Source: Carallia brachiata (lineage: Eukaryota; Streptophyta; Magnoliopsida; Malpighiales; Rhizophoraceae). From it: a stretch of DNA of 64,000 bases. The position numbers and the translations under genes are program-made. Shown piece after piece: positions 1 to 64,000 of this stretch. The DNA lies in NCBI GenBank assembly GCA_021464245.1, contig JADCRB010000043.1:5570466-5634465 (forward strand). The letters are read 5' to 3'. The first letter of the stretch is position 1. The number at the start of each line of letters is the position of its first letter. Below the pieces are notes generated by a model. That model saw only the letters and a program-made list of their open reading frames with translations. It was not told where the DNA came from and did not search any database.

Positions 1-930
1 CTTAGAAACGCCATGAGAGCCACTGTGTTGATTCGGTTTAGAGTAGCGATTCTTCTTCGTCACTGCATCGACCGCTACCTCCTGGAGCGTCGTAATCTCA
101 TAAACTTCCTCCAACGTCTTGGGTTTAAGGATTTTGACCATGGGTCGAATTTCATCGCACAAAACGCTGATGAAACTGGAGATAAAGAAGGACTCGTCCA
201 TAGATGGATTATTGGCAAGCAATAGAGAATGAAGCTCCTCGAATTGTTCTTGATACTCACGGACGAACCTAGTCTGAGTGAGCCCTTTCATATCTTCCAA
301 GAAGTCTGGCAAGGATGGATCCCCGAATCTTCTGCACAAATCATGATGAAACTGAGACCAGGTGGCCCCAGGCTTGGCAGCGACCCATCCTTGGTACCAC
401 ACATCAGCTTGGCCATCGATGTACAACGCCACCGTCTCGAGCTTGCATTCCTCGGTGATATTGTACATACGGAAAAATCGGTTGCATTTCTGAAGCCATC
501 CTCTAGGATTTTCACCGTCAAAACGCGGAAGTTTGACCTTCGGAGGCTTAGGAGCTGGAGTGGTGTTGCGGACAGACCCAAAAGTTCCCTTAGAGCTGCT
601 ATCCCCTGTCTCTAGTTGTGGAAGCCGAGGTATTGGTAAGAGACCACGGCTTGGGACAAGGAATGGGGTCTCCGTCACAACCCCTTTGTCGGTGGAGCGA
701 GACGACTCTAGGGGGCGAAGTAGATCCAGCAACTGTTGAAAGGAAGCTTGAGATTCGGCACGAAAACAGTCTTGAAACTGTTGCAAGGATGCCTGGGTCT
801 CAGATCGGAAGGTAGTCATCTGGGTCGGAAGAGACTCCAGTGCCTGAAGTTTCTCCATCACCAATTGGAGCTGTTGATCGTGTTGCTTGAGGTGTCCGTC
901 CATAGTTTTCAAACGAGTATTCTCCGTCAT
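1..930 (-). CDS. Retrotransposon gag polyprotein, 5' part, cut by window edge
   Basis: Read on the minus strand, one frame stays open from an ATG at 928-930 to the left edge, about 310 codons. The N-terminal third is polar and glutamine-rich with coiled-coil character (MTENTRLKTM start, repeated LQ/QQ). A Pro/Ser linker follows, then a Retrotrans_gag-like domain with KLPRFDGENPRGWLQK near residue 135, ALYIDGQADVWYQGW, and a WSQF..DLCRRFGDP segment. These are typical of plant Ty3/gypsy capsid proteins, which package element RNA into virus-like particles. The start is chosen because it is the first ATG downstream of the primer-binding site and LTR at 982-1270 and fits an untranslated leader. 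I see no internal stop or frameshift in the visible part, so this copy may be younger than the element at 6-16.5 kb. Pol is not visible, so the superfamily rests on gag alone. Confidence 0.85.
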   Translation of the reverse strand, partial: MTENTRLKTMDGHLKQHDQQLQLVMEKLQALESLPTQMTTFRSETQASLQQFQDCFRAESQASFQQLLDLLRPLESSRSTDKGVVTETPFLVPSRGLLPIPRLPQLETGDSSSKGTFGSVRNTTPAPKPPKVKLPRFDGENPRGWLQKCNRFFRMYNITEECKLETVALYIDGQADVWYQGWVAAKPGATWSQFHHDLCRRFGDPSLPDFLEDMKGLTQTRFVREYQEQFEELHSLLLANNPSMDESFFISSFISVLCDEIRPMVKILKPKTLEEVYEITTLQEVAVDAVTKKNRYSKPNQHSGSHGVSK

Positions 931-981
931 ATTCGAGCGGCGTTTCCTAGCCGAAGTGGAGGAAGATCGGCCAAGGATGGG

Positions 982-993
982 GCTCTGATACCA
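982..993 (-). other. Primer-binding site complementary to initiator tRNA-Met
   Basis: On the minus strand the sequence TGGTATCAGAGC begins two bases after the LTR end. It is the standard plant primer-binding site matching the 3' end of initiator methionine tRNA, where minus-strand DNA synthesis is primed. Its orientation shows that the element runs leftward and that the LTR at 996-1270 is the 5' LTR. Confidence 0.9.
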
Positions 994-995
994 GA

Positions 996-1270
996 TGTTA
1001 CGGTCATTGAGGAAACAAGTGCAAGAAAAGAGAAAGAGAAGAGACAAGAGACAAGAGAGAGAATTCAAGAGAGAGAAAATTCAAGATAGAATTTCATAAC
1101 AAACTTCTGCATACATCATTCGTGCTCTCTCATACAATTTAGATACCTCAACTAGGCAACAGCAATTACGCTAGTAAGCTTCTAGAACTTTACCCTTATT
1201 TAGCTATGGCCTACTGACCCTAATTGGGCTTAACTACTAGGCTATACCCCTAACGAGTAGGATCCTAACA
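996..1270 (-). repeat. 5' LTR (275 bp) of the left-edge retrotransposon
   Basis: The segment begins TGTTA and ends TAACA on the plus strand, the usual TG...CA ends inside a short inverted repeat. It sits directly against the primer-binding site. The partner LTR lies outside the window, so the target duplication (AAAAG would be the flank at 1271-1275) and LTR divergence cannot be tested. The plus-strand reading frames through this block are antisense shadows. Confidence 0.8.
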
Positions 1271-2316
1271 AAAAGCTGAATCATGCATACTGAACATGGT
1301 TGATCATCTTATAAGCAATATGGGCTGGGCTGGGAATTGTAAAAACTTCGCCAATAACCCATCTAAGCCCACCAGACCCTAGCTTGGCCCAACCCATATG
1401 CCATGGATTTTTATGTCAATCGACAGTGCAGTTCAGGATCTACGGCTACGGGGGCAATTTTTTAAACTGTTTCAATAAAAGCACATGAAGAAATTAAATG
1501 CAACTTTTCTACCAAAAAAAAAAGAAAAAAAGAAATTAATTGCAACTAAACCGAAGAAATTAATTACAATAAGACACCCCCCCCCCCACAAAAAAGTAAG
1601 TAATTATATTTGAATAAAATTAAGAACATTGTTCAATTGACCTCAACGTGTTGCAAGCATCAAAAAATAATGGTTAATTTGTTGTTAATGGCATCTAATA
1701 CACCTTTCTCAATATATTTTACTGCACAGCTATTACTGATTTAACTGTGCTGACATTAATTTCAAATGTTTAATAATATATATTGATGAAAATGATTTTT
1801 CAGCCTTTTTTTTTTCGTAATGGGTCAAACAATTCCTAATTTCAAGTTAACAAATTGAGGTATAATAACATATCTGTGTCTAAATTAGGTTCTATTCTTT
1901 TCAAGCTTCCTTTTTATAATATCAGCCTGCTGATTCTGCAAATTCATTCTAGTTGTGTGTACATAATTATATATATCAAGTGAGTTTCCATTGAATCATT
2001 AAATGTCGCAAAATTAATCAGAGAAAATTCAGAAGGATAAAACTGAGTAATGCGATTCTTCTTATGGGATATTGTTAATATTGTGTCTCAAAGTCTTATG
2101 CAAGATCCTAGTTAATCTACAAAACTTTAATTCATTATATTTTATCCATTTTGTATGCCAAAAGTTAGGATTATTACCCAACATATTTTCTTTAGTTTAT
2201 GCATTTAAATTGACTACCTATGATTGTTTTTCAAGTGAGGGCAAAATTTAAAAATATCAACACAAGTACAGAAGTTTTTCTTCTATAGTATATGGCACAC
2301 TGTAGGTATGAAGGAG
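1271..2316. other. AT-rich intergenic DNA, no gene seen
   Basis: I find no credible exon or RNA gene. The stretch holds homopolymer runs (A-rich near 1515-1535, a C run near 1578-1587) and ordinary AT-rich sequence. 1310-1400 is somewhat richer in GC without a recognisable motif. Confidence 0.6.
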
Positions 2317-2857
2317 TAGGCTTGACCTCGGTTCGGTTTGGCTCCTATTTTGGTTCCAAAGCCCCAGTTTAGATTCCATAGTTAAGGGGAACCGTACCTA
2401 ACACACAGGTTGACGGTTTGATTCGAGTTGTCAGTTTCAGTTCGAGGTTCTGATTCAGTTTAGATTTCAATTCGGTTGTGTTTGATTCTAGTTTAATTTG
2501 ATCAAAACCTTTGGTTTGCTTCACATCAAGTAGATTTGTTCTGGTTCGGTCACCTTTTTTCTTTATTAAAAATTCGAAATATCTTAAATTTTTTATAAAA
2601 AAATTCCTATGAACAATTGTTATAAAGGTAATATTGACTATTAATTCAATTTTTTATTTTATTTTAACTGTCGATCGATTTTGATTTTGATATGAAATTG
2701 CCTGTTAATCTGGTGGTTCATGGTTCTTGGAGCGACAGAATCTTAACATGACCATCCCTCCCTATGGCTGAACTAGAACCGAATCAGTCGATTCCAATTC
2801 TAGATCGATTGGGTTCAAATTTGTTTCCGATTCGAACTGAAACTATGGTCATGCCTG
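2317..2857. mobile_element. hAT-like non-autonomous element
   Basis: The ends are TAGGCTTGACC and, in reverse complement, CAGGCATGACC. They are flanked by near-identical 8-bp direct repeats TGAAGGAG (2309-2316) and CGAAGGAG (2858-2865), as expected for hAT insertion. The interior is built from degenerate GGTTCGGTTT-type runs at both ends and has no coding potential. Superfamily is inferred from the 8-bp duplication and the short AG-starting inverted repeat. Confidence 0.6.
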
Positions 2858-3125
2858 CGAAGGAGGAAGTTTCTGCATGACCAAAGCTCAAAAGTATCTA
2901 AAAGTTAAATTAAAAACACATATCTACTGATTCATATGGTGTTACAAATTTACAATACATATGACTACTGTCATTCAACCATAAGCTAACCAAAATTCTT
3001 GCCTTTGTTCTCACTCAAAGCACTATTCCATTCCCAATATTTTGACAACATTGGGTCCTCTAATGGAGTGCAAATAATATTTTAAAACTTCCCCTGAGGC
3101 TCTCTAACTACCAAAACAAAAATAA

Positions 3126-3707
3126 ATGTTCGAAATCAAAAGCTTCTATTTGTGGCTTCTTCAAATTTTAGGCCTCTTAGGCCTCATTGTTCTATGTGGA
3201 TGGCTAAGCATGCGTCCCAAAGATCCCATCTACACTATGGTGGACTTCTCCATACCAATAGCAACTAAACAAGTCGATTCCAACGACTCGATCCATTACA
3301 CTCTTGAAATTACAAATCCAAACAAAGACTACAGCATTTACTATGATGACATGTTGTTGTCATTCTATTATGGGCAGGACAAGGTGGGAGAAAGCAGACT
3401 TTTGTCTTTCAAGCAAGATAAGGATAAAACCAGGGATGTGATGCAGTGGGTGAGTGTTGATCCTCGGCCATGGCGAGCTTTTGTTGCCGCGGCAGCGGCG
3501 GCGGCAAATGCAACCACTGAATTGCAGGTTGGTTTAGTAGGTGGGTTTCGATTAAAAACTCTTGGGTTGAAGAGCAAGCATCATGGAATCAGATTGAAAG
3601 GTAGGCTTCTAATTGGTTCGGATGGGAAGATATCAGGTAAAAATAAAAAAGTTGAGCTGCATCGTGAATCTAGGAAATGGAATTTAAGGACCACTAGATC
3701 ACATTGA
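3126..3707 (+). CDS. NDR1/HIN1-like (LEA-2 family) membrane protein
   Basis: A single-exon frame of 193 codons. Residues about 8-28 form one hydrophobic segment (LWLLQILGLLGLIVLCGWL), followed by the RPKDPIY juxtamembrane motif. A LEA-2 domain then spans about 36-175, including the family hallmark NPNKDYSIYYDD near residues 64-75. This is the layout of NDR1/HIN1-like (NHL) proteins, short-tailed plasma-membrane proteins with the LEA-2 domain outside; several take part in pathogen responses or plasmodesmal transport. An eight-alanine run encoded by mixed GCN codons near residues 119-126 interrupts the middle of the domain, and the C-terminus is unusually basic. No frameshift or stop is seen and the start is the first ATG of the frame. 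The exact NHL number cannot be assigned. The upstream 250 bp is AT-rich with no clear TATA box. Confidence 0.85.
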   Translation: MFEIKSFYLWLLQILGLLGLIVLCGWLSMRPKDPIYTMVDFSIPIATKQVDSNDSIHYTLEITNPNKDYSIYYDDMLLSFYYGQDKVGESRLLSFKQDKDKTRDVMQWVSVDPRPWRAFVAAAAAAANATTELQVGLVGGFRLKTLGLKSKHHGIRLKGRLLIGSDGKISGKNKKVELHRESRKWNLRTTRSH

Positions 3708-3989
3708 GCATTTGTAAGGTTGCTTTAAAAATAATTATTCGGAATTTAAATTCCGAAATCCTTGCATTCTTTTTTTTTTTTTTGAATGCATATGCACTTA
3801 AATTTAATATCCTTGCACATACCTTAGCATTGCACGTTCTAAGGAGATGGAGAAAATGTGTTTAACCTCACAGCTTGAAGACCTATGGTGAATGGAATAA
3901 GTTAAATCAAGCCCCATTTCTTAATTTCTTTGATATAAGCAAGATGGCTATAATTGCAACTATATATGTATAAAGCAGGATTATGAGGG

Positions 3990-4690
3990 AAAAAAAAAAG
4001 ACACTTCGGAATAATTTCTTTTTTTGGTCCTAAAATATAAGTAATTTCTAGACGACTAAAGACCTATCATCACACCCAGCAATTCTTCGTTTTTTCCGAG
4101 ATTACAATGATGAAGAACCCAAGTTTCCTTATCTTCTGTTTTCTTCGTGCTCCTTCTCCATATTGGTTGAAAGATCCTTCAGTTTTGGTGTCTTATTAAA
4201 CCACAAATGAGGATGAGGAATGTCCCAACAATAACATTGAAGTTACTTACTTTTCCTACAAATATCAGAAAGGTAAGAAAAGTTTAGAAATTGTTAAATA
4301 TATGCTCGTTGCGCAGAGTCAAAATAGTAATTTTCGAAATTAGACAAAGACCTTAGCATAAATTAAATATATACAAATTTTCAAGGATTTTAGATAAATT
4401 TTTGAAAAAGAAAAAAAAAATTTTGCCACTGAATTTTGTGCAGGCCACCAAATTAAGTCTGCCTCTGCCTTTGTCTAGTCTATCGTCCTTAACGCTTCAA
4501 CATTTCTGTTGTTGCCAAAAAAATAAAATAGAGAGAGAGAGAGAGAGAGAGAGAGAGCAATTTGTTGTGAGAATGATGAAAAGGACATCAATTTATTTGT
4601 TGATGTTGTCAATATGGATGAAATATCCAAAGAGAACAATTCGGACAAAGAAAACAAAATGAATAGAAGTCACGAAAGGGAAATGAAAAA
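3990..4690. repeat. Segmental repeat A, copy 1 (no CRK exon attached)
   Basis: This block matches 17941-18740 and 41380-41990 plus 44288-44540 by eye. Shared landmarks are AACCCAAGTTTCCTT, the GA microsatellite (here 4531-4557) and TTTATTTGTTGATGTTGTCA. In the other two copies it lies just beyond the 3' side of the minus-strand DUF26 exon; here the exon is absent. Small frames across it, including one through the GA repeat, look like chance. 3708-3989 is plain AT-rich sequence after the NHL gene. Confidence 0.6.
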
Positions 4691-4899
4691 TCTTGCAGAT
4701 TAAGACAAGGCAGTAGACGGTGGGTTTTACAGTATTTTTGTTATTTTTTTATTGAAAAATTTATAATATGCATATAATTAAGTATGCAAATAATATTTTT
4801 AAATTTTTTATTCACATTTTACCTTCTAATATGTTTTTTTTTAGTTAATTAATTCTAACTAGTACTCAAACTCAAGACCTTTATTTCTAGAGATAATTA

Positions 4900-5960
4900 T
4901 AATAATATATATTTTTTATGATAAGTATAGTATGAATTTTATTAACTATACAAAAGGTTACAAAATATATCAAGTACAAACCATTCCAAAAGAAATGGGT
5001 AAATAGCAAGGCCAAAATTTATGGTTAGCAACAGAGGAAATCAATTATACCCGCAAGGGGAACCAAAGGCAACCCGATCACATTAGTTCGTCGTAAGTGT
5101 AGAAGGATTCTTGCCACGAAAAACATCAATAAGTGGGATAACACTCTTTTTAGTTCTAAATTTTTATATATTTTTATAATTAAATCTAAAACTTCTTAAT
5201 GTTTTCAATTGAGTTCTATATATTTTTGAGAGAGATAAACCGTTAGTCAAACGATTAAAAACGTACTTTAATCAAGAGTCAATTGAAAACATTTTGAAAC
5301 TTTAGGACTCGATAGAAAAAGGTTAGGACATTTGGCCCTTGATTGATAAAACGTTGCAATATTGATGACTTAATCAATTCACTTCTTTTTTGTCAATATA
5401 TATTTTAAACGGTTTGACCGACGACCATTCGATTGTAAATCATCTGAAACAGATAAGATTCAATATTGAAAAAGTTAAAGGATTTAAGATTTAATTGTAA
5501 AAATATATAAAAATTTAAAACTAAAAAGAATATTATCCCATTAATAAGTAGAGGAGATGCTGTGCCTGGAAAGAAAGATTGAAATTCCTAGCCTGAGCAA
5601 AGAGTGGGTACGAGCGAGGATTTCATCTTGAAATAATGTTCATTTCGTCATCATCAGATCTTGAAAAATCATTTTCTTGCTTATCAACCAGATAGTCCAA
5701 GATAAGGTATAGAACAGAGTAATATCATATTGTCTTTTCGATCTTCTTTTTCCCAAAGCCAAACCTTGCTACTGCACAAAAAGATCCTCAAAGGAGTTGT
5801 AGATACACCAACTTAAACCCCACCATTCAACCAGCCACACCAGAGAATTTGCATTGGAAGAGGAGATGAGCTGAGTTATCCAAGAAGCCTCCCAGAAACA
5901 GCAAATCACTGACTTTCAGAGAGGATACCACGCTTCAATAGAGCACTTTCGGAGCAGATT
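4900..5960 (-). pseudogene. LINE C-terminal relic, interrupted by a MITE
   Basis: On the minus strand, 5960 down to 5560 translates with stops and frame changes into a stretch typical of the end of plant LINE ORF2 (zf-RVT region): NSAHLLFQCKFSG, then WWGLSWCIYNSFEDLF, then GKRRSKRQ and SWTIWLISKKM. The region 5134 down to about 4900 looks like the continuation of the element's 3' tail, separated by the insertion at 5135-5539. There is no intact reverse transcriptase, so it cannot be active. The exact 5' break and target duplication are not visible. Confidence 0.5.
5135..5539. mobile_element. Mutator-like MITE, GGGATAA-ended
   Basis: The element has long inverted repeats of about 60 bp. The left end begins GGGATAACACTCTTTTTAG and the right end reads GGGATAATATTCTTTTTAG in reverse complement. 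The flanks are ATCAATAAGT (5125-5134) and ATTAATAAGT (5540-5549), a 9-of-10 match and the size expected of Mutator-like elements. It has no coding capacity and is inserted in the LINE relic. Its ends resemble those of the large element at 33046-39288. Confidence 0.75.
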
Positions 5961-6004
5961 TTGCTACGACTACAATACCATTGAAGTACAATTCATTAAG
6001 CTAT

Positions 6005-6957
6005 TGTAAATAAATAAATAAATAAATAAATAAAATCCTAAGTCAGTGACCGACATCTAGAAGAAGAAAAAAAAAATTTCAAAGTAGATGCTGGTGCAGA
6101 CATGGAAAAGTAATAGCCATGGCGGTGCAGACATTGAAATGGTGATCATGGCGGTGCCAACATTAGAAAATGGTGCCCATGACAGTGGAAGCATTGAAAA
6201 AAAATGGGAAAACATTTTTACCCTCTTCCTTGTCAAACTGCCTATAAATAGGCAGTAAGGCAAGCCAATTGGACGATGGAGAATTTGAATTGGGAATTAT
6301 AATTTCTCTCTCTTCAATTCCAAAAAAAAAAAAAATATTCAGCAAATCTGTAAACAAAAAAATCCAGAGAATTTGAGAGAAAAAGAAAATTTCTCCTTTT
6401 CTTACGTGTTTTTTACTCTACAGTATATTTCTCTTAACTCATTTTTGAGAGATATTTCAGGGATAAACCCCAAAAAAAATTTGTTATTTCCATTTCTAAG
6501 ATTTTTTTCGGATTTATATTCTCTGATCGCCCTGTATCTGAATTTATGAGAATATAGATCTAAAAATATCAAAATATTACAAATCCGGCTGAGATTAAGT
6601 CTCATACGACCCTCAGCAAAATCCAGGCAGCTCATCCGAGAATAAGTCCCCTCGACCCTCGGTGAAATTAAGTTAGATCGGCTCAAATTAGATCTCTGCG
6701 ATTCTTAACCGTAATCTAAACGTCCAAATCAGATCCAGTTTCAGTCTACCCAGTTCAAGATAAAGCTGTAAAAATTATTTCTGTCAAGATCAAGCTCGTG
6801 TAACCCTTGACGGAGTCAAAAAAAAAAAGGAACACTAATCGGAGAATTTACGGAGATCGACCCCACGTAAATTTTCTTTAATTTTTAAATTTTTATTTGT
6901 AATCTATTTTTGTATTTTGGAGTTTAATTGTTTTAGACTCGAAATTTACCCGTTACA
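6005..6957 (+). repeat. 5' LTR of the Tat-type element (953 bp)
   Basis: It starts TGTAAATAAATAA with an (AAAT)n run and ends CGTTACA. It aligns along its whole length with 15578-16535: shared landmarks are AAGTCAGTGACCGACAT, the TATA palindrome, GACCCTCAGCAAAATCCAGG and GACGGAGTCAAAAAAAA. A sequence starting TTTTTGGCACGCTCGGTAG follows directly and should be the primer-binding site; I could not name its tRNA. Confidence 0.9.
6238..6255 (+). promoter_or_regulatory. LTR TATA box inside a perfect palindrome
   Basis: CTGCCTATAAATAGGCAG puts a TATAAATA box inside 8-bp perfect inverted arms around a 2-bp centre. The same 18 bp is intact in the 3' LTR at 15799-15816, although the surrounding LTR has diverged. 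It is the probable U3 core promoter driving the element's transcript. Confidence 0.6.
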
Positions 6958-7142
6958 AATTTTTGGCACGCTCGGTAGGACCTCTTCACCTCCCATCTCT
7001 TGTTCCTTAAAAAAAAAAAAAAACAGCGAAAAGGAAAAAAGCAAAAAAGGAAAAGGAAAAAAGAAAAATAGAAAAAAAAGACAAAATAGAGAAAAAGATA
7101 AAAAAGGTAAAAAAGTAAAAAAAAAAAATTTAACAGGTTCAA

Positions 7143-8794
7143 ATGGCACCAAAAAGGAATACAACTGCTGCAACAAAAAAGAAGGCAACTGCTCCACTGC
7201 CTGCATCAACTATCCTACCTGGGTACGCAGGTCCAGAAACCCACAGATGGACACAATTTCTTACTGTCCAAACCCAACAAAATATCGAAACGGAGAGTCC
7301 ACAGTTTACACAACTACAAGATCTCTCCCCTGACTCTCTTACCGCATTGAGGAGTCGATCACCCACTCCGATCGAAGTCGGGGGCAACACGACGAAACCC
7401 GCTCAACAGAATCTAACTCATTATGTATAAATTCACACAGAAGAATCAGAAGAGTTCTCTCCCCAGTCTTTCGTGGAGCCTCATCTGTTGCCGTCATGAT
7501 GACCAACACAACCAGTACAAAAGAAAGAATTTCAAAACTGGAGAACAAGATTTTGCGGCTGATCAGAGTCGTAGAGGAAAAGGATCAACAGATCGCCGCT
7601 CTTAAAGGAAAAGCCTCAGTCCAAATTGATCATGAGATCCACGAGGAGCAACCATATCCACCCGGTTTCACTCCAGAAGCCACACCAGCCGACGTCTTCG
7701 CTGCAGAAAAGCGACCAGGTAGTTCTACACAGCTGCCACCCTCAATTTCTGTATCTTCGCTATCTGTTCAATAATTGCAGGGAATGATAGCTAATATGAT
7801 CCGCCTGCAACAAGCTACATCCTTCCAAAAATTACAGATGTACATCGAACCGTACACCAGATGGATCGAAAGTCTCAACATGCCTTTAGGCTACCAGCCG
7901 CCCAAATTTCAATAATTCGACGGACGAGGCGATCCCAAACAGCACATCGCAAACTTCGTTGAAACCTGCAACAACGCAGGGACTTACAGAGATCTCTTGG
8001 TGAAACAATTTGTCCGTTCACTCAGGGAGACCGCTTTCACTTGGTTAATAAATCTTGAACCAGAATCAATCGACAGTTGGGAGTAGCTACAACGAGAGTT
8101 CCTCAATAGATTTTTCAACACTCGAATGACGGTAAGTATGATGGAGTTTAACAGCACCAAATAAAGGAAAGGAGAACCCGCTGTCGAATACATCAACAGA
8201 TGACGTGCTCTCAGCTTGGACTGCAAAGATCGCCTGACGGAGACTTCTGTCGTAGAGATGTGCATCCAGAGAATGCATTGGGAGCTGTTATACATCTTAT
8301 AGGGTATCAAACCCTGAACTTTCGAAGAACTGGCGACCCGTGCACATGATATGGAGATAAGCATCCAGATTTTCGGAGGCACGGTTCCTATCTAGTTGGA
8401 CCAGCAAGGGGGTAGAAGGGAGACTAAGAAACTCAACAGTTCTGGAAAAGGAAAAGAAGCGATAACTGTTGAAGCCGCACCAGTAAAAGTGGTAGCCAAA
8501 ATTAAGGTAAATCCTCCGACTCAAATAACTCAGCCAAAACAACAGGAAAGGCGGAAAGTGACATTGCGAGAGTTGGAGCAGAAGCAGTATCCATTCCCCG
8601 ACATTCTTGAACAACTATTGGAGGTGAAGCTGATTGAACTCCCAGAGTGCAAGCGACAGAATGAAAAGGATCGAGTTAGCGATCCAAGATTCTGCAAATA
8701 TCACCGCATACTAAGTCATCCAACCGAGAAGTGTTTCGTTCTGAAGGAGCTAATCATGAAACTCAAGAGCCAGAATAAAATCATTCTGGACTAG
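7143..8794 (+). pseudogene. Tat-type gag, broken by stops and frameshifts
   Basis: The reading begins near MAPKRNTTAATKKK (7143) after an A-rich leader (7007-7135). A coiled-coil block follows (7496-7774, KERISKLENKILRL), then the capsid domain (about 7800-8390: YTRWIESLNMPLGYQPPKF, FDGRGDPKQHIANFVETC, PAVEYINR). The post-capsid region 8396-8794 holds TLRELEQKQYPFPD and a C-x3-H-type segment (CKYHRILSHPTEKC). In-frame stops lie at 7913, 8084, 8162, 8201, 8300 and 8315, and the frame changes near 7430-7496 and 7774. At most of these stops the family normally has Gln, Arg or Trp. No functional gag can be made from this copy. Confidence 0.8.
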
Positions 8795-8848
8795 GAAGGC
8801 ATAACCTCAGCAAACCAGACCACCATCACTTCAAAACCATCAGAAGAG

Positions 8849-9714
8849 GTGACACACCGTAAGGACGAGCCGCTCGACAACAAAAAGTCGACAACGGAGA
8901 AGGTATATGAAGCTCTCCAAACCCTTCCCACTAACCCTCAGCTGTTTACAGCTTTGCAATCAACAGAAGTGTGGAAAAATCAAGTCAGCAATACTCTCCG
9001 AACCTCAGCTGAATCTCTACCATCAAGTAATTCCAACTCGACGGAGCATCAGGCGGCCCAAAATCACGTCGGATGTTACTCCGCTATCTCATTTTCAGAT
9101 GAGGATCTCCTGTTAGGGTCCAAACCCCACAATCGGCCATTCTGATCGACGATGGCTCAGCAGTCAATATTATCCCAAAATCCACCATAAAGGAGCTTGG
9201 CATCGGTATTGATGAGTTATCAGACAGCTGTTTGATGATCTATGACTTTAATCAAGGAGGACAGAAAGCAATTGGGATGATTCGCCTAGAGCTAACTATT
9301 GGTAATATCACTTCTAGCACTCTATTTCATGTGATCGATGCACGTACCACGTATAAAATGTTGCTAGGATGACCGTGGATTCATGGAAATGGAGTTATGC
9401 TCTCAAGTCTGCATCAGTGCTTCAAGTACTACAATGGTGGCGTTCAAAAGGTTAATGCTGACTTAAAGTCGTTCGATAATGTTGAATCACATTTGTCGGA
9501 TGCAGTCTTCTACACCGACACAGACAATCCTGAGATCATTCCATCAAAAGCTACTTGGACTGGGGCGTCCACAAAAAGGAAAAAGCTGTTGAAGAACCTG
9601 TCAATGCTCAACCTCAGACTCCGACAAATGAAAAGCTGCCACAGCTTGCTGAACTTCGTTTGAAGGATGTTGCATTTTCGAGCTCCACTCCAGTCTTACG
9701 CTATGTTCCGAAGT
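8849..9714 (+). pseudogene. Gag-pol junction and aspartic protease, degenerate
   Basis: 8849-9145 encodes the linker common before the protease in this lineage (SFSDEDLLLGSKPHNRPF). The protease active-site stretch IDDGSAVNIIPK follows at about 9142-9180 in a shifted frame, and LGIGID, LELTIGN and PWIHGNGV come after. Compared with the usual spacing, a short piece between GSKPHNRPF and IDDGSAV seems to be missing. A TGA at 9370-9372 sits where Arg is usual before PWIHG. The protease would have processed the gag-pol polyprotein. Confidence 0.7.
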
Positions 9715-9968
9715 AACGATGCCCAGAAGGTCAACCCCCTTTCTTTTATTGTATTGATCCTAAACAAGAGCAAAGACACAGCCAACCCAAGACAAAAGAA
9801 CTACACAACTTGAAGGAGACTTACACTCTGCCGATACCAAAGATTAAGCCGGTTTTATCTTCAAAACCATTAAAAGGCTTCATCAGACCACACATGGGGA
9901 TAGTCGAAGGTAGCTCACTTCCAGAAAGAAGAACACACGAATGATTCGATCCTAATGCATACAAGCTC

Positions 9969-12497
9969 TTGGCCAAGGTAGACTATGACTTTTCAAACCC
10001 GAGCACAATGGGTACGCTGTCGTCCACACATGGCGCCGCTTCTCAATCATCACAGTCCCGATCTGGCTTAGGCTATCAGGAGAAATCACCTGTGCGAATC
10101 ACACTAAAGAGCCGAAGCCGAGTAGCTGATGCACGTACAGTCACCACCACCACCAAACAAGACAGGCTTATCCAGTCAAACAAAGAAGATGAAGTTAGGG
10201 GCTCTACATTTCATGTCACAATTAGCGAGGAGGCTGAGTCCAACTTATCAGACGGCGAAATAAAGGAGGCTCTCCCAGAACTTGAAGATGGTGGCCAAAC
10301 AACTATTGATGAACTCAAGGAGGTCAATCTTGACTCTCCGGAAGATCCCCGGCCTACATTTGTAAGTGTTTTACTTACTGCAGAATAAGAGTAAGAATAT
10401 GTTCAGGTATTAATTCAATACAGGAACGTGTTCACATGGAGTTACAAAGAAATGCCTAGACTTGCCCCGAAAATTGCAGTGCATTGTCTAGCAGTAAAGA
10501 AGGGTGTTCGTTCTGTCAAGCAGCCACAACGACAGTTCCACCCGGAACTCATTCCACAAATCGATGAGGAGGTTAATAAGCTGATCAATGCTGACTTCAT
10601 CCGAGAAGTCACCTACCTAACGTGGATTGCCAACATAGTTCCGGTAAGAAAGAAGAATGGACAATTAAGGGTATGTGTTGATTTTCGAGATCTTAACAGG
10701 GCCTGTCCGAAAGATGACTTTCTGTTACCCATAACGGAGATCACAGTCGATGCAACAACGGGTCACGAAGCATTGTCTTTCATGGATGGTTCTTCAGGCT
10801 ATAACCAAATCAGAATGGCACCAGAAGACGAGGAGTTGACAGCATTCCGCACCCCAAAAGGTATATACTGCTACAAAGTTATGCCGTTTGGATTAAAAAA
10901 TGCTGGCGCCACTTATCAACGTGCTATGCAAAAAAATTTTGATGACATGCTGCACAAGATTGTAGAATGTTATGTTGATGACTTAGTTGTAAAGACTAAG
11001 AAGCGCAAAGACCACCTCGAGGATCTCAAGACGGTGTTCGAAAGACTTCGCAGGCATCAGCTTAAAATGAACCCTCTCAAGTGTGCATTCGGTGTCACAT
11101 CAGGAAAGTTTCTTGGGTTCGTGGTACGACATCATGGAATCGAAGTTGATCAGTCAAAGGTTGAAGCAATTCAAAAGATGCCTGAACCTAAAAACCTGCA
11201 CGAACTGCGAAGTCTACAAGGAAAGCTAGCCTACATTCGCCGTTTTATCTCCAATTTAGCTGGGAGATGTCAACCTTTCCATCGGTTGATGAAGAAGGAT
11301 GTCAACTTCGAGTGGGACGAAGCTTGCAGCAAAGCCTTTGAGAGCATAAAGAAGTACCTTTCCAATCCACCAGTCCTGGGTGCTCCAATTCAAGGAAAGT
11401 CGTTGATTCTCTACATTGCAGCGCAGGAAAGATCTTTGAGAGCCCTGCTTGCACAGGAAAATGAGCAGGGAAAGGAAGCTGCCCTGTGCTACTTGAGCAG
11501 AACACTAAACAGTCCAGAGCTGAGCTATTCACCCATTGAAAAGACATGTCTAGCACTGTTCTTTGCCATTGATAAGCTGAGGCACTACATGCAAGCTCAC
11601 ACGGTACGTCTCATTGCCAGAGCTGATCCTAAATATATCTTATCTAGACCAATCTTGTCAGGACGACTTGCCAAGTGGGCAGTAATCCTACAAAGCTACG
11701 ACATTGTCTACGTGCCTCAAAAAGCAGTCAAAGGACAAGCTCTAGCAGACTTCCTTGCAGATCACCCTGTCCCGTCAGATTGGGAGTTCACAGATGATCT
11801 TCCAGATGAAGAGGTCTTTTACATTGAGACACTGCCACCATGGACGATGTTCTTTGATGGTGCAGCAAGACGTGATGGTGCTGGTGCCGGCATAGTGTTT
11901 GTCACTCCTCAACGACAAATACTACCATATGCTATCATTCTCGGTGAGTTATGTTCAAATAATGTTGCTGAATACCAGGCTTTGATCATTGGTCTTCAAA
12001 TGGCTGTCGATATGAAGATTCCAACTATAGAAGTCCATGGAGATTCCCAGCTCGTCATCAACCAACTTACAGGATTGTATGACGTGAAGAAAGAGGACCT
12101 TGCACCTTACCATCAACGTGCTCGACAGCTAATGGATGAATTTGAAAGCATCACCTTGGAGCATGTGCCTCGACGAGAAAACACTCAGGCAGACGCGTTG
12201 GCTAACCTAGCCACTTCTCTTGCAAAGTCAAAAATTCAGGCTACAGTTGTTGTCGTATGCCATAAATGGATAGTGCCACAGAAGGATGATGAAGAAACTA
12301 CAGTAGCCAACGCTATATCTGTACGTCTCGCGGAGGACAAAGATTGGCGCCAACCAATCATTGACTACTTACAGCACGGGAAGCTGTCCGAAGACCATCG
12401 TCATAAGACAGAAATTCAACGACGAGCTCCCCGCTTCATATATCTCAAGGATGCTCTGTATCGAAGGTCTTTGATGGAGTTTTACTTTGCTACCTAG
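9969..12497 (+). CDS. Pol: reverse transcriptase, RNase H and second RNase H
   Basis: The main open frame is 10428-12497 (689 codons). 9969-10388 holds the preceding linker, split off by stops near 10386-10394. Reverse transcriptase motifs run in order: CVDFRDLNRACPKDDF, SFMDGSSGYNQI, MPFGLKNAGATYQRAM, the catalytic YVDD at about residues 182-185, and FLGFVV. The RNase H joined to RT follows (LCYLSRTLN, FAIDKLRHYM). After a spacer comes a second RNase H with MFFDGAARRDGAGAG, NVAEYQAL, HGDSQLV and NTQADALANLA, retaining the D-E-D-D residues. This pairing marks the Tat lineage. It is the best preserved part of the element, but it lacks an intact upstream gag-protease and so is not expected to function. 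Confidence 0.9.
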
Positions 12498-13581
12498 GCA
12501 ATGAAGAAACAAAACAAGCTCTCGCGGAAGCACATTCTGGAGTTTGTGGCGGACATCAATCAGGGCCTAAGTTGCACTTTCAGCTCAGAAGGATGGGATA
12601 CTACTGGCCAACCATGGTACGTGATTCCATTGAGTTTGCTAAAACTTGTCAAGCTTGTCAATTTCATGCTAATTACATACATCAACCACCGGAGCCACTG
12701 CATCCAACTGTCTCATCCTGGCCCTTTGAAGCTTGGGGTCTCGACTTAGTGGGGCCCTTGCCAAAGTCATCCCTGGGTCACCTTTACATCCTCGCAGCAA
12801 CAGACTACTTCTCAAAATGGGCCGAAGCTATTCCACTTAGAGAGGTAAAGAAGGAGCATGTTGCCAATTTCATCCGGACTCAGCTGATCTATCGCTATGG
12901 AGTCCCTCGATTCATCATCACTGATAATGGTAAGCAGTTCTACAACAGCTTGATCGACAAGCTCTGCGAGAAGTTCAAGTTCAAGCAGTACAAGTCATCC
13001 ATGTACAATGCCCCAGCAAATGGCTTGGCCGAAGCATTCAACAAGACCTTATGCAACCTATTGCGGAAGGTAGTCTCTAAATCCAAAAGAGATTGGCATG
13101 ACAGAATTCCGGAGGCATTATGGGCGTATCGTACAACTTACCGGACTCCAACACAGGCGACGCCATACTCACTTGTCTACGGTGTCGAAGCAATACTGCC
13201 GTTGGAAACACAGATTCCATCTGCGCATGGCTGTTCTGGAAGGACTCACACAGGAGAATGCTCGCCTACGTCTGGATGAGTTAGAAGCCTCGATGAAAGG
13301 AGGCTCGAAGCACAACAGCAACTTGAGTGCTACCAAGCCCGGCTCACCAACACGTTCAACTATAGGTCCGCCCTAGATCTTTTCAAATTGGAGACCTTGT
13401 TCTTGCAGTGCGACGGCCCATCAACATGAAGCATCGGCCTGGTGACAAGCTTACTTCCAAATGGGACGGGCCATACTTAGTGCAGGAGGCCTACACTCAC
13501 AACGCTTACATGCTGTCAGACCAAGAAGGCGTTTGAATCGGCCCGATCCATGGTAAATTTTTGAAACAGTATTATGTGTAA
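12498..13581 (+). pseudogene. Integrase, frameshifted
   Basis: After the stop at 12495-12497 the frame shifts. The zinc-binding region ends in CQACQFHANY, and the catalytic core spans 12572-13220 with GLDLVGPLP, FIITDNGKQF and APANGLAEAFNKT, which supplies the D, D and E residues. The core is open, but reading moves to another frame at about 13220 (MAVLEGLTQENARLRLDELEA), then another (DERRLEAQQQLECYQARLT), then a third (GDLVLAVRRPINMKHRPGD, SKWDGPYLVQEAYTHNAYML). The last continues to the stop at 13579-13581, with a TGA at about 13535 on the way. The C-terminal DNA-binding part is therefore fragmented. Confidence 0.85.
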
Positions 13582-14017
13582 ATATGTTTAAAAAGAAAAA
13601 AAAAAAAATAAAAAAAATCATAAAAAAAGAAAAAAATGAAGAAAAAAAAAAAAAAAAAAAAGTTGGGAAGTCCCAATCTGAAAGTCTAAGCGAAAACCCA
13701 AACTTGAAAATCCAGAACCCAAGTTCAAAATTCAATCCAAATCCAAAACCCAAACACTCGACCCAAATCTAAACATCCAAGTCTAGAAGCCCAAACACTC
13801 GACCCAAATCCAATCCAAAGCCCAAACCGCAAAAATTCCAAGTTCCAAACACAGTCCAGAACCCAAGTTCAAAATCCAATCCAACTCTTGGCCCCCATGA
13901 GTATAAACTATGAACGGCCCAAAAATATGAAAGCGACGGAGGGTTTAAGTCTGAAACCTAGCATCAGTATCAACCGATCTTCAGCACATACCAGACCTTT
14001 GCTCTGCCACAAAAAAG
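13582..14017 (+). other. A-rich and CCAAAACCC-like spacer after integrase
   Basis: 13590-13662 is almost pure A with scattered G and T. 13690-13890 is a degenerate repeat of short C-A-rich words; CCCAAACACTCGACCCAAAT occurs twice near 13750 and 13790. I see no coding potential. It separates integrase from the homeodomain ORF and may contain that gene's original 5' leader. Confidence 0.6.
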
Positions 14018-14629
14018 ATGGAACCAGCTGCAGAACCTCAAGATAAGGGAGAAGAAAAGTCACCCCGCACAAGATGGCAACCAACCATGGCACAACTGCA
14101 AATTTTGGAGGAAGTCTTCCACAACAATGCAGGTATTATTCCTAATGCATCTTAGATTTACCAACTTATCTCACGATTGCGCCAGCTCGGGGCAATCGAA
14201 GGAAAAAATGTGTTTTATTGGTTCCAGAATCGGAGAAGTAGGAAGAAACCAGCACTGAGAACTGCTTTTTCTAAAGTACAGTCTGTCGTTTCGATAGTAG
14301 ATCCCACTGGTACAGCTTCGCCCTCAAATGAAGTAGGTCTGAATTCCCCCACTGCAATGGTCTTTTCAGGCTATAACGATCAAAACAGTAGCCTATGGGA
14401 GCATGCTTATTGGTCATAGTGGTCTTATGGAGTCAGTCAAAGGTTCATCCCTCCTAAGTACTTAAGTTTATGAGAGACTTTTCTTGCAGAAATAAGTCGT
14501 TCCGGCGAAACTTTGCCTCTCTTTCTAGAATATTCTGGTAGCATCAACCAGCCGGAAAGCGACGTCAACATCATCGGCCCACCAGACGAGGTCGAGCTTG
14601 ACTTGGAGCTGCGCCTCGGGCCCCGCTAG
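14018..14629 (+). pseudogene. WUSCHEL-like homeodomain gene carried inside the retrotransposon
   Basis: One frame of 203 codons from the ATG at 14018 to the TAG at 14627, broken only by three in-frame stops (14153-14155, 14417-14419, 14471-14473). Residues about 17-77 form a WUS/WOX homeodomain: TRWQPTMAQLQILEEVFHNN in helix 1, RLRQLGAIEGKNVFYWFQN leading into recognition helix 3, then RRSRKK. The NNA insertion after helix 1 and the IEGKNVFYWFQN block point to the WUS clade rather than other homeodomains. Near the C-terminus lie TLPLF (residues 165-169), the core of the WUS box, and LDLELRL (194-200), an LxLxL EAR-type repressor motif, in the same order as in WUSCHEL. WUS proteins are nuclear transcription factors that maintain stem cells. 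The gene has no intron, lies in pol orientation between integrase and the polypurine tract, and so appears to be a captured host gene. The stop at 14153 falls inside the homeodomain where Gln is usual, so this copy is dead as it stands. Confidence 0.88.
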
Positions 14630-14654
14630 GACGGCTGACAAGATAAGGTGCAAC

Positions 14655-14745
14655 GACTTCTGCAGCACACGGCAACAACTTCTGCAGCACACGACAATGA
14701 CTTCTGCAACACACGGTAACGACTTTCGTGACATGCGTCAGTCGC
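14655..14745 (+). repeat. Short tandem repeat, about 22-bp unit
   Basis: Four degenerate copies of a unit like CGACTTCTGCAGCACACGGCAA lie just after the WUS-like ORF stop. No function is evident. A 16-A run follows at 14821-14836. Confidence 0.6.
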
Positions 14746-14846
14746 TGTCTCTTTTGTCTCTTATGCGGGAAAGGGATGTGAATAACCTTACTCGATTCTA
14801 CGTACCTCCTTTTTGACATTAAAAAAAAAAAAAAAACTCTTGATGT

Positions 14847-14857
14847 TATATATATAT
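14847..14857 (+). promoter_or_regulatory. Possible TATA box for the second accessory ORF
   Basis: A TATATATATAT run lies about 57 bp before the ATG at 14914, followed by a CT-rich leader (CTCTTCTTCTTCCC) and the ATG context AAAATGGC. The layout resembles a compact plant promoter and 5' leader, but TA runs are common in this DNA. Confidence 0.35.
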
Positions 14858-14913
14858 CCTGCATGTCTGAGTCATAATACTCACCCCTTAGCTCTTCTTC
14901 TTCCCAAAAGAAA

Positions 14914-15451
14914 ATGGCTAGTCTCTGCACTTGTCTCAAGAAGTTCTTTGATCAAGAAGTTGGAGGCGCACGAGCTAAGAAAAAAAGGAGTAATCTTCCT
15001 CGAGAGATCTCTAAAAGCCCTCGAAACTCAATCTCCAACGTTATCGGTGTCATGGAGTTCGAACTACTCTCCTTAGTTCACATCTACCACAAAGGGATAA
15101 GACGCTGCAATCATCATAATCTTCCTTTAGATGCGACGACGTACAAGGAAGTTCCAACTACTCTCCTTACGTCAGAACAGACTCGGGAGTCATCACTACA
15201 GTCAGTCTCTCTGTGTGCAGGTCTTGAAGTTCCGAAGTGATGGGCCTTCCTCTTGGGAAGATTCAAGTTCTTTGCCTACCGGATCATCCTCATCAGAGCT
15301 TTGGAACTTCAAAAAACATTTACTAGCCTTTGCGAGCTATGAAAGGTGGAACTCACCTGGAGCCAAGACTTCAATTTTTATATTGGCTGGGCTGCTAACT
15401 TTCTCAAGATCGTATCGGGTTCTTATTGCGATCCAACAACAACAGGCATAG
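14914..15451 (+). CDS. Unknown accessory ORF of the retrotransposon, probably frameshifted
   Basis: The first frame (14914-15240, 108 codons) begins MASLCTCLKKFFDQEVGG, with a basic KKKR cluster at about 23-25. An overlapping frame (15131-15451) continues with a serine-rich stretch (SSWEDSSSLPTGSSSSE), WNFKKHLLAFASYERW and a short hydrophobic segment (TSIFILAGLLTF). A shift between about 15200 and 15240 would join them into roughly 175 residues. I do not recognise the product. It could be a second captured host fragment, an env-like remnant or chance. Coding density and a leader-like upstream sequence favour a real gene, but weakly. Confidence 0.4.
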
Positions 15452-15563
15452 TCAGGGTTAGAAGACTTGAACATTCAATGTTCATCAAGACATCTCAAGT
15501 TTCAAACTAGACTTCAAAACTCAGTTCGGATCATTTCTGTAAAATTCTTCCTTACCGACCCTT

Positions 15564-15577
15564 GAAGTGGGGGCATT
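15564..15577 (+). other. Polypurine tract of the Tat-type element
   Basis: GAAGTGGGGGCATT lies immediately before the 3' LTR start and matches the position and purine richness of the plus-strand primer used in reverse transcription. Confidence 0.75.
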
Positions 15578-16535
15578 TGTAAATAAATAAATAAAAAATC
15601 CAAGTCAGTGACCGACATTTAGAAGAAGAAAAAAAAAATTCAAAGTAGATGCCGGTGCAGACATGGAAAAGTAATAGCCATGGCGGTGCAGACGTTCAAA
15701 TGGTGATCATGGCGGTGCCAACATTAGAAAATGGTGCTCATGACGGTGGAAGCATTGAAAAAAAATGGGAAAACATTTTTGTCCTCTTCCTTGGCAAACT
15801 GCCTATAAATAGGCAGTAAGGCAAGCCAATTGGACAACGAAGAATTTGAATTGGGAATTGCAATTTCTCTCTCTTCAATTTCAAAAAAAAAAATATTTAG
15901 CAAATCTGTAAACAGAAAAATCTAAAAAATTTGAGAGAAAAAGAAAATTTTGAAAATTTTTCAAGAAAATTTCTCCTTTTCCTACGTATTTTTTACTCTG
16001 CAGTATACTCTCTTAACTCCTTTTTGAGAGATATTTTAGAGGTAAGCCCAAAAAAAAATTTGCTGTTTCCATTTCTAAGGTTATTTTCAGGTTTAAATTC
16101 TCTAATCGCCCTAAATCTGAATTTATAAGAATATAGATCTAAAAATATCAAAATATTACAAATCCAGCTGGGATTAAGTCTCATACGACCCTCAGCAAAA
16201 TCCAGGCAGCTCATCCGAGAATAAGTCCCCTCGACCCTCGGTGAAATTAAACTAGATCGGTTTAAATCAAATCTCTGTGGTTCTTAACCGTAGTCTAAAC
16301 GTCCAAATCAGATTCAGTTTCAGTCTACCCAGTTCAAGATAAAACTATGGAAATTATTTCTGTCAAGATCAAGCTCGTGCAGCCATTGACGGAGTCAAAA
16401 AAAAAGGGAACCCTAATCGGAGGATTTACAGAGAACAACTCCACGTAAATTTTCTTTCATTTTTAAATTTTTATTTGTAATTTATTTTTATATTTTCGAG
16501 TTTAATTGTTTTAAATTCGAAATTTACTCGTTACA
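15578..16535 (+). repeat. 3' LTR of the Tat-type element (958 bp)
   Basis: It aligns end to end with the 5' LTR, beginning TGTAAATAAATAA and ending TCGTTACA. Differences are scattered substitutions plus small indels, including an extra TTTTGAAAATTTTTCAAG near 15945. The TATA palindrome at 15799-15816 is unchanged. The flank GATAT (16536-16540) pairs with GCTAT before the 5' LTR. Confidence 0.9.
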
Positions 16536-17460
16536 GATATCTTTCAATCTTTTCACATCTTTTAGTGCATAATTTTTTACATAACATGTAAACTTTTCAT
16601 ATAATTGAGATATACAGATTGGTGCCTTTCAATTTGGTGAATTTACAAACGACAGATTTCTCTAGCCATCGACCGGAATTCTTTCTCATTTGTCTTCTAT
16701 TCCCACTTTCAATGGCTTTTTTTTTGGTCAAATTATAGTCTACATATATTTTACGAGAATTTGAGGGAGCTGAATTTTTTATTCCTAATCTTCACATCAA
16801 GACTAAATTATATTTGACATCTTGTTTTTAGATATTAGCTACGAGGACTTGGTCCAAGTATTGAAAACAAACCACACGTTACTTTTCATCTCGTGTTGAC
16901 AACAATAAACCAACACTGTGAAGAACATTCTCGTCGACTCTTTTGGGTCCAATGTGGGACTAAAGATTTAAGCCATCGAGTGGGCATAGATTTTTTTCAT
17001 CTCATAGTCCTCCGGTTGGGTAGCAAAATCATTGGACTGAACAGAGTTGAATGTAAATTTTCTGTGAATGTTGAATAGTCCACAATGTCCTGTTGACAAG
17101 TTAAAATGTTTGGTTTATTAAGAAAAAAGTTAAGAAATGAAAAAAATCTGCAGAGGAGTAAAACGCTCTGGAATAATTTCTTTCTGATGGTTTTGAAAGC
17201 TTTGCAAGCTTGTTGCAAAAATTGTAGAAAGCAGAAAGAGATTAAAAGACTTCTTCTACTTTTCATTCAGCATCTCACCATATTATATAGAGTTGTTTTG
17301 CATTACAAATTTAAACTCTAATTCAAAAACAATCTACTCTAGAAAGTAATTTCATCCTAATTAAAAAAATCTAATCTTGCAATTTCAAACTTCCTAACAT
17401 AACAAAAACTTGAAAAAAGAGGAAAACATATTCAGCAATGCACAGCACCACTCTTTTGAA
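16536..17460. other. Intergenic DNA with a fragment of the CRK-unit repeat
   Basis: No gene is seen. 17060-17115 (CTGTTGACAAGTTAAAATGTTTGGTT) matches 46030-46065 in the upstream region of the second minus-strand DUF26 gene. Unit-derived sequence therefore already starts here. The small frames are not supported by any motif. Confidence 0.5.
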
Positions 17461-17940
17461 GGGATAAACCTCAATTTAGTCATAAACTTTTTAAGACTTT
17501 TTTCAATCTAGTCATATACCTTTTCTGTTTCATTTCAGTCATGTAACTATGGTTTCGGTTCTAATTAAGTCCTAACCTGGACAAAATCGGCTGAAAACGT
17601 AAATAAAAAACTGAATTTGACCCAATAGAATACACAAATACAGCTAAAAAAATAAAATACTCTATTAAAAAAATATTATTCTAACAGTGTCTCTCTTTTA
17701 AGAGCATATTTGATAGGCCAATTTCCTTTTTTTTTTTAGTGAAATTCTTTTTTTAATTGTATTTATGTATTTCACTAAGTCACATATGTTTTTTTTTTAA
17801 TGTTTTGACCTAATTCTCTCTAACTTAGGACTTAATTAGAATTAAAATCATAGTCATAGGACTAGACTGAAAACATAAAAAAATATAGGACTATATTGAA
17901 AAAATCTTAAAAGATTTATAAATAAAATTAGGCTTATCCC
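17461..17940. mobile_element. Mutator-like long-TIR MITE, GGGATAA-ended
   Basis: A 480-bp element with inverted repeats of about 110 bp. The left end reads GGGATAAACCTCAATTTAG, and the right end in reverse complement reads GGGATAAGCCTAATTTTAT with the same downstream order. Flanks CTCTTTTGA (17451-17459) and CTCTTCGGA (17941-17949) match at 7 of 9. The paralogous stretch at about 41330-41400 runs through the site without the insert. It is non-coding. Confidence 0.8.
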
Positions 17941-19064
17941 CTCTTCGGACACTGTTTTGGTCCCAAAATATAAATAATCACTAGAAGAGTAAATATCTAC
18001 TATTGCACCCAACTTTTCATCCTTTTCCCAACATTACAATGGTGAGGAACCCAAGTTTCCTTCTGTTTTCTTTTTTCCACTTCCCCACTTCTTTGAACTC
18101 CAATTCAGCATGAGATTGGTTGAAGGTCCCTAGGCTTCGAGTCTTGCTAAACCCCAAATGAGAATGAGGAATGTCCCAAACGCAACATAGATGTTACTTG
18201 CTTTCCCTGCAAATATCAGAAATGTAAGGAAAGTTTAGAAATTGTTGAATTTATGCTCCTTGAGGATAGGCAAACTAGTAACTTTCCAGATTAGACAAAG
18301 AAACTCTTAACGTAAAATATTTATTTCAAAGTTTCAAGGGTTTTAGACCTTTTTTTTTTTTCAAAAAAAAATTTGCCCATGAATTTCGTGCAAACCACCA
18401 AATTAAGCCTGCCTCCGCCTTTGTCTACTCTATCGTCCTTAACACTAATACAGAGAGAGAGAGAGAGAGAGAAAGAGAGCAATTTGTTCTGAGTATGATG
18501 AAAGGGACAATAATTTATTTGTTTATGTTGTCATTATGGGTGAAATGTCCAAAAAAGAACAAAACAGACAGAGAAAACAAAATGGGAGAGGTTTCAGCTG
18601 AGCTAAAATAGTTGGGACTGTGTCTCAACCACTCGCCCATGCCTTCGCTTTTCATTCTTCGAACTGTTGGATTATCAATTTTAAAAGAAAAGAAAAACAA
18701 AAAAAAAAGGGGGATAAAAGGCATGAAAAAGATCTAGATAAAAAAATAACTAAATAATTATGAAATTTGATAACAACGAGTGAATTAAGGCTGAACTTAA
18801 ATTTATTAATTAGTGGAATTGGCTTTTTTTGGTCAAAGGGAGGGAAAATTGGCTTTTTTAGTTATATGATATTTGATTCTATTAAACTCTTTTTTTTTTT
18901 TTTCCATATTAAATTCATTTTCTCCATTGAAATTAAGAAAAACCAACCGTGGCTCTGACTCTGAAATTTATAATTAATTGTATTTCCTAGCACTTTGAAC
19001 ATAGTAAAAATAGCAACTTTTGGATTCAAATAGAAGTTGAACAAATTCCATAACAATATGTACG
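17941..19064. repeat. Segmental repeat A, copy 2 (3' side of DUF26 gene 1)
   Basis: The block matches 3990-4690 and 41380-44759. It includes a GA microsatellite at about 18451-18478 and a poly-T stretch near 18891-18903. A kinase-encoding part of the DUF26 gene at 19065-19949 would have to lie here on the minus strand. I looked for a transmembrane exon, a GxGxxG loop, HRDLK and DFG and found none. Confidence 0.6.
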
Positions 19065-19949
19065 CTATTTACCTGAGATGCTAGCCGTGCTAGTTGGTGG
19101 ATCCGCCACTGAAGTTGCCTGTTTTGGCGACGGTGGCGGCCATGACACTACAGGCAGCGGCGGTGGCACTGCCGATGATGGGAGCGACGGCACAGCTGCT
19201 GGATCATAAAACATTTCCTTCTCATACCTAAATTGACAACTGGGGGAATATATTCTTCCTCCTATCCTTCCCGTGCAACATTGTGGGAGCAATTGCATGG
19301 AATTGTCTAAGCAATTGAAGCATTCCAGCTTTGACAAATCAGGAGTGCATTGAACCAATGCATATATGGTATCTCCACTCGTCGTTGCTGTGTTTCCGAC
19401 CGCAAATTTAAAACGAGAATCGCCGGAGGAGGCAATGTTCGTCAGGTTAGTTAGTAATGCACTCAGGGCCTGACTGAACTGGTCGAGGTTGGTAACATTG
19501 TTTATGTTGTACATCGAAAAATAAGGTCCGAACTCCATGTTGCCAAATATGTATCTGTCCGAGTACCTTACCATGCAATCATCATACCAAATGACAGCCT
19601 CTTTCTGGTTAAGACATTGCTGTCTGAGCACTTGCTGAGCATTTTGGATACAATTACGGCAAACAACAGGCAGTGAATCTCCGCGGCAAATCGCGATCGC
19701 GTTGACTTGATCTTTGTTTTCGCCGAATGAGCTGTTGTAGAAGCCGTAGTTGATGTCAGAATTGGAGGTGAGTGAGGTGAGGAGGTGGTCAAGGTTTGTT
19801 TTGTAGGTACTATTGCTGGTGAAATTGCCTGTTTCTGAACAAACTTTATATAAGGGATTTTGCGAGGGATCTTGCCGTGCGATGGTGAGATAGAATTGAA
19901 GGAGAATGTGAGTGATCAAGAGAAACAATATTGAAGAACCCACAGCCAT
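19065..19949 (-). CDS. Secreted DUF26 protein, kinase-less CRK (CRRSP-like)
   Basis: An open frame of 294 codons. Residues 1-25 are a signal peptide (ILFLLITHILLQFYLTIA). Two DUF26/gnk2 domains follow, each with C-x8-C-x2-C: Cys 88, 97 and 100 (CRGDSLPVVCRNC) and Cys 201, 210 and 213 (CTPDLSKLECFNC), then a Pro/Ser-rich tail. The frame matches exon 1 of CRK kinases and reaches a good donor, CTCAG|GTAAAT (exon end 19073), where kinases splice to the transmembrane exon. No kinase exon is found on the next 1.6 kb. Read through the donor, the protein ends five codons later at 19065 with a GK tail. It may act as a secreted apoplastic protein like CRRSPs, or be a 3'-truncated CRK. The ectodomain frame is undamaged, which suggests constraint or recent origin. 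Its close paralogue at 44807-45682 is frameshifted. Confidence 0.75.
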   Translation of the reverse strand: MAVGSSILFLLITHILLQFYLTIARQDPSQNPLYKVCSETGNFTSNSTYKTNLDHLLTSLTSNSDINYGFYNSSFGENKDQVNAIAICRGDSLPVVCRNCIQNAQQVLRQQCLNQKEAVIWYDDCMVRYSDRYIFGNMEFGPYFSMYNINNVTNLDQFSQALSALLTNLTNIASSGDSRFKFAVGNTATTSGDTIYALVQCTPDLSKLECFNCLDNSMQLLPQCCTGRIGGRIYSPSCQFRYEKEMFYDPAAVPSLPSSAVPPPLPVVSWPPPSPKQATSVADPPTSTASISGK

Positions 19950-20009
19950 TTTTTGCTCTCTTGGAATTAGGAGGCAAATTCTGCTTTTTGTGATGCAACT
20001 GATGGTGCC

Positions 20010-20017
20010 CTTTTATA
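20010..20017 (-). promoter_or_regulatory. TATA box of DUF26 gene 1
   Basis: On the minus strand TATAAAAG lies 60-68 bp before the start codon. It is kept in the paralogue at 45739-45746 at a similar distance, which supports it as the core promoter. Confidence 0.6.
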
Positions 20018-20635
20018 CTGCAAATCGGTGGGTGAAAAATTAAATTAGAAAAAAAAAAAAAAAGAGAGTGAGACAAACGAGTCATTAAATAGGAGTATGT
20101 CTAACCCGTTCTTTTATTTTATTTTATTTTATTTTACAGCATTGACTAGAGGGGCCCCCTCTGAGACTATATTACAGCATTGACTTGCTCTAGACTTTAG
20201 TCCACTAGTTGGGATGGTGCCGCCTTGTGCAAGCTTTGGAATGGTCCAAAAAATGGGGAGCAAACATTATATTCCAAGTCTTTTATTTTTCGGTCATTAA
20301 ATAGTGAGATACATAATTGATAAATTTTATTAAGTTTTATAAATTTTATATTTTTTTAAGATTAAAATTTGAGATTTCAAAAATAAAGATCTCTTAGAAA
20401 TATAATAAGTTTTTTATGCAGCATATTCTTGGATAAATCTACTTGTTCTCCTTGTAGTAGTGTCGATACCCTTTTCTTTTTTGTTTTTTTCCACAATAGT
20501 TGTCCATACAATTGCCGGCTTTAAATACATTAACCAAATATGTCAAAAACAGAGACAACTTGCTCGAATTTTTTTTTTTTTAAACGTTCAACTTGCTTGA
20601 AAACGCAAGGATATTTTTGCTATGAAGATAAATAC

Positions 20636-21275
20636 TATGGGAGTCAAAAAGGTCATCAGATCAGATTTGGGTTGGGTCATTTCGGGTTCAGATCATTTTG
20701 GGTTGAATTACTTATGAATCAAATTAACTTCGAGTCATTTTGGGTTGTGTTATTTCGAGTTCAGTTTGGATTCGGATGAACTCACGGGTTGGCCACGTCA
20801 TAAAAAATAATGACGTGACAATTTTTTTTAAAAATTTTGAAAATTTTAAAAATTTTAAAAATTTTTCTAAAAATTCTTAAAAATCAAAGAAAATTATAAG
20901 ATCAAAAAATAATTGAAGAAGTTTCTTTTAAAATATTCTAAAAAATTAAAATAAAATTTAAAACTGTATAAAAAATCTCAAAATATTCTAAAAAAATTAT
21001 AATTAAGATTTGCATTAAAAATAGTAGAATCTATATTTTTTATAATATAAAATATACTAAATTATTTTTATTTTATTTTTTTATTCACTTAAGAAAAAAA
21101 AGTTCGGGTCAGACGGATCGGATTAGAGTTGAGTTGGGGTTTGACCCAAAATTTTGAAGTTATTTCGAGTTTTTATCATTTTGAGTTAAACTATTTTTCG
21201 GGTCAATTTTAAGTCGTATTTTTTTGAATAAATTTGGATCAATCCATCTGATCAGTTCAGATTTTGACACTTCTA
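20636..21275. mobile_element. hAT-type non-autonomous element
   Basis: A 640-bp insert flanked by perfect 8-bp repeats ATAAATAC (20628-20635 and 21276-21283). The ends are TATGGGAGTC and, in reverse complement, TAGAAGTGTC, followed on both sides by AAAA and ATCAGATCAGAT-like sequence. The paralogue at about 46545-46580 runs through the site with one copy of the target. The interior carries degenerate GGGTTGGGTCATTTCGGGTT-type subterminal repeats and AT-rich DNA without coding potential. Confidence 0.85.
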
Positions 21276-24200
21276 ATAAATACCGCTGCATACATACATG
21301 GCATGGGATCACTGGGAGAATTGTTTGAACCTGTACCACATTATACGAGTGGTCACTTTCAGATCTACAATTGCGAATCACAAGGGCATGGCATCCGACG
21401 GAAACGAACCAAGGTAATGACACAAATCTGCTCGATTTAGATTAAAAAATGGCTTATTACATAAACCTAAATTGTCTTTATGTGGCATAGACCCAAGTGA
21501 GTTGACATTATAATGAGCAGTTGTTATACATTTTTAGTGCTTATTTTGTATAGTTCTGATCATGCGTTAAGAAGATACAAATTTCTAGACTTTAAGCTTT
21601 GATTGGGTAAAATATCATCTAACAAAATGGGAGAAGTGGTACATTCATCAATTTGATTTTACCTATTGACTCACCTAACGATTAAAATTTAAAATTTTGA
21701 AGATAGAAGTTAAATTTTTAACCACTATCCCTAAGAATTTGTTTTTTTTTTTTTGGGAGAGAAATATTAGTTTGGGCTAGATATATGCTTATATAGACTG
21801 GCCCAATCCTAACATAGGCTGAATTCTTTTTCTAGGCCCAAGACAACTTGGCAAGATTGGGGTTAATGCATATTTCTACGTCAGGCCAATTTTATTTAAA
21901 AAAGAAAAACAGTCGATTTATGGATCCCTATTTCTTTCTTATACATAACAATGGTGTTTTGTTTCTCATGACCTTTATGTCTTTTATTTTATCTTCTTTC
22001 AATGAATTATCTCTTTTACCTTTATATCTGTTTATCTTTTATTTCTTTTTAATGGTTGGATGTCTTCATTTCATTTTTTTTTAATTTTAAAATCACTAGA
22101 GTGTAACCTCTTAAATTTATGCTCATTCTTATTTATTTGGTTCTAATCTACTTACTTATTTTTTATGGATTTAAAATTTAATATTTGTCTCTATATTATC
22201 ACGCGAAATGATAATTTGGATAGTGATCGACGTGTTTTTCCTTGTATTGTCTGGGTTCAAGTATGCTTTTAGACGCCTGCCCCCATTAAAACTGGGGACT
22301 TCTATTAAGAGCACGACGATGAGTTTTAAATTTGTTAACATTGATGTTAAAAATAAAAATAACTGTTCAGACTTATCAGTTCTCAATGATAAGTGTACTC
22401 TTATAAATGTAACTAAATGAGCTATTTAAATAGGGCTACTTCAACCTTAACTTATAAGAATTATAATTAATATAGCTGCGAATAATGTTTTCTTTGTTTG
22501 AGGAAAAAAACATTTGTGTTTATGTGAGGCCAATTCGGTCCAATACCTATCTGTAAATATACAATCATGAATCTTCTGGTTCAGGCTTAGCCAAGAAAAT
22601 TAGTCCTGAGCCCCAATCCGTACAAACGGCCTGGTCTTAAAACCACGTCGGATAGATTTCCAAAACAACTCATGGCAACTTTTTTTTTTTTTTTTTTACT
22701 TTTAGAGATTAAAGTCTATATCTCAATCTATATTAAGATTTCAAGCAACTTTATCACTAAATTTGTAAGTTTTAACTAGTAATAAATTTTTTTATTTTTT
22801 TTTTTCTAACCACTCATACCTAATGCCTCAGCATTACAACACCACTAAATGAAAAGAGGTCAACGAAAAAAAAAAAAACAATTTTTTAGAGAAAAGTTCG
22901 TATCAATGTTTTGAGAATTAATCTGATTTAATCTTAAATGGACACTTTAATTCAACGTTTCACCAACTGAATTTTGATCCATCCAATAGCCGCATGAATA
23001 CAATAATCCTATAAACTAAAATAAATAGCTCCATAAAAAAGTAAATATTAGATAATTCAGGAAAATAGAATTGAGCACGTCTCACTCGTTGGTTCTCTGT
23101 TACTTTAATCTCATAACTAATTCAAAAGTGAAAAAGAATATATATAGAACCAGACACGCACACACACACAGATATATATATATATGAAATAAAGATACAA
23201 TTGTGGGAGAAATTAAAAATAAATACTATAAAATTTGCTCTTTTATGAATTTGAAATAAAGATTCAATCCACACTGTGATTAATGTGAAATACTCCCTAC
23301 TGAAATTATGGAGTGTCACTCTTTTTTTGTTAAAAAATAGTAATTTAATACAATTATTCTAATTTAATGTTTGATCTCGCACGTTTTAAAGTAACAAAAT
23401 TATACTTTTGAATCATATACTAATGTTATAAAATTGACAAGTTCTCATTTTTTTAAAGAATTCGATTGAAATATTTCATGGCATAAAAGTGATTGTGCCA
23501 CGTGAAAGAATTAATTTCAATAATTTATTGAAGAATCACTCATATATTAGTGCAATCAGTCAAATTTTTATTAACAGTTATAGGTTATTTTGATTAGTTT
23601 GATTGTTTGAACTGTATCTATGTTAAAAAAATAAATTTTGTTATTTTTTGATAAACTATTAGAGAAAACCAACTATATTTAGTATAAATCAATTGAAATT
23701 GTATGGACAGTGACATGATTGTATTTTTTCAAGTGATTCAAGTTTTTATAAAAAAAAATAAAATAAAATTGAGTTTTAGTATTATTTTTGTTTGATTAAT
23801 GGGTTTCAATATTATTAGTTAGTCGGTTCAATTCTTGTAATTTTTCAATTTCTAAATAACATGAAAATTATTGATTAAATACGATTTGTTTGAATTACAA
23901 ATTGCTGGTAGATCCGTACAAGCCTGAATCCCACCAGCACGCCCAAGCAAACGCAACCCAACGGACAGGCCGGCTATCATAAATGAACGAGAAAAAGTTG
24001 TGCGCCACAGTATATCTATATTGTGTATCTATACAGTACGATTATACGTCAATGAGAAAATATAATTTATTCTTGATAAAATGTAACTACGTTTATAATT
24101 AGTGTATTTTTTTTAAAAAAATAATTTTTTAAGTTAAAAAATTTTATTTTTTAATACATATTATATAAAATCTATACTTTTAAATTTTAAAATAACACTC

Positions 24201-24990
24201 TCATAATTTGAATTTGAATTTTTTAAAATTTTAAAAATATAATTACGTTAAATTAATAACTAATTGTACTTTAATACGTCTATTTGGCGCAATTGTGTAG
24301 GTAATGAATATGGATTTAAAACTTCTCTCTAAATGAAAATCAGCGTCAAAAAAAAAAAAAAAAAGAAAATCAGCGTCTGTTGCTTTTGACTTTTCTTCGT
24401 TCCCCATTAGCGAAAGATCTAAGTTGTTGCACGAGGACCAATCAGGGAGAAGTTACGGTGCGTGTGATAAATGAGGTTTTTTTTGGTGGGAAAAAATTAT
24501 ATTTTTGCTTAATTTTTTATTAAAATATAATAAGTTTTTAATTTTTTACAATTACATGATATATTTTTTCCAATAAAAACAGTGCATTTTATTATTTTTT
24601 ATAAAAAATACCACTGTATTTATAAAAAATAAAAAATTAGGCATATTCTGACAAAAGATTAAGCAAAAAAAAATCTGAAAGTGTAACGAGTCTCTTTCTG
24701 GTGAGCAGACTGGCAAATGAACGGTGGAACGGAATTATACATACATAGGACACATTTAGTCACCTTTCCCGACTTTTCCACTTCTGTTCCGTCGTCCGTC
24801 CTCATTAATTGCCTCCCTCCCGTTTCTTCTCATTTCAATTTTCCACCACTGACTTTGAATGATATAATGCGCAAACCTACCAAGCTCTTTCCTTACAATT
24901 ACTAGATCTCCAGCAATGACTATTCTCTTCTTGTGTTTGTGGGTTCCCTTAACTTGACTTTGTCTTGATCCTAGAGAGTTTCTTATTACA
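21276..24990. repeat. Segmental repeat B, copy 1 (between the divergent genes)
   Basis: Non-coding DNA, present again at about 46580-51420 (with a LINE inserted) and, from about 21905 on, at 53185-58020 (with three MITEs inserted). Landmarks are TTTATGTCTTTTATTTTATC, GATTGTGCCACGTGAAAGAA and GAAAGATCTAAGTTGTTGCA. No exon, RNA gene or protein motif is found. A TA/CA microsatellite lies at about 23155-23186. Confidence 0.7.
23499..23504. promoter_or_regulatory. G-box (CACGTG) kept between paralogues
   Basis: CACGTG in GTGCCACGTGAAAG recurs at 50258-50263 and as a mutated CACGTC near 55497. Its position is about 3.8 kb from the nearest start codon, so a regulatory role is only a possibility. 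Confidence 0.3.
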
Positions 24991-27334
24991 CTTATTATCC
25001 AAAGACTATTTTATTGAAAAAAAAAAATGAGAATTTCATGCAAGAAGTTTCAAAAAAATTTTAAAATGATATAAAATCTTAATCTCCCATTTAAAAGTCA
25101 CTACTTTCAATTACTTCAATTATTTTTGAATCATTTTAATCATTTAAAGTTTTGTTGAACTGTAAGTTATAGAATATGAGCAACTTTTTCTATTTTCATT
25201 CCTATATATGCTATATATAATATAAAAATATATAATGAGTGAAATATAAACATCTAGTTAGTATTTTTGCATACTCTTAAAACAAGATAATATATAATGG
25301 ATAAATAACCAATATATTTATGGCACAATCTATTTTATCAAAAAATTTAAAGAAGAGTTAAAAATATAAATAAATGTTTATCAAATACCTGAATTACTAT
25401 CTCTTGAAAATTAAAAGTAAGAAATTACCTTTCATGATATGAATTTAAAAATGCCCAACCTCAAAAAAAGTAGAATTCCAAATGACTTAACTCAAATTAT
25501 CTCTAAAAGCTATGTAATGTTGAGCATTATAATTAGTGATTCAGTGGTTATAAATTTGATTCACTGAAAGCGCAATAATCTCACTATTCCTTTATAGGGA
25601 GGCAGAAATTTGGAAATCTATTCATTAAAGTTGAGAATTTTTTTAAAAAATGAAGTGGTCCAAAAACACATCCGATTTGAGAAAGAAAGGAAAAAAGGAA
25701 ATTAGTAGAAGAAAGAGGCGATAAGTGGGGACATATTTAATTATGTTCTCAAAAAAGGGCAATAAACGACACACAACAAAACTGCTGTCTTTTTTGACTT
25801 TTCCTTCATTTTCTTCACCGAAATCTCAGTTGTTGCAGGAGGAGGACATGCGCCAATGGTGCAATTAGGTGTTGTTATTAATATTAAAATTTTTTTTGAG
25901 TAATTAAAATTTAATTTTCTTTAAGTAAAATTTTAAATTTAAGATTTGTTTATAGAAAATATAGATATTAGGAGAGTTTTGTCCTTGAGACTTTCTCAGT
26001 TCAAATTAGATTATAAAAAAACTAGTATTTTTGGTAAACTTATGAAGGAATAAATTTCATAATAATTTACAAAAGTCACCAACTGCTCTCAAATCTGTGC
26101 AAGACCAGACAAAAACATTGAAAAAGCAACCGAAGTTTAACCTCACTTAATGTTTTTGGCAAAGATTTGGACACATAATTTGCATGATGAGAACTAATTT
26201 TCAATCGTTGGACCACAACAAATGATGGTTTTGTTGTTCGTTTTTATGTATAAACTTTGACACGATAATTTTTTTTTTTTTTTTATAGTTGCAATTTGAA
26301 ACCTTGATAATAATTATCTAGTTCCTGAATTCATTTATATTTTGCAGCTTAAGAACCCATTTATAAGACAAAATTACCAATAAAATTAAATTTCTAATAT
26401 AATACATAATGTTATTATATTATTAGTAATGATCTACCAAATCGCGAACTTAAATTTTTTTTTCCTAGACCTTTTGTATATATACAATTAGAACTATTCT
26501 CACATATTATCCATGCAATAATTCATGGTGTCGATGTTTAGACTTAGAAACCAACACTTAATATTGACCAAAAAACAAAAAAAAGAAACCAACACTTAGA
26601 ATACTCGTGTAATACAAAAATATAATTGAAAAAAGAAAACTAACACGCTTGTGGATCAGGGGCAATAAATATATAACTACAATTATTAGTTGTAGTTTAT
26701 TCTTTTCATAATAATTACTAATTATGATTTAATAAAAAAAATTTTATCTCCGTCTAATATAATATAATAATAATAAAGATTTTTAATTGAATTCACTTTT
26801 TTTTGGTGAGTATACGTAATCTTATATTACACAATCTACTTAAAATAATAAAAAAATGAATAAATAAAATTTTATAATGTAAGATTCGAGTGAATTAAAT
26901 TAACAAAAAAAAAAGTAAAATTAGTAGGTACCATATTTTTTTTTTAAACAAGAGTTAAACTATATAGATGTTGTGTTTTAAGTTATTCTAAAATGAGAAT
27001 ACAGTTCATCTGGTAATATTTAATAGTTATTTTTTTTTGTCAATTTTTCAAATTTTTCAGATTCAATAAGATCATATTAATTTAATCTTATTTTGATATT
27101 GTTTGAGAATCTGGTAAATATTTTCTTTTTAATAATTCATGGTATTTACATTCTGCCTCCTAATTATCATACCCAATCATGAGTACATGATAAGAGGACC
27201 AAGCAAAAACAGAAGCAAATGCCGATTTTTAAAATAAATTAAACAATCTCCCAAAGCAAAGTTGTTCAAAAAAAAAGAAAAAAAAATCTCCCAAAGCAAA
27301 ACAGAGATATAGCTTGGATCAAGAATAGACATCC
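24990..27334. repeat. Segmental repeat C, copy 1 (upstream of CRK-A)
   Basis: AT-rich DNA leading to the CRK-A start. Similar blocks lie at 51400-51640, 58020-58920, 31010-33045 plus 39299-39945, and 39950-41100. A recurring piece, TTTTTTGACTTTTCCTTCAT with a W-box-like TTGAC, is near 25791. No gene is found. 27130-27334 (TCAAGAATAGACATCC before the ATG) is closely shared with the upstream DNA of CRK-B. Confidence 0.6.
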
Positions 27335-30300
27335 ATGGAGTTTTTCGTGAAGATCTCCTTAATTCTACCATTGCTCGCTTTGCTTAGCTTTGCGAATTTC
27401 ACTGAAGCACAACCCCGTTTTCACATTTGTCCAAACACAACTACTTTTATGAACAACAGCACCTACAAGACCAATCTCAATCGTCTTCTCTCTTCTCTAT
27501 CTTCAAACTCCACGGATTCCACTCAGTATTACCTTAATGGCTTCCGCAACAGCTACTATGGGCTCGACCCAGATGATGTTTATGGCTACTTTCTCTGCCA
27601 GGCCGACGTCAGCTCCGAGGTCTGCAGGGACTGCGTCAGACAGGCCGTCCAAGATATAGTCCAACGTTGTCCTGTCGAAAAAGTGGCCATTCTATGGTAC
27701 GTTGCTTGCCTGTTACGTTATTCGGACAAGTCCTTGTTTTCCATCGACGACGACAGCCAAGCTGTGTCTCTGTTAAATAGAGGCAACGTCACTGTTGAGC
27801 CAGAGCGTTTCAACACGCTGGTGGCGACCACTTTGGCTGAGGTGGCCGTCGCCGCTTCGCCTAGTGCCAAAAGGTTTGCCGTCAAGCAAGTGAATTTCAC
27901 GGCGTTTCAGAACGTGTACAGCCTCGCGCAGTGCACGCCGGACTTGTCGAGCCTCGACTGTGATAGATGTCTTCGGTCAGCTCTCTCGAAGATTCCTGCC
28001 TGCTGTAATGGGAGGCCTGGAGGAACAGTCTTGTTTCCAAGATGTACTATTCGGTATGAAACTTATCCGTTTTACTATGAGTCTTTGGCGGTGGCGCCGC
28101 CTCCTTCACCGGTAGTTAACGCTACTCCTCCGGTAGTTCTTCCTACCTTTCCGACAGAAACTGGAGGTGAGGTCAATTTCATGAGTTGTGTTTTTGTACT
28201 TTCTTTCAACAAAAATAATTTTCAGAATAAAAATTATCATAAATAAAGGAATATTTTTAGTAATTATTTTTTTTAGCAAAATCATAATAGGGTTGCCTAA
28301 TCTCTCTTTGTTTTTTTTTTCATTTATAATTTGGTGTTCCTTATATTTGGTATAATTCCCTCCCCTCCTATTTGTTATATTAGAAAGAGTAAAGCTGCTG
28401 GTACTTGAAAGTTTACAGAGAATTTCACACAAAGAGCAAAACAAAAAGTCCCAATTGTTGAGCGATTGCTTACAAAACTTACCACAATCAAGCCACCCAA
28501 CTCCACTTGATTGAAAAAATAAAAAAAAGAATTGGAAAATTGATTAACCTGATGTGATCATTTTAATCTGTTAAGAAGTTGAATGTAGTGGGCAAAAGGA
28601 GTTACATAAACTAAAGAAATTGGAGTATGTCATGTGTTGGTTTGTTAAGGTGCCCACTAAGCACAAAGAAAAGTACTAATCAGGGTGGTTATTGGCCTAA
28701 AAGCTACTTTTGTTTATATAAATTTTGGGTGCAACACTTGTCAGAGGCTATGAACAATTTTTCTCTATTGATGTTCGAAATTTGCTTATTATATAATTTA
28801 TAAATAAAATTCCAATTCCAATTCCATTTTCTTCTTCTAGTTAGCTTAGAAATCCATTGGGGTGTATTACATAAAAAGAGATGGCCCCTTTTCATCGCAT
28901 AGATGCCTTTCCTTCGTGTGCAGCAGATATTTTGTAGTTCGAGTTCTTAATAATTGAAGTCAAATTAATAAGCAAGGAACCATGATTTGCTAGCGATGAA
29001 ATATCTTGGTGTAGGAAAATAGCAGTCTTAGCTGCAGGGTTGGTAATGCTTGGTTCTATTGCTTGTTTATTCAGGAAAAGGCGGTATATCAACAGCGGCA
29101 ATTGTAGCCATTGTTGCTCCAATTTCTCTATCTTTTATGCTTTTCTGCGTTGGCTACTGTTTCTTACGGGCACGAAAGAAGTATAATCCTGTTCCTGAAG
29201 ATAATGGTACAAGCATAGAAGAAAGATTTTTTGTACATTTCTCTCCTAGTATGTGATCTCATCAAGTTCACTGCATATATCTATCTAATTCATTGTGCAG
29301 TTCGAAATGAAATTACGACTGTGGAGTCCTTGCAATTCGATTTTGCAACCATTGAAGCTGCCACAAACAATTTCTCCAATGATAACAAGTTAGGCGAAGG
29401 TGGATTTGGGGCGGTTTACAAGGTGAGTATTTTGTAACCTCTAAGCTCTTCTCAATTGTTATTTCATAATTTGGCAACTGCATTCTCAGGGTATACTACC
29501 TAATAGACAAGAAGTAGCTGTAAAGAGGCTATCAAGATATTCTGGCCAAGGTGCAGAAGAATTCAAGAATGAGGTTGTCTTGGTGGCCAAGCTACAACAT
29601 AGAAATCTAGTGAGGCTGCTGGGGTTTTGCTTAGATGGAGAAGAAAAGATACTTGTATATGAATACGTGCCCAACAAAAGCCTCGACTACTTTCTATTTG
29701 GTCTGAACATTCTAAACTTGTGTGTATTTTCCTTTAACTTGCTCAAATCCCTATACGCTGTATTGAATTTCTAATTTTTATAATGAATTTGCAGACCCTG
29801 AAAAGCAAGGACAATTAGATTGGTCGAGACGGTACAAAATAATTGGAAGGATTGCAAGCGGAATTCTTTATCTTCATGAGGATTCTCGGCTTAAGATTAT
29901 CCATCGTGATCTGAAAGCTAGTAATATTTTATTAGATGCAGAAATGAACCCGAAAATCTCAGATTTTGGCATGGCTAGGATTTTTGGTGTCGATCAAACT
30001 CAAGCAAACACTAATAGAATTGTTGGGACATAGTAAGTTTCCATTTTCATTCTTAGAGTATGAACATCATACACATATAGATGACTGTGTTCTGCCTCTA
30101 TTATAACATTGCCTGTAAATTTTTTGGTTGTTTGCAGTGGATATATGTCTCCTGAATACGCAATGCATGGACAGTTTTCGGTGAAATCAGATGCTTATAG
30201 TTTTGGTGTCTTGGTACTTGAGATAATTAGTGGAAAAAAAAACAGTTCTTTCTTTCAAACATACTGTGCAAACGACCTCGTGAGCTATGTGAGTGTGAAG

Positions 30301-30727
30301 TTCTTCATTACAATGAACATTATCTCCGCTTGTTATTCTCAATATTATCAAATATAGGAAAGGCATAACATCTCTGTTATGTCGGACAATTTTACAGGTT
30401 TGGAGACACTGGAGAGATGGGACGCCTTTGGAGGTGTTGGATCCAACTGTAGCAGATACATATTCAAGAAATGAAGTGATTAGGTGCGTCCAAATTGGCT
30501 TGTTGTGTGTTCAGGAAGACCCAGCTGATAGACCCACAATGGCAAATATTGTTCTCATGCTCAATAGTTACTCCGTCAGTCTGCAATTGCCTCGAGAGCC
30601 AGCATTTTTCCTCGGTAGTACCACAGGGGATATGCAAATGCAAGGATTGGCATTCAGTCAGTCTACAAGACAGTCAGTGCCAGGATCTGTAGATGAAGCC
30701 TCAATTACTGAAGTATATCCGCGATAG
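27335..30727 (+). CDS. Cysteine-rich receptor-like protein kinase, CRK-A (DUF26)
   Basis: Seven exons with GT-AG borders: 27335-28166, 29075-29206, 29301-29422, 29490-29700, 29795-30032, 30138-30288 and 30398-30727. Phases agree throughout and give 671 codons, the usual CRK size. Residues 1-25 are a signal peptide. Two DUF26 domains have C-x8-C-x2-C at Cys 88/97/100 and 200/209/212, a Pro-rich stretch follows, and one transmembrane segment lies at about 285-306 ([20 protein letters not shown]). The kinase has [11 protein letters not shown] (to residue 362), VAVK with Lys 374, HRDLKASN with Asp 471 and DFG with Asp 489. Subdomain IX reads SDAYSFGV where SDVYSFGV is common, and its Asp is kept. 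HRD-type CRKs are plasma-membrane Ser/Thr kinases in redox, defence and stress signalling. It is the only complete member of the cluster here. Confidence 0.92.
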
Positions 30728-33045
30728 TTGAGAATATGATCATGTCAATTAGTCACTGCCACCTTAATCCGGATTCAAAGTAGTTCACAACACTTTCTAG
30801 CTGGTCCCTCTAGCCATGAGAGAGAGGGATTTAAATAATCTTTCTACTTAGTTCATTCTCTATTTTTATTTGAGAGAACCCGTAAGAAAAGGTTTTTTAT
30901 TTTGACCGAATTAAAACAAAATGTAGATTTTTATAGTAAATCAAAGTCGTCGTTACGATTATAGTGCAAAGTTAATTAGAAATGATATGTGTGACGCTGC
31001 TAAGTGTATTCTACACATATACATTATATATTACATTTATTTCATATAAATTTTTTCGTTTATTTCATATTTATAATATTTTTAAATATGTATATCATAT
31101 CTTATATGCATAATCACGCATGCAGATATATAAATGTTATACATCATATAAATTCATATAATGGGTAAATATAAATATCTAGTTAGACTTATTATATTCT
31201 CTTAATAATAGTTAATATATAATAAATAATAAATAAATAATAAATTTTGTGGCATATACTCTAATTTATAATGAAATTAAATACTGAGTAAAAATAAAAA
31301 TAAAAATTTATAAAATACTAAAATTGACCATAACTTGAATATTAAAGAATTAAAAAATATCTTTGATGACATAAATTTAAAAATGACCTAACTCAAACTC
31401 GTTCAATTGGTTTGATGTCTATATAAACTATGTAATTTTAAGCATAGAGTTTAATGGTCATGATGAATTTGATTTCCCAACAGCGCAATAATCCTTTATT
31501 CCCTTGTAACTTACGAGCGATGGAAATTCGGATTCATATTAAAAATAATGAGGTCGTCCAAAAAAAAAAAAAAAAACAATGTGCCGAAGAAGAAGAAAGG
31601 AAAAAAAAATCCGAAGAGTGTCCACATAAAGGGCTCAGGTACAAAAGAAAAATTTGATAGGCACCTAATTATAAGAGCATAGTATGCAGTAATGAATAAT
31701 TAAATTATTTTAAGTATATTAAATTTAAAAAATAAATAAATTATTAAATATTATTAAATTAATTATATATTTATAATATTTTATTAAATATATCCACATA
31801 TTTAACTAAGAAAACGGTACTGTCACTTTGACTTTTCCTTCGTTTCCTTTGCCAAAATCTCAATTGCAGTGCACGAGGAGTAATTATGGTGCGATTGGGT
31901 GGTGTGCATTAATATTAGAAAAAAAAGGTTAAGCTTAGCTAAAATAATTTAAGAATATGAATAGGATTTGTACGTTTATTTCTTTGTTTTCTATTTTGAT
32001 CATTGGATTATGAATTTCAAAGATAAAAATAAAATATTAAAAAAGGATTTGTTGTTAATCAACTGCCCAATACGATTTTTGTAATTTTTTTATCATAATT
32101 GTAAAATAACCCTCTTATTGTATAAAAAATAAAAAATATTTGTTACAGTTCATATTTGTAATATGATAATATAAATAATATTATAACATCATAAAAATAA
32201 ATTAATAAAAAATAAAAATTATATTATTTTATTAATTCTCTTATCGTCCATCTCTTTTTCTCATTTCTGTCCTCCCCATTAATTCTTACACGGCACAAAT
32301 TTGACTCGGATGTACCTAACCGCTATGGCCTTTCGCTGCCATTATTATGCTACATTGGCTATAGCTTCCAGTGGGGCGGTTGACTTGACCATACCTTCCA
32401 GTCAAGCTGACTCTGGGAAGTCTCCTATACATTTATTAGGCCAACAGTATTTCATCAATTTAGTTACGATTTTTTCATCAAAAAAAAAAATGTAGTTACC
32501 AGTTTCCTTTTATAAGAAATACAAGCTAGTAATATTGAGATAATGATAAAATAAATATGAGATAAAAAAAAATATTAATTAAGTGATTAGTATGTTGATT
32601 TTGGGCGGATCTTACTTATTAATAAGTAAAATTCAAATATTAAAAGTGACACTTGTTAAGGAGAGGACGTAAGCAAAAAACTAATTTTTGAAATGATTGT
32701 CTACTCGGTTACCATTTTTGCACTAAAAAAAGGAAGTGACATAGGCTGTTGAACGATTAAAGTTTTTTTTAAAAATAAATTATTAAATATTATTAAATAA
32801 ATTATATAACTATTTTATTATTATTTAAAATTAAATTACGTAATAAAATTCTCCATATATTTTCCTTTTTTTTTTTATCAATAAGTAAACCTCTTCATGC
32901 CTTATATATTTTGTACTTCTGAAAAAAGTAATTTCGTCGAATAATAATTGTTGTGGATGAGATTCATAATTTTTTTTAATATATATTAATTTAACATCCC
33001 ACGAGAGAGGTTACCATCACCTAGCATTTTGATGTCACCAGAACA
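30728..33045. repeat. 3' flank of CRK-A and segmental repeat C, copy 2 (left half)
   Basis: 30728-31000 is the probable 3' UTR and flank. 31010-33045 resembles the CRK-A upstream DNA (about 25200-25900) and, better, 39950-41110. For example GTTGACTTGACCATACCTTC near 32380 matches GTTTGACTTGACCATAGCTTC near 40795. The duplicated block is broken by the Mutator-like element at 33046. No gene is seen. Confidence 0.55.
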
Positions 33046-33490
33046 GGGATAAGCAAATAGTTAGTCTTATATGTTTGTCCCTTTTTTACGCAGGTCTATA
33101 ACGTTAGAGCCGTTTTATTTAAGTCCTACACGTTAGCCAGTCATTTTAATCGACTCCAATTTTGGACGGACGGTTATTTGACCGTTAAAGTCAGCGTTGA
33201 CCTCAATTTTATATTCAGAAATATTACAAACTGGCCATTTTAACGTATATTGAAGCGTATAAAGAAAAGAAAAACTGTATATCATGTAATATGAAAGATA
33301 TAAAACCTGAAAATCAACTCTTCTCACGCCCAAATCTCATTTTGCTCTTGGTCATTCTCTTCCTTCTTCTCTTTGTTATGTCATCCGAAACCATAACTCC
33401 TGATTCTTACTAAAAGCAAATTCGGGCTTTTCACAAGACATCAGTAACATGTCTCATTGGGTTGAGGAAAGAAAGGGAAGAGTTGAATAG

Positions 33491-33914
33491 ATGTATTGTG
33501 AGTGTGGGAAAGAGGTCGTAATGCGAACTTCTTGGACTGATCTCAACCCAAGGAGAAGGTTTGTATCTTGTGGGTATATTAAGGTACAATATGAACTTCT
33601 AATGTTGTTTTTATTACAGGTTTTTTGTAATATGTGATAATGTTAAAAGTGAGATGTAAAATTTTTTTTTCCCTTTTTGATTTGTACAGAAAGATGGAGG
33701 ATGTGGTATATTCCACTAAATAGATCCTCCAATGTGCGATAGATCAAGGCAAATTATACATGGATTGCTAAAGAGAGTTAATAATATGGAAAGAGAGAAA
33801 GCAAGACTAGAAAGAGAGAAGGAAAGAATGCAAAGGGAGAATGTGGTTCTTCGCACTGTTATAGCTGTGTTTGTGTTTATTTTGGTGGCAGTTGTGAGCT
33901 GGGCAACGAAGTGA
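33491..33914 (+). pseudogene. GRF-type zinc finger / coiled-coil / membrane-anchor ORF in the MULE
   Basis: Exon 33491-33583 reads MYCECGKEVVMRTSWTDLN, then PRRRFVSCG, matching a GRF zinc finger (C-x-C ... C with the RT-S-NP-R-RF spine). The donor AAG|GTACAA joins the acceptor ACAG at 33690. The next exon begins KDGGCGIFH, then a TAA (33717-33719) where Trp is usual before IDPPMC, then a charged coiled coil (NNMEREKARLEREKERMQRE) and a C-terminal membrane segment (TVIAVFVFILVAVVSWA). The two zinc-finger halves and the tail anchor together resemble small plant GRF proteins, many of which I believe are transposon-borne. The single stop makes this copy a likely pseudogene. Upstream extension is blocked by TAG at 33488. 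Confidence 0.65.
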
Positions 33915-34570
33915 AGAGCCGTTAGACAAAAAAATAACGTAGAGCAGTTGGTTTGGAAATTGTAATGGGCTTTCATGTGCATGAAAGACTATGTATTTGA
34001 ATGGATGTAGCTCAATTGTTGTGTCATGTAGCCACTCTAAGGAGTTGAAGTTGATGAACTCATAATGATTAAGAATATTTATGTTGCCATATGGGAGCAG
34101 TAGCTAAGTTAGACAAGTCTGTTCTCTTCAATTCAGAATCAACAAATGAAAATAGTTAAATAGGATTCATATATATCCGAGAGTTCACAAAATTTGCTAT
34201 GAAAGCAAAATGGCAAAGCCATTGTAGTGGTTTTGTAACAAAATGATGACTCATTTGGTCAATAGCAATGTTCTGACCTGACTATTAATGACATAAAGAC
34301 AAAATAAATCCCCACCCACTGTGAATACAAAAAATGACGTTGTTTTCCTTAAGGGGATGTTCATCTTAATTACAAAAAAGCCAAAAGACATCTTCCAGTA
34401 TCTTCTTATATTCTTCAATAGTCCACCTTCATCCCCTATGCTTCATTTTCTTATGAAGGTTCTATTTCTTCTTCTCACAATGGCTCTGCGGAAAAAGAAA
34501 ATAAGAACAAAAGTGAACCAAACAATCTAGCAATTAAGAACAATTGTAAAAAAGGGGGAATTAAACAAAA

Positions 34571-37500
34571 TTAAGAAATCGTTGTTAGCATGACCTGCAA
34601 TGCTTGTGGAGTAATAACAATATAGCTACTCCTTGTTTTTGGTCTTGTTGACCTGCTAGAGTTGGTCTGCTGCTGTTTAGAACCAACTCTTTCTATCGGA
34701 GTATTATGGCTTTCCTGTGTTGGAATAGCCCAATATGGAGTTGGCATTGAGCTCGTTTTTGTTTCACTTGATACACAATGTTTGAATCTTGGACTCTGCA
34801 AAAACAAACATAATGTATAATATAGAAACGTGTGTTCCACAATGGTAAACAATAAAGATAAAGACATAATGATTACATACTTTCCTAAATGGCATTGGAG
34901 ATGCATCTAATCCATTAGGGATAAATGATAGAGGTGGTTGAGCTGATGGCGTTGCCAGATCTATTGGAGCAGCTGGAGCTACTTGGCTTGCTGTTGAAAG
35001 TGGATCTGCTGGACATGTAGGATCAGTTGGCACGACAGCTTGTGGTGTACTGGGTTCGGAGACCCTTTTCTTTGACTTCTCCTGTTTCTTCCATGAAAAA
35101 GATGCATGAATTGTCTTTTTTTTCCTCTCATCCTGTATACCAAAATATTCATTAACAAGACAAAATTTCATTAAGTCAAAAATCAACAAGTATTTTTTAT
35201 TGTCCCACCTTGTTACCAACAAATAAAGAACCTACACCCATGTTTTGAGCTTCTGGTTGATCATGTGCTGGAGCTTCTGATTGGCCATCTTGGTTGACTC
35301 CTGCACTAGTTTCTTCTCCATCTTGATTGGCATTTTCAGTTGTCCCAGCTGCTTTCTTTTAAAGGCATGTCCTACTATTATGGTCTGTTTGTTTGCAATA
35401 TCTACATATTGTTTTTTCCTCTCCTTGACATTCTTGTAGATCCAGACTTATTTTGCTCCCACTCCTCTCTCCTCTTCTTGGTCTGAGGCCTTCCAAGCAT
35501 CTTGCGAAAAGGTGGAGGCAGTAAGGGCTCCATCTCTGTCTTTGGCCAGAATTTTTCACCACATACAGGTTGCATCATATACTGATAAGCTAGAAGATAC
35601 TTATCTTTTTATACCATGACTTATATAAGTATCAGGGCCTCACCCCTATCTTCTATGGCACATAATGCATGGGGGCAAGGATTCCAGACAACTGCCAAGC
35701 CCTGCATGTACAAGTCCTTTCATCTAGTTTGACTACATAAGTGTCTATTCTATGAGTGATCTCATAACCCTCACAGCCATTCCACTCAACTCTACAACAG
35801 CACTCTCAACCATATTCTCTCTTATTTTCCTTTTAACTCTAGGTCCAAACTCCTCCCTCCACTTGCTGGCCAAATCCCTATTTCTTTTCAACCTTCTCAT
35901 AATGTAAATTCTTATGTCCTCAAGCATTGTGACAATAGCTTTAGCTCTTGCAAACACAATTTGGCCATTAAAGCCTCAAACATCAAACATTATTAAAATA
36001 GTCAAAAATATGAATTTAATTATCTACAACAACCCAATTTTCAAACTAGGGTCAAAATATGTCTTACACCATTTATCTTTCTCATTAGGCTTCATGGCAT
36101 CATGAGCTGAGGGGTCCAAGTCCTTCATTTCTGTCATCTTCAAACTGAAGTCCACTTCATTTGTTGCTTTCACACACTCCCAGAATAGTTTGTGCAGCTT
36201 CAATCCTTTGTGTTTTTTTCTCCAGTTTGCAAATTTGTGTTTCCCACACAACCTGTGTTCTGCTTGAGGGAATTGGGTTCAATGGATTTCACCAAGCCCT
36301 GTTAATTACAAAAAACAAACCAGTTGGTTACTGTTAAGATTTATTACTAATTGTAGTAGATATAAAAATAAATGAGGACTTTATACCTTTTGCTCATCAG
36401 ATATGAAAGCCCAACCTTCCCCTGTTGTGATGCCCAAGTCCTTCTTCAAGAGTTGGAGGAACCAAGTCCAAGTGACAGTGGACTCAACAGTAACAACTGC
36501 CCATGCAATTGGGAACATTTGATTGTTCCCATCTCTCCCTACAACAGCTAGGATTTCGCCCTTAACAACTCCTTTCAAAAAGCATCCATCCAATCCAATG
36601 AGATGCCTACAGCCAGCTAGAAAACCCTTTTTTACAAGAATCAAAGGCAAAATAGATAGCCACAAACTCCGGCTGCCCTTTGCCCAATGAAGGAGTTAAC
36701 TTCTCCACCTTTACTATTGTCCCTGGATTGCTTCTCTCAATCTCAGCCATATAATCATATAACTTGGCATATTCATTTGTGGCATTTCCCCTCAAATGAT
36801 TAACCACCAACTTCCTTGCTCTAAAACACTTCCCTTTGTGGACTCTCATTTGTAATTGTCTCTTCACCATCATCTGCATATCATCTAAGGACATCTTGGA
36901 TATAGATGCCATGTCCTTGAAACAGTGTTCAGCCAACCATGAGGCAGTTATCCTATAGTTAATGAAAGTTGGGTTGCAATTATGCTTCCTAACAAAGGTT
37001 TTCACTTGCACACTATTCATTTCCTTGACATAAGAAGCAGAAATTTTCCAAGGACACATTCCCTTCTTACATGTTGCCCTAACATAATCTCTACAATTCT
37101 TTGTGTAGAAGAAGTCCATCCTATTCTTTATAGAATAATTTACCAAAGCTGCCTTGAATGCATGCATGTCTTCAAATAACATGGATAGCTCAATTGATGG
37201 ATTCTTGCTTTTGGGTTGTGGATAGGGTATCTTGACCTCCTTTAACTGCACTGTCATTCTCTTCACTATCACTAGTTTCAAAACTAGCATATTCACTGGT
37301 GGAAGGGTAATCTGTGGCATACCCTTCTTCAACTTCTGAAGCTTCCTTCTCCTCCTGCAAGCCCTCATGCTCTTTTCTCCCAACTCCTCCTCTAACATCA
37401 TCCTTTGCATTGTCTTTTGCCAACTTCATTCATTGATTAGATTTGATCACATTCTGCCTTGCTTCTTCTAATTCTGAGTCATCACCATCTGAGAGCTCTT

Positions 37501-38199
37501 CCAATCTCATGGTGCACCTACCAAGCTCTTCTGCCTCTTCTGCCTCCCCATATGCATCCTCAGACTTACTGTGATAAACAGTTGGAGCCTTGTTAGCAGA
37601 TTTTAAGCTGTCGTGATTACTTTTGCTCTCTTCTTCCCTACTTCGGTTTCTTTCACTAATAATAATCTCAATATTGTCCCAATCAATGCCATCTAACACA
37701 TCATCATCAATGTCATTTATATTTACTGGTTTAGACAAACCTATCCCCTGATCTGTGGTATTTGGAATGCCACCACCTTGTATTGACTCACTATCATTCC
37801 CACCTTCCCTCGAACTATCATCACTTCTATTGATGGTCACATCATTGTCAATGTGAATTGCATAAACATCTACATTTTTAAACTTCACAATGACAGCTCC
37901 AAACTCACAAATGGCTTTGTCACTATTCTCTATAACCTTCACACTTGCACCCATATCATCACCCTCACCAGGTATTTTATACCTAATTTCTTTGAAGTTA
38001 GGGTATCCCAAATCTTTTACAACTGTTGTTTGTAAATCCCAATAGCAAAACCTGTCCACTTCCACACCAAACTTATCAACAGTCCCCCTTTATAAATAAA
38101 TGGTGGGTCACTTTGCAAGACCCCACCATGATGGATGAACATATGGCCATCAATATCATCCATTCTGTACATGACCGCAACAACACAACAAAAAAACAT
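34571..38199 (-). pseudogene. MURA-type MULE transposase, multiply broken
   Basis: Segments in order from the N-terminus: a PB1-like N-terminal domain (38160-37860: HMFIHHGGVLQ, then DRFCYWDLQTTVVKDLGY); an acidic spacer; the MuDR-type DNA-binding zinc finger (37200-36800: FEDMHAFKAALVNYSIKN, CKKGMCPWKISASYV, VRKHNC); the MULE catalytic domain (36650-36385: HLIGLDGCFLKG, VVGRDGNNQMFPIAWAVV, FISDEQK); a post-catalytic helix region (CGKHKFANWRKKHKG, at 36240); a SWIM finger (about 35690: CTCRAWQLSGIPCPHA); and a C-terminal zinc knuckle (CRYCKQTDHNSRTC at 35370). Introns are likely near 36300-36386 and 34797-34880. Frameshifts near 38086, 37240, 36630 and 36270 and a stop at 37430 show it no longer encodes an active enzyme. 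The family binds TIRs and moves DNA by cut and paste. Confidence 0.85.
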
Positions 38200-39298
38200 A
38201 TTTTAATCAATCCAACTAAAAAGATAATGCAAAAAATAGACAACACCTAGTATAAATGCACACCAATTTATGATAAGTCACAAAAAAACAAAATAGACTA
38301 CAAAGACCAACAATATCAGCAACTTTTAATATTCAAAAGTCTCTTTCAAAACAACAGATTCCATACATAGTAAAGGACTATAAAAAAAAAAAAGATGGAG
38401 TTCTCTACAGCAACAACAAAGCACTTGCACCTTCACATCTTTTAATACAAAGCTCAACATGAGGCATTTTCAAAAAAGTCCACACTTTTCTCAATAACTA
38501 CTACTGACAAACAATACATGCAAGGTCAATCAATAGAGCAAAAAGTGGCATATTCAATTGAATATTCACTTCCAAACCAATAAACAAATAGAGAACCAGA
38601 CAAACCGACAGATAGACACAATATCCCCACATTGAACAAAACAGAAACCAACCCATTTCAAAATTGTATCCCTGAATCGCTTCCTCAACAAGCCCTCAAA
38701 ATAACCATTTTTTGCCTTTAATAAAACCCCTTTCTCGATTCCCCAACAATCCCTCAACAAAACCGTCAATCAAACCCAAAGAACAGAAGGAGGAGATGTC
38801 CATATTTACCATGTACACAATGAACTTCAAACCCGGGTGCCTAATCTCACTTCGCAAAGCCTTATCCTGTACTAACGATGGGGATTTTGGACCAACTCTT
38901 CAGGAATGGATTGATCTAGGGTTAGCTTTCTAAGTTTTGGTCTTTGTCGCTCTCTGACGGCTCAAGGATCGATCCAAAGACTTGACTCTTTGTTTTTTTG
39001 TTTTTGGATTTTTTCTTTTTTTTTTACACTTTAATGTCTGTATTTTTATTTCATATGGCGTATTTCTATTATATTCTCCACTTTAATATGTTAAAATGGC
39101 TAGTTTATAATATTTCCGAATATAAAATTGAGGTCAACGCTGCTTTTAACGGTCAAATAACTCTCCGTCCAAAATTAGAATCGATTAAAATGACTGGCTA
39201 ACGTGTAGGACTTAAATAAAACGACCCTAACGTTATGGACCTGCGTAAAAAAGGAGCAAAGGTATAGGACTAAAAATTTACTTATCCCCACCAGAACA

Positions 39299-39945
39299 TT
39301 GTAAATAATAAGAATTTGTTTTCTAATAGGTACTTTAATAATTAAAAATTTAGACTTAGTATTTTAGTAGTTTTAAAATCTAATTTTCAAAAAAGAGTCG
39401 GAGGTAATATCTATCAACTCAGGAACTTGAACAAAATTTTGGTCCAAACGTATTGTATACGATTAGAACAATTCTCACATGCTGTTCTTACAATAATTCC
39501 CCCTCGTACACATCATAACAAATATCGTTTTTATTCACAAAAAGCCATATTATACATATATGGTTGAATTTATAGATTGAAACTGGGATTACTTGTTCAT
39601 ATTTTTATTTAATATTTCTCAAATGAAACACCTATTATCTGAATATTATTATTTTCAAGTAAGTTTTTCATATTCAATTATAATATTAACGAATATATAA
39701 TTCAATAATTCATCTCCTGACATAATTCTCCTTTATTAGGAGTGGCCACATACTATCAGCAACTAAGCTACCGCATCATAACCGAGCTGAACTTAGCCAA
39801 TTATAATGACATGATAAGATGGCAAAGCAAAAACGGAAGCAAATGCCCATGTTCAAGGAAAATAGACAATTTCTAAAAGCAAAACAGAGAAGACTTGGAT
39901 CAAGAATATACACAAATGAAGCTTCTCACGAAATTCTCCCTTTAA
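39299..39945 (+). pseudogene. CRK relic: upstream region and ten-codon stub
   Basis: 39420-39915 matches the region just upstream of CRK-A (about 26460-27334): ACGATTAGAACAATTCTCAC, CAAAGCAAAAACGGAAGCAAATGCC and CTTGGATCAAGAATA. At the equivalent start, ATG (39916) opens MKLLTKFSL and stops at 39943-39945, where CRK-A reads MEFFVKISL. Beyond it the DUF26 exon is absent and another unit copy begins. This is the 5' scar of a lost plus-strand CRK. Confidence 0.65.
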
Positions 39946-41873
39946 AAAAAAGAAAAAAAATCCAATGTGTCAAAGAAAAAGAAAAATAAAAGAAGAATGA
40001 AACGAAAAGTGGGAACACATTTAATTGCGTTCTCAGTAAGGTAATTGGGCAAGTAACCGACACGCAACATGATTACTGTCTTTTTTGACTTTTCCTTCAT
40101 TTCCCTTACCAAAATCTCAGTTGTTGCACGAGGAGGAATTAGGACAAAACATGTTGCGATTTGGTGGTGTATATTAATATTTGAAAGAAAAAGGCTTAGT
40201 GGATTATTCTTCAACGGTAAACGACCTGCTGTTTCTTTTGTTAAGTCATCGAAAGAAATTAAAATTATTTTAAAGAGTTTTAAATTAATAATTATTAGAT
40301 AATTAAATTTTAAAAAATAAATTAACTATTAAATATAATTGATAAGATTGTATAACTATTTTTAAATTACTTAAAAAAGGTCACGTAGTATTACTCGATT
40401 AGAAAAAAAAAAATTTGTTGTCCAATCCATTGTCAGCATGATTACTCTTATTTTTTTTTGATGAGATTGTAAAATATCACTTTTACTTTTTTATTTTATA
40501 CAAAAATATTTGTTATACTTAATGTTTGGAAAAAAAAAATACAAGTAATATTAAAACAAAAATAAGAATTAATAAAAAAATGACGTTATTTTGTTAATCA
40601 TGTATTACTAATATTAATCTTAATATTAATTTCTCTGATTGTTGGTCACTTTTTCTCACTTCTGTCCTCATTAATTTTCACACGGTCTCTTCTATGTTTA
40701 ATTTTCCACAAATTTGACTGAGATATCCCTAACCGCCTTGGCTTTTACTTGCCATCAATCTGCAACAGCGGCTATTTACATCTTGTGGGGGCGTTTGACT
40801 TGACCATAGCTTCTAGTCAAGCGACTCTAAAAAGTCTCATATACATTTATTAGGCAAACACTATTTCATCAATTTATTTATGATTTTCTTTTATTTTCCT
40901 CTTTTCACCTCTTCATGACTTATATATCTTGTACGTCTCAAAAAATTTGATTCCATTGATGATATTTGGTATGGATGAGATTCATAATTTGATTGTGCTC
41001 AAAAGATTCATAATTTGATTAAAAAAAAGATTTATAATAATTTTCTTAATATATATATATATTGATTTAACCCCCACAAGAAAAGTCATCATCACATAAC
41101 ATGTTAATGTCACCTAAGCATAACAATGTTAGCATTTGCACCAAATAAACCAATTTAATTAGTAGGATCGGCATTACTACTACAAAAAAGTGAATAATCA
41201 CAAGAATAATAAGTTGTCTTTTAAGAGACACTTTAAAAATTAACAATTTAAATTTTTACTTTCGAAATTTTAAATTTTAATTTTTAAAAAGAAAATATAA
41301 ATTATGAGAAGGAAGAAAATTATTTTTATTGTGCAGTAATACATAACACCACTTTTTTGATATTTTTTAATATAAATAATCTCTAGAAGAGTAAATATTT
41401 ATCATCACACCCAACTGTTCTTCCTTTTTCCAACATTACAATGATGAGGAAGTCGAGTTTCTTTATCTTCTGTTTTCTTTCCACTTCCCCATTTCTTTGA
41501 ACTCAAATTCAGCATGAGATTGGTTGTAGGTCCCTCAAGCTTGGAGTCTAGTTAAAACCCACGTGAGGAGGAGGAATGTGCCAAAAGTAACACCGATGTT
41601 ACTTGCTTTTCCTGCAAATATCAGAAATGTAAGGAAAGTTTAGAAATTGGTCAATATATGCTCCTGAGCATAGGCAAACTAGTAACTTTCCAGATTACAC
41701 AAAGAAACTGTTTAGCATAAAATATTAATTTTAAAGTTCCAAGGTTTTAGAATTCTTTTTCAAAAAAAGAAAGAAAGAAAATTGCCCATGAATTTCGTGC
41801 AGGCCACCAAATTAAGCCTGCCTCCTCCTCCTTTGTCTACTCTATCGTCCTTAACTCTAATAGAGAGAGAGAA
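39946..41873. repeat. Segmental repeats C and A, further copies
   Basis: 39950-41110 repeats sequence seen at 25670-25900, 31560-33030 and 58680-58920. 41380-41873 is repeat A, copy 3 (AAGTCGAGTTTCTTTATCTT, ATTTCGTGCAGGCCACCA), leading into the GA microsatellite. No gene is found. Small frames have no supporting motif. Confidence 0.55.
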
Positions 41874-41932
41874 GGGTTGCGCAGCCGCCTCGCGGGCCCG
41901 GGGGGCCCGGGGGGGGGGGGGGAGAGGGAGGA
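41874..41932. other. Extremely GC-rich patch inside a GA microsatellite
   Basis: About 50 bp of nearly pure G and C, with GGGCCCGGGGGGCCCGGG and a run of fourteen or more G, sits where the two paralogues (4531-4557 and 18451-18478) have only GA repeats. It is out of character with the roughly 30% GC surroundings. It may be an insertion, G-quadruplex-capable expansion or an assembly artefact. Confidence 0.6.
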
Positions 41933-41991
41933 GAGCTATTTTGTTATTAGTACAATGAAAAGAACATTAATTTATTTGTTTATGTTGTCAT

Positions 41992-44287
41992 TAGAGGTGA
42001 CAAATGGGAGGGTTAGGTTGGTTTCGGGTCAAGTTATTCAGATTTTGAGTCATTTGAGTCTAGGGTTCATCGGGTTTCAAATTTTTCGAATTTCGAGTCA
42101 TTCGGGTCTCAGATTCATCGGATTTCAAGTTCATCGGGTCTCGGATATTCGGATCTCGGATATTTCGGGTTTTAGGTTACTTCAGTTTTCGGGTTTGATT
42201 CAAGCGGGTCTCGGATTAATCCATTGCAGCATTTTTAATTTTTTATTGGATTTAAAAATTATGTTTATATGTTTTAGTATAGTACTTAAAACAATTAATT
42301 AAAATATGAATAATTTAAATTTTAATTACTTAAAAATATTAAATGATATAATCCACCTAATTTATATTTTGAAATATTTGGAGCATTCAATTGCGTATCC
42401 AAGAAGAGATGAATAGTCAAGATCCTTATATAAAAGAAATAGCAAGTAAAATGCCAGATAAATTTGAAGTTTACTGGCAAGATTATTGTATGGTACTTTC
42501 TTTTGTAGCTGTACTTAATCCACGTTATAAACTTGCTTTTGTGAGGTACTCATTTTCTAAATTGGGTGAAGCTTATAAAGATAAGTGGATGGATGTTTTG
42601 AATAAGTTAACTCAACTTTTTAATGAATATGTCAAAGATGGCAGTGGATCTACAAATCCAATTAGAAATAATGATATTCAATTTACTCATAGACAACTTG
42701 CTGAAGATTTCAATGTAAGTGTTAATTATTTTTTTCTATGATTTTAGCTTAATTGATGCTTTGAATTTGGATGGTAAACTAACAATTTTCATTTATTTGC
42801 TTGCCTTATTTTTATCATGCATATAGGATTTCACTTGCTTTGATTCTGATGAGAGAAATATTAGTGAGTCACAATTAGATTTGTATTTGGAAGAGAAGAG
42901 ATATGATCACATGTTGGAGATAGATGTTCTTTTGTACTGGAAAGAGAATCAATATCAATATCCAGAGCTTTCACTAATGGCTAGGGACATTTTAAGTATC
43001 TCAATTACTACTGTTGCTTCAAAATCTTCTTTTAGCATGGGAAGTAGAATTCTAAGTAAATACAGAAGTTCTCTCTTACCAGATAATGCACTAGCTTTGA
43101 CAATGACTCGGAATTGGCTACATGTATATGAAGGCAAGTCATAAATATTCATTTTTTGATTATTTACATGATACATAATACAATTAGGTATTTGATCTTT
43201 TACTTTATTAAAATTTGTTTTTGTTTGCCAGTTAATAGAGATCCATAAGAGAACATGGAGATTTTAGGACAAGAAGTGAAGTTTGATGCACTTGTTATAT
43301 TCAATGAAGTAGAAACTTCAAATTAGAAGATCATGATGTTGATATGCCTATCTCTCTTTTGAAATGATATTTAGAATTTTAGTTGGAACTTTTTTACTTT
43401 TTTAGCATTAAAAAAACTTAAAGAGAGAGTGTATCGTTCCCTATTTTAGAATTTTCATATTTGTCATCTTTTTTATTGCTTTTATTAATTGCATTGAATT
43501 GAATTACGCCAAATTCTAGGGTAATACAATTAAGTGATTTTTTTTTTTTTTTTTGCGTTTATTAAAGCCAAGTTCAACAAAATTTTCTTTTACATTTAAA
43601 AACATATATAATTATTTGAGAAAATTGTATAGGTTAAAAGATTATATATTTATTTATTTTCCTTTTGCTTTGAAAATTTTCCTTTCACTTTTTTTAAAGG
43701 TTTCTCTACAATGAAAAATTATTTTTATTTTATTTAATTTTTTGAAAATTTAACAACATGCATTAAAATTAGAATTTTTTTGTATTTATCTTTATCTTTA
43801 TTTTCTTTTATTTTATTTGGTATAGAGTTATATTAGAAGTTGATTATATGATGAATATATAAGCTATATTAAATTTTATCAATTTTAAATTGAATAATTG
43901 ATATTTGATATATTTAAACAAATAAATAGTATAATTATTTAATAATCCAAATATTTAAAGAATAATTAAAAATAATTACTCTTTGAAATAAAAGTAAATA
44001 AAAAATTAATTAAAATTTTGGGTCTGGTTAAATCAAGATTTGTTCTGGTTGTTACGTATTTCGGGTTATTTGAGTTTCAGATTACTTAGGATTCCGGTTG
44101 CTCAGATTTTGGGTCTTCTGGATTTTGTATTACTCGGGTTCCGGGTCATTCGAGTTTCGGGTTGTTTGGTTTCGAGTTTATCGGGTTACGAGTCGTTAAC
44201 TTTTTCAGTCAAAGCAAGTTAGGTCGAATCAAATTTCAGGTGAGTTAAGTCAGGTAATTCAGGTCAGGTTAGTTTTTGCCACCTCTA
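41992..44287 (+). mobile_element. hAT element with transposase remnant, 2.3 kb
   Basis: The ends are TAGAGGTGACAAATGGG and, in reverse complement, TAGAGGTGGCAAAAACT, a common hAT terminus. The flanks GTTGTCAT (41984-41991) and GTTGCTAG (44288-44295) are an imperfect 8-bp pair. Repeats of GGGTTTCGGGTCATTCGG type fill both subterminal regions. The uninserted site is visible in the paralogues at about 4600 and 18530. The interior carries the C-terminal transposase exons (42391-43144). The element at 59376-60863 is a deletion derivative of the same family. Confidence 0.85.
42391..43144 (+). pseudogene. hAT transposase, C-terminal half
   Basis: Two exons, 42391-42714 and 42827-43144, join at FN|GTAAGT and ATATAG|GAT. 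The first carries the late RNase-H-fold region (MVLSFVAVLNPRYKLAFV). The second begins DFTCFDSDERNISESQLDLY and continues through YWKENQYQYPELSLMARDIL and ISITTVASKSSFSMGSRIL to RSSLLPDNALALTMTRNWL, a clear hAT dimerisation domain. The BED zinc finger and the first catalytic motifs are missing, so an internal deletion has removed the N-terminal half. Both remaining exons are open. Confidence 0.8.
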
Positions 44288-44806
44288 GTTGCTAGTTGTG
44301 ATCATGAATGAAATTTCTAAAGAGAACAAAATGGATAAAAAAAATACTAAATGGGAGAGGTTTCAACTTAGCTAGAATAGTTGAAAGTGGTGCCTTCTAT
44401 TCTTCAAATTATTGGGTTATCAATTTTCATAAATACAAATAATAATAATAATAATAAAACAAAACAAAACAAAACAAAAAAGAAAAAGAAAACAAAACGG
44501 AGTAGAAGGCATGAAAGGGAAATGGATGAAAAAAATACAAGTAAATGATTATGAAATTTGATAACAACGGATGAATTAGCGCTGACCCTAAATTTATTAG
44601 TTAGTGGAATTGGTTCTTTTAGTAATATGATATTTGTTTCTATTAAACTCTTATTTTCTCCGTTCAAATTAAGAGGAAACAACTATGTCTCAGACTGAAA
44701 TTTATAATTAATGGTATTTCCTAGCACTCTGAACATAGTAAAAATAGTAATGATTGGAGTCAAAAAAAAGTTGAACAAATTCCATAACAATATGTACGCT
44801 GTTTAC
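44288..44806. repeat. Segmental repeat A, copy 3, right of the hAT insertion
   Basis: It continues the sequence interrupted at 41991 and parallels 18540-19072 up to the DUF26 exon. It includes (AAT)n and (AAAAC)n runs near 44438-44480. As in copy 2, no kinase or transmembrane exon is found on the minus strand. Confidence 0.6.
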
Positions 44807-45682
44807 CTGAGATGCTAGCCGTACTAGCTGGAGGATTCGCCACTGAATTTGTCTGTACGGGCGACGGCGGCGGCGTTGACACCACTGGCGCCGGCGGTGG
44901 AGCCACCGATGATTGGAGCGACGGCACAGCTGCCGGATCATAAAACATTTCCTTCTCATACCTGAATTGACAACTGGGGGAATATACTCTTCCTCCTATC
45001 CTTCCCGTGCAACATTGTTGAAGCAATTGCAGGGAATTGTTCAAGCACTTTAAGCATTCCAGCTTTGACAATCAGGAGTGCATTGAACCAATGCATATAT
45101 GGTATCTTCACTCGTCGTTGTGCTGTTTCCGACCGCGAATTTAAAACGAGAATCGCCGGAGGAGGCAATGTTCGTCAGGTTAGTTAGTAATGCACTCAGT
45201 GCCGGACTGAACTTGTCGGGGTTGGAGACATTGTTTTGGTTGTACATCAAAAAATAAGGTCCGGACTCCATGTTGGCAAATATGTATCTGTCCGAGTACC
45301 TTACCATGCAATCATCATACCAAATGACAGCCTCTTTCTGGTTAGGACATCGCTGTCTGAGCACTTGCTGAGCATTTTGGATACAACTACGGCAAGCAAC
45401 AGGCAGTGTATCTCCGCGGCAAAGCGCGATCGCGTTGACTTGATCTTTGTTTTCGCCGAATGAGCTGTTGTAGAAGCCGTAGTTGATGTCAGAATTGGAG
45501 GTGAGTGAGGTAAGGAGTTGGTCAAGGTTTGTTTTGTAGGTACTATTGGTGGTGAAATTGCCTGTTTCTGAACAAACTTTATATAAGGGATTTTGCGAGG
45601 GATCTTGCTGTGCAATGTTGAGATAGAATTGAAGGAGAATGGGAGAGATGAAGAGAAGCAATCTTGAAGAACACACAGCCAT
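44807..45682 (-). pseudogene. Second kinase-less DUF26 gene, one-base frameshift
   Basis: A close paralogue of 19065-19949: signal peptide (LLLFISPILLQFYLNIA), first DUF26 with CRGDTLPVACRSC, second with CTPD then LECLKC, and a Pro/Ser tail, ending at the same donor CTCAG|GTAAAC. In the second Cys motif the plus strand reads TTTGACAATC where gene 1 has TTTGACAAATC (about 45064-45073). The loss of one A ends the frame after CTPDCQSWNA. Past the lesion the original frame is open to the donor and on to 44760, so this is the only disabling change I see in the ectodomain. It is a recent pseudogene or a sequencing error in a homopolymer. The TATA box is retained at 45739-45746. Confidence 0.8.
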
Positions 45683-45738
45683 TTTTTGCCCTCTTGGAAT
45701 TGGGAGTCAAATTCTGCTTTTTATGAACTGATAGTGCC

Positions 45739-45746
45739 CTTTTATA
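45739..45746 (-). promoter_or_regulatory. TATA box of DUF26 gene 2
   Basis: TATAAAAG on the minus strand, orthologous in position to 20010-20017 of DUF26 gene 1. Confidence 0.55.
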
Positions 45747-45759
45747 TTGCAAATCAGTG

Positions 45760-48241
45760 GGTGAAAAACTAAAGGGTACCGGTCCGAACGGAGAGAAATT
45801 ATCCATAATATAACAATTTTAATTTTAAATGATAATATTATAATTTTTATAATAAAAATTTATTATTTTATTTTTTTATTATAAAAAATATAAATATTAT
45901 TATTTAAAAATACAGACTAATCATTAGAAAAGAGCAAGTCTTCCCTATTATTTATTTATTTATTTATTTTTTCAACGTGGGATTTAGGTCATCTAGTGAG
46001 AATAGATTTCTGAAAACGTTAAATTGTCGGCAATGCCCGGCTGACAAGTTAAAATGTTTGGTTGATTAGAAGGCCAGAGGAGCCCCACTAAGACTATATG
46101 ACAGCATTGACTTGGTCTAGACTTTAGCCCATTAATTGGGGTGGTGCCCAGTGTGCAAGCTCGGAATGGTCCTAACACTACGGAGCAAACAGCATACTCC
46201 TGAAAACGAAGTCTCCTATTTTTCAGTAGCAGGCATTTAGACTGTGATATACAAAATTGAGAAGTTTTATTCACTTTTGTAAACCTTATATTCCTTTTGA
46301 AGATTGGTATCAAAATTTCGGAAATAAAAATCTTTTTTAATAACTGAGTATCCTTAGAAGCAGAATAAGTCTTTTTTGCTGCATAGTCTTAGATATTTCA
46401 ACTTATTGTCCTCGTAATAGTGTTGATATCCCTTTTCTTTTGTTTTTGCCCACCTTAGCAATGCATACGGTTGCCGGCGTTAAATATATTTTAACCAAAT
46501 ATGTCAAAAACACAGACAACTTGCTTGAAAACGGAGGGATATTTTTGCTATGAAGGTAGAAACCGCTACGTAACATACATGGCATGGGATCGCTAGGAAA
46601 ATTCTTTGAATCTGGACCACATTATACGACTAGTCAATTTCACATCTGCAATTACGAATCATAAGGGCAAGGCATCCGGCTATAAATACGCTCGAATCAG
46701 ATTAAAAAATGGCTTGTTACATAGATTTAAATTGTCTTTACGCAGCATAGACGCAAGTGAGTTGACACTATAACGAGCAGTTATTATACATTTTTAGCAC
46801 TTATTTTATATAGTTCTGATCATGCTTTAAGAAGGCACAAGTTTCTAGACTTTAGGCTTTGATCTGGTAAAATATCATCTAATAAAAAGGGATAAGTGGT
46901 ACATTTATCAATTTGATTTTACTTATATATATATACATATTCTATTGACTCACCGAAGGATTAAAATTTAAAATTTTGAAGATATAAGTTAAATTTTTAA
47001 CCACTATCCCTAAGATTATTATTATTATTTTCTTTTTTTTTTTGGTCTTCATTATTATTATTTTCTTTGTTGGATGGTTCGCTGTGTTTTGGAAGAGAAA
47101 TATCACTTTGGGCTAGATATATGCTTATGTAGACTGGGCCAATCCGAACGTAGGCTGAATTCTTTTTCTAGGCATAAGACAGCTTGGTAACATTGGGGTT
47201 AATGTAACTTTTTACGTCAGGCCAATTTTATTTATTTATTTTTTTAAAAAAGAAAAACAGTAGATTTATATATCCCTATTTCTTTCTTATTCATAATAAT
47301 GGTGTTTTGTTTCTCACGACCTTTATGTCTTTTATTTTATCTTCTTTCAATGAATGTTCTCTTTTACCTTTATGTTTGTTTATCTTTTATTTCTTTCTAA
47401 CAGTGAGATGGCTTTCTTCATTTTTTATTTTTATTTTTTAAGCACAGAAGGGTAACCTCTTAAATTTATGCTCATTCTTATTTATTTAATTTCAATCTAC
47501 TTAATTATTTTGTATGGATTTAAAATTTCATATTTGTCTTTATGTTATCACACGAAATAATAATCTGAATGGTAGTCCAACGTGTTTTTCTATGAATTAA
47601 CCTGGATTCGAGTTTCTTTATTAACGCCTTTCCCCTTTAAAACTAGGGATTTCTGTTGAGAGCACAATAATAAGTTTTATATTTGTTAATACGGAAGTTG
47701 AGTATGAGAAATATTTATTTTGACTGATCAATATTCGATAGTAAATTTACCCTTACGAGAAGGGTTAAATGAGATATTTAAATAGGATTACTTTAACCTT
47801 GGTCCGCAAAGACTACATACCCAACAACAATTTTTTCTTTGTTTAAAAAAAGAATATTTGTGTTTATGTTAGGCCAATTAGGTCCAATGCCTATCTGTAA
47901 ATACACAATCATGAACCTCCTAGTTCAGGCTTAGCACAAGATAATTAGTCCAAGCTTAGCTCCAATCCGTACAAACGGCTTGGTCTTAAAATCACGTCGG
48001 ATGGATTTCCATTAGAACCCATGGCAATTTTTCTTTTTTTTAACCTTTAGAGATTAAAATTTAAATCTCAGATCTAAATTAAGATTTCAATAATTTTATC
48101 ACTAAATTTTGTAAGTTTTAATTAATAATATTTTTTTTTAATTTTTTTTTTCCAATACGTAATGCCTTAGCATTACAACACTACTAAATGAAAAGAGGTC
48201 GAGAAAAAAAAAGTTTTTTAGAGAAAAGTTCGTACCGATGT
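45760..48241. repeat. Segmental repeat B, copy 2 (left part)
   Basis: Non-coding. It parallels 20080-22910 of copy 1 without the hAT element at 20636, up to the LINE insertion. Shared landmarks are CATTGACTTGGTCTAGACTTTAG, TATTTTTGCTATGAAGGTAG (the empty hAT site) and GTGTTTTGTTTCTC. No gene or RNA is seen. Confidence 0.65.
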
Positions 48242-48255
48242 TTTGAGAGTTAATC

Positions 48256-49648
48256 TTTTGGTCAGAAGGGAGAGGCTCTAAGCCTCAAAAATAGAAAATA
48301 CTAAACAGGGATCATATGGGGCCAAAACACCCCAACTAAATCTTGCCAAAGCATTGGTGAACCTCCGCTGGTGGGTCTTGAAGGATATGCACACCCGGCT
48401 GAAGAGAAAAAGCAAGGTTGGCCAAACCATCAGCAACTCTATTTCCCTCTCTAAATACATGTGAAACATGCACTGTCCAGTCTTTCATCAGGAATTCGCG
48501 GCAGCATTGGATCAAATTGTAATGAGGGTGAGTTACAGGAACTCCACTGCTAATGCATATCACAGCAAGCTTTGAATCAACCTCCACCAGAACCCGCCTG
48601 TACGCCTGGTTCCATGCAATTTGAAGACCAGTAAACACACCCCAAAGTTCTGCTGCAAGGGCCGAGCAAGCCCCTATATTCTTGGCAAACCCGACTAGCC
48701 ACCTGCCATGAAGGTCCCGGAACACCCCTCCTGCACATGCTAGCCCAGGATTACCCCGAGACGCTCCGTCAGTATTTAACTTAACCCAATTACCATCAGG
48801 CGGCTTCCATCCAATGAACTCCAAAGTTCGAGAACCAAGTATTGGGCCTGCTTCATCTGCAGGTTCAGTTTCACTGTAAGCATGATATTGTTTTAAAATG
48901 AAGACTCTTGAGTAAGAATCTAGCTTTTTCGTGTGAAGCTTTGCTGATTTCTCCACTTCTAAATCTCCCAACATGTGACAGCAAATAATATGGACCACTT
49001 ATCAATAGACGGGAAACCATTTTGTCCATATAGATTAAAGATTAGCCAATCGTGCAAATTAAGATGAAAGAACAAAGTCCTCTTAGAAGAATCCACAATA
49101 GAGGCCCATAGTTTCGCAGCCTTTTGGCAATCCCGTAGAAGGTGCAACAGGGATTCATCAAAATTGGAACACAATGAGCAAGTTGGCAATTGGACAAACC
49201 CCCTCCTAGCTCGTTCCGCATTGGTCATAATCCGACCATGAACAACTTGCCACAAAAAGCACTTTATGCGCTCTGGTATTTTCAGCTTCCAAATTGCATT
49301 GTACTTAGAATTCCAGCTTGTGTCAGCTATGATTGGGACAAGTGATGCATAGGCGGCCTTTGTTGAAAAGTCCCATTCTGTGATGCCCGCCAACACAGCC
49401 TATCTGGGTTGTTCTCCGCTGACCATACAACCTGAGCCGCTAACATGTTCAGGATGCCCTCTGGCAAGCGCGGCCGAATATAGTTCCAATTCCAGCCATC
49501 TTCTTCCCTCCAAAAATTGGATATTGAAGCATTTAGCTCATCAACCTCCAGCGGAATCAGGGCATGGTGACTTAAAAGGCTCTTTAGTTAGCCAAGAATC
49601 TTCCCAAAAACGGATAGTCCGACCATCGCCAAGCCTCCAGCTGCACTC
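48256..49648 (-). mobile_element. 5'-truncated LINE insertion with 14-bp target duplication
   Basis: The insert is flanked by perfect TTTGAGAGTTAATC repeats (48242-48255 and 49649-49662). Paralogues at 22910 and 54970 have a single TTTGAGAATTAATC or TTCTGAGAATTAATC at this site. On the minus strand it ends in a short A run and contains only the C-terminal part of ORF2, as expected of target-primed reverse transcription that stopped early. Confidence 0.9.
48336..49396 (-). pseudogene. LINE ORF2 C-terminus: zf-RVT and RNase H
   Basis: 49396-48959 encodes the zf-RVT region (WKLKIPERIKCFLWQVVHGR, PTCSLCSNFDESLLHLLRDC, FAVTCWEI). A shift near 48970-48998 moves to the frame 48998-48336, which holds an RNase H domain with NTDGASRGNPG, AAELWGVFTGL, VEVDSKLAV and REGNRVADGLANLA, keeping the D, E, D, D residues. 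The reverse transcriptase and endonuclease parts are absent. Confidence 0.85.
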
Positions 49649-49662
49649 TTTGAGAGTTAATC

Positions 49663-51640
49663 TGATTTAATCTAAAATGTACACTTCAATTCAACGTTTT
49701 TTTTTTTTTTTTTTCTGATTCAGTTCAACGTTTCACTGGGTAAATTTTGATCCATCGAATAAGCCTATGAAAACAATAATCCTATGAATTAAAATCTCCA
49801 AAAAAAAAAAATAAAGGAAATATTAGATAATATAGGAAATGAGAATCGAGCACCTTCCACTCCTTGGTCCTCCATTATTTTAGTCGAATAACTAATTCAA
49901 AAGTGAAAAGGAAAAATTATATATATATAGTTATGTACAATTGTGAAAGTGATTTACAACTTTTTCTCAACACTATAAAATTTATTCTTTTATAAATTTG
50001 GAATAAAGGTTCAGTCCACTGTGTGAACAGTTGAATACTCTTTGAAAGGAGTTTAAAGTGTCACATTTATTTTGTTAAAAAAATAGTAATTTACTACTAT
50101 TATGCTAATTTAATGTTTGATGCCACAAGTTTTAAAGTACCAAAAATTCAGATAAACTATTATAATTTTCAATTATATGCTAATGTTATAAAATTGATGA
50201 GTTCCCATTTTTTTAAGAATTAGATTGAAATATTTTATGGCATAAAAGTGATTGTGCCACGTGAAAGAACTAATTTCAATAATTTATTGAAGAATCAAAC
50301 TGTTGATGGCTATTTCAAAATTCTAAAACTTATAACTAAATTTACATAAAAGTGAAATCAATCAAATTTTTATTAACAATTACAGGTTAATTTGATCAGT
50401 GTGACTATTTAAATTATATCTATGTTAAAAAAATAAAGTTTTTCATTTTTAATAAACTATTAGAGAAAACTTATGTTTAGTATAAATTAATTAAAATTTT
50501 ACGTACAGTGACATGGTTGTACTTTTTCAAGTGATTCAAGTCTATCAAAAAAAAAAAATAAAATTGAGTTTTACTATTATTTTTTGTTATTAACAGGTTT
50601 CAGTATTGTTAGTTAGTCGGTTCCAATTTTGCAATTTTTTAATTTTCAAATAACATACTAATTATTAATTAATACGATTTGTTTAAATTACAAATTATAG
50701 ATAGGTCTGTACAAGCGTGAGTCCCACCAGCACGCCCAAGCAAACGCAACCCAACGGGAAGGCCGACTGTCATAAAATGAAAATCACCTGTCTGTCGTTT
50801 TTGACTTTTCTCCATTCTCCATCAGCGAAAGATCTAAGTTGTTGCCCCAGGACCTATCAGGAGAAGATGCGGTGCGCCTGATAAATGAGGTTTTTCGGTG
50901 GGAAAACATTACACTTCTAAAATTTTTTGTGCCTGTTTTTTTTATTAGAATGTAATTAGTTTTTAATTTTTTGTAATTACGTGATATTTTTTCTAATAAA
51001 TAACAAAGCATCTTTTTTTTTTTTCAAAAAAATATCATTATAGTTATAAAAAAATAAAAAAAATTTTACATTCTAACAAAAACTCCAAAAAAAAATAAAA
51101 ATAAAAGTATAACGGGAATCTTCCTAGCGAGCCGACGGGCAAATCAACGGTGGAATTGAATCATACATAGGACACATTTGGTCACTTTCCGACTTTTCCA
51201 CTTACGTTCTGTCGTCCATCCTCATTAATTGCCTCCCTCCCGTTGCTTCTCATTTCAATTTTCCACCCCTCGCTTTTGAATGATGTATATAATACGCAAC
51301 CCTACCAAGCTCTTTCCTTGCAATTATTAGATCTGCAACAATGACTATTCTCTTCTTGTGTTTGTGGGTTCCTTGACTTTGTCTTGACCCAAAGAGTCTT
51401 TTGTTGCACTTATCATTTAAAGATTATTTCATTAAAAAAAAAAAGAATTTCATATAAGGAGTTTTAAAAAATTTTAAAATAATATGAATCTTAATCTCTT
51501 ATTCGAAAGTCACTGAGTTATTTTAATCATTTAAAATTTTGTTGAGCTGTGAAATATAAAAAAATATATGTTATATATAATATAAAAATATATAATGAGT
51601 AAAATATAAATATTTAGTGAGGATTATCGCATACTCTTAA
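49663..51640. repeat. Segmental repeat B, copy 2 (right part)
   Basis: It continues copy 1 from about 22925 to 25290, including CCACGTGAAAGAACTAATTT (G-box at 50258-50263), CAACCCAACGGGAAGGCCGA and GACTATTCTCTTCTTGTGTT. Similarity to copy 1 ends near 51640. No gene is found. Confidence 0.65.
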
Positions 51641-52179
51641 AACAAGGGACAAAATTATGGTACAGAAATAAAAAATTTTACACTCGTACTTACTCAATTA
51701 TGACTATTAGATTTGATGTATATTTTATTGACCATTGGATTACAACTTTTTTGTTTAACCTGTTACCTATAAAACTGGTAACTTAAATTTTTTTTTTTCT
51801 AAATCCTTCTCTTGTATGTTTCTTTGTATCCCTCTCTATCTCAGTATCCTAATCTGACTCTGTTTCTCTCCGTCTCTCTGTTTGTCTTGCCCTCTCTTCA
51901 GCTTACGCATGAACAAGTACACGAAGAATTCTTGTAATTGTGCATTTCTTTTTTTAATTTTTCATTCTTCAAGCCGAGCGTGCCAACAGTAGCTTGCTAA
52001 GGTAACAATTCAGAATTTTTGCCAAAGAAAAAAAAAAGTACCACGAAAATTAAGTGATGTGTGAATGGTGTCCTACCAAGGTTTTTCAAGAAAGAGCATG
52101 GACTTACATTGGAACGCATGGAGCATAACTTTTGATGCCTAAAGTCTCAATTTATTTGGAATTTTATGATATTATTATT
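51641..52179. other. AT-rich DNA, no gene seen
   Basis: This stretch has no counterpart elsewhere in the window that I can find. It includes a CT-rich run (about 51800-51900) and no motif that I can name. Confidence 0.5.
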
Positions 52180-53185
52180 AAAAAGTGAGATTCTAATTTA
52201 AAAAAATGAAATCTCAAATTTAGAAAAAGTAAGACCCTTTTATAAAAAAGTAAGACTTTAATTCAAAAAAGTGAGATCGTACTCCTATGCATCTAAATTG
52301 AAACTCAAGCTTAAAGAATGATAATTCTTTGTTTGAAAAAAGGAATCCACACAAAGGAGTTTAAAAAAAATGCTATTGGAGGTTAGAAAAATCAGGTTTA
52401 TACAAAGTGAGACCCTAATACAAATAAATGAGACTCCACTCCTATGCTTCTAAATTGAAACTCGACCTTAAGAGATGATAGTCCTTTGCTTGAAAAAAAG
52501 AATCTACACAAACGAGTTTAAAAAAATGCTAATGGAGATGGAAAAAGAAAATAGATTCAGAAAAAAATGAGACCATTATATAAAAAAGTGAGACCCCTCT
52601 TCCATGTACCTAAATTGAAACTTGAGTATAAGGAATGATGGTTCCTTTCTTGAATGAGAGATTTTATACACACGAGTTTAAAAAATATTATCGAAGCTCA
52701 AAACAAATTAGATTTAGAAAAGTGAGACCCCACTCCCATATATCTAAATTGAAATTCGAGCTTGAGGAATGATAATTCTTTGCTTGAAAAAAAAGAATTT
52801 ACACAAATGAGTTTTAAAAAAAAGTTACTGCAGGTAAAAAAAATGAGATTTGAAAAAAATGAGATCCTAGTATAAAAAAATGAGACCCTAATATAAAAAA
52901 GTGAAACTCTACTCTCACGCAAGTTAAATTGAAACTCGAGCTTAAGAAATTATAATTCTTTGCTTAAATGAGAGATTCTATACATACCTACTTAAAAAAG
53001 GTTGTTGGAGCTCAAAACAAATCAGATTTAGAAAAGGTTAGACCCAGTATAAAAAAATGAGACTCTACTCCTATGGGTCTAAATAAATTGAAACTCAAGT
53101 TTGAGAAATGATAGTTTTTAGCTTGAAAAAAATAAACTACACGAACGAGTTTAAAAAAAATACTACCAAAGTTAAAAAAAAAAAT
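52180..53185. repeat. Minisatellite, about 157-bp unit, six to seven copies
   Basis: Each unit contains CTAAATTGAAACTCGAGCTTAAG, then AATGATAATTCTTTGCTTGAA, then ACACAAACGAGTTTAAAAAA, and a block of GTGAGACCC/AATGAGACT words. The AATGATAATTCTTTG landmark recurs at about 52316, 52473, 52632, 52766, 52947 and 53104, a spacing of 134-181 bp. Copies have diverged considerably. No coding role is apparent. Confidence 0.8.
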
Positions 53186-56025
53186 CATGTATCCCTATTT
53201 CTTTCTTATTCATACCAATGGTGTTTTGTTTCTCATGACCTTTATGTCTTTTATATTATCTTCTTTCAATGAATTGTCTCTTTTACCTTTATGTTTATTT
53301 ATCTTTTATTTCTTTTTAAGGTTAATATAAAAAAATATCACTATTTTTACGTTTTTTAACAAATCAAGTACAACTTTTAAAAATTAACAAATTTAACACA
53401 GTTTAATTATTTTCTATCAAATCTAGTACAACTTTTAAAAACTAATAAATCTAACATAATTTAATTATTTTCTAACAAATCTAACACACTGTCAGTTAAA
53501 AATAACTGAATCCCCTATTATGCATATATGCACAACATTTAGGGTTTCAAACTGTGTTAGATTTAAACGTAGACGTGTTATATCTATATACCAAGAGATT
53601 CAGTTACTTTTAACTAGTTATTTTTAACTAATAGCGTGTTAAATTTGTTAGAATATAATTGAACTGTACTAGATTTGTTAGTTGATAAAAGTTGTGCTAG
53701 ATTTGTTAGAAAATAATTAAACTGTATTAGATTTATTAGTTTTTAAAAATTATGTTAAATTTGTTAAGAAATGTAAAGGTAGTAATTTTTTTTTTAAATT
53801 AACCATTCTTTTTAATGGTGAGATGTTCATCTTTCTTCATTTCTTTTTTTTTTTTAATTTTTTAAGCATAGTGGTATAACCTCTTAAATTTATGCTTATT
53901 CTTATTTATTTAGTTCCAATCCACTTAATTATTTTGTTTGGATTTAAAATTTCATAATTGTCTTTATGTTATCAGGCCAAATGATAATTTAGATGGTGAT
54001 CTAATGTATTTTTTCCTGCATTCACTTGGGTTTGAGTCTTTTTATTGATACCTGTCCCATTGAAACTAGAGATTTATATTGAGCGTACGATAATAAGTTC
54101 CAAACTTATTAATACCGAAATCAGATGTGAGAAATAACTATTTGTTCAATAATAGGTTTACCCCTATAAAAATAGTTAAATAAAATATTCAAATAGAATT
54201 ACTTCAACCTTGACCTACAACAACTACGACCAACGCAACAACAAACAATTTTTTTCTTTGTATCTCTGTTCATGTTAGGCCAATTCGGTATAATACGTAC
54301 CTTTTCATAAATATACAATCATAAATCTTCTGGCTCAGCTTAGTACAATAAAATTAATCACTTAAAGTGATAATTTAATGATAAGTTAATATTTTTTCTT
54401 TAGTATTGATTTGAGTTTGAGTCTTATTATCAGTGCTTTTCCCCCAAAATAGGTAAGACTGTATAGTACAGTATTTGGTTCAAAACTTATTAATATTAAA
54501 GCCGCAATTGAGAAAGACCCATGTAACCCCATTAGTACTTGAGTAGTGAATTCTCCCTTTAGATAATGTTGAATAAGGACGTAACGAGTGACCCCGACCT
54601 CGAGCCACATATGCGATGACATACATACCGATAATGTATGTTTTTTTTACTGTTAAAAAAAAAAAGTCCAAACTTAGCTCCAATTCGTACAAACTGCCTG
54701 GCCTTAAAACCACGTCAGATGGATTTCCAAAAAAACCCATGGAAATTTTTTTTTTTAATTTCTAGAGATTAGAATTTAAATTTTAAATCTAAATTAAGAT
54801 TTCGAGTAATTTTATTACTAAATTTTGTAAATTTTAATTAGTAATAATTTTTTAAAAATTTCTTTTCTAACTACTCATGCCTAATGCCTCAGCATTACAA
54901 GAGCACTAAATGAAAAGAGGTCGGAAAAACAAATAACAATTTTTTAGAGAAAAGTTCGTATCAATGTTCTGAGAATTAATCTGATTTAATCTTAAATGTA
55001 CACTTCAACTCAACGTTTCACTAACTGAATTTTGATCCATCGAATAGGCGTAGGAATACAATGATCCTATGAACTAAAATAAATAGCTCCTAAATATTAG
55101 CTAATTCAGGACAAAAGAACCGTGCACCTCTCACTCGTGGGTCCTCCATTACTTTAGTCCAATAACCAATTCAAAAGTTGTGGGAAAGATTAACATTTTT
55201 TTTTTTTGAATACTGTGAAATTTGTTCCTTCATAAATTTAGAGTAAAGATTCAGTCTACAGTATGATCAATGGAATATTTCTAGATGGGATTATAGAGTG
55301 TCACTATTTTTCTGTTAAAAGTTTAGTAATTTAATACAATTATTCTAATTTAATGTTTGATGTAACGAGTTTTATAGTACTAAAATTTAGATAAACTATT
55401 ATACTTTTGAATTATATACTAATGTTATAAAATTGATGAGTTCTCATTTTTTAAAGAATTCGATTGAAATATTTTATGGCGTGAAAGTGATTGTACCACG
55501 TCCAAGAACTAATTTGAATTATTTATTGAAGAATCAAACTATTGATGGCTATTTCAAAATTTTAAAACTATAACTAAACTAACATAAGAATAAAATCAGT
55601 CAAAACTTTATTAACAATTACAAATTAGTTTGATCAATTTAACTATTTAAACTATATTTATGTTAAAAAATAAAATTTTCTATTTTGAATAAACTATTAG
55701 AGAAAACTAACTATTTTAGTATAAATTAATTGAAATTCTACATACAGTGACATGATTGTGCTTTTGAAAATAATTTAGGTCTCTACAAAAAAAAAATAAA
55801 ATTGAGTTTTAGTATTATTTTTGTTTGATTAATGGGTTTTAGTGTTATTAGTTAGTCGGTTCAATTTTTGTAATTTTTTACTTTCCAAACTAACATTCAT
55901 GATATTAAATACGGTTTGTTTAAATTACAAACTGCCGATAGATCCGTACAAGAGTGAATCCCACCAGGCCACCACCGTGCCCAAGTGAATGAAACCCAAC
56001 GGGAGGGTCGACTCTCATAAATAAT
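53186..56025. repeat. Segmental repeat B, copy 3 (first part)
   Basis: It parallels 21910-23990 and 47265-50780 (ATCCCTATTTCTTTCTTATTC, TTAATGTTTGATGTAACGAG, AACCCAACGGGAGGGTCGA) and is interrupted by the MITE at 53320. No minus-strand DUF26 gene accompanies this copy. No gene is found. Confidence 0.65.
53320..53805. mobile_element. Long-TIR MITE (Mutator-like), 486 bp
   Basis: Inverted repeats of about 220 bp leave only a small loop; each arm itself contains tandem AACAAATCTAGTACAACTTT-type units. Perfect 10-bp direct repeats TTCTTTTTAA (53310-53319 and 53806-53815) flank it. Paralogues near 22045 and 47395 have a single TTCTTTTTAA-like site. It is non-coding. Confidence 0.8.
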
Positions 56026-56232
56026 GAGTGCAATTACGTGTCCTGAGACTTTTTTCCCGAGATTTTGTGCCGAATGAAACCGCAGTTGTTATTTTTGAAA
56101 CTGCGTTTGATATTTTTGAAATGTAAAAATAACAACTGATTCAAAAATATCAGTTTTAATTTCAAAAATAACAGCTCTAGTTTCATTCAGCACATAATTC
56201 GACACAAAAATCACCGGCCCATCAACATTTAT
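56026..56232. mobile_element. Small MITE, 207 bp, 11-bp target duplication
   Basis: It is flanked by TCATAAATAAT at 56015-56025 and 56233-56243. Internally, GATTTTGTGCCGAATGAAAC pairs with the reverse complement of GTTTCATTCAGCACATAATT and its continuation, making a hairpin. The paralogue at about 50770-50785 lacks it. The duplication length suggests a Mutator-like origin, but the ends are not diagnostic. Confidence 0.65.
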
Positions 56233-56592
56233 TCATAAATAATAGTCACCTGTCAGCGTTTTTGACTTTTCTTCATTCCCCACTGAGTAAAGATTGGTAG
56301 CCAGGATCCAACACTGCAAAATGTCCATATGCTAAGGTACAAAATGTATGTTAAATGTAATTGTGTTCTTTTTCAGAAAAAAATAATTTTTTTTAATTTA
56401 AGGTATATGATGTAAGATTTATACTTTAAATTTTAGAATAATATTTATTTAATTTTACGTTCTAATTTTATAATTTCTAAAAAAAATTCAAAATAATTTA
56501 GCGCGATTGCATTTTTCCTATAATTGGTGTAATTGTCTGGACACCACCTAATAATGCAAAACCACACCCTTCTCCATGAGCGAAAGATCTAA

Positions 56593-57646
56593 GGGTCTGT
56601 TTAGAGATACTATCAAATTTTTTTTTATTTTTTATTTTTTGTTTTATATTTTTGCTATTTGCTGAATTTTTTTGTTTATTACTGTCAATTTTTATTTTTT
56701 TATAAGAATAAAAAAGTAGATAGAAAAAGGATAGTGAGAGAAATGGTAAAAGAGTATGAATATAGAGAGAGAAATGGGAGAGAGAGAGGGTAGAGAGAGA
56801 ATGAGTAGAGAGAATGGTAGACAGAGAATGGTAGAGAGAGAAAAATGAGAGAGAAAGAGAGTAGAAAGGGAATAAGTAGAGAGAATGACAGAAAGAGAAA
56901 TGGTAGAGAATAAATGAGTAAACAAAATAATAGAGAGAGAAAAAAGAGAGAGAGAGAGGTAGAGAGAAAATGAGTAGAGAGAATGGTTGAGTGAGAAAAA
57001 GGAGAGAGAGAGAGGATACAGAGTGAATGAGTAGAGAAAATAGTAGAGCAAGAAAAGTGAGAGAGAATGGTAGAGAGTGAAAAATGAGAGAGAGATGGTA
57101 GAGGGAGAATGAGTGGAGAGAATGGTTGAGGGAGAAAAAGGAGAGTGAGAGAGTGGATTAAGGGAGAATCAGTAGAGAGAATAGTGAAAAAAAAAAAGAA
57201 GAGAGAGGATAGAGAAAGAATGAGTACAGAGAGAAAAAGGAGAGAGAGAGGATAGAGAGAGAATAATAGAGATAGAAAAAGGGAAGATAGGGTAGAGAGA
57301 GAATGGTAGAGATAGAAAAAGGAGAGAGGGTAGAGAGCGAATGAGTAAAGAGAAAATGAGTAGAGAAAGAGAAAAATATAGAGCGATAGAAAGAGGATGA
57401 GTACAGAGAGATATGGTAAAGAGGTTGGATAGAGAGAAAAACTGTTGTGAGAGAAAGTATAGAAAGCGAAAAACAAAATGAAAAAATTTGTTTTTATTGT
57501 TTTCCCAATTTATATATATATTTTTTTGAAAAACACTTTTAACTTTTTAACAAAAAATAGAAAATAAAATTAATAACAAACATATTTTCTATTTTTTTAA
57601 AAAAATAAACGAAAAATAAAATATAAAATCGTTACCAAATAGGACC
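56593..57646. mobile_element. PIF/Harbinger-like MITE carrying a long GA tract
   Basis: The ends are GGGTCTGTTTAGAGA and, in reverse complement, GGTCCTATTTGGTAACG, flanked by TAA on both sides (56590-56592 and 57647-57649). This fits PIF/Harbinger insertion. Paralogues at about 24418 and 50830 read GATCTAAGTTGTTGC without interruption. T-rich and A-rich subterminal arms surround the GA tract at 56700-57480. No transposase is present. Confidence 0.75.
56700..57480. repeat. Polypurine GA-rich tract, about 780 bp
   Basis: Almost every base on the plus strand is A or G, with scattered T. The degenerate unit is like GAGTAGAGAGAATGGTAGAGAGAGAAAAA. The long Leu/Ser/Phe-rich frames on the minus strand here are artefacts of this composition. 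The tract lies inside the Harbinger-like element and is missing from both paralogous intervals. Confidence 0.85.
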
Positions 57647-57649
57647 TAA

Positions 57650-59375
57650 GTTGTTGCACGAGGACCAATCAGGGAGAAGCTACGGTGCGTGAAAAATGTG
57701 GTGTTGGATTTTAATTTTCCAGTGGGCAGACTGGCAAATCAACGGTGGAATGGAATTATACACACATGGGGCACATTTGGTCGCCTTTCCAACTTTTCCA
57801 CTTCTGTTCTGTTGTCCATCGTCGATAATTCCCTCCCTCCCGTTTCTTATCATATCAATTTTCCACCACTCACTTTGAACGATATAATACGCATCCCCAC
57901 TAAGGTCTATCCTTGCAATTATTCTGCAACAATGACTATTCTCTTCTTGTGTTTGTGTGTTCGCTTGACTTGACTTTGTCTTGACCCTAGAGAGTCTTTT
58001 GTTACACTTATCATCTAAAGACTATTTCATTGAAAAGAAAAACTGAGAATTTCATACCAAAAATTTCAAAAAGTTTTAAAGCAATATATTCCCTCATTTG
58101 AAAGTCATTGCTTCAACTAATTCAGTTATTATTGAGTCATTTTAATCATTTAAAGTTACGTTGAGCTATGAGTTATAGAAAAAAAAAGTAACTTTTCTTA
58201 TTCTCATCCCTATATATATGCTATATCTAATACAAAAATATATAATAAGTAAAATATAAATATTTAGTTAGTATTATCTCATACTCTTAAAACAAGATAA
58301 TACATAATGGATAAATAACTAATATATTTATGGCATACTTTATTTTATCGAAAAATTTAAAGAAGGGTTGGAAATATAAATAACTGTTTATCAAATACCC
58401 GAATTACCATAACTTGAAAATTAAGAATAAGAAATTATCTTTGATGATATGAATTTAAAAATGACCCAACCTTAAAATAAGTCGAATATAAAATGATATA
58501 ATTTAGATTTTATCTAAGAATTATGTAACGTTGAGTATTGTGGTTAGTGATTTAGTAGTTATGAGTTTGATTCACTTAAAGTGCAATAATCTCACAATTC
58601 CTTTCTAGGGGGGCAGAAATTTGGAAATCTATTCATTAAAATTGAGATTTAAAAAATAAAATTAAAAATGAAGTAGTCCAAAAACACATCCCATTTGAGA
58701 AAGAAAGGAAAAACGGAAATTAGAAGAAGAAAGAGGGGATAAGTGGGGAGATATTTAATTATGTTCTCAAAAAAGGGAAGTAAACGACACCCTACAGAAC
58801 TGCTGTCTTTTTTAACTTTTTCTTCATTTTCTTCGCCAAAATCTCTGTCGTTGCACGAGGAGCATGCAGGACAAGCGCCAATGGTGCGATTATGTGTTGT
58901 GTAGTAATATTTAAAAAAACATATATATTTATGTTTAGTGATTGGAACTTATTTTTTCTTCAGCAAAATCTCGAATTCAAGTATTGGAAGAGCTTTTTTT
59001 TCTCTAGTGGGTGCATTTTAGATCGAGTTGAATTAGACAAAATTTAATATAATTTTCAGATACCTTGGTCTAGTAACCCAAAAAATATTTTTTGTAATAA
59101 TGTATTTTTATCATAAGTAATTGAGATGTTTTGTTAAAATTTTTTATCATATATTCGGCTAGTAACTTTTTTTTTTTTAATTTCTTTAACTTTTGAACTC
59201 CCTTCTAATAAAAAAATTTGTTGTACACATGACATAACTAAACAGATATAATAGGGTAACATAAACATATAAAAGAAAATAAAAAATAAAAAAAAATATT
59301 TTTTTATTAATTATTTACAATTGTTTCATATTAATATTGATTTCTCAGCACATCAGTGGTAGAATTAAAATTGTA
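57650..59375. repeat. Segmental repeats B (end) and C, before the hAT remnant
   Basis: 57650-58020 parallels 24420-24990 and 50835-51400. 58020-58920 parallels 25010-25910. 58921-59375 is AT-rich DNA with no clear match. No gene is found. Confidence 0.6.
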
Positions 59376-60863
59376 TAGAGGTGGCAAATGAACAGGTATG
59401 GTTAGTTTTAGATCAGGTTATTCGAGTTACAAGTTATTCAATTTCGAGTTTTCTAAATTTAAATCATTCTGATTTCGGGAATTTTAGATTATTCGTATTT
59501 CAAGTTGATTGGTCTCGAATTTTCAGAGCTCAAATTTTTTGAATTTTGGGTCATTTCAAGTTTATTGTTTCGAATTTTGGGAGAGATTTGGCCGAATTCA
59601 GATTATCCTATAGCGATACTTTTGTTTGATACAAAAAGTAAGTTTACATTTTTTTTTACCATATTAACTGTTACTTAACATAAAAATAATTAATATAAAT
59701 GTGAACAATTGAAATTTTAATTAATTTAAAATGTTGGAGGATGCAATACACCTAATAATTTTTATAGTTAATAACATATAATTAATTAGTGATCAATACA
59801 GTATAATTAGGTTTATATTGTATTATTTTATGTGCGTTGAATAATATAAATATCATGTTATATTAATTATATATAATATGTTTGTTCAAATGTATTGACA
59901 AAATATTATTTAAGACTAGGTTAAAATAATTTAATATCAAAGTTACATTTTAAAAGAAAAAATTCATATAAATTAATAATAAAATAAAGTTGTGTATTCT
60001 TTTATCTCATTGTTTCATTTATAAAGTTAGGTTACTTCCATCTGGTAGTAAGCACAATATTAACGAAATTAAGATTTTTCTCTCAATTAGAGTCATTGAA
60101 AATTGCATTTTAAACTTAAACCATTGGTTGTGTTGCTTATAAATCTCACTGTTATAGCTTTGTCATTACACACTTTATGATCTTATTTGTATAGAATAAA
60201 AGATCATATAGTTTTTTTGAGAGCTAAATGATTATATGATTATTTGTTTTCTTTGCTACGAAACATTTCTTCCCACTTTTCTAGAATTCTCTACGAAGGA
60301 AATCATTTTTTTTTTTTTCTCTTTTACCAATCCAAAACTATGTTTCAAAATTACAACTTTTTATGTATTTTTCTTTCGCCCTATTTTCTTGCATTCTATT
60401 TGGTGTAAAGATTTTTTGGAAGTTGACTATATGACAAACGTATAAACTATATTAAATTTCACTAATTAGAAGAGTTTAAATTAAATAATTTATATTTGTT
60501 ATATTTAAACAAACAAGTTATATGATTATATAATAATTCAAATATTTATAAAATAATTAAAAATATAAGTTAATCAAATAAGTAAATTAATCAAAATTTT
60601 AGTTCAAATTCGGCTAAGATTTACTTGGGTTGATATGGATTTTGAGAGCTGAGTTTCAAATTATTTACATTTCGAATTAATCAGATTTGAAATTATTCAA
60701 ATTTTAAGTTATTTCAAATTTAAGTTACTTAGATTTCAAGTTATTTTAATTTAGAGTTTTTTATATTACGGCTCATTGACTTTTCAGACTACACAAATTG
60801 AGTCGAATCAAATTTTAGAGTAATTGATTTGAATAAATTAGATCGAGTTAGCTTCCACCATTT
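59376..60863. mobile_element. hAT deletion derivative, same family as 41992-44287
   Basis: The left end TAGAGGTGGCAAATGAACAGG matches the family terminus. The right end is decayed (CTTCCACCATTT, where CCACCTCTA is expected). Both subterminal regions align with the larger copy, e.g. AACTATATTAAATTTCACTAATT with its counterpart near 43870, and AATGTTGGAGGATGCAATAC with one near 42340. The transposase exons are gone. No clear target duplication was found. Confidence 0.7.
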
Positions 60864-61325
60864 CAAAAAAAAAAAAATGCTTCGGTTCATCCTTCTGTTT
60901 TGGCAAAGAAAGTTATAAATAAAAGAAAAGGTTGGGGGCGGATCGGGCAAAGAAACAGAGTGGGGGCTACCTGCTATTTCTTTGTTTTTTTTAGTGAATT
61001 ATTTTTGGGCATGGTACCTCATTCAATTTTTTATCTAAAATTTATCTGAATTATAATAAATTTTTAATTTTTTTTAATAATAGTAATTTTTTACAACAAA
61101 AAAAAAAAAAATTGAACTTCTTTTTTGTTACAAAAATTTAAATATAGTTATAAAAATTAAGATTTTATCATAATTCAAACAATTTTCGAGTAAGAAAAAT
61201 TTCGAATCATCTATTTTTTTTTTTTTTGAGTGAACTATTCTGACCACATTTATTCTCCCTTAAAATAAATTAAACAAAGTCCCGAAGCAAAACAGAGATA
61301 TAGCTTGCATCAAGAAAATACATCC
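60864..61325. other. Upstream region of CRK-B
   Basis: AT-rich. The last 60 bp (CCCGAAGCAAAACAGAGATATAGC up to the ATG) closely match the CRK-A leader and should be the promoter-proximal 5' UTR. No TATA box is obvious. Confidence 0.5.

Positions 61326-64000
<2,675 letters not shown>

What the first reader, a model, noticed from the sequence alone, without database searches (positions are those of the whole stretch)
14018..14629. A WUSCHEL-like homeodomain gene carried inside a Ty3/gypsy retrotransposon
Seen directly: between integrase and the polypurine tract, in pol orientation, lies a frame with a WUS/WOX homeodomain (TRWQPT..., IEGKNVFYWFQN), then TLPLF and LDLELRL in the order WUS box then EAR motif. 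It lies within the two LTRs of a single element. Established: WUSCHEL homeodomains, the WUS box (TLxLFP core) and EAR motifs (LxLxL) belong to plant stem-cell regulators, and none is a retrotransposon function. Inference: the element captured a host WUS-clade gene and amplified it, and an intact sibling element could misexpress a stem-cell factor under LTR control. I do not know of a described case but have not searched.
Basis: partly seen in the sequence, partly recalled or inferred. Interest (0 to 1): 0.93.

Follow-up and report, generated by a model that had tools for sequence, protein, structure and literature searches.

The report
Retrotransposon family carrying plant stem-cell gene
A family of jumping genes in one plant genome carries about 150 or more copies of an intron-less version of WUSCHEL, the master gene of plant stem cells, likely copied once from a host messenger RNA and predicted to make a DNA-binding repressor that would act in the plant's growing tips.

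Summary
Window 14018-14629 is one 204-codon frame (three internal stops in this copy) with a homeodomain, WUS box and C-terminal EAR motif, in sense between integrase and 3' LTR of a complete 10,531-bp Ty3/gypsy element (second RNase H, Tat-like) with a near-intact target-site duplication. The homeodomain has the loop insertion described as WUSCHEL-specific and keeps every base-reading residue. The genome holds a large family: 151 ORF matches (150 listed and scored of 2266 candidates), 78-88% identical to the window copy, 54 of 150 without a stop. In 37 of 37 element copies read, the ORF stands between the same flanking DNA; 20 of 20 copies picked by downstream DNA also carry it. TE homeodomains form one clade. 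Both host WUS genes have 1.1-1.2 kb between homeodomain and WUS box, the element about 0.3 kb, so capture was likely through RNA. Selection on the ORF is suggested, weaker than on integrase. What the protein does is untested; the LTRs show no significant excess of WUS sites. A meeting report describes WOX genes amplified between LTRs in Vigna, so there is one brief precedent; this host does not look like a legume.

The parts
6000..6004 (.). 5' target-site duplication GCTAT (3' copy GATAT at 16536-16540, 4 of 5 match)
6005..6957 (+). 5' LTR, 953 bp, TATA-like TATAAATA at 6243
7143..8794 (+). presumed gag region, in pieces, no Pfam match to a gag family
9103..9372 (+). aspartic-protease-like piece (PF13975 E 0.0022, under cut-off)
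10395..12497 (+). reverse transcriptase, RNase H and second RNase H (RVT_3)
12407..13279 (+). integrase (H2C2 and rve), in another frame than RT
13560..14017 (+). stretch between integrase and the WUS ORF, A-rich at its start, found upstream of the ORF in 37 of 37 copies
14018..14629 (+). captured WUSCHEL ORF, 203 codons plus stop; internal stops at 14153, 14417, 14471 in this copy
14063..14263 (+). WUS-type homeodomain with the extra loop residue; base readers R19, Q70, N71, R75
14510..14524 (+). WUS box TLPLF
14597..14617 (+). EAR motif LDLELRL
14650..14725 (+). 22-bp tandem repeat, 3.5 copies
14735..15570 (+). downstream stretch used as probe; the stretch behind the ORF (14630-15577) matched 37 of 37 copies
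15558..15577 (+). polypurine tract region before the 3' LTR
15578..16535 (+). 3' LTR, 958 bp

Best explanation
A Ty3/gypsy retrotransposon family in this genome carries an intron-less WUSCHEL gene between integrase and the 3' LTR, likely captured once from a spliced host mRNA by template switching, and the protein is predicted to be a WUS-like DNA-binding repressor that would act in trans in meristem cells to favour the element's transmission. Shown by calls: WUS-type homeodomain and motifs, the place in the element, many copies, many open copies, one clade of TE homeodomains, absence of the gap that separates homeodomain and WUS box in both host WUS genes, retention of the DNA-reading residues. 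Inferred: RNA-level capture by template switching, selection for function, and lineage Tat (from the second RNase H). Predicted and untested: that the protein is made, binds TGAA-type sites (with a change, S36 to R, which in AtWUS alters TAAT binding), recruits co-repressors through WUS box and EAR, and works in the shoot apex from which plant germ cells come.
For: WUS, not another WOX: homeodomain span 45; of 152 WOX proteins found, 121 have 45 (source names mostly WUSCHEL or hypothetical) and 31 have 44 (named ones mostly WOX3, 4, 10-12). PMC7203112 (passages) calls that insertion WUS-specific. WUS box plus C-terminal EAR in 116 of the 121 and 0 of the 31. Copies: 151 matches, 150 listed, 150 scored of 2266 candidates; a downstream probe gave 40 listed and scored of 1328. 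Position: 37 of 37 element loci, integrase found upstream in 32 of 37; 20 of 20 in the second sample. One origin: 9 TE rows (8 of 13 distinct strings from 28 of 37 copies, plus the window) form one clade, 98/92. No intron: homeodomain core to WUS box 1173 and 1066 nt in host WUS genes L011 and L012, 294-303 nt in the 16 copies measurable. Constraint: 15 of 17 WOX-invariant columns kept against 17 of 47 others, P 4.4e-4; R38, Q89, N90, R94 kept; fewer amino-acid changes among variants shared by 3 or more copies than among singletons, 57 copies: all codons P 0.0056, homeodomain P 0.0008, wrong frames 0.68 and 0.97. Fold: pLDDT 91-95 for residues 21-70, best PDB match WUS-HD on DNA.
Against: In the sample not picked by homeodomain score the selection test alone is not significant (20 copies, all P 0.081, homeodomain P 0.10), and pN/pS 0.52 (0.43-0.64) overlaps both wrong-frame controls, 0.69 (0.54-0.83) and 0.82 (0.63-1.07). 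For codons 83-203 pooled P is 0.25. Integrase is far more constrained (shared variants 4 N to 18 S). LTRs show no significant excess of TGAA or TAAT sites (lowest P 0.09, paired TGAA in the 3' LTR). The copies are no closer to the host's own WUS (29-33 of 64-65) than the window copy is to AtWUS (34 of 64), so donor and date of capture are unknown. In the best tree the TE clade stands outside WUS plus the other modern WOX (94/80, not starred); WUS plus TE as one clade is not rejected (p-AU 0.41; 0.52) but not shown. The fold is confident for the homeodomain only (mean pLDDT 62). No expression data.
Confidence: 0.8

Rival explanations
1. Passenger: the element captured a WUS cDNA once and a successful lineage has carried it along without using it; the ORF stays partly open because many copies are young.
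For: Only 4 of 20 copies of the sample not picked by homeodomain score are open from homeodomain to C-terminus; selection in codons 83-203 not significant; integrase much more constrained; no significant excess of WUS sites in the LTRs.
Against: The homeodomain diverged to about half identity from AtWUS and host WUS yet kept the 12-residue helix-3 core (at most 0.0007 of neutral runs at that divergence) and 15 of 17 WOX-invariant columns; the ORF is present in 20 of 20 copies chosen by other DNA; shared variants in the homeodomain are poor in amino-acid changes (P 0.0008 with both samples).
Confidence: 0.3
2. Diverged host paralogue captured recently: the fast change happened in a host WUS-like gene, and the element picked that up lately.
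For: Long stem (0.84 changes per site) before the TE clade and short branches inside it; short divergent WUS-like proteins exist in Ipomoea (P0003-P0005, 65% to the WUS consensus).
Against: Among the 40 loci fetched from the homeodomain list the WUS-type ones were two ordinary WUS genes (L011, L012) and the TE copies; no intermediate was seen, but only 150 of 1348 candidates were scored.
Confidence: 0.2
3. A cryptic spliced form: all three stops of the window copy lie in a GT-AG stretch of 357 nt (14133-14489), so a spliced transcript would give a short protein with WUS box and EAR but no recognition helix.
For: An in-frame pair of such strength arises in 37 of 1000 shuffles, and one that also covers all three stop places in 2 of 1000; GT and AG both kept in 33 of 37 copies.
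Against: Stops in the other copies are not concentrated there (12 of 18 events where 59% is expected); copies are alike overall, so kept sites say little.
Confidence: 0.04

Closest known systems
WOX genes between LTRs in Vigna marina and V. riukiuensis (PMC10714607, passages)
   Same: WOX genes mostly flanked by identical LTRs with target-site duplications, many copies (over 1000 in V. riukiuensis)
   Different: The passage gives no element lineage, no WOX type, no selection test; host here is nearest Erythroxylum by its WUS genes, not a legume; whether the two are one family could not be tested
YgdH/LONELY GUY domain in Gypsy elements of Citrus (PMC9289625 section 12)
   Same: Gypsy element carrying a domain of a cytokinin-activity gene
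   Different: An enzyme domain, not a transcription factor
AlkB m6A demethylase in Phalaenopsis Gypsy elements (PMC9289625, abstract and sections 3, 12)
   Same: Recently acquired, amplified extra ORF in a plant Gypsy lineage
   Different: RNA demethylase with shown activity; elements of 25 kb
B3 domain in Aegilops tauschii LTR elements (PMC9289625 section 12)
   Same: Plant transcription-factor DNA-binding domain inside LTR elements
   Different: Other family, no detail given
[quoted passage not shown] PMC13317346 passages)
   Same: Position and orientation; host gene transduced
   Different: Described sense aORFs are env-like; Bs1 took segments of three genes without full-length ORFs
WUSCHEL (AtWUS, PDB 6RYD)
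   Same: Homeodomain with WUS-specific insertion, base readers, WUS box, EAR
   Different: About half the homeodomain identical; helix 3 ends NRRSRKK instead of NHKARER; S36 is R; no intron; carried by a mobile element

Membership tests
Ty3/gypsy LTR retrotransposon, Tat lineage | Two LTRs, target-site duplication, purine tract | tested here: met
   (duplication 4 of 5)
Ty3/gypsy LTR retrotransposon, Tat lineage | Order RT - RNase H - integrase | tested here: met
Ty3/gypsy LTR retrotransposon, Tat lineage | Second RNase H after the first (recalled as a Tat trait) | tested here: met
   RVT_3 after RT_RNaseH; no RT tree was made
WUSCHEL (WUS proper within WOX) | WUS-specific one-residue insertion at the end of helix 1 | tested here: met
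   with PMC7203112 passage
WUSCHEL (WUS proper within WOX) | WUS box followed by C-terminal EAR motif | tested here: met
WUSCHEL (WUS proper within WOX) | Groups with WUS in a tree | tested here: inconclusive
   apart from the WOX11/12-type rows with 99/95 and 99/96; best tree has TE outside all modern WOX (94/80, unstarred); WUS plus TE not rejected
WUSCHEL (WUS proper within WOX) | DNA-contact residues | tested here: met
   K92 and R96 are R and K
Captured (transduced) host gene | Source-type gene in the host has an intron that the element lacks | tested here: met
   (genomic spacing; no transcript seen)
Captured (transduced) host gene | Segment spread with the element in many copies | tested here: met
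Vigna WOX LTR elements | Sequence relation to that family | not testable with these tools
   no Vigna element sequence was at hand

The most novel reading that the evidence does not exclude
A plant retrotransposon lineage has turned the stem-cell master regulator WUSCHEL into its own accessory gene, a transposon-encoded transcription factor with broadened DNA recognition that rewires meristem gene expression and so gains a route into the germ line; with the Vigna report and the LOG-carrying Gypsy elements, seizing shoot stem-cell regulators would be a recurrent strategy of plant retrotransposons.
Probability: 0.3. Interest if true: 0.95.

Novelty: new variant of a known kind. Interest (0 to 1): 0.87.

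Why it matters
Plants set aside germ cells late from shoot stem cells, and WUSCHEL defines those cells (recalled). A high-copy element with open copies of a WUS-type regulator is a natural test of whether transposons manipulate the stem-cell niche. It also warns genome annotators: open WUS-like copies would be counted as WOX gene expansion, and it offers naturally varied WUS homeodomains for binding studies.

Tried and rejected
Other copies in viral contigs and genome contigs: none. Close copy in the protein database: none, best 53% over a third of the ORF; the profile search listed 120 of 4000. LINE-type retroposition into one element: the only exact direct repeats reported beside the ORF are two A-runs (13642-13661, 14821-14836), and A/T runs of 12 or more are common (31 in the window); the family-wide position speaks against a one-off. 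WUS sites in LTRs: no significant excess. Spliced short form: unsupported. Stop count as proof of constraint: not decisive (near the divergence seen, 3 or fewer stops in 23-28% of neutral runs). Homology of the whole part behind the homeodomain by phmmer: not significant (best E 0.31); only motifs and order carry over. LTR-pair dating of other copies: not done, the LTR search did not complete. The homeodomain dN/dS of 0.29 from the first 37 copies plus the window is set aside because those copies were picked by homeodomain score.

Full report
What is there. Window 14018-14629 is a continuous 204-codon frame with three internal stops. It has a homeodomain, the WUS box core TLPLF and a C-terminal EAR motif. 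It lies in sense between integrase and the 3' LTR of an element at 6005-16535 with LTRs of 953 and 958 bp (K2P 0.100), flanks GCTAT/GATAT and a purine tract. Pol has RT, RNase H, a second RNase H and integrase. The ORF lists show the gag-to-protease part and integrase in several frames with stops, so this copy is most likely dead.

Which WOX. The stretch from RW to NVFYWFQN spans 45 positions. Of 152 WOX proteins found share that span and 31 have 44. I group them by the span itself; source names of the 121 are mostly WUSCHEL or hypothetical, named ones of the 31 mostly WOX3, 4 and 10-12, with odd labels on both sides (P0003 WOX7-like, P0027 also labelled WUSCHEL). The independent basis is the AtWUS structure paper (PMC7203112, passages), which calls this insertion WUS-specific within WOX. 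WUS box followed by a C-terminal LxLxL occurs in 116 of the 121 and 0 of the 31, and in 0 of 100,000 shuffles of the TE region. The set is weighted towards WUS; WOX5/7 are hardly represented. Identity to AtWUS is 34 of 64. Trees put the ORF apart from the WOX11/12-type rows (99/95; 99/96). In the second tree the TE clade stands outside WUS and the other modern WOX together (94/80, not starred); WUS plus TE is not rejected (p-AU 0.52 and 0.41), so the tree does not settle it.

Would the protein bind DNA. In the AtWUS crystal structures R38, Q89, N90 and R94 read bases and K82, N83, Y86, K92, R96, R100 touch the backbone (PMC7203112). The window ORF keeps all of them except K92R and R96K, and has R for S36; the paper reports that S36R leaves TGAA band shifts as in wild type and changes the TAAT pattern. 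The model has pLDDT 91-95 for residues 21-70 and 62 on average; its best PDB matches are WUS-HD on DNA. Window residues agree with WUS at 15 of 17 WOX-invariant columns and 17 of 47 others (P 4.4e-4).

The family. The genome (337.5 Mb, 164 contigs, unnamed) answered first. The homeodomain search scored 150 of 1348 candidates. I fetched 40 loci from its list, the 183-nt matches in list order from 52.5 down to 49.5 bits; four higher-scoring 183-nt matches were left out there (one of them, L006, came). Of the 40, 37 are element copies, L011 and L012 are two host WUS genes and L023 is another WOX gene. In 37 of 37 copies the ORF lies between the same upstream and downstream stretches with 3' LTR sequence behind; integrase was found upstream in 32 of 37. 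The protein search reported 151 matches, listed 150 and scored 150 of 2266; besides the window itself they are 78-88% identical and nearly all full length; 54 of the 150 have no stop by my hand count. A probe of downstream DNA listed 40, all scored, of 1328. From the first 22 of the 39 besides the window I took 20, leaving out one already in the first sample and one that follows the preceding match by 345 bp. Of these, 20 of 20 match the ORF; in two the best match covers its 3' part only. First-look counts suggest over a thousand copies, but they are not scored matches, and unmerged haplotypes could inflate them. Nearest-copy identity in the downstream stretch runs from 0.893 to 1.0, so copying probably went on over a long time.

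How it got there. In the two host WUS genes homeodomain core and WUS box are 1173 and 1066 nt apart; in the 16 copies measurable, 294-303 nt. The Medicago WUS homologue has three exons and two introns (PMC6305195 passages). This favours capture from spliced mRNA; template switching between unrelated packaged RNAs is a described route (PMC13317346 passages). Nine TE homeodomain rows (8 of 13 distinct strings from 28 of 37 copies, plus the window) form one clade (98/92), so one capture suffices. They are not closer to the host WUS genes (29-33 of 64-65) than the window copy is to AtWUS.

Is it used. In the 20 copies not picked by homeodomain, pN/pS is 0.52 (0.43-0.64), wrong frames 0.69 (0.54-0.83) and 0.82 (0.63-1.07); the shared-versus-singleton test gives P 0.081 for all codons and 0.10 for the homeodomain. 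With both samples (57 copies) P is 0.0056 for all, 0.0008 for the homeodomain, 0.25 for codons 83-203, and 0.68 and 0.97 in wrong frames. The pooled homeodomain figure leans on copies picked by homeodomain score. In the first sample alone P is 0.042 for all codons and 0.15 for the homeodomain; integrase there has shared variants 4 N to 18 S. Open from homeodomain to C-terminus: 15 of 37 (homeodomain-picked) and 4 of 20. Constraint on the way from WUS is well supported; constraint during recent spread is likely for the homeodomain and unproven elsewhere.

What it would do. I commit to a trans-acting WUS-like repressor that would work in the shoot apex, where new insertions reach the germ line. 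The LTRs carry no significant excess of WUS sites, so regulation of the element itself is less likely. No expression was tested.

What is known. PMC10714607 (passages) reports WOX genes amplified between identical LTRs with target-site duplications in Vigna marina and V. riukiuensis; the preprint it cites is not held. The host here does not look like a legume: L011 and L012 are nearest Erythroxylum among the WUS proteins I held (P0159), and the NDR1-like neighbour is at most 54% identical to a listed protein, 49% to Phaseolus. A screen of 121 angiosperm genomes has no homeobox in its main text (PMC9289625, abstract, sections 3 and 12 and a term search; its supplementary chart was not read). 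Literature searches; apart from the Vigna report, none of the listings or passages I read described a WUS or WOX gene inside an LTR element.

Noticed in passing
window 4185-4631 and 18136-18553: Direct repeats of 83-88% identity on both sides of the element; they look like LTRs of an older, short element into which this one jumped.
   Followed up: no
window 14914-15240: Sense ORF of 108 aa behind the WUS ORF, no Pfam match; lies in the stretch shared by the copies.
   Followed up: partly
window 14133-14489: In-frame GT-AG stretch of 357 nt covering all three stops of this copy; stops of other copies are not concentrated there.
   Followed up: yes
window 14650-14725: 22-bp tandem repeat directly behind the ORF.
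   Followed up: no
window 19065-19946, 27329-28246, 45050-45706, 61269-61952: Open frames that look by eye like cysteine-rich receptor-kinase genes (Stress-antifung shown by Pfam for the first only).
   Followed up: partly
window 36607-37422 (-) and 48336-48995 (-): MuDR transposase piece and an RNase-H-like (RVT_3) piece of other elements.
   Followed up: no
L011, L012: The host has at least two WUS genes, both nearest Erythroxylum WUS among the proteins held.
   Followed up: partly
L009/L010 and L047/L048: Pairs of copies on different contigs, 99% identical over 4.8 kb and 96-98% in long pieces: recent copies, segmental duplicates or unmerged haplotypes.
   Followed up: no
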